Source of the DNA: Thiosulfativibrio zosterae
GTDB lineage: Bacteria; Pseudomonadota; Gammaproteobacteria; Thiomicrospirales; Thiomicrospiraceae
NCBI RefSeq assembly: GCF_011398155.1
Contig: NZ_AP021888.1
Location: 2,578,001-2,642,000 of the forward strand
Direction: 5' to 3'
DNA length: 64,000 nt
Part shown: piece after piece, positions 1-64,000 of the stretch
Position numbering within the stretch: position 1 is the stretch's first letter
Layout: each line of letters begins with the position of its first letter
The notes under the pieces: generated by a model
The model's database searches: none
The model's input: the letters and a program-made list of their open reading frames with translations, nothing else
What the model was told of the DNA's origin: nothing
Position numbers and translations under genes: made by a program

Positions 1-548
1 GCTTTAGAATCTAAAATAATCGAACGACGCACCTTGTCTGACCAATAATCATAATGGGCAATGCGGCGCAAACTGGCTTCAATACCACCAATCACAATGG
101 GCACATCTTTGTAGGCTTCTCGACAGCGTTGGGTGTAAATCATCACTGCGCGGTCAGGGCGTTTGCCGTGTTCATCATTAGGGGTGTAGGCATCGTTATG
201 GCGAATACGGCGGTCAGAGGTGTAATGGTTAATCATGGAATCCATATTGCCGGCGGTGACCCCAAAAAACAAATTCGGCTTGCCCAAAACTTTAAAGGGT
301 TCCGCCGATTGCCATTCGGGTTGAGCGATAATGCCCACACGAAACCCTTGCGCTTCAAGCGCGCGACCAATCACTGCTGCACCAAAACTTGGGTGGTCAA
401 CATAGGCATCGCCACTGACCAAAATAATGTCACACGAATCCCAACCCAGCGCATCCATCTCGGCGCGCGACATGGGTAAAAACGGTGCCGTGCCAAAACG
501 GTGAGCCCAGAATTTACGGTAAGAATTGATATTAGGTGCGCCAAGCAT
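1..548 (-). CDS. ygiQ: YgiQ family radical SAM protein, N-terminal part (cut by window edge)
   Basis: Reading the minus strand from the ATG at 546-548 gives 182 codons with no stop before the window edge. The translation starts [19 protein letters not shown] and contains [51 protein letters not shown] and [18 protein letters not shown], which match the highly conserved N-terminal UPF0313 region of E. coli YgiQ. The radical SAM CxxxCxxC motif lies further downstream, outside the window. The substrate of YgiQ is not established. The gene stands alone, 155 bp downstream of the hybrid kinase, with the 664-677 palindrome in between. Family assignment is very secure; only the 5' third is visible. 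Confidence 0.93.
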
Positions 549-654
549 AGGAGTATCCTGAAAAAGGTTTTTAAAATAACCTTAAATTATACCACTGCTA
601 TGACCTAGCCATCAGAAAAGCTATATAACCTTATGATTTTTAGGCGAAATGCGC

Positions 655-686
655 CCTAAAAACAACCAGGCCTGGTTATTTTTAGG
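655..686. repeat. AACCAGGCCTGGTT palindrome, extended 32-bp copy
   Basis: The core AACCAGGCCTGGTT is at 664-677. Here the symmetry extends to 32 bp (arm CCTAAAAACAACCAGG against CCTGGTTATTTTTAGG, one mismatched pair). It lies between the 3' end of the hybrid kinase gene (704) and the start of ygiQ (548). The symmetric A/T flanks could also let it act as a terminator for the kinase gene in the minus direction, but a palindrome without a loop folds poorly, so a DNA-protein site is as likely. Confidence 0.75.
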
Positions 687-703
687 CGGTTTTTGGGCAC
701 TTT

Positions 704-2659
704 TTAAACATTTTCTGGCGCGGGTGCCAAGAAGGTGCTGAGGTGTTGTTTGAGCAAGGCAATATTGAGGGGTTTGCTGAGGTATTCATCCATGCCGGCG
801 GCTAAGAATCTTTCGCGGTCACCTTTCATGGCATTGGCGGTTAACGCAATGATGGGCGTGTGTTTTAAATGATTTTGTTGCTCATATTGGCGAATATGGC
901 CACTGGCAACGATGCCGTTCATGTTGGGCATATTTTCATCCATCAAGATGAGATCATATTGCTGTTGTTGCACGGCATCGATGGCTTCAACACCATCGTT
1001 GGCGATATCAAAGGTCAGTTTGAGTTTGCGCAAAATGGCCGACATGAGTAGCTGATTGGTTTTGTTGTCTTCCACCAATAATAGATGGCCATGAAAAGTT
1101 TCTGGCGCGGCCATGGGTGCTTGCACCTGTGCAATGGGTTGCCCTATGTCTATGGGTATTTCAAAGTAAAAACAACTGCCTTTGCCCACTTCGCTTTCTA
1201 CTTTGAGTTGCCCGCCCAACATTTCAACCAAACGGGCGCAAATAGCCAAACCTAAGCCTGTGCCGCCATATTTGCGCGTGGTTGAAGCCTCTGCTTGCGA
1301 GAAGGCTTCAAAGATTTTGCTTTGTTGGTCGGGTGAAATACCTATGCCTTGGTCGATGACTTCAATTTTTAATTGCTTGTCTTGCGGATACGAAATATTT
1401 AAAAACACCGTTTTGCCTGGTTCAGTAAACTTGATGGCATTGGACAGCAAATTGTTCATGATTTGTTTTAAACGCAACGAGTCGCTGTGCAATACCGGCG
1501 GCAAATTGGCCGCTATATCCACTTCAAGGGTGATATTTTTTTGCGAGGCATGGGCTTTAAACAATTCTGCGGTCGAGTTAAAGGCTTCAAAAGTTTCAAA
1601 GTCCACCTTGTCTAAATCGAGTTTATTGCTTTCGATTTTACTGAAATCGAGAATGTCGTTAATAATGGCGACCAAACCATGACTGGACTGTTCGATGGTT
1701 TTGAGATAAGTCATTTTTTCTGGGTCAGTTTCTTTGGCGCGCAACAACTGAATAAAACCAACAATGGCATTTAAAGGCGTGCGAATTTCGTGCGACATGT
1801 TGGCCAAAAAATTACTTTTACTTTCGGTCGCCTGCAAGGCACGGTCTTTTTCAACATCTAACTCTTGCGCCATCTGCTGAATGTGTTGACTGATCCAATA
1901 AAAAAACATTAATCCCAGCACAATCACCATCAAACTGAGCCCGATATAACGTAAAAGATATTGGTGTTTTTCGGCCTTAACTTGCGCTTTTAGGGTTTGT
2001 AAATACTGCACCTGTTCATACACCACACGATTGGTGTTTTCTTGCAAACGGTCAAACATGGGCACCGATTGTTTGAGCAACATTTTATTTTGCTGGATGC
2101 GTTGCGCCAATAAATCGGACTTGGCCTCTTCATCAATCAAGTCATACATTAAGCTCAAGCTGTCACTGATTTCTTGTGCCTTAAGTCGAATACTTTTAAG
2201 CTTGGGGATTAAATCAATGCGTAAGATGTTGTATTGGCTATTTTGAATGGGGTTGTAACTTAAGGCCAAACTTAAGTCATCTTTATCGGGCAAATTCAGG
2301 GAAATCACATGGGTAAAATCACCGCCCTTTTCCAACAAAGCGACCAAATGATGAATTTTAGCGATTTCGTCATCTATTTTTTTTAAGATGCTTTCGCGGT
2401 GTTTGACATTATTAGCAACCGTCAGCTCATAAAACTGCATTTGCATGCTGTTAACATTATGGTTTAGGTCGTTACCCAAAATGCCCTGCACCTCGGCATT
2501 GGCGATTTGCTTGTCTAGGGCGTTGGAATAACTCATATAACTGACATACAACCCGGCTTGCAAACTAAAACCCAACACAAAAATGAGCAACAACAGCCAC
2601 AATTTGGCGCGCAGTTGCTTGGGGGTGCTGGTGACATGATCAGTAGCGTTAGTAAACAT
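704..2659 (-). CDS. Hybrid sensor histidine kinase / response regulator
   Basis: The 651-aa membrane kinase has TM1 at about 20-40, a periplasmic helical sensor region of about 190 residues, TM2 at about 237-257, a HisKA domain with phospho-acceptor His290 in FLANMSHEIRTPLN, a HATPase_c domain (N box NNLLSNAIKF, G1 DQGIGIS, G2 GTGLGLAI) and a C-terminal receiver (LLLVEDNKTN, phospho-acceptor Asp574 in LILMDENMP, conserved K in LSKPL). All catalytic motifs are intact. There is no Hpt domain, so phosphotransfer needs a separate protein. It starts 59 bp after the substrate-binding lipoprotein gene on the same strand, suggesting that the lipoprotein delivers the signal to the periplasmic domain. 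The ligand is unknown. Confidence 0.93.
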   Translation of the reverse strand: MFTNATDHVTSTPKQLRAKLWLLLLIFVLGFSLQAGLYVSYMSYSNALDKQIANAEVQGILGNDLNHNVNSMQMQFYELTVANNVKHRESILKKIDDEIAKIHHLVALLEKGGDFTHVISLNLPDKDDLSLALSYNPIQNSQYNILRIDLIPKLKSIRLKAQEISDSLSLMYDLIDEEAKSDLLAQRIQQNKMLLKQSVPMFDRLQENTNRVVYEQVQYLQTLKAQVKAEKHQYLLRYIGLSLMVIVLGLMFFYWISQHIQQMAQELDVEKDRALQATESKSNFLANMSHEIRTPLNAIVGFIQLLRAKETDPEKMTYLKTIEQSSHGLVAIINDILDFSKIESNKLDLDKVDFETFEAFNSTAELFKAHASQKNITLEVDIAANLPPVLHSDSLRLKQIMNNLLSNAIKFTEPGKTVFLNISYPQDKQLKIEVIDQGIGISPDQQSKIFEAFSQAEASTTRKYGGTGLGLAICARLVEMLGGQLKVESEVGKGSCFYFEIPIDIGQPIAQVQAPMAAPETFHGHLLLVEDNKTNQLLMSAILRKLKLTFDIANDGVEAIDAVQQQQYDLILMDENMPNMNGIVASGHIRQYEQQNHLKHTPIIALTANAMKGDRERFLAAGMDEYLSKPLNIALLKQHLSTFLAPAPENV

Positions 2660-2718
2660 AAGTCAAAATGCCATAGAGTTGTGATTTATAAGGTTGATTT
2701 CAGTTGGATCAATGCTGG

Positions 2719-3564
2719 CTATTTCTGATGGGCAGCTTGCCATTCTGCCTCATTAAAAAAACCATAATCTTTCATAATCTTTAAGCCTGCTGCTGACGCG
2801 GCAAAGTCCATAAACTGCTGCGCCTCGGCAGGATGTTTAGAAAAACTCAGCCCACTGATTTCTAAGCGTCTGGGTTGCGCCAAATCATCTGGCAGTTCAA
2901 TGGCCTGCACATAAGGTTGGTTAGCTTCCCAGGTGGTAGTGGCTTGCCAGTTGATAGAAATATCGGCTTCTTGGTGTTTAAAGGCCTCATTAATACGGCG
3001 CGAATCGGTGGCGATATAGGTGGCATTTTTATAAGCGGCTTCTTCTAAGCCGACTTTCTTAAGGAGTTTTTGAGTAGCTTGACCGACACTGCCTGACTTA
3101 GGGTCACATAAGATCACACTAAGTTTGGTGTCGGTTAATTGTGCTAAGTCTGCGGTGAGATTTTTGGGATTGCCTTTCGCCACCACCAACGCCATGCGGT
3201 TAAAGCCTAAAAAAGCGCGTTGGGTGAAAAAGCCATCGGCTTTATTTTTGTCATAATAAGCGGTTGAGCCAGGCAAATATAAATCCCCTTTTTGGCTAAA
3301 CTTAAGGGCCTCATATAAATCTTGCGAGCCACCTTGGGTAATGATCACCTTAATGCCGGTGTTCGCCTCAAAGGCTTCCGCCATTTTCTTAAGGGGCGGC
3401 ACCATGGTAATGCCACAATAAAGCAACAATTCTGGTTTGTTTTGGGCTGTTTTATCCTCAGAACTTTGGTCACAGGCGCTTAAACCTAAGGCACTGGCAG
3501 AGGCTAAAAACAGCGTATTAAGAAGGTGTCGGCGTGAAAACATGAACTGCAAATCCCGTGTCAT
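2719..3564 (-). CDS. Periplasmic substrate-binding lipoprotein (ModA-like), paired with sensor kinase
   Basis: The 281-aa protein has an N-terminal signal with FSRRHLLNT and a lipobox-like LSAC, so it is probably a lipoprotein. The mature part is a type II periplasmic binding fold of the molybdate/extracellular solute-binding family (LLLYCGITMVPPLKKMAEAF, TGIKVIITQGGSQDLYEAL, GDLYLPGS). Two starts are possible: ATG at 3564, or ATG at 3543 giving MFSRRHLLN; the latter puts the twin Arg at the very N-terminus and is biologically attractive, but neither has a strong ribosome-binding site. No ABC permease or ATPase gene is adjacent; the only neighbour is the hybrid kinase. A sensory rather than transport role is therefore inferred. 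Confidence 0.82.
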   Translation of the reverse strand: MTRDLQFMFSRRHLLNTLFLASASALGLSACDQSSEDKTAQNKPELLLYCGITMVPPLKKMAEAFEANTGIKVIITQGGSQDLYEALKFSQKGDLYLPGSTAYYDKNKADGFFTQRAFLGFNRMALVVAKGNPKNLTADLAQLTDTKLSVILCDPKSGSVGQATQKLLKKVGLEEAAYKNATYIATDSRRINEAFKHQEADISINWQATTTWEANQPYVQAIELPDDLAQPRRLEISGLSFSKHPAEAQQFMDFAASAAGLKIMKDYGFFNEAEWQAAHQK

Positions 3565-3652
3565 CTATGAGTTAATCTGCTTATTCTAAACCAAAATAAG
3601 GCTTCATAATTTATTCAATTTGTTCTTTTTAAAGTTGAACACCTAAAGGATA

Positions 3653-3958
3653 TTAAGTGGGACGCTTGCCATTTGGGTTGGGGCGTAGAGTTAACAGCTC
3701 TTCAACTTCATGCTGTTCAAACCCCTCAGCAAACGCCAATTGCGCTAAAAGATTGGCTCGACTTTGCAACTCGGCAGGATGCGTGCCATTTTCAATGGCT
3801 TCTTCAAGCGCTTCTGAGAGCATATTTAAAATATCGGTCGCTTCTTGATGGTCAGTAAAATTTTTAGTTTGCAACCGCAAAGCATTCACATCAAAGCGTT
3901 CTAAAAGTTGCTTAGCCTTGAGGGCATTTTTGATATTTAAAACCGCCGCTTCACTCAT
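3653..3958 (-). CDS. Small hypothetical protein, queF operon
   Basis: The 101-aa soluble acidic protein is predicted to be almost all helical (ALKAKQLLERFDVNALRLQ, NMLSEALEEAIENG) and ends in a basic tail (NPNGKRPT). I recognise no family. Its ATG lies 2 bp after the stop of the 53-aa gene upstream, so it probably belongs to the queF transcript. There are no signal peptide, membrane segment or cysteines. The consistent codon use and operon-like spacing support a real gene. Confidence 0.6.
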   Translation of the reverse strand: MSEAAVLNIKNALKAKQLLERFDVNALRLQTKNFTDHQEATDILNMLSEALEEAIENGTHPAELQSRANLLAQLAFAEGFEQHEVEELLTLRPNPNGKRPT

Positions 3959-3960
3959 TT

Positions 3961-4122
3961 TTAACTCACTTTTTTGCGCAAAATATAGCGCGGATTATGT
4001 TGATAAAGGTCATCCCAGCCTTCATCGGTTCTCGGCGATGACGCTTGTGGCTCGTAAGGGGTTGTGTCTAAAACCCATTCATAACCAAACAGTCCAAATA
4101 GCCCGTTAAGCAACCGCAACAT
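3961..4122 (-). CDS. 53-aa small protein translationally coupled to queF
   Basis: An open frame begins with the ATG at 4120-4122, which overlaps the queF stop codon as TAATG. It encodes MLRLLNGLFGLFGYEWVLDT and ends in basic ILRKKVS, 53 residues in all, stopping 2 bp before the next gene. A short hydrophobic N-terminus (residues 1-18) is followed by a polar region with P, D, E, W and Y, so peripheral membrane association is possible. The stop-start overlap and tight downstream spacing argue for a real coupled gene rather than chance. No family recognised. Confidence 0.55.
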   Translation of the reverse strand: MLRLLNGLFGLFGYEWVLDTTPYEPQASSPRTDEGWDDLYQHNPRYILRKKVS

Positions 4123-4952
4123 TACTGACGCACCGTGCGGCTGATGTCAAATTCATCTTCAAAATTGGAGCGATACGGATTAATATCTAGCCCGCCACGG
4201 CGCACATAACGCGCATAAACCGTAAGTTTTATGGGGTTGCAGTGGCTCATCAGATCGGTAAAAATTCGCTCGACACATTGCTCGTGAAACTCATTGTGCT
4301 CACGAAACGAAATCAGGTATTTCAGCAAATTCTCATGATTGATTTTCGGCCCCTCATAACGAATCACCACCGACCCCCAATCCGGTTGCCCTGTGACCAA
4401 GCAGTTGGATTTTAGCAAGTGGCTGTTAAGCGTTTCGCTCACAAAAGAGCCATCGGTGGTCAACACCTCAGGCGTCAACGCATAACTGTCAACGCGAATA
4501 TCCAACTCATCCAAACACTCGCCTGGCAAATGACCGATTAGGGTTTCCTCGTCATTCACGCTGCGAAATTCTGCAAACACATCACCACCGGCCGCCGCCG
4601 ACAAGTCGGCCTCCATCAAGGACAACACCGCCTCTGGCGAAGAAAACTTGGTGCCGTTAAAGGAGTTTAAGTACAACTTAAAGGACTTAGATTCAATTAA
4701 ATTGGGACAGTCTGCCGGAAAACTAAAATCGGCCACCATCACCACGGGCTTACCCTTGGGGTTTAACCAAGACACCTCATAAGCCGTCCAAATATCCAGC
4801 CCATCAAATGGCAAATTATCTAAGCGAATACCCAACTCATCACGCTTTTCTTGGCGCGGAATGGGAAACAGCAAACTGGGGTCATATTGATTGCAATAAT
4901 GGGTACTCTGCCCTAGCAAACTCTTTTCAGCGGTATTGGTTTTTTCAGTCAT
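4122..4952 (-). CDS. queF: NADPH-dependent 7-cyano-7-deazaguanine reductase (preQ0 reductase)
   Basis: The 276-aa protein is a type II (YqcD/bimodular) QueF. It reduces the nitrile of preQ0 to the aminomethyl group of preQ1 with NADPH in queuosine synthesis, in the cytosol. Visible features are the QueF signature ESKSFKLYLNSFN (about 88-100), the catalytic Cys184 in SNCLVTGQPDWGS that forms the covalent thioimide, and the conserved EFHEQCVERIF segment. The length matches E. coli QueF (282 aa). Two small genes follow in an operon-like arrangement. No other queuosine genes are in the window. Confidence 0.96.
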   Translation of the reverse strand: MTEKTNTAEKSLLGQSTHYCNQYDPSLLFPIPRQEKRDELGIRLDNLPFDGLDIWTAYEVSWLNPKGKPVVMVADFSFPADCPNLIESKSFKLYLNSFNGTKFSSPEAVLSLMEADLSAAAGGDVFAEFRSVNDEETLIGHLPGECLDELDIRVDSYALTPEVLTTDGSFVSETLNSHLLKSNCLVTGQPDWGSVVIRYEGPKINHENLLKYLISFREHNEFHEQCVERIFTDLMSHCNPIKLTVYARYVRRGGLDINPYRSNFEDEFDISRTVRQ

Positions 4953-5036
4953 GGGTTTTATCCTGGCACATCAAAATTATGCTACTCGATTAGATCATAC
5001 AGCTCTGACCTAACGCCTAAATTCTCTTTTTAAATC

Positions 5037-5900
5037 CTAATCCAACGCCAAATACTGGATAAAAAACTTATCCATCTTAGAAAAGCCAAACAGCTTTTTT
5101 CCCAAGTCTTTTAGGCTGGCACCAATCAAATAGCAATGCTCATCGTCTAAAATCAAAAAACGATCATGAACCGTTTTCAGCTCTTTAACATTAATTGGGC
5201 TGTACTGGCTATTGTATTTAGCAATATCTAAAGCCAGCTGTTTGCTAATAGACTGGGTATAAATGGTAATTTGTGCTTGTTGATTTTTGCTCAACAGCGT
5301 TAAGGTTGTTTCATCAATATAATTATCTATAAGTACAATTCGCTGTTTAGCACTTCGAATTAAATCACTGACAAAGGCATAAGCATCAAATATTTGGCCA
5401 TTGCAAAATATGCCCTGAACAGGCGTTGGCTGTTTTGACTCTAGAGCATCTAAAATGGCATCAACTTTGGTGTCGGTGAGATATTGTTTACGCTCTATGG
5501 CGTCCATGCGCTCAAACAGTAAAGCATTCTGATTCATAAAGCGTCGCATGGATACAAAAGTTTCAATGATTCTGATGCTCATGGCAATCGCGACATCACT
5601 TTTCAGCACTGCGCTCAACATCGACACGCCCTGTTCGGTAAAAGCATAAGGTAATGCGCTAGAATGTTTTAAGGAATCGAACCGGTCGCAATTTGCGACC
5701 AGTTCATTCTTTTCTTGTATCGTAAGCTGAAACCTAAAGCTATCAGGGAAACGAGCCAAATTTCTTTTTACTTGCTCGTTAAGGCGTTTAGTATCAACAC
5801 CATACAATTCCGCCAAATCACGATCAACCATGACTTGGGCGTTGCGAATGTTAAAAATTCGACTTTGAATACTCAGGTCGTTGACATTTATTTCATTCAT
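5037..5900 (-). CDS. ORF6N domain protein with C-terminal PLD-like domain
   Basis: The 287-aa protein has an N-terminal ORF6N DNA-binding domain (about 5-125: RNAQVMVDRDLAELYGVDTK, LNEQVKRNLARFP, YAFTEQGVSMLSAVL), typical of phage and mobile-element proteins. A linker follows, then a C-terminal domain resembling a single phospholipase-D-like half (AKQRIVLIDNYIDETTLTLL, then TVHDRFLILDDEHCYLIGAS and LKDLGKK). The HxK catalytic pair is altered to HDR, so nuclease activity is doubtful. Proteins of this build are usually annotated as ORF6N domain-containing. The function is unknown; regulatory, anti-phage or toxin-like roles have been suggested for related ones. It is separated by only 13 bp from the membrane-protein gene on the same strand, but that gene reads towards it from the copper region. 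Confidence 0.8.
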   Translation of the reverse strand: MNEINVNDLSIQSRIFNIRNAQVMVDRDLAELYGVDTKRLNEQVKRNLARFPDSFRFQLTIQEKNELVANCDRFDSLKHSSALPYAFTEQGVSMLSAVLKSDVAIAMSIRIIETFVSMRRFMNQNALLFERMDAIERKQYLTDTKVDAILDALESKQPTPVQGIFCNGQIFDAYAFVSDLIRSAKQRIVLIDNYIDETTLTLLSKNQQAQITIYTQSISKQLALDIAKYNSQYSPINVKELKTVHDRFLILDDEHCYLIGASLKDLGKKLFGFSKMDKFFIQYLALD

Positions 5901-5913
5901 AATAGCTAACTAC

Positions 5914-6312
5914 TTATCCTGGCACATCAAAATTGCGTAAGGCTGTGCGATAAGCATTTAATGGACTGAGCAAGGCGTCTGCCACAATCATGGCAAATCC
6001 TAGCCAATGGTAAAAGGACGGTTCTTTGCCTTCGGTAAACCATAAGTAACTCAATAATCCTGTTGCCAAAACCAAAGACAAAACTGCCCAAAACTGGTCC
6101 AGAAAAAAGCCCATGGCACCGGTATCACTCGATTTAAAAATTTCTATAAACATAATCGCCACGGCAAAACCAATAAACACATAGCCGGTGGTTCCTGTCA
6201 TTGGCAGTTCCAAAAACTCTGCACCCAGTAAAAATACGATTAGCAACAACATCCACGGAAAGCGGCTTAATAGGGTTAGGGTTGAACTAGATGACACTTT
6301 GACTTCACTCAT
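5914..6312 (-). CDS. Four-helix inner-membrane protein next to hvfBC
   Basis: The 132-aa protein has about four hydrophobic segments (WMLLLIVFLLGAEFLELP, YVFIGFAVAIMFIEIF, FFLDQFWAVLSLVLATGLLS, FYHWLGFAMIVADALL). It begins 24 bp after the end of hvfC and is probably co-transcribed. Haemophilus-type hvf operons contain a DoxX-like four-helix protein at this position, but I do not see DoxX signature residues here, so equivalence is only positional. A role in the electron supply or export of the modified peptide is possible but unproven. Confidence 0.7.
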   Translation of the reverse strand: MSEVKVSSSSTLTLLSRFPWMLLLIVFLLGAEFLELPMTGTTGYVFIGFAVAIMFIEIFKSSDTGAMGFFLDQFWAVLSLVLATGLLSYLWFTEGKEPSFYHWLGFAMIVADALLSPLNAYRTALRNFDVPG

Positions 6313-6336
6313 ACATTTTCCTTTGGTCGTTTGAGG

Positions 6337-7116
6337 TTATTCTACAAATCCTAATAAATTTTGTTCGATAAATTGCTGCAAAATCGGCTCAGCAAAACCT
6401 TGTAAATCTTCCAGCGGCTGACCCACTTGCGCTGCTAAGGCGCTCAATACTTGCGCTGCCGTTTGGGTTTGGTTGTCCATAAAACCTAAGAGCATTTCAT
6501 ACAAAATAGGCGACAACACCATTTGCTGTACCGCATCTTCATCATCCCTAAACACCAATAAAAAGCTCGGCCATTCGGGCTTGTCACGCATCACACTCGC
6601 CTGCATTTCATGCACTGGCCATTCATAGGCCAAGGGCCAAGCCACCGGCGATAATTGATACACTGCCTGCCAATCTAGCAAACAATCCTCATCATTCAAC
6701 GGCCCTTCTTGCGGTTCAATACTCACTGCCAACTCCACCCATTCGTAATGCGCCAACTCTAGTAAATAGGCAGGGTCATCCGCTGTGGGTTGATATTCGG
6801 TTTGCAGAAAGGCCAAAAACTCTTGCCCCAATTCATGGAACAAGGGCGTTTGCGCGTGATGTTGTTGCATAAATGCGCGCACGAGCGCTTGGCAACGCTG
6901 CTCGCCCAATTGTTTGGATAAGATGGGAAACAGGCTGTTAAAAAACCCCAGTAGATTGTTAAAAAACAACGCCTGATAAATGTCCAAACGGCGTTTTTCT
7001 GGGGTAAATTTAACCAGGCCTGGTTGTTTTTGGACTGAAAAATCGACTTTTTCAGGGGCGCGAATCGCTTGGGTAAAAGCGTTTTGCAGTTGTTGAAACG
7101 CGGGCAACTTATTCAT
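6337..7116 (-). CDS. hvfC: HvfC/BufC-type DUF2063 partner of the MNIO maturase
   Basis: The 259-aa protein has an N-terminal DUF2063 domain (FQQLQNAFTQAIRAPEK, then EKRRLDIYQALFFNNLLGFF and LVRAFMQQHHAQTPLFHELG) and a divergent C-terminal domain. In characterised HvfBC, MbnBC and BufBC pairs this type of subunit binds the precursor and presents it to the iron enzyme. It overlaps hvfB by 8 bp, the usual arrangement. Residues 31-36 (QPGLVK) are encoded by the AACCAGGCCTGGTT palindrome, sitting just before the conserved RRLDIYQ segment. Confidence 0.9.
   Translation of the reverse strand: MNKLPAFQQLQNAFTQAIRAPEKVDFSVQKQPGLVKFTPEKRRLDIYQALFFNNLLGFFNSLFPILSKQLGEQRCQALVRAFMQQHHAQTPLFHELGQEFLAFLQTEYQPTADDPAYLLELAHYEWVELAVSIEPQEGPLNDEDCLLDWQAVYQLSPVAWPLAYEWPVHEMQASVMRDKPEWPSFLLVFRDDEDAVQQMVLSPILYEMLLGFMDNQTQTAAQVLSALAAQVGQPLEDLQGFAEPILQQFIEQNLLGFVE
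7012..7025. repeat. AACCAGGCCTGGTT palindrome inside hvfC
   Basis: This is an exact 14-bp palindrome within the coding sequence, followed on the + strand by GTTTTTG. It is read as KQPGLVK in the N-terminal part of hvfC. It shares core and T-rich flank with the copies at 30162, 33673 and 50006. Confidence 0.9.
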
Positions 7117-7939
7117 GCGCGCTTCTCCAAGCCTGTTGCGCTTGTTGAATCTGTGCCACTTCTTGCATCAATTCAGGCAGGGGCGGAATGTTAAAATCAC
7201 GCTCTAACAAGGTGGGTTGCAAGCCGTGTTTTTCATAGGTTGCGTCCAACAAATCCCAAACGGCGGCTTTAACCGGCTCACCATGGGTGTCTATTTTTAA
7301 ATCGTCGGCCTCATCAAAATGGCCAGCCATGTGCAGATATTGAATACGCTGCGTTGGCATGGCTTGCATAAAACTCAAGGCATCATAGCCGTGGTTAATG
7401 CTGTTCACATAAATATTATTCACATCCAGCATCAGGCCGCAATCCGCCTCAGACAAGACCGCATTCACAAACTCGACCTCGGTCAGTTCCGTGCTGGGCA
7501 TCAAGTAAAACGACACATTCTCAATCCCCAGCGGGCGCTCCAAAATATCCTGCACTCGGCGAATGCGCTCGGCCACATAATGCACCGCTTCTTCGGTAAA
7601 GGGAATGGGCAACAAATCATACAAATGCCCTGAGTCGCCGCAGTAGCTGAGGTGTTCGGTATAAAACAAAACCTCATGCTCGTTTAAAAAACCTTTTAAC
7701 TCATGCAAATAAGCCTCGTCCAACGCACGTGGCCCGCCCAAATCCAATGACAAACCATGACACACAAAAGGATAACGCTCCGACAAGGTTCGCAACTCGC
7801 GCCCCAAACGACCGCCAAAACGCAACCAGTTCTCGGGGGCAACTTCTAAAAAGTCGATTTTGAAATCGGGATTTGTGAGGATTTCCTCAAAAAAATCGCG
7901 TCGCAACCCTAATCCAGCACCTTGAATACTTTGACTCAT
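7109..7939 (-). CDS. hvfB: MNIO (DUF692) family multinuclear iron oxidative maturase, HvfB/BufB type
   Basis: The 276-aa TIM-barrel protein belongs to the DUF692 family. Members use two or three iron ions and O2 to convert cysteine in a precursor peptide into oxazolone/thioamide or thiooxazole groups that bind copper. Candidate metal ligands are in order: FVCHGLSLDLG, YTEHLSYCG, IENVSFYL, LMLDVNNIYVNSINHG, YLHMAGH, IDTHGEPV and LERDFNIPP. Its 3' end overlaps hvfC. The EGKCG precursor gene lies 0.8 kb upstream on the same strand, separated by a toxin-antitoxin pair. Family membership is secure; the exact product chemistry is inferred from the precursor motif. Confidence 0.93.
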   Translation of the reverse strand: MSQSIQGAGLGLRRDFFEEILTNPDFKIDFLEVAPENWLRFGGRLGRELRTLSERYPFVCHGLSLDLGGPRALDEAYLHELKGFLNEHEVLFYTEHLSYCGDSGHLYDLLPIPFTEEAVHYVAERIRRVQDILERPLGIENVSFYLMPSTELTEVEFVNAVLSEADCGLMLDVNNIYVNSINHGYDALSFMQAMPTQRIQYLHMAGHFDEADDLKIDTHGEPVKAAVWDLLDATYEKHGLQPTLLERDFNIPPLPELMQEVAQIQQAQQAWRSAHE

Positions 7940-7989
7940 AAAACTCCGCTCAACTTCTTAATTCCAATCACTCCAACCTATTAGGCATA

Positions 7990-8298
7990 TTAGGCAAACA
8001 TTTGTAGCAAAGTTTTGTGCCAAACTTCCAAAGGAATACTGCCCATTTTTTTTGTTAACCGCTGTTTATCAACCGTGCGCACTTGGTCAAGCAAAATTCG
8101 AGCTGACTTACCTTGAAAAGTCCATTCTGGACGACACCCTAATGACTGACCTTTAGAAGTAATAGGCGCAATAATCACTCTGGGTAAAACTTGATTCATA
8201 TCATCTGGAGAAATCACCAAGCAAGGGCGTGTTTTTTGAATTTCAGAACCTACCGTTGGGTCTAAACAGACCCAATAAACATCGCCTCTTTTTACCAT
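7990..8298 (-). CDS. MazF/PemK family toxin (endoribonuclease)
   Basis: The 102-aa protein starts MVKRGDVYWVCLDPTVGSE and carries QKTRPCLVISPDDMN, VIIAPITSK, ILLDQVRTVDKQRL and a terminal helix, the full MazF/PemK fold. MazF toxins cleave mRNA at specific short sequences. The ATG at 8296-8298 overlaps the antitoxin stop as ATGGTAA, which favours it over the upstream in-frame TTG. It is the second gene of a two-gene module and ends 50 bp before hvfB, so transcription could continue into hvfBC. Confidence 0.92.
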   Translation of the reverse strand: MVKRGDVYWVCLDPTVGSEIQKTRPCLVISPDDMNQVLPRVIIAPITSKGQSLGCRPEWTFQGKSARILLDQVRTVDKQRLTKKMGSIPLEVWHKTLLQMFA

Positions 8299-8531
8299 AC
8301 CCAATCCTCTTCTTCAGAGGGCAAGTCCGACATCTTTGCCAAGGGTTCATCATCTTGAGTCACATCATAGCCATCAAACCAACCTTTGCGAGGCGTGGCC
8401 ACGGGTTGAATTAACAAGCAATTGTCTTGCACCGTCAGTTCAACTTCACTTTCTATTTGTAATTGATTGAGTAAGGCAATTGGAATAATAATACCTTTAG
8501 AGTTACCGATTTTTCGAATGGTTGCTTGCAT
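8292..8531 (-). CDS. MazE/AbrB-type antitoxin
   Basis: The 79-aa protein has an N-terminal AbrB/MazE swapped-hairpin DNA-binding domain (ATIRKIGNSKGIIIPIALLN, EVELTVQDNCLLIQPV) and an acidic C-terminal tail (SDLPSEEEDWVW) of the kind that wraps the toxin. It overlaps the toxin gene by 7 bp. Antitoxins of this class bind their own promoter, so the module probably controls itself and perhaps the downstream maturase genes. Confidence 0.9.
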   Translation of the reverse strand: MQATIRKIGNSKGIIIPIALLNQLQIESEVELTVQDNCLLIQPVATPRKGWFDGYDVTQDDEPLAKMSDLPSEEEDWVW

Positions 8532-8625
8532 ATCTCGCCCCGAAGTAATAACAATGTTAAAACAATCATAGCGGATTTATCAATAAAAACAACCCTGACA
8601 ATTCAAGAAAAATCATTAAAACGCA

Positions 8626-8650
8626 AAAGGCAGGAGCTTGTCCTGCCTTT
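8626..8650 (-). terminator. Intrinsic terminator after the EGKCG precursor gene
   Basis: A perfect 10-bp stem (AAAGGCAGGA / TCCTGCCTTT) with a 5-nt loop and flanking T tracts lies between the precursor gene and mazE. On the minus strand it follows the precursor stop codon by about 57 bp. It should end the cusBAC-precursor transcript and separate it from mazEF-hvfBC. Confidence 0.85.
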
Positions 8651-8706
8651 TTGGGTTTTAAAGCGGTTTTAGGAGAATTTAGTGTCGCTTCAAGGATGGG
8701 CAGGCT

Positions 8707-9039
8707 TTAGCTTTGTCCACCGCATTTGCCTTCTTTCATTTTAGCGCCGCACTTACCTTCGTCTTTCATTTTGCCACCACACTTACCTTCGTCCATTTTG
8801 TGGTCATGATCGTGGTCGTGATGTTCGTCTTTTTTGCCACCGCACTTGCCTTCTTCTTGCATTTTGGCACCGCATTTTCCTTCACCACACTTACCTTCCA
8901 TGGCTGCAAGTTGCTGTCCTTGACCAGCGATTTTTTGAAAACCAAAAGGGTTTTCAGAGGCAAGCGCTTGGCCGGTTGCTAGGGCAGCAATGCCAGCGCC
9001 GGCCATCTTTAAAAAGTTTCTTCTAGATTGATTCGACAT
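8707..9039 (-). CDS. hvfA: HvfA/bufferin-like RiPP precursor with Tat signal and six EGKCG motifs
   Basis: The 110-aa protein starts MSNQSRRNFLKMAGAGIAAL, with a perfect twin-arginine motif SRRNFLK and an ALA|SEN cleavage site near residue 27. The mature part has six Cys, each inside EGKCG (Cys51, 56, 66, 87, 97, 106), and a His/Asp stretch HHDHDHDH at 73-80. EGKCG pentapeptides are the sites on which HvfBC-type enzymes install copper-binding oxazolone/thioamide groups in Haemophilus HvfA (published knowledge). The RBS AAAGGAGA precedes the ATG. It is the last gene of the cus operon, 69 bp after cusC, with a terminator behind it. A periplasmic copper-sequestering peptide is the natural reading; modification is inferred, not shown. 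Confidence 0.88.
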   Translation of the reverse strand: MSNQSRRNFLKMAGAGIAALATGQALASENPFGFQKIAGQGQQLAAMEGKCGEGKCGAKMQEEGKCGGKKDEHHDHDHDHKMDEGKCGGKMKDEGKCGAKMKEGKCGGQS

Positions 9040-9108
9040 GGCTGTCTCCTTTGTGGTTTAAATGGTTATTCAAAATAAGTTTAAACAAAAACCAACCTAA
9101 ATGCTTGG

Positions 9109-10410
9109 TTATTTTTTATCCGTCTCTGGGTGCGCCAAATTGTTCACATCCAATCGTCCTAAAGCCCAAAGCATTGTCAGTTGGTCGAGTTGGATTTGCG
9201 CTTGTAATGTCGGCAGGGCGCGCTGCGCAGCATACAACCGACTTTGAGCACTCAGCACTTCTAAAACAGAACGCGAACCGGTTTTAAGCCCTTCTTCTGC
9301 CGCCTTAACTGCCTGTTGATTGGACACCAGCGCCGCTTGCAATGCTTGTAATCTGGCTTGCCCGGCCTGCAAAGCCAACCAAGCTTTTTGAGCGGTGGTA
9401 TTGAGTTCTAACTGTTTGGCCTGTTTTTGCGCCAATAACCCTTGAGCTTGTGCTCTGGCACCCGCAATTTTGGCATCCGTGGCGCCCCCCAAATAAAGCG
9501 GCAGAGTTAATAACACCCCGCCGCGCACGCCCTGCATATCGTCATAAAAGTGTTGCTGGCTGTCGTTATACACATAAGCGCCAAACGCATTCACCTGCGG
9601 GCCATCTTGTGTCTTAAGTTGGGTTTGCTCATGGCTTTTGGCTTGCCATAAGGCTTGCAAAACTTGCACCTGAGGATGTGATCCCAACAAGGTTGGCCAT
9701 TGCGCTGGTGGATAGGCATCAGGTTGAATGGGCAAACTGTTTAACTGCGCCAAAGCGTCTGCCGAAATAGGTTCGCCAAGCAAGGCTTCTAAATCAGCCA
9801 AGGCTTGGGCTTGTTGCTGTTGCACAGCCAGCCAAGCGGCTTGATTATTGTCGGCTTGCGCCTGCATTTCGACCACATCATTTAAGTCTTGATAACCCAC
9901 TTGAAAACGCTGTTCTACCTGCGCCAAAGATTCACGAATGGCTTCGCGCTCTTGGGTTAAGTATTGAAATTGCGCTGCTAAAATGCGCTGTGCCACCACT
10001 GCTTTTGCCAAACTCAGCAGCAGTGTTTGTTGCTCTGCTAAAACCTGCGCCTGTTGCGCTTGGGCTTGCCAATCGGTGACGGTTTGTTCTGCACTTAAGT
10101 TTGGCGCATAGAGCGGATAGGTTGCCAGCACTTGATTGGCGGTGCGTGCAAAGTTGTTTTGTTGCATCCAAGCATAACTGAGTTCGGATTGCAGCTTCAC
10201 TTGTGGCTGATTTTTAGCCGCCGCATTGGCTTGCTGAGCTTGGGCCCCAGCGGTTTGCGCTGCCCATAATTGACTGTCGGGATGGTTTGCCAGGGTTTTG
10301 CTTGCTAAGTCTTGCCAAGTAACAACGGGGGTTTGCGCCCAAAGCGTGGCACTGAAAACGCCCGTTAATAAGACAACTCTGGATAACACGCTTTTAAAGC
10401 TCAACATCAA
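9109..10410 (-). CDS. cusC: CusC-like outer-membrane efflux channel (TolC family)
   Basis: The 433-aa protein has a signal peptide (VVLLTGVFSATLWA|QTPV) and two OEP repeats with long Ala/Gln-rich helices typical of the TolC alpha-barrel. It forms the outer-membrane duct for the CusBA pump. Its ATG overlaps the cusA stop (4 bp), showing translational coupling. No lipobox Cys is present, unlike E. coli CusC. Gln/Ala content is high but domain length is normal. Downstream, a 6-bp stem (9090-9095 / 9105-9110) with a T tract overlaps the stop codon and might attenuate transcription into the precursor gene. Confidence 0.92.
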   Translation of the reverse strand: MMLSFKSVLSRVVLLTGVFSATLWAQTPVVTWQDLASKTLANHPDSQLWAAQTAGAQAQQANAAAKNQPQVKLQSELSYAWMQQNNFARTANQVLATYPLYAPNLSAEQTVTDWQAQAQQAQVLAEQQTLLLSLAKAVVAQRILAAQFQYLTQEREAIRESLAQVEQRFQVGYQDLNDVVEMQAQADNNQAAWLAVQQQQAQALADLEALLGEPISADALAQLNSLPIQPDAYPPAQWPTLLGSHPQVQVLQALWQAKSHEQTQLKTQDGPQVNAFGAYVYNDSQQHFYDDMQGVRGGVLLTLPLYLGGATDAKIAGARAQAQGLLAQKQAKQLELNTTAQKAWLALQAGQARLQALQAALVSNQQAVKAAEEGLKTGSRSVLEVLSAQSRLYAAQRALPTLQAQIQLDQLTMLWALGRLDVNNLAHPETDKK

Positions 10411-13400
10411 CGCACCTCGGCTGGCAAGTGTCGCCCATAGCGCACATAGGTGATGAGCGGAATCAACAACATAGACACCAAAGGCGCACTGAGCATACCG
10501 CCTAACAGCGGGGCAGCGATATGTTGCATCATTTCGAGCCCCGTGGTGTTGGTGGTGTAACCGGTGATAAAAATGGGTAGCAAACCTAAAACAATCACGC
10601 TGACCGTCATGGTTTTAGGGCGCAAGCGCAATACCGCACCTTGCATAACGGCACGCTGGCAATCTTGACGGGTATTGAGTTGCCCTGCTTGTTTGGCCTC
10701 GGTGAGGGCTTGGTTTAAATACATCAGCATGACCACCCCAAATTCTGCCGCCACGCCCAATAAAGCAATCATTCCCACGCCAACGGCTATCGAATAATCA
10801 AATCCTAAGCCCCACAAAACCCAAACAGACCCCAAGAGTGCAAAGGGTAAAACACCTAACACCAGCAAAACATCGCCGAAATTTTTAAAAATAAAATACA
10901 GCAAAATCACGATTAACATCAGTACCAAGGGCACCAGTTCGGTGAGGGTTTGTTGGGCTTTTTGAAAAGACACATACTGCCCCGCCCAATCCACACTCAT
11001 GCCTTTAGGCAAGTCGAGTTTGTCGGCCAACACCGCTTGGGCATTTTCCACAAACTTCAGCAAATCAACGCCCTCGTGCAAATCAACCAACACCCAAGCA
11101 TTTAAACGCGCGTTTTCCGATTGAATCATCGGTGCGCCCAGCCGAATCTCAATATCCGCCACCTGCCCTAATTGCAACTGCACCCCCATATCGCTCACGA
11201 TGGGCAATAAACGCAACTGCTCAACCGAGTCGCGCCAAACTTGCGGATAGCGCACTTGCATACTGATGCGCTCGCGTCCTTCCAGCGTTGTGGCCATCAC
11301 TTGACCACCCACTGCGCTGGCAATGATTTGATTAATCTGCCCCACACTTAATCCATAACGCGCCGCCTCTGCACGATTGGGCGTAATGTCAATATAACGG
11401 GCACTGGCCGCCCGATCTGAAAACACCGAACGCACCCCTGCCAAAGGCTTAATTAAGGACTCAACCGTTTGCCCGAGTTTTTCAATGTCTGCCAAATCAT
11501 CACCCGAAATCTTAATGCCAATGGGAGTTTTGATGCCGGTGGACAGCATATCTATCCGAGTTTTAATCGGTTGCACCCAAGCATTCGCCAAACCTGGAAC
11601 TTGCACCGTTTGATTGAGTTCTTGAATTAAATCTGCCAGCGTTAAGCCTTCACGCCATAAGGATTTATCCTTGAGTTGAATGGTGGTTTCGAGCATGGTC
11701 AAAGGCGCTGGGTCGGTCGCACTGTTTGCACGCCCAACCTTGCCAAAAACGCTTTCCACCTCGGGCAGGGTTTTAATCAGGGCATCGGTTTGTTGCAACA
11801 GCGCGGTGGCTGCGCCAATTGAAATGCCCGGCAAGGTGGTCGGCATATAGAGCAAATCGCCCTCATCCAGTTTTGGCATAAACTCCGAGCCGATTTTTTG
11901 CCCAGGATAAAGCACACTTGCCATCAATAACAGCGCCAGCAATCCCGTGGTTTTTGGCCAATTTAAAACCGCTGTCAGTAACGGACGATAACCAGCTTGC
12001 AAAAAGCGATTGAGTGGATTGTGTTGCTCATTGGGGAGTTTGCCACGAATGAAAAAGCCCATCAAAACTGGCACTAAAGTAATGGCCAACCCAGCGGCCA
12101 CCGCCATGGCTAGGGTTTTGGTGAGCGCTAACGGGCTGAACAATTTTCCGGCTTGTTCTTGCAGGGCAAAAATGGGCAAAAAACTCAGCGCAATAATCAG
12201 CAAAGACAAAAATAACGGCAAACCGACTTCGCTGGCGGCCTTGGCAATTAGCCGCCAGTGCTCGGCGCCCTGCGCCATAGTGCCGGTTTGTTGATGGTGG
12301 GCTTCAAGATGTTTGTGGGCATTTTCAATCATCACTATCGCCGCATCCACCATGGTACCTATGGCAATCGCAATACCGCCCAAGCTCATAATATTGGCGG
12401 TCACCCCCAGGTTTTCTAGCAGGATAAACGCGCCCAAAATCCCCAACGGTAAAGACACGATGGCCACCAATGCCGAGCGAAAATGCAATAAAAACACCCA
12501 ACAAACTAAGGCGACCACCAGCATTTCGAGCCACAATTTATGGGTGAGCGTGGCAACCGAATCTTGAATGAGTCCTGCGCGGTTATACACCTCAACCAAT
12601 TCCACACCCGAAGGCAGGCCTGGTTGAATTTGCGCGATTTTTGCTTTCACCGACTCAATCACTTGCAGGGCATTTTCGCCAGCACGCATCACCACTATGC
12701 CACCAACCACTTCGCCTTCGCCATTTAAATCCGCCACGCCACGGCGCAATTCGGCACCCATTTGAATCTGTGCAATATCTTTAAGCAATAAGGGCGTTTT
12801 GTTTGCACTGATCACACCAACGGGCACGGCTTCTAGGTCAGACAATTGCGTAACATAGCCTTTGACCGACACCCGATATTCTGCCTCACCCTGCTCAATC
12901 ACTGACGCACCCAACGACACGGCGCTTTGTTGTAAAGCGGTTTGCACTTGACTCAAAGAAATGCCATAACCCCGCAGCAAGTTGGGATCAACCACCACTT
13001 GATATTGGCGCACAAACCCACCCACTGCCGCCACTTCGGCAACCCCAGGTACGGCTTGCAATTCGTATTTTAAAAACCAATCTTGCAGACTGCGCAACTG
13101 TGCCAAGTCATGTTGCTGGGTTTTATCCACCAAGGCATATTGATACACCCAACCCACACCCGAAGCATCTGGGCCTAAAGCCGGTTGCACATTGGCAGGC
13201 AGTTGGCCTTTAACTTGATTGAGATATTCCAACACCCGCGAACGCGCCCAGTAAGGGTCGGTGCCTTCTTCAAACAACACATACACATAGGAGTCGCCCA
13301 TCAGTGAGTAACCACGCACCGCTTTGAGTTTGGGTACAGACATCATTAAACTGGTCAAGGGATAGGTGACTTGGTCTTCGACCACTTGTGGGGTTTGCCC

Positions 13401-13565
13401 GGGATAAGGCGTTTTGATAATGACTTGCACATCAGACAAATCGGGAATGGCATCTAGCGGAATCTGTTGCCAAGATTTCCAGCCCCAAACGCCGAGCATA
13501 ATACTCATCAGCAACACCAAAAAACGGTGTTGAATACTGGCGTGAATCACTTGAGTTATCATCAT
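10407..13565 (-). CDS. cusA: CusA-type copper/silver RND efflux permease
   Basis: The 1052-aa heavy-metal-efflux RND protein has twelve TM segments and two large periplasmic loops. Motifs include DVQVIIKTPYPGQTPQVVED, GTMVDAAIVMIENAHKHLE (TM4 proton-relay Asp, characteristic of the CusA subgroup) and the periplasmic FMPKLDEGDLLYMPTTLPG and RIDMLSTGIKTPIGI, which carry Met residues of the kind that relay Cu(I)/Ag(I) in E. coli CusA. It trimerises in the inner membrane and pumps metal from periplasm/cytosol through CusB and CusC. It lies 6 bp after cusB and overlaps cusC. Confidence 0.96.
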   Translation of the reverse strand: MMITQVIHASIQHRFLVLLMSIMLGVWGWKSWQQIPLDAIPDLSDVQVIIKTPYPGQTPQVVEDQVTYPLTSLMMSVPKLKAVRGYSLMGDSYVYVLFEEGTDPYWARSRVLEYLNQVKGQLPANVQPALGPDASGVGWVYQYALVDKTQQHDLAQLRSLQDWFLKYELQAVPGVAEVAAVGGFVRQYQVVVDPNLLRGYGISLSQVQTALQQSAVSLGASVIEQGEAEYRVSVKGYVTQLSDLEAVPVGVISANKTPLLLKDIAQIQMGAELRRGVADLNGEGEVVGGIVVMRAGENALQVIESVKAKIAQIQPGLPSGVELVEVYNRAGLIQDSVATLTHKLWLEMLVVALVCWVFLLHFRSALVAIVSLPLGILGAFILLENLGVTANIMSLGGIAIAIGTMVDAAIVMIENAHKHLEAHHQQTGTMAQGAEHWRLIAKAASEVGLPLFLSLLIIALSFLPIFALQEQAGKLFSPLALTKTLAMAVAAGLAITLVPVLMGFFIRGKLPNEQHNPLNRFLQAGYRPLLTAVLNWPKTTGLLALLLMASVLYPGQKIGSEFMPKLDEGDLLYMPTTLPGISIGAATALLQQTDALIKTLPEVESVFGKVGRANSATDPAPLTMLETTIQLKDKSLWREGLTLADLIQELNQTVQVPGLANAWVQPIKTRIDMLSTGIKTPIGIKISGDDLADIEKLGQTVESLIKPLAGVRSVFSDRAASARYIDITPNRAEAARYGLSVGQINQIIASAVGGQVMATTLEGRERISMQVRYPQVWRDSVEQLRLLPIVSDMGVQLQLGQVADIEIRLGAPMIQSENARLNAWVLVDLHEGVDLLKFVENAQAVLADKLDLPKGMSVDWAGQYVSFQKAQQTLTELVPLVLMLIVILLYFIFKNFGDVLLVLGVLPFALLGSVWVLWGLGFDYSIAVGVGMIALLGVAAEFGVVMLMYLNQALTEAKQAGQLNTRQDCQRAVMQGAVLRLRPKTMTVSVIVLGLLPIFITGYTTNTTGLEMMQHIAAPLLGGMLSAPLVSMLLIPLITYVRYGRHLPAEVR

Positions 13566-13571
13566 CTGCCC

Positions 13572-14834
13572 CTAGTGATGGTGCGCAGCATGATCTGCGA
13601 CACCATTGGATGACGAGGAGGACGCAGCGGGCGCTTGCAGACTTTGCAGATTTTTTTGAATTTGGCTTTCCGAGTCTAATAAAAACTGCCCCGAGGTGAC
13701 GATGCGATCGCCTTCGTCCAATCCAGACTCAATTTCAACCAGGCCTGCGGTTTGCATACCGGTTTTCACCGTGACCACTTGAAATTGACCATCTTTAAAA
13801 GCCTTAACCACTCGGGTTTCTCGACCATCATCAATCACCGCACTCAACGGAATTGCCAACACATGGCGTTTAGGGCCGCCATAAATAATCACCTGCATCA
13901 ATTGATTGGGGCTGAGTTCATTGGCGCGATTGTCAAACGGAATGCGCACTCGCGTGGCTTGGGTGCGATAGTCTAAGGTGGGGTAAATATAGTCAATCTC
14001 ACTTTCCCAGTTGGCTTTGGGCAAACTGGCGGTGCGCAAATCAACCGTTAAGCCTTTTTTTAACCAGGCCTGCTGTAACGGCAAGACTTCAGCCACTATC
14101 CACAACTGTTTTAGGTTGGTTAAGCTCATCAATTCGGTTTCGGGTTCAACATACATACCGTTTTGCACCACCAACTGTTCCGCCACACCCGATTGTTCAG
14201 CGTAGATGGGAATTTGATGAATCGGTTGTTTTTGTTTGGCAATTTTGGCTTGCGTGGCCTCATCTACGCCCAACAAGGTTAAACGCGTTTGCGCAGAATT
14301 GACGATTGATTTGGCGGTGAGTTGGGCGGCTGATGAAGTGGCGCGTTGTGCATTTTGCAGGGCTAAAATATAGTCTTGTTGCGCACTGACGATTTCGGGA
14401 GAATACAAACGATACAGCAGCTGACCTTTTTCAATAAAGTCACCATCATTGCGCACCCCCAAATCACTCACCCATCCGGCAGAACGCGGGTGAATGTGAA
14501 TCACACGAGTTTCGTCTGCTTGCACACGCCCAAAGGTTTCGATGTATTTCCACAAGGTGGTTTTTTGCACTTGAGCCGTACGCACGCCAAAGCCTAGTTG
14601 CGTAGCACCCGAGCCACCTTGCACACTCAAGGTGGGCGCTTGCTCAGAGGCTTGAATGTCTTGCAACACCAAATCCATACCGCAAATCGGGCAAGTGCCT
14701 TCGTGGTCTTGAACCACTTGTGGGTGCATAGGGCAAACGAATTGCTTCGAAACTCCCAAACTGGGTAAATTGTCTGCCGCTAGGCTTACTAAAGGCAACC
14801 CTGCCAGCACCCAAACACACAGTAATCGAAACAT
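13572..14834 (-). CDS. cusB: CusB-type periplasmic adaptor with N-terminal heavy-metal-binding domain
   Basis: The 420-aa membrane fusion protein has a signal peptide (VLAGLPLVSLA|ADN), then a small metal-binding domain with CPMHPQVVQDHEGTCPICGMD (two CP[MI] pairs) found at the N-terminus of many CusB homologues, lipoyl/barrel-sandwich, alpha-hairpin and beta-barrel domains, and a His-rich end (DHAAHHH). The GAGGG ribosome-binding site fits the ATG at 14834. It is the first gene of cusB-cusA-cusC-precursor. It links CusA to CusC and passes periplasmic Cu(I) to the pump. A REP pair lies immediately upstream, so the promoter is probably beyond 14952 or between the two REPs. Confidence 0.94.
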   Translation of the reverse strand: MFRLLCVWVLAGLPLVSLAADNLPSLGVSKQFVCPMHPQVVQDHEGTCPICGMDLVLQDIQASEQAPTLSVQGGSGATQLGFGVRTAQVQKTTLWKYIETFGRVQADETRVIHIHPRSAGWVSDLGVRNDGDFIEKGQLLYRLYSPEIVSAQQDYILALQNAQRATSSAAQLTAKSIVNSAQTRLTLLGVDEATQAKIAKQKQPIHQIPIYAEQSGVAEQLVVQNGMYVEPETELMSLTNLKQLWIVAEVLPLQQAWLKKGLTVDLRTASLPKANWESEIDYIYPTLDYRTQATRVRIPFDNRANELSPNQLMQVIIYGGPKRHVLAIPLSAVIDDGRETRVVKAFKDGQFQVVTVKTGMQTAGLVEIESGLDEGDRIVTSGQFLLDSESQIQKNLQSLQAPAASSSSSNGVADHAAHHH

Positions 14835-14871
14835 GACACAGCCCTCGTAGCAATTGCCCTTTGGAATTAAA

Positions 14872-14952
14872 GCCGGCTAAAGCCAGCGCCCCAACGCTTG
14901 TCAAAAATGATCTCAAAATGATCAAAATGCTGGGGCGAAGGCTTTAGCCTTC
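14872..14952. repeat. REP pair upstream of cusB
   Basis: Two inverted REP palindromes lie here: GCCGGCTAAAGCCAGCGCCCC at its left end (14872-14892) and GGGGCGAAGGCTTTAGCCTT from 14932. They face each other and belong to the same family as the elements around the RAYT gene at 24.8 kb. The left one is diverged. Confidence 0.85.
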
Positions 14953-15052
14953 TTATTCAGAAAATAACAGCAAGAAATTTAGTTTAAACCAAAGGTTGCC
15001 TAAAACGGAATCAAACCTATTTATCAAGGGTTAAGGGAAAGTGAAAGGTACC

Positions 15053-15082
15053 TTGTAAACAAACTTAAAAGATTGTTTACAA
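15053..15082. promoter_or_regulatory. 10-bp perfect inverted repeat, possible operator
   Basis: TTGTAAACAA (15053-15062) and TTGTTTACAA (15073-15082) form a perfect inverted repeat with a 10-bp spacer. It is 220 bp upstream of cusB and 22 bp past the stop of the large GGDEF/EAL gene. The A+T-rich stem without a clear U tract makes an intrinsic terminator unlikely; an operator for the cus operon is possible. The E. coli CusR box is different. Confidence 0.4.
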
Positions 15083-15104
15083 ATTGTTTAACGGCAATAA
15101 ATAG

Positions 15105-18100
15105 TTAGGGCAGTTTTATGGCAACCGCTTCCAGTGCCGCCAAAATGTTATCTCGCATGACTAAAAGCTCGCTCAAATGAGTTTGCACTTTTTCAGAGTC
15201 TTTCTGGCGCACCATTTCTACCAATTGATTAGCCTTGGCATGAATTTCCAAGTGCTGAAGATGAATATCGTTAAGGAGCTGTCGATTGATTTTTTTGTCT
15301 AATAATTTGGGCGACTGCAAACTAAACCACTCGCCAAATCGACAATGGACGGCATTTAACTCCGGCAATTTGCTTGAAGCTTCGAGCACCCATTTTTGCA
15401 ACTGATCCACCCAAATTCGATGCTCAATCATGGCAATCAATAAAGAGCGCCCTGCTCGAGAAAGCGGGGAATTATTTGCCCAACTGGGATCAGGCTCCCA
15501 GGTTTCAATCCATTCAACCACCGCTTCGGCGGGCATAGGACGGCTGATGGCATAACCTTGCACCAACTCATAGCCCAGTTGCTGCAAGATTTTGCAATGC
15601 TCAGGGGTTTCGACCCCTTCGGCGATGACTTGATGGGCAAAGGCCTCACTCATCCCCAAAATGGCTTCTAAAATACTCAAACTTTGCGATTGTTCTAACA
15701 AGGTTGAAATAAAAGTTTGATCCACTTTTAACTCATGTACCGGCAAGTCACGCAGATAATGCAACGACGCATAACCCACCCCAAAATCATCAATCGCAAA
15801 ATTTACCCCTAAAGCACGGGTAGCCATAATCACACTCGAAATTTGTTTGATGTCTTGTAACGCTGAAGACTCTAAAATCTCTAGCGTTAAAAAGCTGGGG
15901 TGAATTTGCGGAAACTCATCTAATAAGACTTTTAAATGAGACACAAACTCGGGATGCTCCAGCGTCACGGCATCCACATTCACGCTGACACGCATATCCG
16001 CAAACACCGAAATGCTGAAATCTCTAGGGTCTTGCACCATTTTTTGCAATAAAACATCGGCAAAGTCTGACGAGCTATTGCTAAACTTTTGCCAAACCAA
16101 CATCTGCTTTAATACGCTTCTGATGACCCAAAAACTCATTTTAATTTTGACTTCTGGGCTGGTAATGCCCTCCAAAAAATGTTGTGGCGTTAAAAAACCC
16201 TTGCGCGGATGTTGCCACCGAATAAGTGCCTCAAAAGAGTCAATTTTGCCTTTTCTTAAATTCACTTTAGGCTGGTAATACAAGCAAAATTCATGGTTAT
16301 CTAAGGCCGCCGACACTTCTTTGGATAAATTACCCTCATTAATCACATTGGAGAAATGGTCTTGGAACACCACCACTTGGTTTTTGCCCAAGTTTTTCGC
16401 CCGATACATGGCTTGATCGGCTTGTCGAATCAGTTGATCAGCATCTAAATCATTGAGCATATCAAAGGTTAGGTGCGAATCGGTTTCTGGGGCGTAAAAA
16501 CTGATCCCAATACTCACCGACACCTGTAACTGAGCGCCTTCATAATGCACCGCCACCAAGGTTTCTTCTAGGATGCGTTGCAACAAGCCTTTGACTTGCT
16601 CGGCGCGCACTAGGTCGACAATGACCAACACAAATTCATCCCCCCCTAAACGGGCAATGGTGTCCTCGGCGCGTAATAATTTTTGAAAGCGTTTAGACAA
16701 AGCCACCAGCAAATAGTCGCCCGCTTCATGGCCATAGGTATCATTCACCTCTTTAAAGCCGTCCAAATCCATAAACCCGACCGCCAGCATTTTGCCATTG
16801 CGCTTAGCGCGTGCCATGGCTTGCTCCAAGCGGTCGGTGAGTAAAGTGCGGTTGGGTAGTTGGGTTAAGGCATCATAATGGGCAATTTTTTCAAGCGCGG
16901 CTTGTTGATTTTTTTGGGTCGAGATATCCGAAAACAACCCTATATAATGGGTAACATGACCCTCGGCGTTTTTAACGGCACTGATGTGCGCCAACTGTGG
17001 ATAAACTGCGCCACTTTTATGGCGATTCCAAATTTCGCCTTTCCAAAAACCTTCATCAAAAATTTCCTTCCACATTTGCGCATAAAAAATGGCATCTTGG
17101 CGACCCGAGCTGAGTATGCGAGGATTTTGCCCCAGCAACTCTTCACGACGATAACCGCACATTTTTAGGTAGGTGGCATTCATTTCCACGATGTTCACCG
17201 AGGCATCGGTCATCACTATCCCTTCTTGGGAAAACTTAAAGACATTGGCGGCTTGCTGCAGTTTTTGCTGGTTACGCGATATTTGTAATAACCGATAAAC
17301 CTCATTGCCTAAGAGCTGTACATCTTCAACATCTTCAGCGTTATAAGGTTCTGGTTTATTGGCAACCCCCAACAGCATCACCACCTGAGACTTATCAAAA
17401 ACCGGTACTGTTAAAAACCGCTCTAACTGGGCATGCCCTTCTGGAAAGCCTTTTTTATGGTCGCTGTGCGCCGATTCATAATCATTGACCATGATGGCGC
17501 GCTTTTGACGCACACAATCTGCCCAAATGCCCGCGTCTTTGAGCGGATAATGCATACTCATCTTATCCATGTGGCAATAGGTTTGAAGCGTGCGGCGTGA
17601 CCAACTCAATAAATGAATCGTGTCGGTGGCTTCTTCATAGCCATGGATAAAAGACGCTCCACTTTGGGTTAAGTCTTCTAAACGATCCAACATGGCTTGT
17701 AAAAATTCGGCTTCATTATGTTTTTCCAGCCAATAGGGTAATTCCAAAAACACGGCATCTCGGTCGGCTTTGCGTTGCAACGCCATTTGTTGTTGCTTGG
17801 ACTGGGTAATGTCGGTATGAGTGCCAGACATGACTAAGGGTTGGTGTTGCTCATTCCAAACCAACACTTGCCCACGATCTAACATCCAGCGCCAGGAGCC
17901 ATCTTTATGGCGCAAGCGCACTTCAATATCCATAATATTTTTGGCACCGCTAAAGTGTTCCGTCAAAGCCTGTTGCACTCTGGGCAAATCATCGGGATGA
18001 ATCAGTTCAAAAAAAGTCTCCACATGCGGTTTGAGTTCAGTGAGCTCATAACCCAAGGACGCCGCCCAATAGTAATTAAAACAAACCTCGCCCGTTTCTA

Positions 18101-19202
18101 CTTGCCATTCCCAGGTACCTGATTGCGTGGCTTCAATAAAAGACTGCACCCTTTCAGACTCTTGTTTGGCTTTTTGCGCGGTTTTTTTCAATTTAAAAGA
18201 CAACCAGCCACTGAGCACCAGCAAAACCAGCACCAAAATCGCCGCTGCCAAGGCCGCCTTAATTTCCAAAGCATACACCTGCCAAAAAGCTTTTAAGCTA
18301 AACTCGGGTTTCACATCAAACGGATATAAATGTAATTCTCTTAAAAGGGTTTCAAACGACAAATAATCCAAAGCCGGCACAAACCCTGCAATGCCGGCGG
18401 CTTTGGCGGCTGGGTCACTGGCTTTTAAATTAAACAAGGCAACCGATAAGGCTTTGATATCTTTATCCGACACATGAGATAAGGCAAAAAATGGCCATTC
18501 GGGGAAAAGGTCGGTAGAGAGTAAAAAAGGAAAACTGCCCAATTTTTTTTGATTGAGCACTGTGATGTCCGCAGGCGTTAGCTGCCCTTGCTTAAACCAA
18601 CTTTCTAAAATACCGGTGCGCACAAATCCTGCTTTGGCCACGCCTTCTAGGACTGCACGCACCACATCATCGTTATTGCCCACCGTTATAAAAGAGATGG
18701 CTTCTTTGTTAACACCTTGATGAAAAAGCTCATATAAAGGGATTCGATAAGCACCGGTATTTGAAAAACCAGGCACTGCCACGGTTTGTTTTTCTAACTG
18801 CTTTAGCGTTTTTAACCCAGCATCTGCACGCGTAAAAATAACGCCCCCTAAGCTAGAAACCGCTTGTCCGTGATGCAAGGTTTGCACCGTGGCGATTGCA
18901 CCGCCTAAACTATTTTCGTAGCGAATAATTTGATACAGACTGGGGTTAGTAAATAAGAGGTCAAATTGGTTTTTGTGAATCGACTCACGCAATTCTTTGG
19001 CGGGTAAAACTTGATAATTGATGTGGATGCCTGGCAAAGCAGCATTTAAATAGTCCACCAAAGGACCATATTTTTGATGCATACTGGCTTCGTCTAAATG
19101 GGCGTAAATACCCAAATTAAGCGTGCGTTCGGCAACACTTAACGAGCTTATGCCCATTAATGCCAGTAACAAACCAATTTGCATCAACCTCTTTAAATAC
19201 AA
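15105..19202 (-). CDS. Multi-domain c-di-GMP protein: PhnD-like sensor, PAS, GAF, PAS, GGDEF, EAL, CZB
   Basis: The 1365-aa protein has a signal/TM start, a PhnD-like periplasmic binding domain (about 25-290: LNLGIYAHLDEASMHQKYGP, VPGFSNTGAYRIPLYELF), a TM helix at about 312-336, PAS (about 350-475), GAF (about 480-640), PAS (about 650-765), GGDEF with intact GGDEF (about 853-857), EAL with intact FEALIRW, DDFGVGYASL and AEGVETPEH, and a C-terminal CZB zinc-binding domain (MIEHRIWVDQLQKWVLE, CRFGEWFSL, HLQHLEIHAKAN). Both cyclase and phosphodiesterase motifs are complete. The start is TTG at 19202, preceded by AGGAG overlapping the stop of the upstream lipoprotein gene; 1 bp separates them. 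It probably couples a periplasmic ligand and cytosolic zinc/redox state to c-di-GMP level. Confidence 0.92.
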   Translation of the reverse strand: MYLKRLMQIGLLLALMGISSLSVAERTLNLGIYAHLDEASMHQKYGPLVDYLNAALPGIHINYQVLPAKELRESIHKNQFDLLFTNPSLYQIIRYENSLGGAIATVQTLHHGQAVSSLGGVIFTRADAGLKTLKQLEKQTVAVPGFSNTGAYRIPLYELFHQGVNKEAISFITVGNNDDVVRAVLEGVAKAGFVRTGILESWFKQGQLTPADITVLNQKKLGSFPFLLSTDLFPEWPFFALSHVSDKDIKALSVALFNLKASDPAAKAAGIAGFVPALDYLSFETLLRELHLYPFDVKPEFSLKAFWQVYALEIKAALAAAILVLVLLVLSGWLSFKLKKTAQKAKQESERVQSFIEATQSGTWEWQVETGEVCFNYYWAASLGYELTELKPHVETFFELIHPDDLPRVQQALTEHFSGAKNIMDIEVRLRHKDGSWRWMLDRGQVLVWNEQHQPLVMSGTHTDITQSKQQQMALQRKADRDAVFLELPYWLEKHNEAEFLQAMLDRLEDLTQSGASFIHGYEEATDTIHLLSWSRRTLQTYCHMDKMSMHYPLKDAGIWADCVRQKRAIMVNDYESAHSDHKKGFPEGHAQLERFLTVPVFDKSQVVMLLGVANKPEPYNAEDVEDVQLLGNEVYRLLQISRNQQKLQQAANVFKFSQEGIVMTDASVNIVEMNATYLKMCGYRREELLGQNPRILSSGRQDAIFYAQMWKEIFDEGFWKGEIWNRHKSGAVYPQLAHISAVKNAEGHVTHYIGLFSDISTQKNQQAALEKIAHYDALTQLPNRTLLTDRLEQAMARAKRNGKMLAVGFMDLDGFKEVNDTYGHEAGDYLLVALSKRFQKLLRAEDTIARLGGDEFVLVIVDLVRAEQVKGLLQRILEETLVAVHYEGAQLQVSVSIGISFYAPETDSHLTFDMLNDLDADQLIRQADQAMYRAKNLGKNQVVVFQDHFSNVINEGNLSKEVSAALDNHEFCLYYQPKVNLRKGKIDSFEALIRWQHPRKGFLTPQHFLEGITSPEVKIKMSFWVIRSVLKQMLVWQKFSNSSSDFADVLLQKMVQDPRDFSISVFADMRVSVNVDAVTLEHPEFVSHLKVLLDEFPQIHPSFLTLEILESSALQDIKQISSVIMATRALGVNFAIDDFGVGYASLHYLRDLPVHELKVDQTFISTLLEQSQSLSILEAILGMSEAFAHQVIAEGVETPEHCKILQQLGYELVQGYAISRPMPAEAVVEWIETWEPDPSWANNSPLSRAGRSLLIAMIEHRIWVDQLQKWVLEASSKLPELNAVHCRFGEWFSLQSPKLLDKKINRQLLNDIHLQHLEIHAKANQLVEMVRQKDSEKVQTHLSELLVMRDNILAALEAVAIKLP

Positions 19203-19203
19203 T

Positions 19204-20181
19204 TTAGGCTCCTGCCGGCACGGGCAAATAATCCGTTAAAATTAAGTTTTCTAGGTTATCCGCTTGGGGGATGAGTTTTTCTTCGGTCATTAAAATATTA
19301 ATTTCAGCAATGCGTGTTCTAAACCCAGAGCGCTCCGCAAGCAACTCATAATTTCGCAAAATACTGGGCAAAATAATGCCTGCCAGCCCTTGTTTGGCTT
19401 GGTTGTAGGTAATTTCTTGGTGGCTGGCAATGCGATACAAATAGTTATCGGGGTTAATGCGCATGGCTTCGATGATTTTAAAATGGGTTTTGATCAGTTC
19501 ACGCAGCGTGAGTTCAAATTGAGGCAAACGATCGGCTCTAACCGCTAGGGTATCGGTAATGGTATCTGGAAATTGCCGACTGTTAATCCACTCTTTAGCC
19601 CCCGCGGCTTTTAATTTAGACGCATGGGGTTCATATGTAATGGCGGCATCTAACTCGCCGCCCAGCCAAGAGTTTAGTTGATAACTCGGCGCCAAACGCA
19701 CCCCAAATACATCCTTAGGCGTTAACCCCTGGCGTTCTAAAGCCAAATAAAACAACAAGGTGCCAACCGCAGACGGCTCATAAGCCACCGTATTACCCGC
19801 TTTAATCGGCCCACCCGTTTTGGTGAGCACCTGGTCTGCACCCGCCGAAATATCAAACAACATGACGATGACCAGAGGAATTCCCTGACTTCTGGCCAAT
19901 AAAACTTCATCGACCGTAAAAGTACCGCCATCAATTTCACCGGTGCTTAAAAGTGCCAAGTTTTCAGCATTACCCTGCGTTTTCACCAGCTTGACTTTAT
20001 TGGGGAGTTCGCCACTTTCTTCGGCTAAATACAGCGACTCATAACCCACCCAAGGATGAATCCCGATTCTTAAAGCGCCAGTTTTCTCACAACTGCTTAA
20101 TAAAGGAACGCTGGATAAGGCAGATAATGCAAAAAGATTTTTAGTAAACTGGCGTCGAGTCAGCATTAAACAATCGCTCAT
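19204..20181 (-). CDS. NMT1/SsuA-like substrate-binding lipoprotein, partner of GGDEF/EAL sensor
   Basis: The 325-aa protein has a signal peptide ending in a lipobox-like LLSSC and the periplasmic binding fold of the nitrate/sulfonate/taurine/thiamine-precursor type (LRIGIHPWVGYESLYLAEES, YEPSAVGTLLFYLALERQGL, ELDAAITYEPHASKLKAAG). No permease or ATPase gene is nearby. Its stop codon is 1 bp from the start of the 1365-aa GGDEF/EAL protein, so the two are surely co-translated. It is more likely a sensory co-receptor than a transporter component. The ligand cannot be told from sequence. Confidence 0.85.
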   Translation of the reverse strand: MSDCLMLTRRQFTKNLFALSALSSVPLLSSCEKTGALRIGIHPWVGYESLYLAEESGELPNKVKLVKTQGNAENLALLSTGEIDGGTFTVDEVLLARSQGIPLVIVMLFDISAGADQVLTKTGGPIKAGNTVAYEPSAVGTLLFYLALERQGLTPKDVFGVRLAPSYQLNSWLGGELDAAITYEPHASKLKAAGAKEWINSRQFPDTITDTLAVRADRLPQFELTLRELIKTHFKIIEAMRINPDNYLYRIASHQEITYNQAKQGLAGIILPSILRNYELLAERSGFRTRIAEINILMTEEKLIPQADNLENLILTDYLPVPAGA

Positions 20182-20315
20182 TGAAATTAAGTCGTTATAT
20201 CATAACGCAATTTTTTTAGAATTAGACCAATTTGCGCACCCTAAGGGTCAAAAATTAAGGCTTTTGGGAGCTAAACTTTTAAGATAAACCACCACTCAAC
20301 AAGGAAAAACTAAAC

Positions 20316-20522
20316 ATGTTAAGTGTATTAATTGTGGGGATGTTGCTGTTATTTGCAGGACTGGGCGCCTTATGGTTCGGCTTTTTTTATTTGCGTAAAC
20401 GCCCAGGTTTTGAGCACTGGAATTCTCGTGAAGCCAATCGGTTAATGCTTAAAACCACCCTTATTGCGTATTTTTTAGGCGTAGTGACCATTATTTTTAT
20501 GATGAATCAAGCGGTTGCTTAG
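20316..20522 (+). CDS. Small two-span membrane protein
   Basis: The 68-aa protein has TM helices at about 3-26 (LSVLIVGMLLLFAGLGALWF) and about 47-66 (TLIAYFLGVVTIIFMMNQ) and a basic loop YLRKRPGFEHWNSREANR. A good RBS (AAGGAAAA) precedes the ATG. It is divergent from the lipoprotein gene, 134 bp away. No family recognised; many proteobacteria have similar short conserved membrane proteins. Confidence 0.7.
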   Translation: MLSVLIVGMLLLFAGLGALWFGFFYLRKRPGFEHWNSREANRLMLKTTLIAYFLGVVTIIFMMNQAVA

Positions 20523-20599
20523 CGTAGAATAAAATTTCTGAGCTTTGACTTTTGCACAGTTGCTGAGTTATATCAATTTTTTACCGATGGAAGCCAAAT

Positions 20600-23434
20600 T
20601 TGACGAATCCAGCCCTAAGCCAATTTTTGAACCATCTTGCCCCCTTGCCCAGCGCAATGGTATTGGTTGATTTCAATACGGGTAATTTAGTCTTTTTGAA
20701 TCAAGCGGCTGAACGCTTATTTGGTTACACCACTGAGCAAGTGGTCGGAAAATCTCAACAAATCCTCCATCCGCCCATCATGAACCAGGCAGATAAAGAT
20801 ACCTTTATCAAACATCGCCAACAACTCGAAAAACAAGGTCAAGTTGAAGGCATGGAAAACATTGCTTTACATGCCGATGGCAGCCACACCCATGTTGAAA
20901 TCAATGTCAATATTTTAGAAATTGCCCATCAAAAACTCATGGTGGGGGTTTTTACCCCAATAGAAAAGCGCGTGCAAGCCATGCGTGAACTGCGTCAACA
21001 CAAAGACGAGCTGCAGGCTATTTTTAACAATTCGCAAGTTGGCATTTTTAATGTTGACCAAAATCGCATCATTACCCGAGTCAATCAACGCTTTTTAACC
21101 ATTTTTGGTTACGACTTAGAAGCTGAAGTCCTGGGGCGATCGGTTGAAGTCATTCATGAAAGTCACAAAAGCTATTTAAAGTTTGGACTGGCGTATTTTT
21201 CGCAATTACCGCAAAAAAATGCGCTCCACATTGAATACCCCATGCGCAAAAAGTCTGGCAAACTGATTTGGTGTCGTATCAGCGGTAAAGCCATTCATGC
21301 AGACGCTAACAGCATCGCCGAAGGTGCTACTTGGGTCATTGACGACATCAGCGACCGCAAAGCCACCGAACACGCTTTGGAATTGGAGCGCAACCTATTT
21401 ACCGGTGGCCCCACCACCATTTTACAATGGCAACCGGTGGAAGGCTGGCCGGTAGTCTATGCCTCTAAAAATGTCACTCAAAACCTGGGCTATACCCAAG
21501 AAGATTTGCGCGCGCCCGATTTTAGGTTTTCTGAGCTGATTCATGATTTAGATGCTGAACGCGTCGGCAAAGAAGTCAGTCAGTATTTGGCCGAACAGCG
21601 AGATCATTTTGAACAGTATTACCGCATCAAAACCAAGAGCGGGAGTTATCGCAGTTTTTACGACTATACCCAGGTGGAATACAATGAGCTCGGTGAGCCC
21701 ATCAATATTTATGGCTATCTGATTGATATGACCGCCTACCTCAATGCCCAAGAAATGAACCAACTGTTGTTGGCACATTCTACCGAAGGCATTATGGGCA
21801 TAGACAGCAGAGGGCACACCAGTTTTGTTAACCCCGCCGCTTTGAAAATGTTGGGTTACGAACAAGACGAACTTATTGACAAAGCCAATCATGAGTTAAT
21901 TCACCACTCAGACGGAGATGGCAACCACATTCACGCACAAGACTGCCGTATGTCTTTACCCCTTAAGACAGGCGAAAACTATCATGTCACAGACGAAGTG
22001 TTATGGCGAAAAGATGGCTCATCCTTTGCCATAGAGTATTGGAGCACGCCCATGCTCAAAAACAGTGAAATCATTGGCTCGGTGGTGACTTTTCACGATA
22101 TTTCAAAGCGCTTAGAACAAGAAAACAAAATCAAACACCTTGCCTATCATGACCCTTTAACAGGCCTGCCCAATCGCCGCCAACTGATGCGCAATCTGCA
22201 CGCAGAAATACAAGACGAAAACAACTTGGCGCAACGCGCTTCATTAATGTTACTCGACATAGACCACTTTAAAGAAGTCAATGATAGCCTAGGCCACCCC
22301 ATTGGCGATGAATTGCTAAAAGGCATCGTTGGGCGCATTCAAAATATTATTCGCCCAGCCGACACCTTTGCACGCATTGGCGGGGATGAGTTCGCCATTT
22401 TAATCCCCCATGACCTGGGTGGCATCAATGCGCTTAAGATTGCCGAGCGCATTATTGAAACCTTTAAAACCCCTTTCAAAATTAAAAATCATCACATTAA
22501 ATCCAACACCAGCATAGGCATTACCCTGTGCAATAGTGGGTTAAAAATTGACAACATTATTTCGCAAGCCGACATAGCGCTCTACGAAGCCAAAAACCAA
22601 GGGCGTGGCAACTTTGTGTTTTATGAATTGTCGATGATTGACAAGGTTAATGACGATCTCAAGCTGTTTAATGGCTTAACGCAGGCTTTAAATAAACAAG
22701 AATTTAGCCTGCATTACCAACTGAAATTTGATGCCAAAAATCAGCAGATAGATGGCGCAGAAATGTTGCTACGCTGGCATCCAAAAGATGAAAGCCTGAT
22801 CAAATTCAGTCGTCCAGATATTTTTATACCCATGAGTGAAAAACGCAACTACCTGCAAACCATTGGACTTTGGCAATTAGAACAATTGGCCAAAGACATA
22901 CCGCTACTCAAAGCGGCGGGGTTAAAAGGGCGTATTTCCATCAATCTCTCGGGTTGCCAGCTGTCAAATGTGCACAAATTTGAACGCTTTATTGAGGTGG
23001 TTTTACAACTCAACATGGCCTTAACCGACCTAGAATTCGAAATCACCGAAACCGCCTATGCCAATCTGAGCGACACCATTAAAGACGCTTTAAGCAAACT
23101 GCAAAACCAAGGGCTCAGCATTGCGATTGACGACTTTGGCACAGGTTATTCGTCACTGGTGGCGCTCAGAGAACTGCACAGCAATATCCTCAAAATTGAC
23201 AAACAATTTGTCGATGACCTAGACACCAGTGAAGATGATGAAGCGATTGTCAGTGCCATTATCTATATGGCACACGCCCTTGGCAAAGCCGTGGTGGCAG
23301 AAGGTGTCGAAACCGAACAACAAATGCTAAAACTGCAAACTCTAGGCTGCGACATCTATCAAGGCTATTACTTTGCACGCCCACAAAGCTGTCAAGATAC
23401 CTGTCGCCACCTTCAATCCCTAACCCAAAAATAA
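20600..23434 (+). CDS. Multi-PAS GGDEF-EAL c-di-GMP protein
   Basis: The 944-aa cytosolic protein has four PAS regions (roughly 10-130, 135-255, 260-385 and 385-510), GGDEF at 594-598 with intact RIGGDEF, and an EAL domain (about 680-935). The EAL signature reads EMLLRW (Ala to Met, Glu kept); the downstream motifs FEITETAYANLSD, IAIDDFGTGYSSL, LKIDKQFVDD and AEGVETEQQ are intact, so phosphodiesterase activity remains possible. There is no TM segment. The start is TTG at 20600; no in-frame ATG precedes the first PAS domain. The PAS domains may sense redox or a small ligand. Confidence 0.93.
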   Translation: MTNPALSQFLNHLAPLPSAMVLVDFNTGNLVFLNQAAERLFGYTTEQVVGKSQQILHPPIMNQADKDTFIKHRQQLEKQGQVEGMENIALHADGSHTHVEINVNILEIAHQKLMVGVFTPIEKRVQAMRELRQHKDELQAIFNNSQVGIFNVDQNRIITRVNQRFLTIFGYDLEAEVLGRSVEVIHESHKSYLKFGLAYFSQLPQKNALHIEYPMRKKSGKLIWCRISGKAIHADANSIAEGATWVIDDISDRKATEHALELERNLFTGGPTTILQWQPVEGWPVVYASKNVTQNLGYTQEDLRAPDFRFSELIHDLDAERVGKEVSQYLAEQRDHFEQYYRIKTKSGSYRSFYDYTQVEYNELGEPINIYGYLIDMTAYLNAQEMNQLLLAHSTEGIMGIDSRGHTSFVNPAALKMLGYEQDELIDKANHELIHHSDGDGNHIHAQDCRMSLPLKTGENYHVTDEVLWRKDGSSFAIEYWSTPMLKNSEIIGSVVTFHDISKRLEQENKIKHLAYHDPLTGLPNRRQLMRNLHAEIQDENNLAQRASLMLLDIDHFKEVNDSLGHPIGDELLKGIVGRIQNIIRPADTFARIGGDEFAILIPHDLGGINALKIAERIIETFKTPFKIKNHHIKSNTSIGITLCNSGLKIDNIISQADIALYEAKNQGRGNFVFYELSMIDKVNDDLKLFNGLTQALNKQEFSLHYQLKFDAKNQQIDGAEMLLRWHPKDESLIKFSRPDIFIPMSEKRNYLQTIGLWQLEQLAKDIPLLKAAGLKGRISINLSGCQLSNVHKFERFIEVVLQLNMALTDLEFEITETAYANLSDTIKDALSKLQNQGLSIAIDDFGTGYSSLVALRELHSNILKIDKQFVDDLDTSEDDEAIVSAIIYMAHALGKAVVAEGVETEQQMLKLQTLGCDIYQGYYFARPQSCQDTCRHLQSLTQK

Positions 23435-23443
23435 GGCGCTCTC

Positions 23444-23920
23444 ATGCCAACAAATCCCACAGAATATGAAACGGCAATGCTGAATGCGTTTGTGCAAAAA
23501 CTAGACAAGCTCAGTTATTATCAAAACGCCTATCAAACCATGAACTTAACCGGTTCTGGACAGCCGCAACTCAAATGGTTTTGGAGTTGGTGGGGCTTTG
23601 GTGGCGGCTTTGCTTTTTTACTGTATCGCAAAGCCTATTTAGAAGCATTGGTTGCGTTTATTCTGGGGATTTTGGTCAATGTCATCCCGTTTGGCGGGCT
23701 GATATTGATGATCGTCATGGGCGGTACTTCACCATATTTTGTGGTAAAACGCTATGCCACTTTAAAAGCAGAAATTGAACGCAGTCATGCCGACCCAGAC
23801 GCCAGAATACAAGCCATGCAAGCCGTGGGAGGCTTTCATACTTGGGTCATTTGGGTCACCGCCATTTTCTATGGTTTAGTGTTGTTAGGCATCTTGTCGA
23901 TGTTATCGATGATTTCTTAA
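23444..23920 (+). CDS. DUF2628-like small membrane protein
   Basis: The 158-aa protein has hydrophobic segments around 45-100 (FWSWWGFGGGFAFLLYRKAY, LEALVAFILGILVNVIPFGG) and at 133-155, with a conserved-looking YRKAYLEALV segment as in DUF2628 proteins, whose function is unknown. It begins 9 bp after the GGDEF-EAL gene on the same strand and is probably co-transcribed. Confidence 0.7.
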   Translation: MPTNPTEYETAMLNAFVQKLDKLSYYQNAYQTMNLTGSGQPQLKWFWSWWGFGGGFAFLLYRKAYLEALVAFILGILVNVIPFGGLILMIVMGGTSPYFVVKRYATLKAEIERSHADPDARIQAMQAVGGFHTWVIWVTAIFYGLVLLGILSMLSMIS

Positions 23921-23972
23921 AACTGCCAACAAGCCCTTAAACCCCATCAACAACCTTGAGATTGAAAGCCTC

Positions 23973-23996
23973 TTGGTATATATTATTGGTATATAC
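23973..23996. promoter_or_regulatory. Probable vapBC operator/promoter repeat
   Basis: TTGGTATATA occurs twice (23973-23982 and 23986-23995), creating both a direct repeat and an inverted GTATATA...TATATAC pair with a 7-bp spacer. It sits 34 bp upstream of the vapB ATG. The spacing and symmetry fit autoregulation by a VapBC complex. Confidence 0.55.
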
Positions 23997-24029
23997 TTTT
24001 ATCGTTAGCCATTGAGGAAGGTGATTATC

Positions 24030-24272
24030 ATGATTAATGCAACCGTTTTTGAAAATAATAAAACCCAAGCCGTTCGCTTACCTGTTGCCGTGCGCTTTCC
24101 CAGCTCCGTTAAAAAAGTGGTTGTGCGCGCAGTTGGTAAAGAACGCGTGATTTGCCCACTTGAAAACACTTGGGATAGTTTCTTTTTAAATCCAGAAACC
24201 GCTGTTTCAGATGATTTTTTGAATGAGCGTGCCCAACAAACCGAAAGCCCAAGAGAAGCTTTTGATGATTAA
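24030..24272 (+). CDS. vapB: VapB/VagC-type antitoxin
   Basis: The 80-aa AbrB/SpoVT-fold antitoxin reads MINATVFENNKTQAVRLP and ends with a toxin-binding tail (DDFLNERAQQTESPREAFDD). The ATG at 24030 follows GAGGAAGG at good spacing; the upstream in-frame TTG at 24012 overlaps that RBS and is rejected. It overlaps vapC by 8 bp. Confidence 0.9.
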   Translation: MINATVFENNKTQAVRLPVAVRFPSSVKKVVVRAVGKERVICPLENTWDSFFLNPETAVSDDFLNERAQQTESPREAFDD

Positions 24273-24666
24273 ATATTTATTGGACACCAACATATGTATT
24301 TATGTCATCAAACGCCGACCCATAGAAGTTTTACAAAAATTTAATGAGGCGGCAGGTCATATCGCCATTTCCTCTATTACACTTGCTGAACTCTTGCATG
24401 GCGTTGAAAAAAGCCAACATCTTGCCAAAAACCTCAAAGCAGTTGAAGATTTTTGCAGTCGATTAGATGTGCTCAACTATGACGACAAAGCTGCTTCGCA
24501 TTATGGTGAGATTCGGGCAGATTTAGAGAAAAAAGGCAAACCGATTGGTGTTAATGATTTGCATATAGCTGGTCATGCCAGAAGTATGGGTGCAATTCTT
24601 GTGAGTAATAACCTAAAAGAGTTTGAGCGAGTTGAAGGCTTACGGCTTCAAAACTGGATTGACTAA
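24265..24666 (+). CDS. vapC: VapC PIN-domain ribonuclease toxin
   Basis: The 133-aa PIN domain starts MIKYLLDTNICIYVIKRRP with the first catalytic Asp at residue 7, then ITLAELLHGVEKS (Glu) and GVNDLHIAGHARSMGAILVS (Asp), so the acidic metal-binding cluster is intact. VapC toxins cleave tRNA or rRNA. Translation should start at the ATG overlapping the vapB stop. A REP pair begins 30 bp after the stop. Confidence 0.93.
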   Translation: MIKYLLDTNICIYVIKRRPIEVLQKFNEAAGHIAISSITLAELLHGVEKSQHLAKNLKAVEDFCSRLDVLNYDDKAASHYGEIRADLEKKGKPIGVNDLHIAGHARSMGAILVSNNLKEFERVEGLRLQNWID

Positions 24667-24696
24667 AACTATTCACCCTACTGTTGTGCAAGATTA

Positions 24697-24800
24697 GGGG
24701 CGAAGGCTTTAGCCTTCTTTTTCCAAACGCACAACCCGAGCAGGCTAAAGCCTGCGCACCATAGTTTGGCAAGTTCGGGGCGAAGGCTTTAGCCTTCTTT
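24697..24800. repeat. REP elements upstream of the RAYT gene
   Basis: Three palindromes alternate: GGGGCGAAGGCTTTAGCCTT (24697), GCAGGCTAAAGCCTGCGC (about 24740) and GGGGCGAAGGCTTTAGCCTT (24777). They have GGGGC heads and A/T-rich linkers (CCAAACGC..., AGTTTGGCAAGTT). Together with the downstream array they flank the transposase gene on both sides. Confidence 0.9.
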
Positions 24801-24830
24801 GTTTTGTTCAGTTTATCAAGAGCCAGCAAT

Positions 24831-25352
24831 ATGCGAAAAAGTTTAGTGCACTTCAGTGAATTGGAATCTTTTCAGTTTGTTACTTTCCGTACCCAAGCCA
24901 GCATCGAAGATTATCAAGAGCGTTTGCATTTAAGCCCAAATTTGAGCAGCTCTCAAAAACAAACGCTCATTGATGATTATTGTGATCAATCTCTTTTAGG
25001 TCGTTATTTGAATGGTGATGTACTAGAACAATTAATGCAGTCCGTAAAGTCGCTAGAACCTGATTATTATCATTTAATTGCCGTCAGTATTATGCCAAAT
25101 CATGTTCATATACTTTTTCAGCAAAAACAAACGACTACCCAAATAATGCATAAATTAAAAGGTAGTAGCACTTTAATGATTAATAAAATGCTAAAACAGC
25201 AGGGACATTTTTGGGAAAAGAGTTATTTTGATAAAGCCATTCGCAACCAAAAACACTTTGATATTACTTACGAATACATTAAAAACAATGCCATCAAAGC
25301 GGGGCTAACCGATGCACACCAAAGATTTTGGGGTATTTATGAAGCAGGCTAA
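24831..25352 (+). CDS. REP-associated tyrosine transposase (RAYT, Y1 HUH family)
   Basis: The 173-aa IS200-like transposase domain has the HUH motif H91-V-H93 in MPNHVHILF and the probable catalytic Tyr149 in YEYIKNNAIKAGL, plus KLKGSSTLMINK and GHFWEKSYFDKAIRN, which are typical RAYT segments. Both catalytic elements are intact. RAYTs act on REP palindromes and are thought to spread them. The chosen ATG at 24831 replaces an upstream TTG. The last codons and the stop (Glu-Ala-Gly-stop) lie inside the first downstream REP palindrome. Confidence 0.93.
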   Translation: MRKSLVHFSELESFQFVTFRTQASIEDYQERLHLSPNLSSSQKQTLIDDYCDQSLLGRYLNGDVLEQLMQSVKSLEPDYYHLIAVSIMPNHVHILFQQKQTTTQIMHKLKGSSTLMINKMLKQQGHFWEKSYFDKAIRNQKHFDITYEYIKNNAIKAGLTDAHQRFWGIYEAG

Positions 25353-25607
25353 AGCCTGCGCCCCACAGTTTGGCAAGTTTCGGGGCGAAGGCTTTAGCCT
25401 TCTTTTACCAAACGCTTAACCCCAGCAGGCTAAAGCCTGCGCCCCACAGTTTGGCAAATTTCGGGGCGAAGGCTTTAGCCTTCTTTTACCAAACGCACAA
25501 CCTCAGCAGGCTAAAGCCTGCGCCCCACAGTTTGGCAAGTTTCGGGGCGAAGGCTTTAGCCTTCTTTTACCAAACGCATAACCCCAGCAGGCTAAAGCCT
25601 GCGCCCC
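25344..25607. repeat. REP tandem array downstream of RAYT
   Basis: Four GCAGGCTAAAGCCTGCGCCC elements start at 25344, 25425, 25506 and 25587, an exact 81-bp period, each separated by a GGGGCGAAGGCTTTAGCCTT element. The linkers (CACAGTTTGGCAAGTTT and TTTTACCAAACGC...) are also repeated, so whole 81-bp units were duplicated. A 126-codon open frame across it is a repeat artefact. Confidence 0.92.
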
Positions 25608-25625
25608 ACAGCTTTGCATTAACCT

Positions 25626-26228
25626 TTATTGTGCTGCTTGCTGAGCAATGCCCGCGGCCATTTCGTCAAAGCTTTTTTGGGCTTGAAACTGCTGCCATAA
25701 GGCTTGGTCATTTTTCATCGAGGTTTTCACGGCATTTTCGGCAATTTTAGCGGTTGAAGCCGCATCAAATCCTACCAAAGCATACAATTTTCCATCTGGG
25801 CCAGTACGGGTTTTATAAATTTTAGACCCCGTCAGGGTTTGATTGGCAATGGTTTTAATCGTTGAGCTGGCGGCGGCATCGACGGTTTCAGTGTCTGCAA
25901 CACCAGTGGTACCCAAGTATTGTTTGACCATTTTTTGCACTTGCACCTGCATTTGTTCCGCCAAACGCCCACGCGCATCTGTGGCGGCCATATCTTTCAT
26001 ATAGCTTAACCCTGCCTTAGAAGGTTCGGCAATGCCCACGGCACTGACTTCAATACCTGGCACAGGTTCGTCACAAATCCATCCCGGCGCGGCTTCTTTA
26101 GAATTTGGGAACACGCAATCAAAGACTGGTGTTGCCGCTGCTGCCTCGTCTTCTTGCTTGGGGGTTTCACTACAGCCCCATAAAAATACGGTGGCAGACA
26201 AGGCAGAAATTAAAGCTAATTTTTTCAT
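25626..26228 (-). CDS. LPP20-like lipoprotein
   Basis: The 200-aa protein has a lipoprotein signal MKKLALISALSATVFLWGC. It then has GWICDEPVPGIEVSAVGIAE, AATDARGRLAEQMQVQVQKM and GKLYALVGFD, the pattern of LPP20-family lipoproteins, which are envelope proteins of unknown function. It ends in an Ala/Gln-rich helix. It stands alone, ends next to the REP array, and is divergent from the hybrid kinase over a 412-bp gap. Confidence 0.85.
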   Translation of the reverse strand: MKKLALISALSATVFLWGCSETPKQEDEAAAATPVFDCVFPNSKEAAPGWICDEPVPGIEVSAVGIAEPSKAGLSYMKDMAATDARGRLAEQMQVQVQKMVKQYLGTTGVADTETVDAAASSTIKTIANQTLTGSKIYKTRTGPDGKLYALVGFDAASTAKIAENAVKTSMKNDQALWQQFQAQKSFDEMAAGIAQQAAQ

Positions 26229-26640
26229 GAGAGAATTTCCTTTTTGGACAAAATTTGAATTAGGGCAAGGGACATTTTTTGATGCTGAATAACAATTATT
26301 TTAAACTCAAACACCACTACAAAATATGGCAATAACCTTAACTGATGCCAAATAATCTCATCCAATACATTTAACCCTTTTTAACCCTGCCCAAACGGCA
26401 ATTTTTGGGTCTTTTTAACCAGGCCTGGTCAAATTTGGGGGCGTTTTGTGCTTTTTCAGTACAATCTGAATCATAAGATTTTTTAAATATAATTAAATCA
26501 TTATTTATACAATAGGAATTGATGGTTTTGCTGTTCTACATAACTTATACTAAAGGTCTTTGTTTTTAATCACGCCACTGAATTAAATACTTAATAAATA
26601 CGATATAAAAATACAATATAAATCCCACAGAGATTGCGCC
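26229..26640. other. 412-bp intergenic region between divergent genes
   Basis: No gene seen. It is A+T-rich, especially at 26450-26630, and must hold the promoters of the LPP20 lipoprotein gene (minus) and the hybrid kinase (plus). It contains one palindrome copy at 26417-26430. I do not see a clear sigma-70 box pair that I would commit to. Confidence 0.6.
26417..26430. repeat. ACCAGGCCTGGT palindrome, intergenic copy
   Basis: The sequence is AACCAGGCCTGGTC with a T5 tract on the left and CAAATTTG on the right. The 12-bp core is exact; the outermost pair is lost. It lies about midway between the divergent lipoprotein and kinase genes. Confidence 0.85.
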
Positions 26641-29346
26641 ATGCATAGATTGAAATACAAACCTGAGTTTAAAAGCCAAATATCATTGATTTATATTGTG
26701 ACCTCTATCATGTTAGGCGTGATTTTTGTTTTGGCTTTTTTAGCATTTGAACGCTTTCAAACTGTGCAAAAAACTTGGGAAACGCAATCTGAAAGAACGG
26801 CCCAAATCAACAACGCTTTGGCTGAGATTAATCGCACAACCGGCTATGGTGGCTTTATTCATAACTTTAAAAATCTGGTCTTAAGACGCGACAATGCGCG
26901 CTATGACTCAGCCATTCAAAACAATATCAAAGACCTCACCGGCGCTATTCAACGCTTAGACAACCTCATGCATCGCGAAGAAGACAAGCAAGCGGTTAAG
27001 CAACTGAATGATACTTTTGATGAATATATTCAAAAATACTACCAAGTTTCTCCCATGATTATGGCCGGCAAAAACTCTGATGAAATAGATGCCATCGTTA
27101 AGGTGGATGATGCGCCAGCCTTGCAAGCTAGAGAGTTGCTGGTTAAACACATTGCCGAGCGCACCGCCGAATATGCCGCCCATGCCAAAGCCACTTATGC
27201 TCAAGCCATTCAATATTTATGGATTAATGCCGTCATTGTTTTACTCAGTTTACTCTTAGGCGCAGCTTTTTTGGTGCGTACGGTGAAGCAAGTTTTTGCC
27301 AAAGAGCTTGAAGTGGAAGATGAAAAAGAAAAACTCGCTTTAGCTTACCAAAGAGATAAAAAGGTTCAAGAAGAACTCAAGCTGATTTCTCAACGCTTAT
27401 TGCTCGCTACCAAAACTTCAAAAATGGGGGTTTGGGACTTTAACCTGACCACGGGTGATTTAAGCTGGGATGAAAATATGTATCTCATTTATGGCGTGGA
27501 TAAAAATATTAAAGACAACCTGATAGGCGTTTGGCAAAGTGCCGTTTTACCAGAAGACCTAGAGGTTTCACAAACCCTAATGCAATATTCTATTGCCACG
27601 GGCGAGGACTACGACCAAGTCTTTCGTGTGCGTAAACCCGATGGCGAAATCCGCCATATTCAAGCACTGGCAAAACCCGTTTTTGGTACTTTTGGCGAAG
27701 CAGAAAAAATGGTGGGGATTAACCAAGACATTACCGAATCTATTCGCAACTTTAATGAATTACGCACGGCTAAGGAACACGCTGAAGAAGCCAATAAAGC
27801 CAAAGATCAATTTTTGGCCAACTTTAGCCACGAAATTCGCACCCCGTTAAATGCCATTATAGGGCTGAGCGAAATGGGCGCTTATGAAGCCAAATTAAGC
27901 GTCACCCAACAATATCATGAAAAGATTTTTAAATCGGGGCAACACCTACTCCATATCATTAACGATATTTTGGACTTCTCCAAAATAGAAGCCGGCAAAA
28001 TGAAATTTGAATCGCGCCCAATGAATATGCATCAGGTTTTTGACAGTTTAAAACAGTTTTTTGACAACATGGCATCGTCTAAAGGCATCGCATTTAAAAT
28101 TATCATTGCCAATAAAATTTCGCCCGCGTACTTTGGTGACCAACTGCGCTTAACCCAAGTGCTGACCAACCTGATTGGCAATGCCATTAAGTTTACCGAC
28201 CAAGGCTCAGTCACCTTAACGGTCAGTTGCCAAAAACCTAACGAACACTTTTCGATGGTGAGATTCTGCGTTAAAGATACTGGCGTGGGCATCGACTCTC
28301 ATAGTCAAAAAGTCTTGTTCCAACCGTTTGAGCAGGTCGACAATTCGCATACCCGCAAAGTGGGTGGCACAGGGCTGGGCTTGGCGATTAGCCAACGCTT
28401 GGTGCAAGGTATGGGCGGCAAAGAAATTTTACTCAACAGTACCCCTAATGAAGGTTCGGTGTTTTACTTTGAATTGCCTCTGGCAGAAAGCTCGGTGATC
28501 CCCACTTTCAAACCACGCCCTAAAGACAGCTTAACCAGCATTAAAGGGCAAATTTTGGTGGCCGAAGACAATGACATCAACCAAGAAGTCGTTAAAGCCA
28601 AACTCAAACAATATGGCCTAAAAGTCACCCTTGCAAATGATGGCTTAGAGGCGGTCGAAAAAGCCAGAACGGGCACCTATGACCTGATTTTAATGGACAT
28701 TCAAATGCCGAATATGGATGGTTATGAAGCCACCCAAGCCATTCGAGAGTTTAATAAAAAAATTCCCATCATTGCACTCACGGCGGCGGCGCGTAACGAA
28801 GACCGTGAACTGGCGATTCATGCGGGCATGAACGGCCATCTTTCAAAACCCATTGAGTCTGATAAGTTAGAAGAAGTGCTGGTGAATTGGTTAGAATTAA
28901 AGGTTGAACACCCGCCCGAAACCAAAGATGTGCCAGCGGATGCGTTAGACGCTGCGATAGAAAACACCGAAGCAACAAACCCCACCAATGAACCAATGTT
29001 TATTGACCGTGATTTGGGCATTAAAATGCTCGATGGCAATGAATCCATGTATGACCTATTGTTAGGGCGTTTATTAGAACAACTCACCGCAGAATGTGAT
29101 CCGCTCATGGCGGCTTTAAAAGCCTTAAATGGCAATAGCAGTGAAGAAGACTGGAAAATTGCCCAACTCCAAGTCCACACCCTAAAAGGCGTGACCTGCA
29201 CCCTAGCAGCAACGCCCTTGTGCAACTTATCTACCGAAATAGATGCGCTGTTAAAAACCAAATCACGCCCAACGCCAGGACTGCTTGAACAATATCACAA
29301 CACCTTCAAAGCCACCATCCAAGCCTTAGAAGCTTTAACTCAATAA
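26641..29346 (+). CDS. Hybrid histidine kinase with PAS, receiver and Hpt domains
   Basis: The 901-aa membrane kinase has TM1 at about 14-36, a helical periplasmic sensor of about 150 residues, TM2 at about 188-212, PAS (about 250-370), HisKA with His397 (FLANFSHEIRTPLN), HATPase_c (NLIGNAIKF, DTGVGIDS, GTGLGLAI), a receiver with Asp686 (LILMDIQMPNMDG) and a C-terminal Hpt domain with His846 (QVHTLKGV). It is an ArcB/BarA-like full phosphorelay in one chain, with all key residues present. No cognate regulator gene is adjacent. The tandem REP array follows its stop codon. Confidence 0.94.
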   Translation: MHRLKYKPEFKSQISLIYIVTSIMLGVIFVLAFLAFERFQTVQKTWETQSERTAQINNALAEINRTTGYGGFIHNFKNLVLRRDNARYDSAIQNNIKDLTGAIQRLDNLMHREEDKQAVKQLNDTFDEYIQKYYQVSPMIMAGKNSDEIDAIVKVDDAPALQARELLVKHIAERTAEYAAHAKATYAQAIQYLWINAVIVLLSLLLGAAFLVRTVKQVFAKELEVEDEKEKLALAYQRDKKVQEELKLISQRLLLATKTSKMGVWDFNLTTGDLSWDENMYLIYGVDKNIKDNLIGVWQSAVLPEDLEVSQTLMQYSIATGEDYDQVFRVRKPDGEIRHIQALAKPVFGTFGEAEKMVGINQDITESIRNFNELRTAKEHAEEANKAKDQFLANFSHEIRTPLNAIIGLSEMGAYEAKLSVTQQYHEKIFKSGQHLLHIINDILDFSKIEAGKMKFESRPMNMHQVFDSLKQFFDNMASSKGIAFKIIIANKISPAYFGDQLRLTQVLTNLIGNAIKFTDQGSVTLTVSCQKPNEHFSMVRFCVKDTGVGIDSHSQKVLFQPFEQVDNSHTRKVGGTGLGLAISQRLVQGMGGKEILLNSTPNEGSVFYFELPLAESSVIPTFKPRPKDSLTSIKGQILVAEDNDINQEVVKAKLKQYGLKVTLANDGLEAVEKARTGTYDLILMDIQMPNMDGYEATQAIREFNKKIPIIALTAAARNEDRELAIHAGMNGHLSKPIESDKLEEVLVNWLELKVEHPPETKDVPADALDAAIENTEATNPTNEPMFIDRDLGIKMLDGNESMYDLLLGRLLEQLTAECDPLMAALKALNGNSSEEDWKIAQLQVHTLKGVTCTLAATPLCNLSTEIDALLKTKSRPTPGLLEQYHNTFKATIQALEALTQ

Positions 29347-29372
29347 GTTAGAGATAGCAAAAAAACAAACAT

Positions 29373-30090
29373 GGGGCGCAGGCTTTAGCCTGCTGAGGTT
29401 GTGCGAGATTCAAAAGGAAGGCTGAAGCCTTCGCCCCACATATCTTGCAAAACCAAGGCGCTGGTTTTTACCGGCTAAAGAATAGGGGCGCAGGCTTTAG
29501 CCTGCTAAGGTTGTGAAAAATTCAAAAGGAAGGCTGAAGCCTTCGCCCCACATATCTCACAAAACCGAGACGCAGATATTAAAGGCAAAAGATTCGGGGC
29601 GCAGGCTTTAGCCTGCTAAGGTTGTGCAAAACTCACCAGGAAGGCTGAAGCCTTCGCCCCACATATCTTGCAAAACTTAGTCACAGGTTTTAGGGGCAAA
29701 AGATTCGGGGCGCAGGCTTTAGCCTGCCAAGGCTTTGCAAAACTCACCAGGAAGGCTGAAGCCTTCGCCCCATTTATCTTTTTTAGCCTGCTGAGGTTGT
29801 GAAAAATTCAATAGGAAGGCTGAAGCCTTCGCCCCACATATCTTGCAAAACTTAGTCACAGGTTTTAGGGGCAAAAGATTTGGGGCGCAGGCTTTTTAGC
29901 CTGCTGAGGTTGTGCGAGATTCACTAAGAAGGCTGAAGCCTTCGCCCCACATATCTTGCAAAACTGAGTCGCAGGTTTTAGGGGCAAAAGATTTGGGGCG
30001 CAGGCTTTAGCCTGCTAAGGTTGTGCAAGATTCACCAAGAAGGCTGAAGCCTTCGCCCCATCTCTTGTAAAATCGGGGCGCAGGTTTTGG
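29373..30090. repeat. Tandem REP array of about seven 111-113 bp units
   Basis: Units start at 29373, 29485, 29596, 29707, about 29780 (5' truncated), 29882 and 29995, with a partial head at 30075. Each has GGGGCGCAGGCTTTAGCCTG, a linker AGGTTGTGC..., GAAGGCTGAAGCCTTCGCCC and a longer linker (ACATATCTTGCAAAAC...). It is the reverse orientation of the RAYT-flanking type, with CTGAAG in place of CTAAAG in one palindrome. It fills the space between the kinase and the convergent MCP gene. Confidence 0.92.
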
Positions 30091-30110
30091 TTTGGTTGAA
30101 CTATGGCTTT

Positions 30111-31988
30111 TTAGAAGTCATCCCATTCATCGTCTTTTTTGACGATTTTGGGGGGATTTTTAACCAGGCCTGGTTGTTTTTGAGGCGTTTTTGACGCTAA
30201 AACGGGTTTGGGCAATGCCGCTTTTGTACTGACATTTGCACTCACTTTAGGGCGACTGATGGTCGGCATCGCTTGGCCTGTTTTAAAGAACGCCATGTCT
30301 TCTTGCAAGATTTGCGCTTGCTCACTCATGCTTTCTGCTGCGGCACTGGTTTCTTCAACTAAAGCGGCGTTTTGTTGCGATACCTGTTCAATTTGAGCAA
30401 TCGACCCATTCACTTGCTGAATCCCTTGCGCTTGTTCAAGCGAGGCGGTTGCGATTTCGGTGACCTTGCTGGTGACCGAGCCAATCGCTTCAGTAATCGT
30501 TTGCAAGACTTCGCCCGACTGACTGGCTAATCTTGAACCTTGATTAACGCGTTCAACCGTTTCATCAATTAATTTTTTAATGTCTTTGGCGGCTTCAGCA
30601 GACTTTTGTGCCAAACTGCGTACTTCGCCGGCAACCACTGCAAATCCACGCCCATGATCACCGGCTCGCGCGGCTTCGACTGCCGCATTCAGCGCCAATA
30701 GGTTGGTTTGAAAAGCAATGCCATCAATCAGGGTAACAATATCGGCAATCTTACGGCTAGACTCTTGAATTTGATTCATGGCATCCAGGGTTTGTCCCAT
30801 AACCTGCGCCCCTTGACGCGACTTGCCTTGCACATCTTGCGCCACTTGTGAGGCACTTTGCGCATTGGCCGTATTTGCCTGAATGACTTCATTCATTTGG
30901 CGCATGCTGGTGCTGGTATTTTCCAGCGCAGCGGCTTGGGCTTGCATACTGCCGCTGAGTTGATGGGCACTGAGTTTAACCTCTGCAGAGGAGCTGCTCA
31001 CACTGACAGAGGCTTGCACCGCAATACCAATAACCGATTTTAATTTGGATGACATGGCTTGAATAGCATTGACCAACTGCACAATGTTTTTGTCGTACAT
31101 AGAGGGGTTTTTGGCATCGGTATGCACTTGCATACTGGCGGTCAAATCGCCTTCTTGAATCGCCAAAATCACCTTAGAGGCATCTTTTATCACCCGCTCA
31201 AGCAATTGCGAGTTGGCATTAGAACCTATGTCTGTGGCGTATTTGATAATTTTGCACACCTTGCCATCGCAGTCTTTAATGGGATTATAAGAAGCCTCTA
31301 ACCAGACTTCGCGGCCATTTTTTCCAAAACGCTGGTAAGTTCCGCTAAAGGCTTGACCAGAACGCAGTTGAGCCCAAAAATTTTGATAGTCGCTCGATTG
31401 GGCAAACTCGGGTTTGGCAAAGATACGGTGATGCTGACCCTGCAATTCAGCTAGGGAATATCCCATGGTTTTGCAGAAATTGTCATTGGCGGTCAAAATA
31501 TTGCCTTGGCTATCAAACTCAATCACCGCCATCACTTTATGAATGGCCGCAATTTGTGCTTTGGCTTCGATTTCTGCTTTCACTTGCTCGGTGATATTGG
31601 TGGCAAATTTCACCACCTTATAGGGTTTGCCGCTGGCATCAAACACTGGGTTGTAGCTGGCTTCTAACCAAATCACATCACCATTTTTTTGTTTGCGTCT
31701 AAAGCGTTGCGATAAGGCTTGGCCACGACTAAGGGTTTGCCAAAACTGCGCATACTCAGGCTGATTGGCGTCCTTATCTAACATGAAAATGCGGTGGTGC
31801 TTGCCTTGAATCTCTGACAGGCTGTAGCCGACAGTGTTCAAAAAATTGGGATTGGCGTTAAGAATGTGGCCAGACAAGTCAAATTCTATAATGGCGCTGG
31901 TTTTGTTAAGCGCTTCTAGCATGGCTTTGCTTTCAGCTAAGGCTTGAGATTGCTGGTTAAGTTGGTTTTTATAACTCGTGCAGAACAT
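30111..31988 (-). CDS. Cytosolic PAS-PAS methyl-accepting chemotaxis protein
   Basis: The 625-aa protein has two Aer-type PAS domains (about 20-140 and 140-260; IIEFDLSGHILNANPNF, VIEFDSQGNILTANDNF) that are near duplicates, then an MCP signalling domain with the hairpin tip [20 protein letters not shown] and [20 protein letters not shown]. No TM segment is visible, so it is a soluble or polar-body receptor. The C-terminus is DDEWDDF, a CheR/CheB-docking pentapeptide type (W-x-x-F). QPGLVK before the tail is encoded by the palindrome at 30162. Its start lies 109 bp after the HDOD gene. Confidence 0.93.
   Translation of the reverse strand: MFCTSYKNQLNQQSQALAESKAMLEALNKTSAIIEFDLSGHILNANPNFLNTVGYSLSEIQGKHHRIFMLDKDANQPEYAQFWQTLSRGQALSQRFRRKQKNGDVIWLEASYNPVFDASGKPYKVVKFATNITEQVKAEIEAKAQIAAIHKVMAVIEFDSQGNILTANDNFCKTMGYSLAELQGQHHRIFAKPEFAQSSDYQNFWAQLRSGQAFSGTYQRFGKNGREVWLEASYNPIKDCDGKVCKIIKYATDIGSNANSQLLERVIKDASKVILAIQEGDLTASMQVHTDAKNPSMYDKNIVQLVNAIQAMSSKLKSVIGIAVQASVSVSSSSAEVKLSAHQLSGSMQAQAAALENTSTSMRQMNEVIQANTANAQSASQVAQDVQGKSRQGAQVMGQTLDAMNQIQESSRKIADIVTLIDGIAFQTNLLALNAAVEAARAGDHGRGFAVVAGEVRSLAQKSAEAAKDIKKLIDETVERVNQGSRLASQSGEVLQTITEAIGSVTSKVTEIATASLEQAQGIQQVNGSIAQIEQVSQQNAALVEETSAAAESMSEQAQILQEDMAFFKTGQAMPTISRPKVSANVSTKAALPKPVLASKTPQKQPGLVKNPPKIVKKDDEWDDF
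30162..30175. repeat. AACCAGGCCTGGTT palindrome inside MCP gene
   Basis: This exact 14-bp copy has the GTTTTTG flank and encodes KQPGLVK in the flexible linker between the signalling domain and the C-terminal pentapeptide. Confidence 0.9.
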
Positions 31989-32097
31989 CGACTGCCCCCA
32001 TGATTTACATTTAATAGTTGCAGCTATTGAAACATTTTTTGGGGATAAAATCTATACAACTCAAAAGCCTAATCTATAGGAAAGGCATTAAAGCTAT

Positions 32098-32976
32098 TTA
32101 ATGGCTTGCTTTATGAACATGGTCGTCATAGCCCCATTTTTTGAGTGCCGCACTGGCCGCTTCGATGGCATTAGGTTGCAAGGCTAAAAATTCTACCGCA
32201 TGATCAAAGACTTGTTTTTGTTCATGGGTTTCATAATGGTCTGAAAACTGGCGATAAACCAGCACATTAGACACCTGAATCAAAGCCACCATTTTGGCAA
32301 CTTTGGCATCATAATTTTGTACCGCCTCTAGCGAATCGTAATGATGTAGTAACAAACTTTTACACAACAAATCACCTAAGTGCCAACGCCGCGCCACTAA
32401 GCTGCCCACAAAACTATGGGCGGTGTGGTAATGATCTAGCTCGGCTTGATAAGCGGTGACAGGGTTACTCAGTTGTAGATTCAAAAATTGTTCGGCATAG
32501 TTTTCAGGGTCGTGACGCATCATATAAATGGCGCCGACATCTTGTAAAAAAGCAATAAAATAGGCTTCGGTGCGACCTATCTCAGGCACCCAGTAAGACA
32601 GTTCTGCAGCGGCTATGCCCGAACGGGTTGAGTTTTTGATGAGTTTAAAATCGACATCGCTCACTGGCAAATTCTTTTGCAGATAGCAACTGATAAACAA
32701 ACGCTGAATTTCTTGCAAACCTAATAAATTAACCGCCGCTAAGGCTTCTAAAATGAGGTCGTCTTCGGTCTTTTGCAAAATTTTATTGGCAAGGCTGAGA
32801 AACTCGCCCAAAATTTCGGGGTTTTTAGACAACAAATTCGCAATCTGATTCATGTTGGGTTTTTCCGCCAACATGAGTTCATCCAACTGATAAATTTCGG
32901 GCGGCATACTTTGAATTTTAAGATTCTGAATCAACTTTTTAGCCTCATCCATGCCTTCTTTCATTGCAATATTCAT
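32098..32976 (-). CDS. HDOD domain protein
   Basis: The 292-aa protein has an N-terminal and central HDOD domain (IQSMPPEIYQLDELMLAEKP, ILGEFLSLANKILQ, STRSGIAAAELSYWVPEIGR, EAYFIAFLQDVGAIYMMRHD). HDOD proteins lack the HD catalytic pair and act as protein-interaction modules in signalling and cell-cycle control. The RBS GGAGG fits the ATG. It follows cheW by 43 bp on the same strand, tying it to the chemotaxis operon. Confidence 0.88.
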   Translation of the reverse strand: MNIAMKEGMDEAKKLIQNLKIQSMPPEIYQLDELMLAEKPNMNQIANLLSKNPEILGEFLSLANKILQKTEDDLILEALAAVNLLGLQEIQRLFISCYLQKNLPVSDVDFKLIKNSTRSGIAAAELSYWVPEIGRTEAYFIAFLQDVGAIYMMRHDPENYAEQFLNLQLSNPVTAYQAELDHYHTAHSFVGSLVARRWHLGDLLCKSLLLHHYDSLEAVQNYDAKVAKMVALIQVSNVLVYRQFSDHYETHEQKQVFDHAVEFLALQPNAIEAASAALKKWGYDDHVHKASH

Positions 32977-33019
32977 CCTGACCTCCGAACTTATCTAACT
33001 GCTCTGCTTTATGCGCTCT

Positions 33020-33586
33020 TTAATGTCTGAGTTGATTAAAAATTCCTTGATGAATTAACGCATCCACATTTAAGACAATAATCATTTTATCGTCTGCGGA
33101 TTGCGCTTCTGCGACATTGGCCAAGCCTTTAATAAACTGCTCACCCACCTGCCCTGCTTCACTAAAGGCGGGGGCTGGTTGTAATTGTTGCATATCAACA
33201 CTTTCGACATCGCTCACACCGTCTACTACCATGCCGATGGTTTTTTCTATCTGCTTGCCTTCTATTTTATCCGTAGCTCGCATTTTGGTGATAATGACGA
33301 CAGTTGAATCATCATAAGTTGGTTGACCTATCTCAAAGCGCTGACGCAAATCCACTATTGGAATCACCGCGCCACGCATATTAATCACGCCTTTGACATA
33401 ATGCGGCATCTGCGGCAATTGGGTTGGGGGTTCCCACCCCCTAATTTCTTGCACACGCAAAATGTCTAAACCATAGGTTTCACGCCCTAACACAAAGGTG
33501 AGCACCTGCTCTGCTGCCTGGGTTGAGGCTACAAAGCTGGCTTCATTGCCAGCACTTGTGCTGGCTGAGCTGACTGAGGCTTCCAT
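33020..33586 (-). CDS. cheW: CheW chemotaxis coupling protein
   Basis: The 188-aa CheW fold has an N-terminal extension of about 25 residues (EASVSSASTSAGNEASFVAS); conserved segments are VLTFVLGRETYGLDILRVQE, YVKGVINMRGAVIPIVDLRQ, VGMVVDGVSDVE-like IGMVVDGVSDVESVD and FIKGLANV. It links MCPs to CheA. The ATG at 33584-33586 overlaps the stop of the upstream MCP (TAATG) and is preceded by GGGGAGAG, better than the upstream GTG/ATG alternatives. Confidence 0.94.
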   Translation of the reverse strand: MEASVSSASTSAGNEASFVASTQAAEQVLTFVLGRETYGLDILRVQEIRGWEPPTQLPQMPHYVKGVINMRGAVIPIVDLRQRFEIGQPTYDDSTVVIITKMRATDKIEGKQIEKTIGMVVDGVSDVESVDMQQLQPAPAFSEAGQVGEQFIKGLANVAEAQSADDKMIIVLNVDALIHQGIFNQLRH

Positions 33587-35895
33587 TAAAACTCTCCCCA
33601 CTCGTCACTATTGCCTTGCGATTTTGCACTCAAAGCTTTGGGTGCTGGTGCGGCTAATTTTGGCGTATTTTTAACCAGGCCTGGTTGTTTTTGCACTGGT
33701 TTTACAGCCGCTTTAGGCGCTGCCAAAGCGGGTGTTTTTACCGCGGCCTTGGACTGTGAGTTATACGAGGCATTACTGTGTGCACCGATACGGAAGAATG
33801 ACATTTCTTTTTGTAATAGACGCGCTTGCTCGCTCAAACTTTCTGAGGCCGCACTGGTTTCTTCAACCAAGGCCGCATTTTGCTGAGTGACTCCATCAAT
33901 TTGCGTAATGGCTTGATGCACTTGGTGCACACCATCTGCTTGTTCAGCCGCTGCTTGGGCGATTTCGTCCATCATTTTGGTGACCGATTCAATTGAGGTG
34001 TTGATATCATTCAACATATCCCCAGATTCGGTTGCTAAACGAGAACCTTGTCCAACACGTTGTACGGTTTCATCAATCAGCACTTTAATGTCTTTAGCGG
34101 CTTCGGCAGACTTTTGTGCCAAATTACGCACTTCGCCCGCAACCACCGCAAATCCTCGCCCATGATCACCCGCTCTGGCGGCTTCTACGGCTGCGTTTAG
34201 GGCTAACAAGTTGGTTTGGAAAGCAATGCCGTCAATCAAAGAAACAATGTCAGAAATTTTGTGGCTCGATTCTTCAATCGCTGTCATAGCGGTAATGGTT
34301 TGGCGCATAACACCGACCCCATCATGGGCTTTTTTCTGAACTGTTTTAGCAACATTGGTCGCTTCTTTGGCATTGGCGCTGCTGCTTTGCACCTGGCTGT
34401 TCATTTCATTCATGGTGGCAGAAGTTTGCTCTAACGCCGCCGCTTGCTCTTGTACCGATTGGCTTAAATCTAAAGAGCCTTGCGATACTTCTTGTGCCGC
34501 GCCGCTGACCACTTGAGAGGCTTCAATGGCCACTTGAACCACTTCACGCACTTTGGCAGATGAATAGTTGATGGCATTTTTCAAATCGTGCAATTGACCT
34601 TTAAAAGTCCCAGATGGGAGTTCTTTGGTTAAATCACCTGCGGCCTGAGCTTCTACCACTTCACTGATGGCGCTAATGGCCATTGCCATATTTTTTAACG
34701 AGCCGTTAATATTATTTTTTAAACTTAACAATGCACCGCGCGCATCAACGGTAATTTCACCTTCAAAATCCCCTTGATTCATTTCTTGCATGGCGACATT
34801 GATTTCAATAACAACTTGGTTGATGCTGCTTAAGGCGTCTTCGACCTGCTTACTAAAGCCTTTAGGAACGCGTTTATCCATTTTGATATCGAACTTGCCA
34901 TTGTGCAGTGCGTCCATCACTTTGCTGAGTTCGTCCATCATAAAAGACACACTTTCTGCTGAGGCATTAACCCCATCTTTAAGCTCTAGTAAATCCCCTT
35001 GATACTGTCCCACGATGCGTTTTTGGTAGTCGGCTTTGGCAATGGCTTCTACTACGCTTTGGGTTTCGTCAATGCCTTTGGCAAAGGTTTCTAGTAAACC
35101 ATTCAAAGCTTCGGCGATGTCGCCTGTTTCGTCATCATCGCGTTTTGGCATACGCAAGCTGAGGTTTTGGGTTTTAACCAATTCGCCCATCTGCTTAACC
35201 AAACCTTCCACATTGTTTTTAATACGCCCCGACACCATTAAACCAATCACTAAACCTAACAATAACGCGCCCAATAAAACCGCCGTCATCATTAACTTTG
35301 ATTGCTCATAAAGCTGAGTAGAGGCTACGCTAGCCGCGGCAGCGTTTTGTTCTTTCAACTCAGTTAAGGCAGTCATAGCGTTATCCACCGAATCTGCCAA
35401 TTGACGACCTTCAATCAGAGCCATTTTAATGGTTTGACGCTCTTGTTCTTGCACGGCACCACTGGCTTTTTCAGATTGTGCTAATTCAATCACACGGTTT
35501 GTAAAGGCTTCAAACTGATTGCCTTTTTCATTGAGCTCTGCAAATTTTTGCTTAGCGGCCGCTGTATAAAACAACGGCTCTGCTTTTTTAATATGCTCAT
35601 CAAATAAATCTTGGTATTTTTTCAAGGCATCCAAATATTGCGACTGGTCAATGCTGGCATCGGTTTGTGCTAATAAGAAGTTACGCACCGCTCTAGATTG
35701 ATACAGCAGGTCTATATTGGCTTCTTTAATGTAGCTTAGTCCTAACAATTCTTTTTGATACATCTCATCCGCCATATCATTGACTTTAGAGGTGTTGTTT
35801 AACCCCATAAACCCAATAATGCCCATTAAAACGAGCAATAAGCCGATTAAACTTAATAATTTGGTGCGAATAGATAAATGATAAAACCAAGCCAT
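33586..35895 (-). CDS. Membrane methyl-accepting chemotaxis protein
   Basis: The 769-aa receptor has TM1 at about 10-30, a four-helix-bundle periplasmic domain ([31 protein letters not shown]), TM2 at about 193-216, a long HAMP/poly-HAMP-like region (about 215-450) and an MCP signalling domain with [20 protein letters not shown]. It ends in SDEWGEF, a CheR/CheB-docking pentapeptide. A Pro/Ala/Lys-rich linker before it includes KQPGLVK, encoded by the palindrome at 33673. The RBS GGAGAAA fits the ATG. It is translationally coupled to cheW. Confidence 0.94.
33673..33686. repeat. AACCAGGCCTGGTT palindrome inside MCP gene
   Basis: This exact 14-bp copy is followed by GTTTTTG on the + strand. It encodes KQPGLVK in the C-terminal linker of the receptor, the same position and peptide as in the PAS-MCP at 30162, although the flanking linkers differ. 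Confidence 0.9.
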
Positions 35896-35987
35896 AATAT
35901 TTCTCCTATGGAAAGACTTGAAAGTAGCCTAAAAACCTTAGCTTTTAAGCGAATGTTCTAATAATAACTCTTTTAAAGACGACTTAT

Positions 35988-36347
35988 TTAAATTAAGCGC
36001 TCGATAATGCCTAACAGTTTTTCTGGGCTAAAAGGTTTAACCAACCAACCCGTAGCACCCGCTGCTTTGCCTTGACCTTTCATGTCGTCAGACGATTCGG
36101 TTGTTAGGCACAAAACTGGGGTAAATTTGTAGTCAGGCAAGCCTCTCAGGGCTTTGACCAACTCAATGCCATTCATATTGGGCATATTAATGTCGGTGAT
36201 AACGGCATCAAATTGCTGTTGTTGTGCCATGGCAAACGCAATGGCACCATCTGCGGCTTCATGCACTTCATAATTCGCCACCCTCAAGGTCATGCTGACC
36301 ATTTGCAACATAGATCTTGAATCATCGACGGTGAGTATTTTTTTCAT
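35988..36347 (-). CDS. CheY-like single-domain response regulator
   Basis: The 119-aa receiver only: ILTVDDSRSMLQMV (acidic pocket), phospho-acceptor Asp52 in VITDINMPNMNG, a Thr at LCLTTESS and Lys in WLVKPFSP. It resembles the CheY subgroup found with MCP-CheW operons. The RBS AGGAAACC fits the ATG. It lies 39 bp after the 189-aa gene and 92 bp before the MCP. Confidence 0.93.
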   Translation of the reverse strand: MKKILTVDDSRSMLQMVSMTLRVANYEVHEAADGAIAFAMAQQQQFDAVITDINMPNMNGIELVKALRGLPDYKFTPVLCLTTESSDDMKGQGKAAGATGWLVKPFSPEKLLGIIERLI

Positions 36348-36386
36348 AGACGGTTTCCTGAATGAATTCGATTTAATGGTTTGCGT

Positions 36387-36956
36387 TTATTTTAAGCTGT
36401 TGCAACAGGCTGCCATCCAGGTACGCCAATGGCTATTATGGTGATGCATCTGCTCAATGTTTGATCTTAAATAACCCACGATTTCTTGGCCTATCTCTTG
36501 AAAAACTTCAATGAGTTGCTGATTGCTGAGCTCACCACTATACAGTTGATAAGACTGCACCGCGGTTAAAGATTTGCTCAGTTTTTGCACAGCGGTTTGT
36601 GTCATCTCGCCGCCCAGCAGCATTAAAGAACGCAGCACTTCAAAGTCGCGAATTTCATTTAAATCGCTGTTTAAAAATTTTGAACCTACCGCACCTAACA
36701 TATCAGATTCATTTTTTTCAGCACTGCGTTGCAGGATTAATATTTTGTTCAAATGAAAACTTAATAATCCCAGGTAAATGTCTTTAGATTGTTTAGTGCC
36801 GTCTTCTTCTAGGTTAAGTTGATCCATAGAAAACACCACGCCCTCTAAATTTTGAAAGTACATTTCAATCACATTCAAAAAATCTTCGCGCTGCTCTGTG
36901 TGGTACTTAAACAGTTTAAGCAATTCAAATTGTGGTTCTTTCTCTTGCGCTTGCAC
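36387..36956 (-). CDS. Hypothetical protein, first gene of chemotaxis operon
   Basis: The 189-aa protein appears all-helical and soluble (FELLKLFKYHTEQREDFLNV, DFEVLRSLMLLGGEMTQTAV, LIEVFQEIGQEIVGYLRSNI), with a His-rich stretch MHHHNSHW and CC near the C-terminus. The start is GTG at 36956 with AAGGAT upstream. I recognise no family. Position before cheY suggests a role in phosphate flow or receptor assembly, but I see no Hpt or CheZ signature. Confidence 0.7.
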   Translation of the reverse strand: MQAQEKEPQFELLKLFKYHTEQREDFLNVIEMYFQNLEGVVFSMDQLNLEEDGTKQSKDIYLGLLSFHLNKILILQRSAEKNESDMLGAVGSKFLNSDLNEIRDFEVLRSLMLLGGEMTQTAVQKLSKSLTAVQSYQLYSGELSNQQLIEVFQEIGQEIVGYLRSNIEQMHHHNSHWRTWMAACCNSLK

Positions 36957-37192
36957 AACCTATCCTTACTGTATTTATCGAACTTAGTGAACTTAAGGCA
37001 AATTATAAATCATTTAATTTACTTTTGTGCAAAATAATTAAATTATTTTTATGCGCAAGCCCAAATTCAATTTATAAAAGCTTAATTGACGCTAAATAAA
37101 CAGGCTCAACCCAGTTAAAGATATTTGGAATCTTAAGAAAAGGCGTTAAAAAAGGTCGTTGAGCAGGGAAAAACCCAACAAAAGGCACCTTT

Positions 37193-37247
37193 AATTGGGG
37201 TCAGAGTAAAATTAAAGCAAAAATTTAATGTTACTCTGACCCTAATT
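37193..37247. repeat. Imperfect inverted repeat of the GGGTCAGAGTAA type
   Basis: AATTGGGGTCAGAGTAAAAT (from 37193) faces a matching inverted arm (ends at 37247) with two mismatches and a short A/T-rich loop. This hairpin sequence type is a common intergenic footprint next to Y1-type transposase genes in proteobacteria, from general knowledge. No transposase gene is here, so it is a solo element. The surrounding 36957-37423 has no convincing gene except the short frame listed separately. Confidence 0.6.
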
Positions 37248-37285
37248 TAAAAATTAAGCAGAATATTCGATTTAATCGATTTTGA

Positions 37286-37402
37286 TTAATTTAAGGATTT
37301 AAATAAAATGGCGTTATCGGTGAGCTTGCGTAACAGCTCGGTTTGGTGGGTTTCGGGAAAAGACGCCTTAAATGGCGAGTGAAACAAATAGGGCATTGAC
37401 AT
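37286..37402 (-). CDS. Possible 38-aa small ORF or gene remnant
   Basis: The frame reads MSMPYLFHSPFKASFPETHQ then TELLRKLTDNAILFKSLN, without a good ribosome-binding site. The amphipathic C-terminal half looks protein-like. It may be the end of a degraded gene left beside the 37193 hairpin, or noise. Confidence 0.2.
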   Translation of the reverse strand: MSMPYLFHSPFKASFPETHQTELLRKLTDNAILFKSLN

Positions 37403-37423
37403 CGAATATGTTTACAGACTTTG

Positions 37424-38032
37424 TTAGCTTGTTGTTCGGTCTTTAAAGATAACTTCAACTGAAAAACCAGCCAGACTCTGGGTAAGCTTAATCTTTGACT
37501 TTTCTGGGAGCTTAACCGTTAAAGCAACTTCTGTTTTGTATTGAGCATCAGTAATCTGGCCAGACAAGGATTCAACTAAGCGCCGCAAATGGTTCTCTTC
37601 ATTAAAAGAGCAAAGCAAAGTCACATCGATTAGCGGTGTGTACTCCTCTGTTTTCAATGCTTGTAAAGCTTTTTGTGCCGACTCTCTGTAGGCTCGAACC
37701 AAACCTCCAGCACCTAGGCGAATTCCCCCAAAATATCTCACTGTCACGACCACAACATTACCAATATTGCTGTAGTTAATTTGGCTTAATATCGGCTTTC
37801 CTGCGGTTCCACTGGGTTCTCCGTCATCATTACAACCCGAGTTGGTTGAATTATTAGGATCTCCTATTAAATATCCCCAGCAAACATGCCGAGCATCTGG
37901 ATATTGCGCTCTAAGCTCTAAAACAAAATCCATAGCGTCCTGCCTTGATAAAACCTTTTTGGCCCAGCTAATGAATTTGCTTTTTTTTATCTCAATTTCT
38001 TCACAAACGGTGTCAACCGGCTCTAAAAACAT
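37424..38032 (-). CDS. yigZ: YigZ/IMPACT family protein
   Basis: The 202-aa protein has an N-terminal UPF0029 (IMPACT) domain with KKSKFISWAKKVLSRQDAMD, ARHVCWGYLIGD, DDGEPSGTAGKPIL and VVTVRYFGGIRLGAGGLVRA, followed by a ferredoxin-like C-terminal domain. Human IMPACT regulates GCN2; the bacterial role is unsettled, perhaps in translation. The ATG at 38030-38032 is preceded by AGGAAG and preferred over the ATG 21 bp upstream, which has none. Confidence 0.94.
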   Translation of the reverse strand: MFLEPVDTVCEEIEIKKSKFISWAKKVLSRQDAMDFVLELRAQYPDARHVCWGYLIGDPNNSTNSGCNDDGEPSGTAGKPILSQINYSNIGNVVVVTVRYFGGIRLGAGGLVRAYRESAQKALQALKTEEYTPLIDVTLLCSFNEENHLRRLVESLSGQITDAQYKTEVALTVKLPEKSKIKLTQSLAGFSVEVIFKDRTTS

Positions 38033-38125
38033 AAAACTTCCTAATTCGAACACCTAGATATCAGACTAACTGATCATAAAATTTTGATTGGGTATTTTGG
38101 GTTGTTTTTAACATACCAACCAGTC

Positions 38126-38156
38126 TATGTTAATTTTTTTTGTTTTTATTAACATA
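38126..38156. promoter_or_regulatory. TATGTTAAT inverted repeat upstream of yigZ
   Basis: TATGTTAAT (38126-38134) and ATTAACATA (38148-38156) form a perfect 9-bp inverted repeat with a 13-bp T-rich spacer, between fic and yigZ. TTAACAT also recurs nearby at about 38109 and 38189. It could be an operator or a weak terminator of the fic gene. Confidence 0.35.
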
Positions 38157-38206
38157 AGCTTTGAATGCGTTACTTTTTTCTGATTTTTTTAACATGGCAA
38201 CTAGAA

Positions 38207-39304
38207 CTATAAGGGTTGGCTCAGTAATTCATAAAAACGCTTGTTGATAAAGAACTTACTATTTCCCACTTGAGTGCTGTGCAGTATGCCAATGTCTTCT
38301 AATTGTTTTAAATATTTAGAAGCCGTTTGGCGAGTAATGCTGAGTCTATGTTCGATAAATTCAATCTTGGTATAAGGGTGAACGAATAAAGCCTCTAACA
38401 GGTCTTTGGAATAGAGTTTAGTTGAATATTGCTGAATCTCACTGGCTGTTGTCTGCATCTGCTCATCTATTTGATGAATCAGTTGAATGGTTTGATTGGC
38501 GGTTTGCTCAATCCCCTCCAACATAAACAACACCCATTCTTCCCAAGTTTGTTCTTTGCGAACACTTTGCAGTAGGCGGTAATAATCGGCTTTATGGGTG
38601 GTAATAAAGCGGCTGAGATATAAAATCGGCAGGTCGAGCAATTCAGACAAGACAAGATACAAAATATTCAAAATACGACCCGTGCGACCATTGCCATCAT
38701 AAAATGGGTGAATGGTCTCAAACTGATGATGAATGACCGCCATTTTGATTAAAGGGTCAATATCGTCTAATTCTGGATTATTGATGTATTGTTCTAGATT
38801 ACTCAGCGCATTGCGTATGTCGTTTTCCTGTTGTGGTGGGGTAAAAATCACTTCGCCTGTTTGGTCATTTCTAAGCGTTGTACCACCTTGTTTGCGAATG
38901 CCGGCATCGTTTTTTTCTAAGATCGATTGAATTTGCACGATGTCTTTAACCAGAAGCAGTTTGTTGTTAGAAACCAAATCAAACCCCTTACGCAGGGCCT
39001 CACCATAATGGCGGACTTCTTTGACCGCTTGCGATAAATCACTGGCATCAACACTTGAGCGATAGAGATCATCATGAGTAGTTATGATATTTTCGATTTC
39101 GCTGGAGTCTTTGGCTTCTTGAAGCACCAAAGCGTTAATAAGAACCGCTTGATTTGGAATGAGTGCCGTGACACCATTTAATCTGGCTAAGGCAGTATTG
39201 GCAGTGATTGCTTTTTTTAAAACGGCTTTGGTTTCTAAGTCTTGTTGCAGAGGCAAGTTTGGAGGAATATAACCCGTAAGTTGATTTACGATTTGTTCTG
39301 TCAA
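38207..39304 (-). CDS. fic: Fic family AMP-transferase with N-terminal inhibitory motif and winged helix
   Basis: The 365-aa protein has an intact Fic motif HPFYDGNGRTGR (His about 199), which transfers AMP (or a related group) to target hydroxyls, an N-terminal inhibitory helix motif SSEIEN (S-x3-E-N, about 67-72) that makes it a class II, self-inhibited Fic, and a C-terminal winged-helix region (ITRQTASKYLKQLEDIGI). The TTG at 39302-39304 has GGAGGAGAG directly upstream and is preferred to the GTG 33 bp earlier. It is a single gene. Target unknown; N-terminal DUF4172-like features typical of chromosomal Fic/DOC proteins. Confidence 0.92.
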   Translation of the reverse strand: MTEQIVNQLTGYIPPNLPLQQDLETKAVLKKAITANTALARLNGVTALIPNQAVLINALVLQEAKDSSEIENIITTHDDLYRSSVDASDLSQAVKEVRHYGEALRKGFDLVSNNKLLLVKDIVQIQSILEKNDAGIRKQGGTTLRNDQTGEVIFTPPQQENDIRNALSNLEQYINNPELDDIDPLIKMAVIHHQFETIHPFYDGNGRTGRILNILYLVLSELLDLPILYLSRFITTHKADYYRLLQSVRKEQTWEEWVLFMLEGIEQTANQTIQLIHQIDEQMQTTASEIQQYSTKLYSKDLLEALFVHPYTKIEFIEHRLSITRQTASKYLKQLEDIGILHSTQVGNSKFFINKRFYELLSQPL

Positions 39305-39507
39305 ATTTCTCTCCTCCAAAAACAAGAAACCCCTCACAGGGCGCTGTTCTCGTCACAGTGGACTTGGGTAGCGGGAGGGGTGTTGTTGCTTAGCATTATA
39401 AAACCATCATAAAAGGCCGTAAAATTTTGCTAGAACGCCTAGATATCCGCCAACCAGTCATGCCTATTTTCAGGTTTGAATGGCGGCGGCATTGGCATAA
39501 AGCGGAC

Positions 39508-42507
39508 TTAAGCCGCCGTTTGCTCCATTAACTGCCCTAACAATTCAACCACCTTGTCTGATTGCGCATCCAAATCGGTTACGCCTTTTTCTAGGACTTC
39601 ATAATCGTCTATGCTAAAGGCATCCATAATGGTTTTGATGAGCGCATGCATGGCGGCATGTTCTTCACCCAAAGCTTTCATGGATGGCAAGTGCATCAAC
39701 GCTTGGCCTTGTGAGCCGTAATACCATTTACCTAAAGCACAAGCGGTATGGTCTATGGCACTTTCATAGGTCACGCCTATGTCTGCGCCATCAATAAAGC
39801 TGCGAATTTTGCTCTTCCAGCCTAAATGGGCTTTGACCATGGTGTCAAATTGTTTGGCTAAATCGGATTTGGCCACTAGTTTCTCACGACGACATTTAAC
39901 GGCTTCAACTGAGTTGGTATTGGGTTTGCAACCCGCTTTAATCAGCTTAGACATGAGTTCTTCTGGTTTAACCGGTTTATGAACGATGTCTTTCATGCCA
40001 GATGACATAATGGTTTTTTCAAAATCCGCACCATGACCCGTGTAGGCTAGGATGGGTTTTTGATAACCCGTTTTACGGATAGCTTTGGTTGCCTCTATCC
40101 CATTCATCACGGGCATTTCAATATCCATCAAAATAGCCGCCGGATTGTAGCGTTGACATTGGGTAATGGCTTCTCGACCGTTTGCCGCTACTTTGGTGTG
40201 ATAACCCATTTTGGTCAACAACATCACCGCCACTTTTTGATTGGAGACATTGTCATCCACCACCAAGACCAGATACTGGCTTTCAGCTTGGTCTTGCGTA
40301 GCGCGTTGAACCGTTTCGCAATCCCCCAGTTGGAACGAGCCAACCAAGGCATCCATATTTTTAGCCACATCGCCCAAATACTCGGCAAGAGAGGCGTTTT
40401 CTAGTACCAGCGTTGAGTTTTCACTGGCTGATTTATCTAAGCTGATAATCGATTGATTCACATCATGAATTTGGCGCGCTTGCTGTTGCGCGTTTTCAGA
40501 GATATGACGAATATTGGCGGTCATGTCAGTGACTTGGTTAATGATGGACTCTAAGGATGTCCCGGTGGCTTGAACTTTTTCTGTTCCTTGGGCAATCTTT
40601 TCGGCGGTCATGCCAATTAAACCGTTAATCTCTCTCGCAGCATCCGCTGACTTTTGTGCAAGATTTCTCACCTCTCCTGCAACCACGGCAAATCCACGAC
40701 CATGTTCACCGGCTCTGGCGGCCTCTACCGCTGCATTCAATGCCAAAAGGTTGGTTTGAAAAGCAATACTGTCAATCAAAGTTACAATGCCGGTAATTTT
40801 TTGACTCACCTCGGCAATTTCCGCCATAGCGGTGATGGCTTCTTGCATATTGCGATTGCTTTCTTGAACCCCCGCTTCGGTTTGAATGGCCAGCTGATTA
40901 GATACCTTAGCTTGTTCGGTGGTTTCGTTTACCTTTTGGGTTAATAGGTTCATGGCTACGGCGGTTTTTTGAAGTTCATCCGCTTGCGCTTTAATAGAGC
41001 TGGACAACATCTCGTTACTTTCGGACACATGCTCGGCCGAATGCGACACTTCTTTGGCTTGATTATTAAAGCTACAGAAGGAGGTTCTTAAAGATTCAAT
41101 CCCTGCGCCCAAACTTTTAATGGTCCAACCATATTGCCCTTGGTGTTGTCTTTGCGCCTTTAGGGTTAAGTTTTTAGCGGGTAAACCACCAATTAGAATC
41201 GAGATATCACTGAGGGTGGATTGTAAATTTTGCATTAAGGAGTTGATGTCTAAGCAAAGGTCTTTATAAAAACCGCTTAACTGAGAGGCATCTAAACGGG
41301 TATGTAGTTTGCCGTTTCTGGCATCTGATACCAAAGTTTTGATGCTGTTTTGCACAAACAACTCTTGGAAAATATCTTGCCATTCAATCGCCACCCCTAA
41401 AGATTTGCCATTGCCATCAAAAATAGGCGTCATAGACAACTGTACTTCAGCGGAATAGAAATTAAACTTAAAGGTTTTAGGCTCTTTTAAGTCTAAACAA
41501 GCCATCAGAATATCCATGTCGTTTCTGAATAAGCAGCCGATATTTTTGCCGGTTAATTTTTTCAAATTAAAATCGGGCACATCTTTTTGAATAATGGCTT
41601 CAATCGGTTTTAAGAATTCGATTAAGGAGGCATTCATAAATACAATGGTGCCGTTTTGGTCGGACAACATAATGTAGGTTTTTAAATCATCCATACCCGA
41701 CATCATGCGTTTTGAAAAGCGTGCTTCGACATTGATTTCGTTTTGCTGTGCGGCCAACCGCGTTTGCATGGTTTTTAAACGACGGTTCATGGTGCCAGCG
41801 GTATTCGCACCGTGCGTATTGATTTTACCCGTTAAATGGCCATTGGTTAGGTCATCAACCGCTTCAATGGCTTCTTGAATGCGGTGCAAATAATACATGA
41901 CATGCATGGCCGAAATCAGCGTGAGCACTATCACCGACAGATTTAAAATTTCCGAGTCGATATCGAAGAAATAGGATAAGAATTCATTGGTAATCGCAAT
42001 GATGGTTGCGGGAATGATCGTAACTAGAGGTGGCCAATGGGCTAGGGGATTGAAACGCGCATAGAGAGAGTCTGGCACACCATGACGCAATTTAACCTTA
42101 CCTGCCTTAACCGCGGCGTAAGCTGCTTCAGCACCCTTAATTTGCTCACGAGTGGCGGGCATTCTGACACTGATATAGCCGGTAATTTTGCCGGATTCTA
42201 TAATGGGCGTGGCATTGGCTTCAACCCAATAAAAATCGCCATTCTTACGGCGATTCTTAACAATTTGATTCCAAGGGCGGCCACTTTGAATGGTGCCCCA
42301 AAAGTCTGCAAAGACTTGTTCTGGCACATCTGGGTGACGCAGCAAGTTATGCGGTTTACCCACCAGTTCTTCCAGTTCGTAACCACTGGCGGCAACAAAC
42401 ACTTCGTTGGCATAGGTAATGGTGCCTTGCAAATCGGTTTTTGAAACCAGCATTTGCCCTTCTGGAATGACATATTCATTGTTTGTCACTGGCTGATTAT
42501 TACGCAT
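39508..42507 (-). CDS. Aer-like PAS-MCP-receiver-CZB fusion chemoreceptor
   Basis: The 999-aa protein has an Aer-type PAS domain at about 15-125 ([20 protein letters not shown]), two adjacent TM segments (about 155-205), a second PAS-like region (about 260-390), an MCP signalling domain ([20 protein letters not shown]), a receiver domain with intact LVVDDNVSN and [14 protein letters not shown], and a CZB domain at the end ([30 protein letters not shown]). A receiver and CZB fused behind an MCP is an unusual order. The ATG at 42505-42507 follows GAAGGAAGC, better than the upstream in-frame start at 42534. It probably reads redox/energy state through PAS and zinc or oxidant through CZB. Confidence 0.93.
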
Positions 42508-42593
42508 AACGCTTCCTTCTATCTCTCGGCTCAAAATATAGAAATCACTTTAGCAAAATGGACACCAACTTGCCAAAGTTTTCATGTTTTTGA

Positions 42594-45500
42594 TTATGAA
42601 ACTATTTTTACCCTAAACCACACCGCATATAACGCTGGTAAAAAAAGCAGCGTTAAGAAGGTGCCCACGCCTATGCCGCCAATCAATACATAAGCCATTG
42701 GCCCCCAAAAAGTGGAAGTGGTTAGCGGGATAAACGCCAACATGGCCGCCACCGCTGTTAACACCACCGGACGCGCTCGGCGAATGGTGGCATCAATCAC
42801 CGCCTCGCTCATGTCTAAACCGTGCTTTAAGTTTTCGTCAATTTGACCGGTTAAAATAAGGGTGTTACGCATCAAAATACCCCCCAAACCAATGAGCCCC
42901 AAATTGGCGACAAAACCAAATGGCTGATTAAACAAAATCATCGCCGCCACCGCACCAATCAAACCTAAAGGCGCGGTCACCATCACCATAAACAGACTGC
43001 TAAAGGATTTTAAGTACACCATTAACAACAGTGTTAGCACCAATAACATCACGGGCATCATGGCTTGAATAGAGAATTCCCCTTTGGCAGATTCTTCAAC
43101 CGAACCGCCCACATCAATACGATAACCAAAGGGCAAGGCATCGATTAGCGGCTGCATTTGCGCTTGAATCAGCGCAGTTGCCACAGGCGGTTGAACACCT
43201 GGAATGACTTCACTGTTAACCGATAAATACAACTCGCGGTTACGGCGCTCTAAAATGGGTTCTTCAAAATCGACTTCTAATTTGCCCAACTGTTCAAGTG
43301 GCAAGCTTTGCCCAGAAGGCGTTTGAATCATCAAACCATTGAGTTGCGCCACTTGAGTGCGCGTGGCTTGGTCGGCTCGCAGAATAACCGCCAAGGTGCG
43401 AATGTGATCACGCACCTGCGATACCGCAACCCCTTGCAACTGCGCTTGCAGTTGTTGCGCCACGGCTTGTGGCGTTAAGCCCAATTGTGCCAAGCGCGCA
43501 TTGTTGAACACCACATTTAAAATAGGCGCTCTTTGTCCCCATTGCAAATGCGGGTCAATCGCAAAATCTTGCTTGGCAATCAATTGGCGAAGGTCTTCGG
43601 CTATGCGTCGCAATTCTTGGGCATCGGGCCCGACCACTCTAAAGGTGACTGGCCAAGCCACTGGCGGACCAAACAATAAAGGATGCACGCGCACCCGAGC
43701 TTCGGGGAAAGCGCCTTGATTGATGAGGGTTTGCAATTTACTCTGCAAAGCATCTCGAGCATTTTTATCGTGGGTGACCACAATAATTTTGGCAAAAGCT
43801 GAATTAGGCATTTCGGGGTTCAGTGCCAAGAAGAAACGCGGCGCACCCTGTCCAATATAAGACGACAAAGATTTCACTTCTTCATGCCCATTAATTAAGG
43901 CTTCTAGGCGTTGGGTCACCGCATCGGTCACTTGAATCGCCGTGCCTTCTGGCAGGGTGACATCCACCATGAGCTCAGGGCGATCCGAACTGGGGAAGAA
44001 TTGTTTGGCCACAAATTTGCCCATGCCCACTGCCGCCAAAACAAACAACAGCAAGGTAATGGCAACCACCACAAACTTATAACGCAAACAGCCGGTAATC
44101 ACTTGACGCAAAGCCCGGTAGCCTTTCGAGTCATAGACACTTTTATGCACATTTTCGGCTGAATTTTGACCAGGTTTTATGCCCTTTAGGGTGCTGGTTG
44201 TTTTTGAATCTAAATTTGGCTTTGGATTAGGATTAGGATTAGGTAATAATTTCACCCCCAAATAAGGCGTAAAGGTCACCGCCACTATCCAGGATGCGAT
44301 TAAGGTAATGCCTAACACCCAAAAGATGCCGCCGGCATATTCACCCACGCGTGATTGCGCCAAACCGATTGGCAAAAAACCCACCACGGTGACTAAAGTA
44401 CCCACCAACATCGGGGCAGCGGTTACTGTCCAAGCATAGGCAGCGGCTTTGGCCTTGTCCATGCCCTCTTCCATTTTGACCAGCATCATTTCTATGGCAA
44501 TAATGGCGTCATCCACCAATAAACCCAGTGAAATAATCAAGGCACCGAGGGTGATGCGGTCAAAGTTAAGGCCATTTAAATACATAAACAAAAAGGTCAT
44601 GCCCAGCGTTAAAGGCACAGCCAAAGACACAATCAATCCGGCTCTAAAACCTAACGCCAACAAACTGACGACCAAAACCACACCCAAAGCGGTGACAAAT
44701 TTCAGCTGAAAAGTCGATACCGCACCATGAATGGCATCGGCTTGGTTGGTGACCTTTTCAATTTTTAAGCCCAATGGCAGTTGTTGTTCATAGGCTTTTT
44801 CAAAGGATTGCAAGGCCGCCTCAAGTTTTAAACCATCCACCTTAGGTTTCATGACCACACCCACCAACAAAGCCGGTTCGCCTTTATTGCGAATCACATA
44901 ACTCGGTGGTTCTTCAAAGCCTTGCTTAATCTCAGCGATGTCTTTTAATAAGATTTGTTGAGTGCCTAAAAGCAAAGGCGTATTTTGCAAACGCAGCACA
45001 TTTTGCTCATGGGCAGACAGATTGAGCTGATCACTTTTTAAACGAATGTATAAGCGCGGCCCTTGGGTTTCGATAAAGCCAGCCGAGGTGACCGCCAGTT
45101 GTGCATCAATCGCTTGTTGCACTTGGGTGAGATTTAAACCCATTTGCGAGATGCGCACTGTGTCTAAGTCAATAAATAACTTGGGGGCTTGTTCACCCAA
45201 CAACGACACTTTTTTAACGCCTTGCACTTGGCGCAGCGCAATTTGCAACTTGTCGGCTTCGCGCACCAGTTTGTCTTGCGGCCAGTTATCTGCCGTTAAA
45301 CTATAGAGGGTAAAAAAGACATCTTCAAAATCATCATTAAAGACTGGCCCTATCACGCCCTTAGGTAAACGACTCGCTTCATCGCCCAAGCGTTTACGCA
45401 CTTGGTAATACAGTTCTTGGGTCATGTCCATGGGGGTGTTCTCAGCAAAGGTCACCAATAAATCGACACGACCGGCGCGGGCTTTGGTTTCCACACGATC

Positions 45501-45743
45501 AAAATACAAAATTTCTTCTAGGCGTTTTTCCAGCGGATCGGCCACCTGGTCTTGCATTTCGGCGGCGGTTGCCCCTGGCCAGGTCGCCGAAACCACCATC
45601 GTATTAATGTTAAAAGACGGATCTTCAGCGCGCCCCATGTGCAAAAACGCATAGATACCGGCCAAGGCGACCACGATGATGAAGTAGAGCGTTAATGATT
45701 GTTCTTTGACGGCATAGGCAGAAACATTCCAACGATTCATCAT
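42594..45743 (-). CDS. RND efflux permease (AcrB superfamily)
   Basis: The 1049-aa RND protein has the N-terminal NRWNVSAYAVKEQSLTLYFI, EDPSFNINTMVVSATWPGAT, twelve TM segments and the TM4 motif ISLGLLVDDAIIAIEMMLVK with two Asp. It belongs to the broad hydrophobic-compound efflux group rather than the metal group. The loop after the first TM half carries PNPNPNPKPN, encoded by three GGATTA hexamers at 44224-44241. The gene overlaps the adaptor gene by 4 bp; no outer-membrane factor gene is adjacent. Substrate unknown. Confidence 0.94.
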   Translation of the reverse strand: MMNRWNVSAYAVKEQSLTLYFIIVVALAGIYAFLHMGRAEDPSFNINTMVVSATWPGATAAEMQDQVADPLEKRLEEILYFDRVETKARAGRVDLLVTFAENTPMDMTQELYYQVRKRLGDEASRLPKGVIGPVFNDDFEDVFFTLYSLTADNWPQDKLVREADKLQIALRQVQGVKKVSLLGEQAPKLFIDLDTVRISQMGLNLTQVQQAIDAQLAVTSAGFIETQGPRLYIRLKSDQLNLSAHEQNVLRLQNTPLLLGTQQILLKDIAEIKQGFEEPPSYVIRNKGEPALLVGVVMKPKVDGLKLEAALQSFEKAYEQQLPLGLKIEKVTNQADAIHGAVSTFQLKFVTALGVVLVVSLLALGFRAGLIVSLAVPLTLGMTFLFMYLNGLNFDRITLGALIISLGLLVDDAIIAIEMMLVKMEEGMDKAKAAAYAWTVTAAPMLVGTLVTVVGFLPIGLAQSRVGEYAGGIFWVLGITLIASWIVAVTFTPYLGVKLLPNPNPNPKPNLDSKTTSTLKGIKPGQNSAENVHKSVYDSKGYRALRQVITGCLRYKFVVVAITLLLFVLAAVGMGKFVAKQFFPSSDRPELMVDVTLPEGTAIQVTDAVTQRLEALINGHEEVKSLSSYIGQGAPRFFLALNPEMPNSAFAKIIVVTHDKNARDALQSKLQTLINQGAFPEARVRVHPLLFGPPVAWPVTFRVVGPDAQELRRIAEDLRQLIAKQDFAIDPHLQWGQRAPILNVVFNNARLAQLGLTPQAVAQQLQAQLQGVAVSQVRDHIRTLAVILRADQATRTQVAQLNGLMIQTPSGQSLPLEQLGKLEVDFEEPILERRNRELYLSVNSEVIPGVQPPVATALIQAQMQPLIDALPFGYRIDVGGSVEESAKGEFSIQAMMPVMLLVLTLLLMVYLKSFSSLFMVMVTAPLGLIGAVAAMILFNQPFGFVANLGLIGLGGILMRNTLILTGQIDENLKHGLDMSEAVIDATIRRARPVVLTAVAAMLAFIPLTTSTFWGPMAYVLIGGIGVGTFLTLLFLPALYAVWFRVKIVS

Positions 45744-46789
45744 TCTGCCGACTCCCGAATGGCCTGACCTTCGTTGAGTTGATGCACCCCTAGGGTGACC
45801 ATTTTTTCAACCTGACTGAAATCGCCCTGCACCCAAGCCGAACGCTCTGACATTTTAAGCACCTTGACCGGCACACGAGTCACCTTGCTGTCTTTCACCG
45901 CCCAAATAGACACAAAGTCGCCTTTTTCATAAATAGCCGTATTGGGAATTTGAATTTGAGTCACGGCGCTGGCAAAACGCAATTGCGCCGTTTGCCCTAA
46001 GGCTAAAGAGCTGTCGGCGGGTAAAGTAAAACGAGCTGTCCAAGTGCGGCTGATTGGGTCGGCTTGCGGAGAAACCTCTCGCAAATTCAAGGTTAAGGTT
46101 TGTGCGCCCATTTGAAGTTGTGCCTGCTGAGGCAAATCCTTTAAGCGACTTTCTGGTACCTGCACACTGACTTCAAGTGCATCGGCACCCACCCAGGTTG
46201 CTAGGGGTGTTCCCGCGGCAACCACTTGACCTTTTTCAGCCGAAATCGCCACAATTTTGCCCAGGCCTGGTGATTTTAAAGCGGCATATGCGAGTTGATT
46301 GCGGGTTTGGGTTTCTTGGAGTTGTTGTGCTTTTAAGCGTTCTTGCAACACCGTGAGGGCATTTTTGGCTTGGTCGACATTTTGCTCAGAGGTCAGATTG
46401 CGCTGTACCAACTTTTGCAAACGCGCCAATTCCATTTTGGCGTTTTCCAACTCAGACTCAGTGGCGCGGATATTGGCGGAGGTAACCTCTAAGGCCAGGG
46501 CAAAGTCGGTCGGATCCAGCTTAAAGAGCACTTGATTAGCTTGCACCGCATCCCCTACTTCCACCAAACGCTCAGCGATTTGACCGCCCACGCGAAAACT
46601 GATGGGGGTTTGATAACGCGCCGTGACCACGCCACTCAGCTGCCAGTCAGGCAATTGTGTCGCACCACTTAAAGTTTGGGTTTTTACCAAAGGAACGCTT
46701 GGCAACACCTCTGCCGACTCAGTTGACGACTGACAAGCCGCCAGTCCTAACACCCAAAAAGATAGGCCTATCGATTGTATGAATTTCAC
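45740..46789 (-). CDS. RND periplasmic adaptor lipoprotein (membrane fusion protein)
   Basis: The 349-aa protein starts at GTG 46789 (preceded by GAGGAG), giving MKFIQSIGLSFWVLGLAAC with a lipobox. Lipoyl (ISFRVGGQIAERLVEVGDAV), alpha-hairpin (TSANIRATESELENAKMELA) and beta-barrel domains follow. SPGLGK is encoded by a 10-bp form of the CCAGGCCTGG palindrome at about 46261. It pairs with the downstream RND permease. The annotated upstream ATG would destroy the signal peptide and is rejected. Confidence 0.92.
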   Translation of the reverse strand: MKFIQSIGLSFWVLGLAACQSSTESAEVLPSVPLVKTQTLSGATQLPDWQLSGVVTARYQTPISFRVGGQIAERLVEVGDAVQANQVLFKLDPTDFALALEVTSANIRATESELENAKMELARLQKLVQRNLTSEQNVDQAKNALTVLQERLKAQQLQETQTRNQLAYAALKSPGLGKIVAISAEKGQVVAAGTPLATWVGADALEVSVQVPESRLKDLPQQAQLQMGAQTLTLNLREVSPQADPISRTWTARFTLPADSSLALGQTAQLRFASAVTQIQIPNTAIYEKGDFVSIWAVKDSKVTRVPVKVLKMSERSAWVQGDFSQVEKMVTLGVHQLNEGQAIRESAE

Positions 46790-46834
46790 ACGGAACTCCT
46801 CAAATCGTTTAACCGGCAAAATGCCGGCTTAACG

Positions 46835-48076
46835 CTATAATTTAAATATTTTAGATGGTTTTTTCTGTGATTTTTTGGCCGTTTTAACCAACTGCACCAT
46901 CACCTCTGTGTGCGTCGTGTGCGGGAACATATCGATTAAGTTAGCTTTGCGACACTCATAACCTTGTTTTTCTAACCACTGCACATCGCGAATTAAGGTG
47001 GAGGCATTACAAGACACATACACAATGCGCTGGGCATTGAGTTTGCCCAAATGTTGGCAAACTTCTTGTGCACCTTGGCGACCTGGGTCGAGCAAAATCG
47101 CATCATAGGTTTGTTTTAAAAACCATTCGCTGCGCAGCTGTTCTTCGAATAAATTGGCTTTAAAAAAGCGTGAATTAGCGATGCCTAAGCGTTCGGCATT
47201 GTGTTTAGCCGTTTGTACCAGCGTCAAATCGCCTTCTATACCGGTGACCTGCGCCACCTGTTTGGCTAAAGGTAAGGTAAAGTTGCCCACGCCACAGAAC
47301 AAATCCAACACTTTATAATCCGGTTTGAGTGACAACCAATCTATGGCTTGCGCCACCATGGCTTCGTTAAGGGAAGCATTGACTTGAATAAACCCTTCGG
47401 CAGGAAAATCTAACGACAATCCTTGAATGTCATATTGCCCCAACGCCTCCGTGGGTTCGGTTGCATCGCTGGTCAGGTCAATCGGCACGCCAGACCAAAT
47501 CACCTTGTTACCCGATTCAACCAAAGTTATTTCCTTGAGATTACGGCTCGCCAAAGTTAATAAGTGCTCACGCTTGGCTTGAATGGCTTGATTTAACGCA
47601 GGCGACAACACCGGACATTGCGGTACATCAATCACCTCATTAGACCCTAAGGCACGAAACCCTAAACGAGCTTCTTTATCTGACTTATTGCGTCCCAACA
47701 CCAAACGGGCGCGGCGGCGATATGCCAAGCCTTCGCCAACGATGGGTTCTAAAATTTCACATTTTTTAAGATTGACCGCTTTGCGTAGCGCATTAAAAAA
47801 GTTGAGCGCCTTCCAATGACGCTGGGCGGCTAACTCAAAATGCTGATATTGACAGCCACCACATTCGCCAAACAACGCACAAAAAGGTTCGGCGCGCTGC
47901 GCGCTGGGTTCTAGCACTTTAATGAGGTCGGCATTATCAAAGTTCTTTTGCTGTTCGGTAATGCGCACCTGCACCCAATCGCCAGGTACTGCGCCAGATA
48001 CAAACACGGCTTTGCCGTCATTACGCCCAACGCCACGCCCGTCATGCGACAGGCCTTCAATCTTAAGTTCAATCAT
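46835..48076 (-). CDS. rlmD: 23S rRNA (uracil-1939-C5)-methyltransferase
   Basis: The 413-aa protein has a TRAM domain (about 1-60), a [4Fe-4S] Cys cluster (FCALFGECGGCQYQHF plus a later Cys) and a SAM-dependent methyltransferase domain with VLDLFCGVGNFTLPLAKQV, an LLDPGRQGA loop and the catalytic Cys in VYVSCNASTLIRD. It methylates U1939 in 23S rRNA. The order and length match E. coli RlmD (433 aa). RlmC/TrmA-type paralogues lack the Cys cluster or differ in length, so RlmD is the best call. Confidence 0.92.
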   Translation of the reverse strand: MIELKIEGLSHDGRGVGRNDGKAVFVSGAVPGDWVQVRITEQQKNFDNADLIKVLEPSAQRAEPFCALFGECGGCQYQHFELAAQRHWKALNFFNALRKAVNLKKCEILEPIVGEGLAYRRRARLVLGRNKSDKEARLGFRALGSNEVIDVPQCPVLSPALNQAIQAKREHLLTLASRNLKEITLVESGNKVIWSGVPIDLTSDATEPTEALGQYDIQGLSLDFPAEGFIQVNASLNEAMVAQAIDWLSLKPDYKVLDLFCGVGNFTLPLAKQVAQVTGIEGDLTLVQTAKHNAERLGIANSRFFKANLFEEQLRSEWFLKQTYDAILLDPGRQGAQEVCQHLGKLNAQRIVYVSCNASTLIRDVQWLEKQGYECRKANLIDMFPHTTHTEVMVQLVKTAKKSQKKPSKIFKL

Positions 48077-48196
48077 GTGTCTTCCCTATTTAGTTGCCTA
48101 ATTATAGCCAAAACAAAACCTTAATTTCCTTATTCACCTAAGCAAGCTTTGTTAAAATTAAAAACTAATGATCTTCAGCTGGTGGAGTTAAGTAAG

Positions 48197-49141
48197 ATGC
48201 AAGTCATGCAAAATGATCTTTTACGTTATAAAACGCTCATTGAAAACCTCAATGCCGCTGTTTTAGTTGAAGATGAAAATCGCACCATTTCTTTGGTTAA
48301 TCAAACTTTCTGTGACCTTTTTCACATCCCTGCTCCGCCAGAAGCCCTGATGGGCATGGATTGTTCTGAATCTGCTGAGCAATCGAAAAGCCTTTTTAAA
48401 GACCCAGAAGCCTTTTTAGCGGGTGTGACCAAGTTGTTAAAAGATCGTGAACCCGTGTTTAACGAAGCCTTAGAAATGCTTGATGGCACCATGCTAGAGC
48501 GCGATTACATTCCGATTTTTGATGACAAAATCTATCTTGGACATCTTTGGGTTTACAAAGATTTAACCCCACATTACAAACTTGAACATCAACTCACCGA
48601 AGCACGCAATGCCTTGGCTGCCCTAAGTTTGACCGACCCCTTAACGCAATTAGGCAATCGACGCTATATTGATTCTACGCTGGAATTTCAAATGGCTTTG
48701 GCGCAACGACTGGGTCGTTCGTTGAGTTTTGTGATGATTGATTTAGATGATTTTAAACAGGTCAATGACACCTATGGTCATCAAAAAGGCGATGCGGTTC
48801 TGCAGGCGTTTACCGAGTTTTTAAGCGCGCACCTCAGAAAAACCGATTTTTTGGGTCGTTTAGGGGGTGAAGAGTTTGTGATGATTTTGCCAGATACCTC
48901 TGCGATGACCACCTCAGAGCTGATTGATAAACTGCTTATTAAATTACAAAACCGGACACTGGCCGACCTCAAAATTACTTTCAGTGCCGGCATTACCGAA
49001 TTACCACCCAATATGCCCATCTCAAGCCACGCCAGCGGCATCAATGAAATCATTCATTTTGCCGATACCGCCATGTACGAAGCTAAATCCTTAGGCAAAA
49101 ACCAATGGGTAGTGAAAACTTTCCAGTCGATTGAACATTAA
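48197..49141 (+). CDS. PAS-GGDEF diguanylate cyclase
   Basis: The 314-aa soluble protein has an N-terminal PAS domain (LIENLNAAVLVEDENRTISL) and a GGDEF domain (DPLTQLGNRRYIDSTLEFQM, DLDDFKQVNDTYGHQKGD, and GGEEF at 223-227). GGEEF is an active-type signature, so it should make c-di-GMP from GTP. I prefer the ATG at 48197 with GGAG upstream; an in-frame TTG at 48149 would add 16 residues. It is divergent from rlmD across 120 bp. Confidence 0.92.
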   Translation: MQVMQNDLLRYKTLIENLNAAVLVEDENRTISLVNQTFCDLFHIPAPPEALMGMDCSESAEQSKSLFKDPEAFLAGVTKLLKDREPVFNEALEMLDGTMLERDYIPIFDDKIYLGHLWVYKDLTPHYKLEHQLTEARNALAALSLTDPLTQLGNRRYIDSTLEFQMALAQRLGRSLSFVMIDLDDFKQVNDTYGHQKGDAVLQAFTEFLSAHLRKTDFLGRLGGEEFVMILPDTSAMTTSELIDKLLIKLQNRTLADLKITFSAGITELPPNMPISSHASGINEIIHFADTAMYEAKSLGKNQWVVKTFQSIEH

Positions 49142-49164
49142 ATCATCTTATCCCTAATCCCGCT

Positions 49165-49206
49165 TATGCCAACCAGGTTTGTTTAACAAACCTTGTTGGT
49201 ATGGCA
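49165..49206. terminator. Long hairpin between convergent genes
   Basis: TATGCCAACCAGGTTTG faces CAAACCTTGTTGG...GGCATA around a TTTAA loop; the right arm carries an extra 5 nt. It lies between the cyclase gene (ends 49141) and the convergent GN-rich gene (ends 49236). A bidirectional terminator is likely, although no strong T tract follows. Confidence 0.5.
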
Positions 49207-49235
49207 TAGATTGGAAAGCTTTTGTTTATTGAGCT

Positions 49236-49523
49236 TTATTGAGCGTAAGGTAAAACGGGCTGTTCGGTTTTTTGATATTGGTTTTTCTTTTGCGCTTGCG
49301 TTTGAGTCGCTGTACCATTTTCGTTTTTTGTACCTTTGTACTGGTTTTGTTTGCCAGATCCGCTACCATCACCGCCTCCGCCATTTGCACCCTTGTATTG
49401 ATACTGGTGCTGACTGCCTGAGCCACTGCCATTTCCGGCGCCATTACCTCCACCGTTGCCAGCCATGACTGGATTAATAACGAATAAAGATGCGACTACA
49501 AGGCTTAGAGTGAGGGTTTTCAT
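49236..49523 (-). CDS. Small secreted Gly/Asn/Gln-rich low-complexity protein
   Basis: The 95-aa protein starts at the ATG with TAAGGAGATAA upstream and has a signal peptide MKTLTLSLVVASLFVINPVMA. The mature part is low-complexity: GNGGGNGAGNGSGSGS, two QYKG units, then Gln/Lys/Thr-rich. It has no cysteines. The composition recalls sulfur-globule and other periplasmic GN-rich structural proteins, including the one at 60055, but repeat type differs. It stands alone between rlmD/cyclase and mnmE. Function unknown. Confidence 0.72.
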   Translation of the reverse strand: MKTLTLSLVVASLFVINPVMAGNGGGNGAGNGSGSGSQHQYQYKGANGGGGDGSGSGKQNQYKGTKNENGTATQTQAQKKNQYQKTEQPVLPYAQ

Positions 49524-49669
49524 TTTTGTTATCTCCTTAATGCGGCCATTCAATTGACGACCAAACACAGTTTACAACAAAAACCTGAACCCAAACTGAA
49601 TAAATGTAATATTTTTACATTTATAGGTAAAGCATAATTTAACCCTCAAGCACCGACCTACCAGCGGAT

Positions 49670-51037
49670 TTATTTTCCAATACAGAAAGAAGTGAAAATT
49701 CGACCTAATAAATCATCTGAGGTAAATTGCCCAGTGATTTCCGACAAGGCTTGTTGCGCTTGGCGTAAATCTTCAGCCAGCAACTCGCCTGCAGCATAAA
49801 CCTCTAACTGCTGCTGACCATTCTCAACTAAGGCTAAGGCTTGTTCTAGGGCTTCAAGGTGACGCTTGCGTGCCATAAAAACGCCTTCTTGCGTTTGCGC
49901 AAAGCCCATCTCGGTTTTCAAATGGTCTTTGAGTAAATCCAATCCCAAACGGTGTTTTGCCGACATCCACAACTCAGCCTGCAAGCCATTTTTGCCGTCA
50001 ATTTTAACCAGGCCTGGTTGTTTTTGAATCAAATCAATCTTGTTGTGGATCAAAGTAACCGGAATATGTGCGGGCATTTTGTCCAAAATGGCTTGGTCTT
50101 CTGGGTGGATATTTTCATCCGCCTGCACCATCACCAAAATACGGTCAGCATTTTCAATCGCGGCCCAGGCGCGGGCAATGCCAATTTGTTCCACCGCATC
50201 GGTGGCATCGCGTAGCCCTGCGGTATCTAAAATATGTAAGGGCATGCCATCAATTTGAATTTCTTCTTTGACAATGTCCCGCGTCGTGCCGGCTATGTCG
50301 GTGACGATGGCGGATTCTTTGCCCGACAACGCATTGAGCAAACTGGATTTGCCCGCATTGGGTCGACCCAAAATCACCACCGACATCCCTTCTCGTAACA
50401 ACACGCCTTGTTGTGCCGAGGCAAATACGCGATGTAATTGCTCCAAAATGTGTTGCAGCTGTCCAGCCACTTTGCCGTCTGATAAAAAGTCGATTTCTTC
50501 TTCTGGAAAATCAATCGCCGCTTCCACATAAATACGCAGGGCGATGAGTTGCTCGACCAAGTCATTCACCTGTGCTGAAAACTCACCTTGTAAGGATTTT
50601 AAAGCTGACTTAGCGGCTTGCTGAGAAGATGCATCAATTAAATCAGCAATGGCTTCGGCTTGCGCCAAATCGAGTTTGTCATTTAAGAAGGCTTGTTGTG
50701 AAAACTCTCCCGGCTTGGCTAGGCGTGCGCCCAATTTTACCGTGGCTTCTAAAACCCATTGCAAGACTATCGGCCCACCATGCCCTTGAAACTCAATGAC
50801 ATCTTCACCGGTAAAGGAATGCGGATTTGGAAAATACAGGGCGATGCCTTGGTCCAGCACTTCGCCACTGGCGCTGTAAAAATTGCCATAGTGTGCATAA
50901 CGCGGGCGCGGCGTTTTGCGCAACATGGCTTCGGCAATGCTCAAACTTTTAGGGCCAGACACGCGTACTATGCCAACCCCGCCTCGACCTGGCGCGGTGG
51001 CTATGGCGGCAATGGTGTCTTGATTGCGAAATTCCAT
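49670..51037 (-). CDS. mnmE: tRNA modification GTPase MnmE
   Basis: The 455-aa protein has an N-terminal folate-binding domain ([20 protein letters not shown]), a helical domain and an inserted G domain: G1 [10 protein letters not shown]2/G3 GTTRDIV and DTAGLRD, G4 NKID, G5 SAK, and the C-terminal CIGK with the essential Cys. With MnmG it makes the cmnm5U34 wobble modification. Between G4 and G5 the sequence [13 protein letters not shown] contains the peptide encoded by the palindrome at 50006. It has its own RBS (AAGGAAGG), downstream of a terminator. Confidence 0.97.
50006..50019. repeat. AACCAGGCCTGGTT palindrome inside mnmE
   Basis: An exact 14-bp copy with the GTTTTTG flank, read as KQPGLVK about residues 340-346 in the loop after the NKID motif. 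This is a surface loop in known MnmE structures and varies in length. Confidence 0.9.
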
Positions 51038-51070
51038 TTGATCCTTCCTTGTGCCTTAGCTGTAAACAAA

Positions 51071-51092
51071 AAACGCCCAATTAAGGGCGTTT
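51071..51092 (-). terminator. Intrinsic terminator between the 108-aa gene and mnmE
   Basis: An 8-bp stem AAACGCCC / GGGCGTTT with a 6-nt loop is followed by a T tract in the minus direction. It ends the rpmH-rnpA-yidC-108aa transcript 18 bp after the last stop and gives mnmE a separate promoter. Confidence 0.85.
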
Positions 51093-51109
51093 ATGAACTT
51101 TGTATTGGA

Positions 51110-51436
51110 TTAAGCGACTGTTTGGTAAACAGTGGTTTTGATATCCTTAACAAATCCCTTAGCTTCATAAGCGGCTTTGGTTTTTTCCAATTGCGCTTTT
51201 GAGCTAAAGGTCATTTCTTCTGCATCTCCATTAATACTGAATGACAACACATAAAGCGGTGTTGTTTCAATATCCGCAGCAGAAACACCTGACTGAGTCG
51301 GCGATGCTGACGCGTCTAATGACAGATATCCAGTCGCTGTTTTGTAACAAACTGGCGTTTGCTCGTCCATCACAATATACTCAACCTTGCCATACATGGG
51401 GTGGTCAGTACCGAGTTTTTCATAAGATAAATGCAT
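51110..51436 (-). CDS. 108-aa hypothetical protein between yidC and mnmE
   Basis: The soluble protein has alternating beta-strand-like stretches (KVEYIVMDEQTPVCYKTATG, TPLYVLSFSINGDAEEMTFS) and a C-terminal helix (AQLEKTKAAYEAKGFVKDI). The ATG is preceded by AGGAG. It begins 9 bp after yidC, so it is co-transcribed. I recognise no family. It is not YidD (no HxxxxxxxxC-type zinc-finger-like Cys pattern, no amphipathic basic start). Confidence 0.75.
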   Translation of the reverse strand: MHLSYEKLGTDHPMYGKVEYIVMDEQTPVCYKTATGYLSLDASASPTQSGVSAADIETTPLYVLSFSINGDAEEMTFSSKAQLEKTKAAYEAKGFVKDIKTTVYQTVA

Positions 51437-51445
51437 GATTCACTC

Positions 51446-53131
51446 CTAAGCTTTTTTAGGGGCTGGATCTTCTTCGCCCGCTTCAATTTTTTTAGTGATG
51501 TACCACTGTTGTGCCACCGATAAAATGTTGTTAACTACCCAGTAAAGGACCAAACCTGCTGGGAAGAACATGAAGAATACGGTAAAGATAAACGGTAAGA
51601 ACTTCATCACTTTCTGCTGCATTTCATCCATCATGGCTGACGGGTTTAACTGCTGCTGAATGTACATGGTGACACCCATAATGACCGGCAAGATGTAATA
51701 AGGGTCTTTGGCAGACAAATCGGTAATCCACCACATCCACTCGGCTTGACGCATTTCGGCTGAGTAAAGAACAACCCAGTAAAGTGCGATGAAGACCGGC
51801 ATCTGAACCAAAATCGGTAAACAACCACCTAATGGATTGATTTTTTCTTCACGATACAATTCCATCATTTTTTTCTGGAAAGTTGCTTTATCATCGCCAT
51901 AACGCTCTTTTAAAGTTGCTAGTTTAGGCGAGAACTTTTTCATTTTAGCCATAGAACGATAAGAGGTTTCTGACAATTTATAGAACAGAATTTTAATCAC
52001 CAGCGTCAGCGCAATGATTGACCAACCCCAGTTACCTAGGAAAGAATGAATTAACTCTAGCAACCAGAAAATAGGTTCCGCAATAAAAGTTAATACCCCA
52101 TAGTCCACTGTCAATTCCAAACCAGGCGCAATTTCTTCTAGCTTGTCTTGGATGATCGGGCCCATGTAAATTTGTGAACTCAAAACCCCTTGTTGACCAG
52201 CAGCAACCGTGACCATCGGTTCAACAACACCAGCCGCATAACGCCCCTCAGACAGAGGTTTGATAAAGAAGTTGTTTTGTGCTGCCTGACTTGGAATGAT
52301 CGCCGCCATAAAATAATGCTGAATCATCGCTGTCCAACCACCCAAAGCGTTATAGCTTGGAATGGCCATCTTATCTAGATCATCAAAAGCATGTTTGGTG
52401 TATTTGCTTTCGGCATTCGGATCATAAAGCACAGGGCCTGTGTAGGTATACATCATGGCATTGTGATCAGGGTCAAATGGCGTGCGCACCAATTGCGAAT
52501 ATAAACTACCTGCCCAGCTTTGCTCTGTTTGGTTTTGAACCTTAAAGTCTAAACCAACCAAATACTCGCCCTTTTTGAAGGTATAAGTTTTGGTAATGGT
52601 CACACCATTTTCAGACCAAGTGAGCGGAACGCTGAGCGTATCACCACTCATCACATATTCTGTGGCTTCTGCCTTAAAGGCTGATTTATGGGTGGGTGCT
52701 GTTAAGGTTGCATCCGGTTGCACGGCAATCCCGTTTTGTGCAATATATGTCAAGCCACCTGGTTGATCAGCCATTAATTGGAAAGACTGGGTTTTGTCTG
52801 CGGTGGCATGATATTGCAACAGTTTTGTGCTACGAATATCACCACCTTGAGTATCGATTTCGATATCCAATACATCGGTAACCACATGAATACGCTGGCC
52901 TTGAGCCAAAGTAGATTGTAATTGTGGAACACTGCCTTCGGCCACCGGTGCATGGGCAGTCGGAACGCTAATATCTGCGGCATTATTAACGCCAGGCACA
53001 GCTGAAACAGCTGCCGAGTTAGTTGAAGGCTGCGCAGCCGGCGGCTGAGGGGCGGTAAACTTCATCCACTCTAGCCAAATCCACATCAGGGTAAAGGCTA
53101 AAGCCAGCCACCAAAAAGATCTCATATTCAT
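51446..53131 (-). CDS. yidC: Membrane protein insertase YidC
   Basis: The 561-aa protein has the N-terminal TM (RSFWWLALAFTLMWIWLEW), a large periplasmic beta-supersandwich domain (about 60-340) and the conserved 60KD_IMP membrane domain with WGWSIIALTLVIKILFYKL, the MKKFSPKLATLKERYGDDKA cytosolic hairpin and GGCLPILVQMPVFIALYWVV. It inserts and folds inner-membrane proteins with or without SecYEG. It follows rnpA by 3 bp. Confidence 0.97.
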   Translation of the reverse strand: MNMRSFWWLALAFTLMWIWLEWMKFTAPQPPAAQPSTNSAAVSAVPGVNNAADISVPTAHAPVAEGSVPQLQSTLAQGQRIHVVTDVLDIEIDTQGGDIRSTKLLQYHATADKTQSFQLMADQPGGLTYIAQNGIAVQPDATLTAPTHKSAFKAEATEYVMSGDTLSVPLTWSENGVTITKTYTFKKGEYLVGLDFKVQNQTEQSWAGSLYSQLVRTPFDPDHNAMMYTYTGPVLYDPNAESKYTKHAFDDLDKMAIPSYNALGGWTAMIQHYFMAAIIPSQAAQNNFFIKPLSEGRYAAGVVEPMVTVAAGQQGVLSSQIYMGPIIQDKLEEIAPGLELTVDYGVLTFIAEPIFWLLELIHSFLGNWGWSIIALTLVIKILFYKLSETSYRSMAKMKKFSPKLATLKERYGDDKATFQKKMMELYREEKINPLGGCLPILVQMPVFIALYWVVLYSAEMRQAEWMWWITDLSAKDPYYILPVIMGVTMYIQQQLNPSAMMDEMQQKVMKFLPFIFTVFFMFFPAGLVLYWVVNNILSVAQQWYITKKIEAGEEDPAPKKA

Positions 53132-53134
53132 GGG

Positions 53135-53557
53135 TTACTTCTCTTTTACTTCTGTCAACGACAAGGACGGCTTATCTTTTAAGCCACTGCGTTTAATTTG
53201 TCTAATTAAATGTAAAAAACTCTGATTTAGGGTTTCGTTATCCACTTCTTGCATTTTATGGCGACCCAAAACGACAATATCATACCCGCTTAAGGCTTTG
53301 CTATGTTGACGAAATGCCTCTCGAGCCAGTCTTTTTACCCGATTACGCCAAACGGCTTTAGCCAACTGTTTTTTGGCAATGGCTAATCCTAATCGCGGAT
53401 GCAACAAATCATTCGGACGAACGATAAAGGTCCAATGACGATTGGTAAATTTTTCAGCTTGAGCAAAAACGAACTTAAACTCGTTGGGAGTCAGTAGTCT
53501 TGAAGATTTGGGGAAAGAATTGGATAAATCTTGATGAGTCTGATTGGCTGGATTCAT
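53135..53557 (-). CDS. rnpA: Ribonuclease P protein component
   Basis: The 140-aa basic protein has LTPNEFKFVFAQAEKF, LGLAIAKKQL and the RNR motif RNRVKRLAREAFRQ that binds the RNA subunit. It matures the 5' ends of tRNAs. It lies 108 bp after rpmH and 3 bp before yidC; the yidD gene that usually sits here is absent. Confidence 0.96.
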   Translation of the reverse strand: MNPANQTHQDLSNSFPKSSRLLTPNEFKFVFAQAEKFTNRHWTFIVRPNDLLHPRLGLAIAKKQLAKAVWRNRVKRLAREAFRQHSKALSGYDIVVLGRHKMQEVDNETLNQSFLHLIRQIKRSGLKDKPSLSLTEVKEK

Positions 53558-53665
53558 TGGTGATTCATGAATGGTTGGCTTTCAATCAATCTCATCAGAT
53601 TTAAAAGTTTGAAATGACGGAATGCTGACGACAATAATGGAATCAATGAGAACATTGATTCGAAA

Positions 53666-53809
53666 TTATTTGTCAGACACTGTCAATCTTTTACGGCCTT
53701 TAGCACGACGAGCGGCTAAAACTTTACGACCATTTTTAGTGGCCATACGAGCACGGAAACCATGAGTACGCGCACGCTTGATTACGCTTGGTTGGAATGT
53801 TCTTTTCAT
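53666..53809 (-). CDS. rpmH: 50S ribosomal protein L34
   Basis: Minus-strand translation from the ATG at 53807-53809 gives [20 protein letters not shown], then [20 protein letters not shown] and RLTVSDK, a 47-aa L34 of normal length (44-47 aa). It is the first gene of the rpmH-rnpA-yidC block. dnaA, which often sits divergently upstream of rpmH in gammaproteobacteria, is not here. Confidence 0.98.
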
Positions 53810-53853
53810 GACATCAATCCTTAATATAGTCTTCCAAAAGTGGAAAAGCGGGA

Positions 53854-53882
53854 ATTATAATGATTTTTTAAAATAAAAACAA
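53854..53882 (-). promoter_or_regulatory. Sigma-70 promoter of rpmH
   Basis: On the minus strand, TTGTTT (53877-53882) and a perfect TATAAT (53854-53859) are separated by exactly 17 bp. The -10 box lies 45 bp upstream of the rpmH ATG. A strong promoter fits a ribosomal protein gene. Confidence 0.8.
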
Positions 53883-54395
53883 CACACTAACTGAAAATTA
53901 CTCAATATCTCTCGCTCTTTTTTTAATAAGACGCTATGCAAACCTCATTTTAAGCCCGTTAAAAACTTTCTTTATGTGGCAAAAACCTGACTAAATTCAG
54001 CACTTAACCCAACTTCAGCAAGACATAATCTAAGGTAAATATAAAACTTATTACGCCATAAATAAGGTTCTTTTGCCTAGGAATAAATCAGTGTCTTTTG
54101 GGTCATAAAATTTTAAAATATCATGGTTTAATAATATAACTATATAATTATTTACTAATATAATCAATAACTTATGTTTGTATAGATAATTTTTAACCTT
54201 CCTCATAAGTTTTATTTGTTAGCCATAAAAAGGTTTGTTTTGTATTTCATTTGCCCATTCCAGTAAAGTGGTACAGCTTCTTCAAAAGCGCTTCAACTAC
54301 TGAAGATTCTCTTTTACGCAATGACAAAATTAGAAACGCGTAAAAGTTGAAAACCGCCATTGGATAAATATTGGCTTTAAAGGAAATACAAACTC
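53883..54395. other. A+T-rich non-coding region upstream of the MFP/RND cluster
   Basis: About 510 bp without a credible gene in any frame, very A+T-rich at 54100-54240. I looked for DnaA boxes (TTATCCACA type) and saw none, so an origin is not supported. It probably contains the promoter of the 54396 operon and an operator-like inverted repeat at 54311-54346. Confidence 0.6.
54311..54346. promoter_or_regulatory. 9-bp perfect inverted repeat before the MFP gene
   Basis: CTTTTACGC (54311-54319) and GCGTAAAAG (54338-54346) with an 18-bp spacer end 50 bp upstream of the ATG at 54396. The spacing of arm centres is about 27 bp, so two regulator dimers or a looped hairpin are both possible. It is the best candidate control site for the cluster. 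Confidence 0.45.
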
Positions 54396-55580
54396 ATGAT
54401 TCGTCGAAGAATTAACCCGATTTTATTTGCTCTCATGCTTGGCCCCAGCTTGTTACCGTCTTCTCAAGCCTTCGCCGAAGACATTAAAACAGAAGTTGTC
54501 CAGTCAGCGGTCTATGATCGTTTTGTATCGCTTGGCGGCACAGTCATCCCTTTTAAAGAAGTCACCATTACCGCCCAGCAAGCAGGTCAAATTAATTATA
54601 TTGCAGGTATTGAAGGCGACAACTTTAAAGCTGGCGCGTTATTAATCTCTACCGATGATGACATTTTGCGCGCTCAACGCAATGCCGCCTTAGCGCAATG
54701 GCAACAAGCCTCTTATGCCTTTCAAAATGCCACCACCCAATATAACCGTGAGCTTTGGAGCCCCTCCAATGAAAAATCTATGCCCGGCATGGCTTTGCCT
54801 GGTTTAATGGATCAAATGTTTACCAAGCCCATGGGGAATGCCATAGGCGTGGGTGACGACAAAGTTGATCGCCGTGCTAATGAATTGGGCGCTTTAAGCA
54901 AGGTGAAAGAAGCGCAAGCGCAAATGAATCAGATCAAAGCGCGTATTGATGAAATTGATGTGCGTCTGTCTGACACCAAATCAACCGCACCTTTTGACGG
55001 CGTGATTGTTAAAAAAATGGTTGAAGCCGGCGATAGCGTGCAACCTGGACAACCCTTAATGGTTTTTGCCAAAAGCAATCACTTAAGTGTTGCGGTACAT
55101 GTACCCGTCAACTTAATGATGAGCATTCAAAAGGGCGCTATTTTTGATGCCCGCTTGGCAGACAAACGCCCTATCCAAGTGCGTGTTGCACAAGTTTTTC
55201 CGGTGGCGAACAACCAGCAACATACGGTTTTGGTGAAGTTTGATTTACCGATAGGGGCGCCAGCAGCCCCTGGTATGTATGCTGAAGTTGCGGTACAAAA
55301 TGCCTCTTCACAAAATCAGGCTTTCCCTGTCATCCCTAAATCTGCCATGGTCAAACGCGGTAGCCTGCCGACGGTATTTACGGTTAATGAGAAAAACAAT
55401 CAAGTTGAAATGAAAATTGTTCGATTGGGTAAGGCTGCTCAAAACGGCTACTTCATTGTGCTTTCAGGCATCTCCGCTAATGAAAGAATTATCGTAAACC
55501 CGCCCTCTAATATTGTTTCTGGATGGATTCTCAACAATGGCAAGTTATCGCCACCTAATAAAACCAACCAAGAACTTTAA
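54396..55580 (+). CDS. RND-type periplasmic adaptor (MFP) of the ParA/dynamin cluster
   Basis: The 394-aa protein has a signal peptide (LALMLGPSLLPSSQAFA-like, cleaving near residue 27), a lipoyl half (VTITAQQAGQINYIAGIEGD), a short coiled hairpin with an inserted Pro/Met-rich segment (SPSNEKSMPGMALPGLMDQM), the second lipoyl half (TAPFDGVIVKKMVEAGDSVQ) and beta-barrel domains. It links the RND permease to the cell envelope. No outer-membrane factor gene follows, in contrast to the cus operon. The permease starts 24 bp downstream. Confidence 0.9.
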   Translation: MIRRRINPILFALMLGPSLLPSSQAFAEDIKTEVVQSAVYDRFVSLGGTVIPFKEVTITAQQAGQINYIAGIEGDNFKAGALLISTDDDILRAQRNAALAQWQQASYAFQNATTQYNRELWSPSNEKSMPGMALPGLMDQMFTKPMGNAIGVGDDKVDRRANELGALSKVKEAQAQMNQIKARIDEIDVRLSDTKSTAPFDGVIVKKMVEAGDSVQPGQPLMVFAKSNHLSVAVHVPVNLMMSIQKGAIFDARLADKRPIQVRVAQVFPVANNQQHTVLVKFDLPIGAPAAPGMYAEVAVQNASSQNQAFPVIPKSAMVKRGSLPTVFTVNEKNNQVEMKIVRLGKAAQNGYFIVLSGISANERIIVNPPSNIVSGWILNNGKLSPPNKTNQEL

Positions 55581-55604
55581 TAACCGCTAGAGCTAGGCAA
55601 AAAA

Positions 55605-58600
55605 ATGACACAACCCAATCAAACGCAAAATGCTTTGCCAGAAGAATCGGCATCTAAGCACGATATTGCAGGCAACACTGCCAAAAGTTATATCAACTCA
55701 CCGATTACCCCTTTGTTTATTATTGTTGGGTTCGTGATTGGTATTATGGGTATTTTATTTACCCCAAGACAAGAAGACCCTCAAATCTCTGTGCCGATGG
55801 TCGATGTCATGGTGCAATATCCAGGCGCCTCTAATAAACAAGTTGAAGCCCTAGTCTCTGAACCTTTGGAGCGATTGTTTAAAGAAATTAAAGGCGTTGA
55901 GCATGTTTATTCGGCTTCTGACAGAGGTCAATCCATTATCACTGTGCAGTTTTTGGTCGGTGAAAATATGGAAGACGCGCTGGTTAATGTCTATAACAAA
56001 ATGGCCTCCAACCTAGACCATATGCCTGAAGGGGTTTTGCAACCTGTTATCAAACCCAAAGGGGCGGATGAAGTACCAGTCGTCACCTTTACGCTGTCAT
56101 CCAAAACCCTAGAAAGCACCCAGTTACGACTTTTAGGATTTGATGTCTTACAGGCAATTGCATCGATTGATCATGCCGCACAAGGGTTTGTGGTGGGTGG
56201 CGACCCAACGGAAATCAAAGTAGAAATTGATCCTGAAAAAATTGCAGGTTATGGCATTTCTTTAACCCAAATTGGGCAAGCTATTCGAGCAGCCAATGCC
56301 GAGTCCAGTGCGGGTGAACTGTCGGCTTGGCAACAAAAATACCTTGTTTATACCGGGGACTTTCTTACCTCTGCCGATGATATTAACGATTTAATTGTCG
56401 GTGTAAAAGACAAAGCACCGGTGTTTGTTAGAGATGTGGCTACGGTTACCGAAGGCGCAAAAGATGCCACCAACCTAGTTCGCTTTTACACCGGCCCTGC
56501 TAACAAAAGCACTTATGTTGCCCCAGAAGGCGAAAATGCCATCACCGTTGCTTTGGCAAAACAGCCAGGCGCTAACGGGGTGAGCGTTGCCAATGATGCC
56601 ATTTCGCGTTTAACCGAGCTTAAGGGCACTTTAATTCCTGATGATGTTCATATAGCCATTACGCGTAACTATGGCAAAACTGCCAACGACAAAGTGAACG
56701 AGCTGATTTTTAAACTGTTCATTGCCACAGGTTCTGTCACGCTTTTAATCTGGTTCTTCTTGGGTTGGCGTGCGGCTGCGGTGGTCGCGATAGTCATTCC
56801 AATTGTTATTTTATCGACCGTATTTGCTGCCTGGATGATGGGGCTAACGATTGACCGAGTCAGTTTATTTGCACTGATCTTCTCAATCGGGATTTTGGTT
56901 GATGATGCGGTGGTGGTGCTCGAAAACATCTATCGTCGCTGGCTAATGGACTCTGACACGGGAGTTAATGTGACCGTTGATGCCGTTTCTGAAGTGGGCA
57001 ACCCTACCATTATTGCAACCTTTGCCGTCATTGCAGCTTTGATGCCAATGGCATTTGTCAGCGGCATGATGGGACCTTACATGGCACCCATCCCAGCACT
57101 GGGTTCAGTGGCGATGGTGATTTCATTATTTGCCGCCTTTGCGTTTACCCCTTGGTTAGCGCAACGCATGAAGCCAAAAATGGAATCACTCAAAGCCGCT
57201 GAAGAAAAAGAACATGAACAAAGCGAACGACTAGGTCGTTTCTTTGAAAAACTCTTAGGCAGCTTACTGGTTGAAAAAGTTAAGGGCTGGGGTTTATTGC
57301 TTGCCATCATTACCGCATTTGCGCTGGCTGTTTATTTGGTTTACAGCACGATGGTTCCGGTAAAGTTACTGCCTTATGACAACAAACCAGATTTCAGCGT
57401 GGTGATTAACTTCCCAGAAGGTACGGACTTAACCATCACAGCAAACTTAACGCACAAGCTGGCAAAAACTTTGCAAGAAGAAGTGCCTGAAATCACCACC
57501 ATGGAAACCTATGTGGGCACCCCCGCCCCCTTCGATTTTAATGGCTTGGTTAGACACTATTATCTGCGTAACTTTGTGTGGAACAGTGATATTCAAGTTC
57601 ACCTAAGCGATAAGTCAGAACGCCATCGTTCTAGCCATCAGGTTGCAGAGAGCATTCGCGCTAAATTAACGGAAATTGCGCATCAAGCAGGTGCCAAAGT
57701 GCAAATCGTTGAAATGCCTCCTGGGCCACCTGTATTGCAATCCATTGTTGCCGAAATCTATGGGCCTGATGAAGCAACTCGCAATGCCACTGCTGAAAAA
57801 GTCACCCAAATTTTTGAGCAAGCAGAAATGGTCGTCGATGTTGATAACTTCATCACCGAACCTCATGACACCTGGCGTTTTGTCATCGATAAACAAAAAG
57901 CCATGGAAAGCGGTATCAGTGTATCCACCATCAACCAAACCGTTGAAATGGCGATGGGTGGTTTCAAATTAGGCGATGTAAAACAAGGCTTTAAACGCGG
58001 CGAACCCACCTTTATCGTGTTACAAGCCCCGCAAATGGTTAGAGCAGAGTTTGCTCGCATAGGTCAAATTCCGGTGCAGAGTGAACTCGGTATCCTTGTT
58101 CCGCTTAATGAACTTGGGCGCTTCATTATCGAAAGACAGCAAACGGTGCTTTATCACAAAGATTTAACACCTGTGCAATATGTCACTGCCACTGGACAAG
58201 GTCGCTTAGGAGCGCCCATTTACGGGATGTTGGATATTCAAGAGCTGATGGATCAATCTCCTGAACTCAATGGTCTGAACAGTAACTTTGTGTTTGTGCC
58301 TAATGGCTTAACCGAAGTTGGCATGATGTGGGCAGGTGAGTGGACCGTTACTTACCAAACCTTCCGCGACATGGGTCTGGCATTTGGTGTGGCGCTACTC
58401 ATTATCTATATGCTGGTGGTCTGGGAATTCCGTAACTTTTTAATTCCACTCATTGTTATGGCACCCATTCCCTTAACCATTATTGGTATTGCACCTGGAC
58501 ATTGGATTATGGGCGCTGAGTTTACCGCAACATCGATGATTGGCTTTATTGCACTGGCAGGGATTATTGTGCGTAACTCGATTTTATTGGTGGATTTTTC

Positions 58601-59429
58601 GCGCCAAGAAATTGCCAAAGGTGTAGCGATTACCGATGCCGTGATTTTTGCCTGTAAAGCCAGAACTCGCCCTATCATCATTACGGCAGCCGCATTGGTG
58701 TTAGGCTCAAGCGTCATCTTGTTTGACCCAATTTTCCAAGGCATGGCCATCTCGCTGATTTTCGGGATTTTAGTGGCCACTCTATTAACACTAGTCGTTA
58801 TTCCACTGGGATGCGTGTCCGGTCGTGCTGCTTTCTGTGCATCGCCCTCAAATTACACCGCAGAGATGGGTGCTCATGTGTGTGGCTTAAAAACCCCTGA
58901 AATTGAAGAAGCCACCATCCATCCCCGCATGAAGTTGGTTTTTGCCAAAACCGCTATCGACCCATTTAATCCGATGGCCATGGTTAAGCAAGCACCCAAA
59001 GCGGTGGCTTTAGCTGAAGAAAGTTTTGATGAACCCAAAAAAGCCGCGGTGGTGGTTAAAAAAGTTGAAGTGACTGAAACTCCGCAAGTCATCGCAGAAC
59101 CCGAAACACCCGCAGCTGAACCTGAAATGAAGGTAGAAGAACCTGAAGTGGTGGCAGAAGAATCTAAAGCGGTGGTAGAAGAACCCAAGGTGGTTAAAAA
59201 GCCGGCTGTTCGTCGTACTCGTAAGCCTGCAGCACCCAAAAAAGGTGCAACCCCTGAGGCCAGCGTGACTGAAGAAGCTCCTGCTGTTAAAACCCCAGCA
59301 GCCACAGAAACCGCACCCAAAACATCTGAACCTGAAGTTCAGCAGAGCGCACCCGTAGAACCCGTCGCACCGCGTGGGCGCAAAAAAAGAGGCATTCAAC
59401 TAAAGGATTTAAATGAAGATGAAAAATAA
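55605..59429 (+). CDS. RND permease with a ~205-residue disordered cytoplasmic C-terminal tail
   Basis: The 1274-aa protein has a complete RND core (ITPLFIIVGFVIGIMGILFT, TM4 motif IFSIGILVDDAVVVLENIYR, twelve TM segments) that ends near residue 1069. The rest has several Cys (GCVSGRAAFCA, AHVCGLK), then a long Ala/Glu/Pro/Val/Lys-rich region with a basic patch (KKPAVRRTRKPAAPKKG) and a terminal PRGRKKRGIQLKDLNEDEK. Both RND termini are cytoplasmic, so the tail faces the cytosol. Normal RND length is about 1020-1050 aa. The tail could bind the ParA ATPase or nucleic acid, which is inference. Substrate unknown. It overlaps the next gene by 17 bp. Confidence 0.9.
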   Translation: MTQPNQTQNALPEESASKHDIAGNTAKSYINSPITPLFIIVGFVIGIMGILFTPRQEDPQISVPMVDVMVQYPGASNKQVEALVSEPLERLFKEIKGVEHVYSASDRGQSIITVQFLVGENMEDALVNVYNKMASNLDHMPEGVLQPVIKPKGADEVPVVTFTLSSKTLESTQLRLLGFDVLQAIASIDHAAQGFVVGGDPTEIKVEIDPEKIAGYGISLTQIGQAIRAANAESSAGELSAWQQKYLVYTGDFLTSADDINDLIVGVKDKAPVFVRDVATVTEGAKDATNLVRFYTGPANKSTYVAPEGENAITVALAKQPGANGVSVANDAISRLTELKGTLIPDDVHIAITRNYGKTANDKVNELIFKLFIATGSVTLLIWFFLGWRAAAVVAIVIPIVILSTVFAAWMMGLTIDRVSLFALIFSIGILVDDAVVVLENIYRRWLMDSDTGVNVTVDAVSEVGNPTIIATFAVIAALMPMAFVSGMMGPYMAPIPALGSVAMVISLFAAFAFTPWLAQRMKPKMESLKAAEEKEHEQSERLGRFFEKLLGSLLVEKVKGWGLLLAIITAFALAVYLVYSTMVPVKLLPYDNKPDFSVVINFPEGTDLTITANLTHKLAKTLQEEVPEITTMETYVGTPAPFDFNGLVRHYYLRNFVWNSDIQVHLSDKSERHRSSHQVAESIRAKLTEIAHQAGAKVQIVEMPPGPPVLQSIVAEIYGPDEATRNATAEKVTQIFEQAEMVVDVDNFITEPHDTWRFVIDKQKAMESGISVSTINQTVEMAMGGFKLGDVKQGFKRGEPTFIVLQAPQMVRAEFARIGQIPVQSELGILVPLNELGRFIIERQQTVLYHKDLTPVQYVTATGQGRLGAPIYGMLDIQELMDQSPELNGLNSNFVFVPNGLTEVGMMWAGEWTVTYQTFRDMGLAFGVALLIIYMLVVWEFRNFLIPLIVMAPIPLTIIGIAPGHWIMGAEFTATSMIGFIALAGIIVRNSILLVDFSRQEIAKGVAITDAVIFACKARTRPIIITAAALVLGSSVILFDPIFQGMAISLIFGILVATLLTLVVIPLGCVSGRAAFCASPSNYTAEMGAHVCGLKTPEIEEATIHPRMKLVFAKTAIDPFNPMAMVKQAPKAVALAEESFDEPKKAAVVVKKVEVTETPQVIAEPETPAAEPEMKVEEPEVVAEESKAVVEEPKVVKKPAVRRTRKPAAPKKGATPEASVTEEAPAVKTPAATETAPKTSEPEVQQSAPVEPVAPRGRKKRGIQLKDLNEDEK

Positions 59430-59922
59430 ACCAACGCAAAAATTAATACACGCTTGTTTAGTGGGTGGATTATTGATGGGTATGAGTCAGGCTAATGCGC
59501 AAAATTGGCCTCAGTCAGAAGACACTTATCGCTCTACGCAACAGTCACCGCAATGGATTGAACAGAAAGCCGCACCAAGCGTGCAACAAAATACTGCACC
59601 CATGACGCAACAAGCGCCAGCACCCCAATTCTATGGACAACCTATGCCTTATGGCTATGGCGCCCCTATGAATGGATATCCAGGTTACCCCGCACCCGCT
59701 TATGGCGGCTATGGTTACCCCGGATATCCGGTTAACAACGGATATGGCTCACCGCAAGGATGGAATAACGGCCCAAGACCGCCATTCTTTGGAAACAATG
59801 GGTTTGGACCTTGGAACGGTTCCAATTTTCCGCAAATGCCCGATATGGGCAATATGCCGAATATGGAAATGCCAAGTCCCAGCTTCACGTTTCCGACGAT
59901 GAACATGCCCTTTTGGAACTGA
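59413..59922 (+). CDS. Secreted Pro/Gly/Tyr/Asn-rich low-complexity protein
   Basis: The 169-aa protein has a signal peptide ending in GMSQANA|QNWP, a Gln-rich stretch and a long repetitive part with GYPGYPAPAYGGYGYPGYP, NNGFGPWNGSNFPQMPDMG and MPSPSFTFPTMNMPFWN. It has no mature Cys. Composition (Pro, Gly, Tyr, Asn, Met) resembles sulfur-globule envelope proteins and other structural proteins of the periplasm. The ATG overlaps the RND permease gene by 17 bp, so the two are coupled. Confidence 0.8.
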   Translation: MKMKNKPTQKLIHACLVGGLLMGMSQANAQNWPQSEDTYRSTQQSPQWIEQKAAPSVQQNTAPMTQQAPAPQFYGQPMPYGYGAPMNGYPGYPAPAYGGYGYPGYPVNNGYGSPQGWNNGPRPPFFGNNGFGPWNGSNFPQMPDMGNMPNMEMPSPSFTFPTMNMPFWN

Positions 59923-59988
59923 GTTAAAGGATTAACTCAAATCGTTTGAGAAGAGATCCTACCCTCTTCAAAAACACAATACAAAACG

Positions 59989-60015
59989 GAAAGACTCAAC
60001 GCACTCAAGTCTTTC
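59989..60015 (+). promoter_or_regulatory. Hairpin in the leader of the sulfur-globule-like gene
   Basis: GAAAGACT (59989-59996) and AGTCTTTC (60008-60015) form an 8-bp perfect stem with an 11-nt loop, 40 bp upstream of the ATG at 60055. No T tract follows, so it more likely stabilises or processes the mRNA than terminates it. Confidence 0.35.
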
Positions 60016-60054
60016 TGCAAAGTACCGAGTGCACATTCTATCAAGGAGTATGAT

Positions 60055-60594
60055 ATGAACATGAAAAAATTAGCTTTAGCTTCTCTAGTCACTGCAACGA
60101 TGTTAGGTGCACAAACAGCATCTGCAGATTGGTTCAATGGTCCATGGAACAACAACAATGGTTATAACAACAATGGTTGGAACAATGGCCAGGGTCAAGG
60201 ACAAGGCTACGGTTATGGTAATGGACTAGGCAACGGACAAGGCCAAGGTCAAGGCAATAGCCAAGGTCAAGGACAAGGTAAAGGGTCTGGTAAAGCTAAG
60301 GGTAACTTCAACATGGGCTTTGATGCTGAATCAGATATGCAAGGTTCTGGTAACGGTCAACAAAACCAGAAGTGGGATGGCAGCGGAAATGGTAACGGTA
60401 ACGGTTGGGGCAATGGATATGGCAACAACGGTTATAACAATGGCTGGGGTGGAAACTACCAAGGTCAACCTTACTACTACCCACCACAAGGTTATGCTCC
60501 ACAGCAAGCGCCTATGGCTCCACCTGCTTACTACCCTTACCCAATGCCACCAGCGCCTCAAGCTCCAGCAGCACCAGCGCCAGCAGCTAAGTAA
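60055..60594 (+). CDS. Sulfur-globule (Sgp/CV1)-like secreted protein
   Basis: The 179-aa protein has a signal peptide MNMKKLALASLVTATMLGAQ ending TASA|DWFNG. The mature protein begins DWFNGPWNNNNGYNNNGWNN, continues with Gly-Gln/Gly-Asn repeats, a less repetitive core (KGNFNMGFDAESDMQGSG), WGNGYGNNGYNNGW and a Tyr/Pro/Ala tail (YPMPPAPQAPAAPAPAAK). The aromatic DWF-PW start, a central G-N-F-x-M segment and Pro/Ala end are what I know of sulfur-globule proteins of Allochromatium. Those coat periplasmic sulfur deposits. A strong RBS (AAGGAGTATGAT) suggests high expression. Assignment rests on composition and motif memory. Confidence 0.75.
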   Translation: MNMKKLALASLVTATMLGAQTASADWFNGPWNNNNGYNNNGWNNGQGQGQGYGYGNGLGNGQGQGQGNSQGQGQGKGSGKAKGNFNMGFDAESDMQGSGNGQQNQKWDGSGNGNGNGWGNGYGNNGYNNGWGGNYQGQPYYYPPQGYAPQQAPMAPPAYYPYPMPPAPQAPAAPAPAAK

Positions 60595-60622
60595 TTGTTG
60601 TAAAACAGTATGAATTTCCAGT

Positions 60623-60656
60623 GCTTGGTCAAAAAATGACCAGGCCTGGTGATTTT
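60623..60656 (+). terminator. Overlapping alternative hairpins including the CAGGCCTG palindrome
   Basis: GCTTGGTCA (60623-60631) pairs with TGACCAGGC (60637-60645, one G.U pair) around an A5 loop. Alternatively ACCAGG (60639-60644) pairs with CCTGGT (60645-60650), followed by GATTTTT. The two structures exclude each other. The 12-bp palindrome ACCAGGCCTGGT is exact here. It lies 29 bp after the sulfur-globule-like gene and 140 bp before parA, so it may partly terminate transcription between them. Confidence 0.5.
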
Positions 60657-60710
60657 TAAGCCTTTCTACACATAAAAATGACAATTCATTATGAATGTTT
60701 ATTGCTTAAA

Positions 60711-60753
60711 TCAAAATGAAATTAAAATAAGCCAAATGCTGATTTTATTTTGA
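60711..60753. promoter_or_regulatory. Inverted repeat upstream of the ParA-like gene
   Basis: TCAAAATGAAAT (60711-60722) and ATTTTATTTTGA (60742-60753) form a 12-bp inverted repeat with one mismatch and a 19-bp spacer, 46 bp before the ParA ATG. A promoter/operator for the second half of the cluster is likely since the gap is 205 bp and A+T-rich. Confidence 0.4.
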
Positions 60754-60799
60754 CTTAAACGAAAAAAATACCAACATAAAATATCTAACTGGAAAAAAC

Positions 60800-61420
60800 A
60801 TGATCACCGTTGTAGGAAACATGAAAGGCGGAACCGGTAAAAGCACCCTAGCTTTTAACCTAGCCATTTGGTTGGCACATCAACATAAAGCACTGCGGTT
60901 GTTTGACTTAGACCCTCAACAAACCCTGACCGATGTGGTTGAAGTTCGCAACGAAGAACAATATCAGCCTCAACTGCCCAAGCCACATTTGTTGCAAGAC
61001 CTTGCCGATTTTACCCATACTGGTGAGCACATCATTATGGATGTCAGCATGAGCGATCAAGCATCCTTAAAGTTGGCCATCGCTTTGGCGAATCGCATAG
61101 TGATACCTGTCGCACCCAGCCAAGCGGACATTTGGTCGACACAAAGATTCATCAAATTAATCAAAGAAACTCGTACCGATTTACCTAAGATGATTGCGGT
61201 CATTAATCGTGCCGATACCCATCCGTTTGTGGCAGAAACCAAAGAAACGGAAGAAGCTTTAGATTATTTACCACACATTGAGCGCTTACCCACTCGCCTT
61301 CATAATCGCACCAACTATCGCCGTTCGTTCAGCGAAGGCCTAGCGGTTTTTGAAATGGATCCCAACGGTAAAGCCAGTCACGAATTTATTAAAGTTGCTA
61401 AACAAATATTTAAGGAATAA
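60800..61420 (+). CDS. Orphan ParA/MinD-type positioning ATPase
   Basis: The 206-aa protein has the deviant Walker A VVGNMKGGTGKSTLAFNLAI, Walker A' LFDLDPQQTLTDV, Walker B-like HIIMDVSMSDQ, and APSQADIWSTQRFIKLIK. It lacks the DNA-binding N-terminal extension of plasmid ParAs and has no ParB gene beside it, like the ParA family members that position cargo (McdA, ParC, PpfA, MipZ). It is the first gene of a tight block; the next starts 3 bp after its stop. Cargo is not known; the membrane proteins or the RND tail are candidates. Confidence 0.9.
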   Translation: MITVVGNMKGGTGKSTLAFNLAIWLAHQHKALRLFDLDPQQTLTDVVEVRNEEQYQPQLPKPHLLQDLADFTHTGEHIIMDVSMSDQASLKLAIALANRIVIPVAPSQADIWSTQRFIKLIKETRTDLPKMIAVINRADTHPFVAETKETEEALDYLPHIERLPTRLHNRTNYRRSFSEGLAVFEMDPNGKASHEFIKVAKQIFKE

Positions 61421-61423
61421 ACC

Positions 61424-62788
61424 ATGTCAGTTATAAGAACCTTACTCAACAACGGATTTTTCGTACTCCTACTTTTGGTGGGCGCAACCCTTTATCTGGC
61501 CTATTCCGATAAGATCAAAGAAGAACATGGTCTTTTAACACCGACAGAAGTCGCTCACACTGAAACCACCGTGGCCGAGCCTGCTGAACCGGTGGCAGAA
61601 GCAACGCCAGCAATCACCGAAGAACCAGCCCCTGTTGTTGAAACCACTGCGCCTGCAGAAGCAGCACCTGAAACGGTAGCAACTCCAGAACCTGAAGTCG
61701 CCGCGCCTGTCACCGAAGTTGCCACAACTGAAACAGATGTCGCCACGCCAGAAATAGCGGCTCCAGAAACGACTGCCCCTGAAGAAACCGTTGCTGCAGC
61801 ACCCGTTGCCGAAGAACCTGCCATCGAAATCCCTGAAACCGAAGCGGCACCAAGCTTACCGCCAATGGATGAAAGTGTTTTAGCGCAATTTAAATCTGCA
61901 GAAGAAGCCATTGCGGCTGCACGCCAAGCCTTTTATGAAAAAGACTATTTAACGGCTGAAAAAATTTATTTCCCCTTAGCCTTCAAATCACAACAAGCCG
62001 ATATTGTGGGTGAATTAGCCAATGTACTTTACGCCGATGACAAACAAGACTGGGCTAAAAAAGCTTGGTTAGAGTCGGCGAAGTTATTAGTTAAAGAAGG
62101 GCGCTTTAATGATGCGATGTTATTGGCACAACGCTTAAGACCCGTTGCGCCTCAAGAAGCTGCCGAAATTGCTGACAACCTTCAAAAACTGCATCAAGCG
62201 CAGGTAGAACAACAGCGTCTTGCTCAACAACAAGCCATGCAAGCCAAAGCGCAACAAGAAGCCGCTTTAGCCGCAGAGCAAGCAAAACAACAAGAAGCTG
62301 AACGACAAGCCCAACTAAAAGCACAAGAAGAAGCGCAAGCACAATATCAAGAGCAAATGAAAGCGCAACAAGAAGCTCAGGCACAACGCCAAGCGCAAAT
62401 GAAAGCTCAACAAGAGGCTTATCAAAAGCAAATGCAAGCCAGAATGCATCAAGCCAATCCTAATGCGCCTATCATGCCTACCCCTGAAGAACAACAAGCG
62501 CGTATGCAAGCTTATCAGCAACAAATGCAAGCTTACCAAGAACGCTTAAAGGCTTATTATGCTGCGCAAGCTCAGCAACCGGCTGCTCAGCCGCAAGCTG
62601 CAGCCCCACAAATGCCTGCGATGCCCAGCCAACAAGAACAGCAAGCTCGTATGCAGGCTTATCAACAGCAAATGCAGGCATACAATGAACGCTTAAGAGC
62701 TTATTATGAAGCTCAGCGTCAACAGGCTAACCCAAACATGCCTATGCCGAATGGCCCACAGCTCTTCTACCCAGGTCAACCCAGATAA
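61424..62788 (+). CDS. Single-span membrane protein with Ala/Glu/Pro-rich, TPR-like and Gln-rich repeat regions
   Basis: The 454-aa protein has one TM near 10-28 (GFFVLLLLVGATLYLAYS), an Ala/Glu/Pro/Thr low-complexity region at about 40-145, a helical TPR-like segment at about 150-255 (AEEAIAAARQAFYEKDYLTA, WAKKAWLESAKLLVKEGRFN), a Gln/Ala/Glu coiled coil (about 255-350), and two near-identical 31-residue repeats (QQARMQAYQQQMQAYQERLK and QQARMQAYQQQMQAYNERLR) before a Pro-rich tail. Whether the bulk is periplasmic or cytosolic is not decided by the few charged residues. It looks like a scaffold. It starts 3 bp after the ParA stop. No family name recognised. Confidence 0.8.
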   Translation: MSVIRTLLNNGFFVLLLLVGATLYLAYSDKIKEEHGLLTPTEVAHTETTVAEPAEPVAEATPAITEEPAPVVETTAPAEAAPETVATPEPEVAAPVTEVATTETDVATPEIAAPETTAPEETVAAAPVAEEPAIEIPETEAAPSLPPMDESVLAQFKSAEEAIAAARQAFYEKDYLTAEKIYFPLAFKSQQADIVGELANVLYADDKQDWAKKAWLESAKLLVKEGRFNDAMLLAQRLRPVAPQEAAEIADNLQKLHQAQVEQQRLAQQQAMQAKAQQEAALAAEQAKQQEAERQAQLKAQEEAQAQYQEQMKAQQEAQAQRQAQMKAQQEAYQKQMQARMHQANPNAPIMPTPEEQQARMQAYQQQMQAYQERLKAYYAAQAQQPAAQPQAAAPQMPAMPSQQEQQARMQAYQQQMQAYNERLRAYYEAQRQQANPNMPMPNGPQLFYPGQPR

Positions 62789-62831
62789 TTTAAATCATCC
62801 AAGAGATTAAAACCCTCTTATAAAATGAATG

Positions 62832-62859
62832 TATGAACGGACAAAGTTGTTCGTTCATA
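62832..62859. promoter_or_regulatory. 28-bp near-perfect inverted repeat in the intercistronic gap
   Basis: TATGAACG-G-ACAA faces TTGT-T-CGTTCATA with a 2-bp centre; only one pair per arm is mismatched. It lies just before the RBS (AAGGAAA at 62862) of the next gene. It could be an operator, or an RNA hairpin controlling translation or processing between the two membrane-protein genes. Confidence 0.5.
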
Positions 62860-62873
62860 TCCAAGGAAACTCC

Positions 62874-63536
62874 ATGTCCCTAGAAAAAATCGACGCCATA
62901 AAAAATAAAAATGAAGGCAACGAAGCCATTCAAGCCTGTGATATTAATGAACTTGCTAAGACCATGACCCAAGGGATTCGTCGTTGGGAAAAGGTTATTT
63001 ACCCAATGATGGTCGCTTTTATCATCTTAGCCGCCTATGGCTTTTGGCTCATTTACAATGTCACTAAGGATATGCGTCAAATATCAACCAATATGATTGT
63101 GATGACTAAGGCCGTGGTCACCATGACAAATACCCTAAATCAAAAAATGAACAATATTGATAAACAACTGACAGAAGTGAATCAACATATGGCAGGGATT
63201 GATAACTTGGATAATCAATTAACCAAAATCAATGCCTCAGTACTCAGCATTAATGAATCTCTCATTCATGTCGATTCAACCTTGACCGGTATTCATCAAT
63301 CTGTGCAATATATGGGCTATTCAACCAGTAATATGAGTGGCAATTTATCTGAATTGAACCAAAATATTTCGGCCCCCATGAATTCGATGAACTCGATGAT
63401 TCCTTGGGCAAATATGCCCGGCGGCGGTAACAAGCGTAACAATGGTCCGCGTAATTACCCAACCCAACCTTATCCTCAAATGCCTTATGCGCCGCAGCCT
63501 ATGCCGGTGCCTCAAGCTGCTAACCCAACCAAATAA
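62874..63536 (+). CDS. Single-span membrane protein with coiled coil and Pro/Asn-rich tail
   Basis: The 220-aa protein starts at the ATG with AAGGAAACTCC upstream (a 15-codon N-terminal extension to 62829 would cross the inverted repeat and is rejected). It has a short cytosolic start, a TM helix at about 42-62 (YPMMVAFIILAAYGFWLIYN), and a heptad-rich coiled coil (about 65-160: NMIVMTKAVVTMTNTLNQKM, LDNQLTKINASVLSINESLI). The tail is Gly/Asn/Pro-rich (MPGGGNKRNNGPRNYPTQPY). It resembles methyl-accepting/laminin-like coiled coils but has no MCP domain. It lies 12 bp before the dynamin-like gene. Confidence 0.8.
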   Translation: MSLEKIDAIKNKNEGNEAIQACDINELAKTMTQGIRRWEKVIYPMMVAFIILAAYGFWLIYNVTKDMRQISTNMIVMTKAVVTMTNTLNQKMNNIDKQLTEVNQHMAGIDNLDNQLTKINASVLSINESLIHVDSTLTGIHQSVQYMGYSTSNMSGNLSELNQNISAPMNSMNSMIPWANMPGGGNKRNNGPRNYPTQPYPQMPYAPQPMPVPQAANPTK

Positions 63537-63548
63537 GAGGTTTTTGAA

Positions 63549-64000
63549 ATGACTCCCCATGAACGCTATGTCAAATTAGAACAACACTTAGCTCAAGAAA
63601 ACCCGGTGTTGCTCGACATCATAAAAACTTATCAAGCTTTAGATAAGGTCGGTTACAAAACAGGTCTTCTGAACCGTGACCAGTCTTATGCAACTGATAT
63701 TTCGTGGTGGCCACTCATTTCAGTTTTAGGCACTTTTTCAGCAGGTAAATCTTCATTTATCAACCAATACACCGGCAAGGCTGTGCAATCCACGGGGAAC
63801 CAAGCCGTTGATGATAAATTTACAGTGATTTGTTATGGCTCTGGCGATGAGGTGAATACCCTGCCTGGTCTTGCTTTAAATGCCGACCCGCGTTTTCCTT
63901 TTTTTGGCATCAGTGAAGAAATCAATAAGGTCGAACAAGGCGAAGGGCAACGCATCGACAGTTATTTACAACTGAAAACCGTTCCATCTGAAATTTTAAA
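63549..64000 (+). CDS. Dynamin-like GTPase, N-terminal part (cut by window edge)
   Basis: The frame from the ATG at 63549 is open for 150 codons to the window end. A helical start (HERYVKLEQHLAQENPVLLD) leads into a GTPase domain: P-loop LGTFSAGKSSFINQYTG (G1) and STGNQAVDDKFTVICYG, where a Thr provides the G2 switch. The spacing fits bacterial dynamin-family proteins, which bend or fuse membranes. The G3 and G4 motifs should lie beyond the window. The gene has a Shine-Dalgarno AGAGG and follows the coiled-coil gene by 12 bp. Confidence 0.85.
   Translation, partial: MTPHERYVKLEQHLAQENPVLLDIIKTYQALDKVGYKTGLLNRDQSYATDISWWPLISVLGTFSAGKSSFINQYTGKAVQSTGNQAVDDKFTVICYGSGDEVNTLPGLALNADPRFPFFGISEEINKVEQGEGQRIDSYLQLKTVPSEIL

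Follow-up and report, generated by a model that had tools for sequence, protein, structure and literature searches.

Few bacterial inclusions have been known for as long as sulfur globules, and the function of sulfur-globule proteins (SGPs) as the coat of periplasmic globules is known from Allochromatium vinosum. To our knowledge, only coat proteins of these globules are known so far. Work on SgpA-D of A. vinosum, of which Pfam family PF17228 represents the SgpA/B kind, has dealt with coats only. The gene cluster described here likewise encodes secreted Gly/Asn/Tyr/Pro-rich coat-like proteins, and it adds genes for a ParA-type ATPase, an RND transporter, a coiled-coil protein and a GTPase. Our literature search found no description of an SGP with a ParA, RND, coiled-coil or dynamin-like GTPase partner; sgpD of A. 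vinosum is reported to adjoin a hydrophobe/amphiphile exporter gene (PMC10386293).

Partners of ParA-type ATPases bind via positively charged disordered termini, and the five ParA/MinD systems studied in H. neapolitanus do not include one of the type described here (PMC10241942). As in the McdA/McdB, ParB, PpfA-TlpT and ParC-ParP systems, the cluster ParA has an intact deviant Walker A motif and lies beside its putative cargo genes, and the candidate cargo partner carries a basic, predicted disordered terminal peptide. Unlike in those systems, the part of the soluble N-terminus would fall here to the C-terminal end of a polytopic RND transporter, and the cargo would be periplasmic, beyond the inner membrane. 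The transporter shares with HAE-type RND pumps (AcrAB, MexAB, MdtABC) the permease fold, the TM4 Asp pair and an HlyD-type adaptor. It differs from them in (i) a long basic permease tail ending in RRGI(R/Q)LK, (ii) an Arg at the TM10 Lys site, (iii) a conserved Met/Pro-rich insert in place of the adaptor hairpin tip and (iv) the absence of a channel gene among the eight genes. Finally, the cluster GTPase resembles EHD ATPases, mitofusins and BDLP in its Dynamin_N domain, GTPase motifs and fold match; unlike these, it appears from sequence to be a bacterial family of its own, with two C-terminal TM segments, seen here in sulfur oxidisers.

The cluster was found in a 64,000-nucleotide stretch of Thiosulfativibrio zosterae DNA (the window; Table 1). 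The eight co-directional ORFs of the first-pass annotation are all present and spaced as claimed, including the 17-bp overlap of the permease and first secreted-protein genes (59413-59429) and the gaps of 3 bp between the ParA and TPR membrane genes (61421-61423) and 12 bp between the coiled-coil and dynamin-like genes (63537-63548). Beyond position 64000, where a search had been proposed, the dynamin-like gene runs on to window-equivalent position 65138 and encodes 529 aa (L002:9549-11138). Scanning the window against Rfam and for tRNAs gave no match, and a promoter/terminator scan of the cluster found promoters at chance level.

Table 1. Features of the cluster in the T. zosterae window
Feature	Position	Strand	Evidence
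RND periplasmic adaptor (MFP, HlyD/CusB-type), 394 aa, cluster gene 1	54396..55580	+	HlyD_D23 42.7 bits; RND_mfp TIGR01730 158 bits
Adaptor insert, ~33 aa, ...PGM(A/G)xPxxxDQxFxxPM...	54756..54854	+	Alignment of 31 cluster adaptors; consensus over 38
RND permease (AcrB superfamily), 1274 aa, long cytoplasmic C-terminal tail	55605..59429	+	ACR_tran 516.7 bits
Permease cytoplasmic tail, Pro/Glu/Lys/Ala-rich, low complexity; candidate ParA-facing arm	58836..59426	+	Sequence; cluster permease tails
Tail motif RGIQLK, local form of (R)RGI(R/K/Q)(L/I)K; candidate ParA-docking peptide	59388..59405	+	Tail comparison
Secreted low-complexity protein 1, Pro/Gly/Tyr/Asn/Met-rich, 169 aa	59413..59922	+	Signal peptide and composition by eye
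Secreted low-complexity protein 2, SGP (PF17228) positional orthologue, 179 aa	60055..60594	+	PF17228 15.1 bits, below cut-off
G-N-F-N-M-G-F-D-A core, like SGP motif (GDM/GDF-S-M/F-S-F/M-S-G)	60301..60327	+	Two alignments
ParA-type ATPase, 206 aa, signature KGG(T/S)GKST intact	60800..61420	+	CbiA 51.5 bits; NF041546 142 bits; CbiA/AAA_31 in Pfam
Single-span inner-membrane protein, 454 aa: periplasmic Glu/Pro-rich linker, TPR-like region, Gln-rich tail	61424..62788	+	Iterative profile
Single-span inner-membrane coiled-coil protein, 235 aa; conserved juxtamembrane RWE-x-YP ... YGFxLI	62829..63536	+	Consensus of 46 members
Dynamin-superfamily GTPase, EHD/mitofusin-like, cut by window end	63549..64000	+	Dynamin_N 32.7 bits (cut-off 27)

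The deviant Walker A motif KGG-x-GKST with its signature lysine does not vary in a consensus built from 55 cluster ParAs. Two known ParA types were set aside: chromosomal ParA/ParB, since ParB is absent from the locus (as the first-pass annotation had noted), and carboxysomal McdA, a more distant paralogue.

Gene order is kept in about 30 gammaproteobacterial families, including that of A. vinosum, the model organism for periplasmic sulfur globules, and in another class of the same phylum that is probably Magnetococcia, which bears out the neighbourhood conservation that had been singled out for checking. All eight genes occur in identical order in Hydrogenovibrio sp. S010_36 (L064) and in G031, which shares its genus code with Thiomicrorhabdus; about 30 further families have versions that are shorter or longer, and such recurrence argues that the order is not due to chance. 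The most constant parts are the coiled-coil membrane protein, ParA and the permease. The adaptor is gene 1 in most clusters, iterative profiles find relatives of the TPR-type membrane protein in many, and secreted protein 1 has relatives at the same place in L064, G031, G034, G048 and G051. In A. vinosum DSM 180 the order is adaptor, permease with RRGIRLK, a DUF4412-like secreted protein, ParA and coiled-coil protein, and ParA is present in 171 of 195 genomes of the A. vinosum family; the A. vinosum parA gene lies at L254:12320-12952. The cluster is missing from most of the window's own family, but Thiomicrorhabdus sp. Milos-T2 and T. marina are among its carriers. In several lineages the cluster persists although ParA is missing, and positioning is therefore not essential to it; the coiled-coil membrane protein is retained in these ParA-less clusters.

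The dynamin-like gene is an optional part of the cluster and also occurs without it, in Campylobacterota and several Thiomicrorhabdus. Its product has the motifs GxxxxGKS, DSPG and NQID, a helical stalk, the domain features of the dynamin superfamily and, by eye, two C-terminal transmembrane helices. Its relatives by sequence are EHD2/EHD4, and the L064 homologue matches the folds of EHD4 (Foldseek E 3e-12), mitofusin and BDLP; the model has a middling pLDDT of 72 and was used for fold class only.

The 60055 protein had been likened to SGP coats. By itself it falls short of the PF17228 profile (15.1 bits against a cut-off of 26.7), whereas its positional orthologue between permease and ParA in G096 (L090:4269-4703) passes at 56.2 bits and is, by profile, a bona fide SGP; the other cluster proteins scored at this place reach 15.8-25.7 bits, below the cut-off. 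The PF17228 match of the 60055 protein comes mainly from its signal peptide and WxxGPW start, and alignments show an AxxWxxGPW start and an FxMxF core common to it and SGPs. A profile-profile comparison covers 32 columns only, around the signal peptide, and is thus weak evidence alone. Secreted Gly/Asn/Tyr/Pro-rich proteins are found in most clusters, many of them too diverged for the Pfam model. Among the protein types of the cluster, SGP relatives are the ones with an experimental link to globules.

In a sample of 369 Gammaproteobacteria, drawn evenly, the ParA clade and PF17228 occurred together in 53 genomes, ParA only in 12, SGP only in 9 and neither in 295 (Fisher p 1e-42, genomes counted without correction for descent). 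By family, both were present in 27 and one only in 4 and 5. At least 13 genomes have an SGP gene whose start lies no more than about 3 kb from ParA; in 9 of these the distance is at most 0.8 kb. An SGP gene likewise lies near ParA in G432, probably M. marinus MC-1; no SGP gene was seen in the 20 kb around ParA in A. vinosum. Genes soxB and/or dsrA were present in 33 of 33 genomes with ParA (at least one per family) versus 10 of 41 without it, and none of 14 control genomes had a PF17228 match. Some sulfur oxidisers have no cluster, and those without SGP matches mostly lack the cluster as well. Photosynthetic reaction centre family PF00124 was found in 0 of the 80 genomes listed, since no phototrophs are among them.

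Thus, as an association, the proposed tie of the locus to a periplasmic sulfur body has good support, since each observation that could have refuted it came out in its favor: gene order is conserved, the orthologue is an SGP by profile and the hosts oxidise sulfur, so that the cluster, instead of being confined to non-sulfur organisms, sits in sulfur oxidisers. Export of a globule component by the pump and an inner-membrane boundary around the body are hypothetical parts of that proposal.

The cluster permease, 54% identical between T. zosterae and A. vinosum over 1096 columns, ends in a cytoplasmic tail, basic and predicted to be disordered, in which RRGI(R/Q)LK hardly varies, a feature that is new. 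The motif has a frequency of 3.7e-5 in shuffled tails. Its presence and that of ParA agree in 58 of 60 permeases. Five ParA-less lineages keeping a cluster-type RND lack the motif; the permeases of the ParA-less but recognisable clusters of G141, G265, G034, G048, G051, G163 and G378 have none. The permease tree holds 4-5 independent ParA/motif contrasts, all in one direction and 0 in the opposite one (sign test p 0.06-0.125). G117 was rejected as an exception, as its motif lies in the next ORF (split tail); in G149, a candidate for the motif without ParA, the contig ends soon after the permease and the genome is 88% complete. This coupling points to the permease as also being a putative trans-membrane link to ParA via its C-terminal tail.

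The motif coupling links ParA with the permease alone, as would also be expected if ParA places the RND complex itself, for example for pole- or nucleoid-linked efflux of toxic polysulfide or hydrophobic compounds, with the SGP-like genes as co-regulated neighbours and globules not the cargo. Clusters without PF17228, in the 12 genomes given above and in most genomes of the probable Magnetococcia class, fit this explanation, as does the location of the known A. vinosum sgpA-C outside the ParA locus region read. However, SGP genes occur with ParA, and next to it, far more often than chance would give, and most clusters encode secreted Gly/Asn/Tyr/Pro-rich proteins, many of which have diverged beyond the reach of the Pfam model. 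We consider this explanation unlikely, though it is the best of those opposed to a globule positioning system.

The TM4 Asp-Asp pair (VDD) is invariant in the aligned cluster permeases, and all of them have Arg, not the relay lysine, at the site of the AcrB TM10 Lys (K940). The permease stays below the cut-offs of curated RND families, and Pfam and NCBIfam find no outer-membrane channel (OEP) among the eight genes. In the adaptor, the insert stands in place of the tight hairpin tip where other adaptors dock the outer-membrane channel, and is a candidate globule- or coat-docking face. An AlphaFold model of the adaptor, built from 3 sequences, has a pLDDT of 37, and no claim is based on it. Plain efflux was considered and set aside.

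RND systems are normally exporters, and within the window's family the Hydrogenovibrio and Thiomicrorhabdus strains characterised so far form extracellular sulfur deposits. The cluster might then export extracellular sulfur or attach it to the surface, the pump secreting sulfur or coat material and ParA setting the export site. We regard this as improbable: besides the missing channel gene, the locus is widespread in the A. vinosum family, whose periplasmic globules are well known, and occurs in probable Magnetococcia, one with observed intracellular globules, whereas some sulfur oxidisers do without it. Least probable of all is a different kind of envelope system, for a surface matrix, an appendage or the organisation of membranes, that merely travels with sulfur lithotrophy and resembles SGPs in composition only, since PF17228, although a low-complexity family whose cut-off the window protein and several cluster proteins do not reach, is absent from the control genomes and matches one cluster protein at 56 bits, and sulfur oxidisers without SGP matches mostly lack the cluster.

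The association of the ParA cluster with sulfur oxidation and SGPs is strong, and from it we infer the mechanism. We think it fairly probable that the cluster serves to form and position sulfur globules, with the permease as trans-membrane ParA adaptor. Secreted low-complexity proteins, including the SGP type, would coat elemental sulfur in the periplasm, the coat function known from A. vinosum presumably carrying over to T. zosterae. The permease and its unusual adaptor may form an inner-membrane complex facing the globule, with the coiled-coil and TPR membrane proteins as its putative scaffolds; sulfur species, lipid or a coat component are candidate substrates of the pump. Judging from its co-loss with ParA, the tail end RRGI(R/Q)LK would dock onto and stimulate the nucleoid-bound ParA dimer, like basic ParB/McdB N-termini. 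The ParA gradient would then space the globules and divide them between daughter cells, the permease carrying the pull across the inner membrane. Where present, the EHD/mitofusin-like GTPase might reshape the inner membrane around the growing globule or at division. More tentatively, we propose that ParA partitions an extracytoplasmic organelle: an RND transporter turned adaptor would couple the nucleoid ParA ratchet to periplasmic globules, bodies without a membrane, and hence account for their spacing and inheritance.

Since ParA adjoins coat genes and a transporter with a tail like an ATPase docking site, these cells, by analogy, probably position and share out their periplasmic sulfur stores much as chromosomes and carboxysomes are. 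The locus offers a small gene set for globule nucleation, placement and inheritance, its genes are present in A. vinosum, which is amenable to genetics, and a short mutable peptide motif has been identified. If this reading is true, ParA positioning would reach cargo beyond a membrane, and an RND transporter would have a structural, non-efflux role.

Re-reading the Thiosulfativibrio zosterae sequence confirmed the first-pass annotation exactly: eight open reading frames at the stated coordinates, an overlap of 17 bp and gaps of 3 and 12 bp. The genome is complete (2,645,427 bp; the window is bases 2578001-2642000), and since base 1 of the record is the dnaA start, the cluster lies near dnaA. 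Among the eight genes, Pfam and NCBIfam matched the adaptor, RND permease, ParA and Dynamin_N, and placed neither secreted protein, nor the TPR membrane protein, in a family with confidence. The second secreted protein, previously likened to sulfur-globule coats, matches the sulfur globule protein (SGP) family PF17228 below the Pfam cut-off. The genome has soxB and lacks dsrA. A RhuM-Fic fusion-like gene, seen in no other cluster, follows the dynamin-like gene just past the window end. The window holds three RND permeases in all and plentiful signalling genes: a hybrid histidine kinase, two PAS-GGDEF-EAL proteins and two chemoreceptors, of which one, a PAS-MCP, also has a response regulator and a CZB domain.

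Features in and just beyond the T. zosterae window (window coordinates unless marked)
Feature	Coordinates	Strand	Remark
Second secreted protein	60055-60594	plus	
Dynamin-like GTPase	end at window-equivalent 65138	plus	continues beyond window
RhuM-Fic fusion-like gene	L002 (window's own locus):11408-12391		
AcrB-type RND permease	10407-13565	minus	ACR_tran 718 bits (Pfam)
AcrB-type RND permease	42594-45743	minus	ACR_tran 465 bits (Pfam)
Signalling gene	15105-19202	minus	
Signalling gene	33586-35895	minus	
Signalling gene	39508-42534	minus	
Signalling gene	20600-23434	plus	
Signalling gene	26641-29346	plus	

Among 114 relatives (window's genome counted), 19 carry a distinct close ParA clade, set off from other ParA paralogues by a drop in score from roughly 180 to 82 bits. 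The dynamin-like protein, an EHD/mitofusin-like GTPase, occurs in 31 and is enriched with ParA (17/19 ParA-positive vs 14/95 ParA-negative relatives). Neighbourhoods mapped by tblastn and profiles showed all eight genes in order in two further genomes, Hydrogenovibrio sp. S010_36 and G031, which shares its genus code with Thiomicrorhabdus. Across families the order is adaptor-permease-secreted(n)-ParA-[TPR]-[DUF302 protein]-coiled coil-[GTPase]; in bigger versions there are five or six low-complexity secreted proteins, plus a DUF4412 protein. The coiled-coil protein, in which RWE-x-YP and YGFxLI flank the single span, is among the most constant parts, with ParA and the permease. The GTPase also stands free in MAGs of sulfur-oxidising Campylobacterota (Sulfurovum, Nitratifractor, Sulfurimonadaceae and others; 51-55% identity; loci L068-L073); these lone genes suggest transfer between phyla and a role beyond the globule cluster.

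In a sample of 369 evenly drawn Gammaproteobacteria, PF17228 occurred in 62 genomes and the ParA clade in 65, both in 53 and neither in 295 (Fisher p 1.1e-42, without correction for descent). By family, both occurred in 27 and one only in 4 and 5. SGP genes frequently lie directly before ParA. In a set where every family was represented by one genome or more, ParA-positive genomes had dsrA in 28/33, soxB in 32/33 and either in 33/33; ParA-negative genomes had them in 7/41, 9/41 and 10/41, respectively. Since some sulfur oxidisers lack the cluster, it is no general set of lithotrophy genes.

A search of the order of G409, to which Allochromatium vinosum belongs, found ParA in 171 of 195 genomes and 45 of 56 genera. 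In A. vinosum DSM 180T the locus has, in order, a 435-aa adaptor, a 1277-aa permease (54% identity to the window permease), a 222-aa ORF, a DUF4412-like secreted protein (35% identity to its counterpart in G096, the genome of locus L090), ParA (49% identity to the window ParA) and a coiled-coil protein. A phylum-wide draw showed that the cluster also occurs in a second class; one genome of that class is probably Magnetococcus marinus MC-1, where an SGP gene starts ~0.76 kb before ParA. Intracellular sulfur globules have been observed in a magnetotactic coccus of that group (PMC5088516). In A. vinosum, sgpD is reported to adjoin a hydrophobe/amphiphile exporter gene (PMC10386293), possibly but not necessarily the cluster permease.

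In ParA-positive loci, nearly all cluster permeases with a readable end carry RGI(R/K/Q)(L/I)K near the C-terminus, which by known RND topology is cytoplasmic, on a tail rich in Lys/Ala/Pro or Glu/Pro; the motif's rate in shuffled tails is 3.7e-5. Variants are few (RGIRLN, RGIRLR, RRGIRAD). RRGIRAD, seen as RRGIRAD(R/K)K rather than RRGIRLK, occurs in two genomes with ParA, G268 (L221) and the second copy of G145 (L234); a further G145 copy has the normal motif. The motif was absent from otherwise recognisable clusters lacking ParA: the Thiomicrorhabdus marina group (G034, G048, G051), family f80 (G141, G265) and family f102 (G163, G378). In G202 the permease, its end a degenerate RKSVRIK, and the coiled-coil gene persist; the permease retained in G402 lacks the motif. 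Second, paralogous cluster-type permeases without the motif (G163, L233; G378, L235; G215, L223), some beside other genes, are possibly a ParA-independent transporter version. On a tree of permease cores, with tail columns excluded by occupancy, there were six ParA and six motif changes; 4-5 independent contrasts were concordant and none discordant (p 0.06-0.125, the best attainable with that many pairs). ParA partners bind via positively charged disordered termini (PMC10241942). From this likeness and the co-loss of motif and ParA, we propose the tail as a candidate ParA-docking arm.

The permease retains the paired Asp residues of TM4 and has Arg in place of the TM10 Lys, and therefore may still be proton-driven. 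In the adaptor, a conserved insert, PGM-x-P-x-x-FDQ-x-F, replaces the hairpin tip, which in other adaptors docks TolC-type channels, and there is no channel gene among the cluster's eight; the insert would have a globule-facing role. The analysis shows which genes the cluster holds and in what order, their co-occurrence, the adjoining SGP genes, and the tail motif with its loss alongside ParA. We infer that ParA binds the tail and that globules are the cargo, and likewise what the scaffolds and the GTPase do and what the pump moves. Compared with known ParA cargo positioning, the cluster would work alike, but with a partner of a new kind, and its cargo is probably new for ParA positioning. In the open-access literature we found no description of a system joining SGP with ParA, dynamin or RND; earlier notice may exist. 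Studied members of the window's family produce extracellular sulfur (PMC5733100, PMC10608990). The clearest physiological prediction is that cluster-bearing members of this family would store sulfur in the periplasm.
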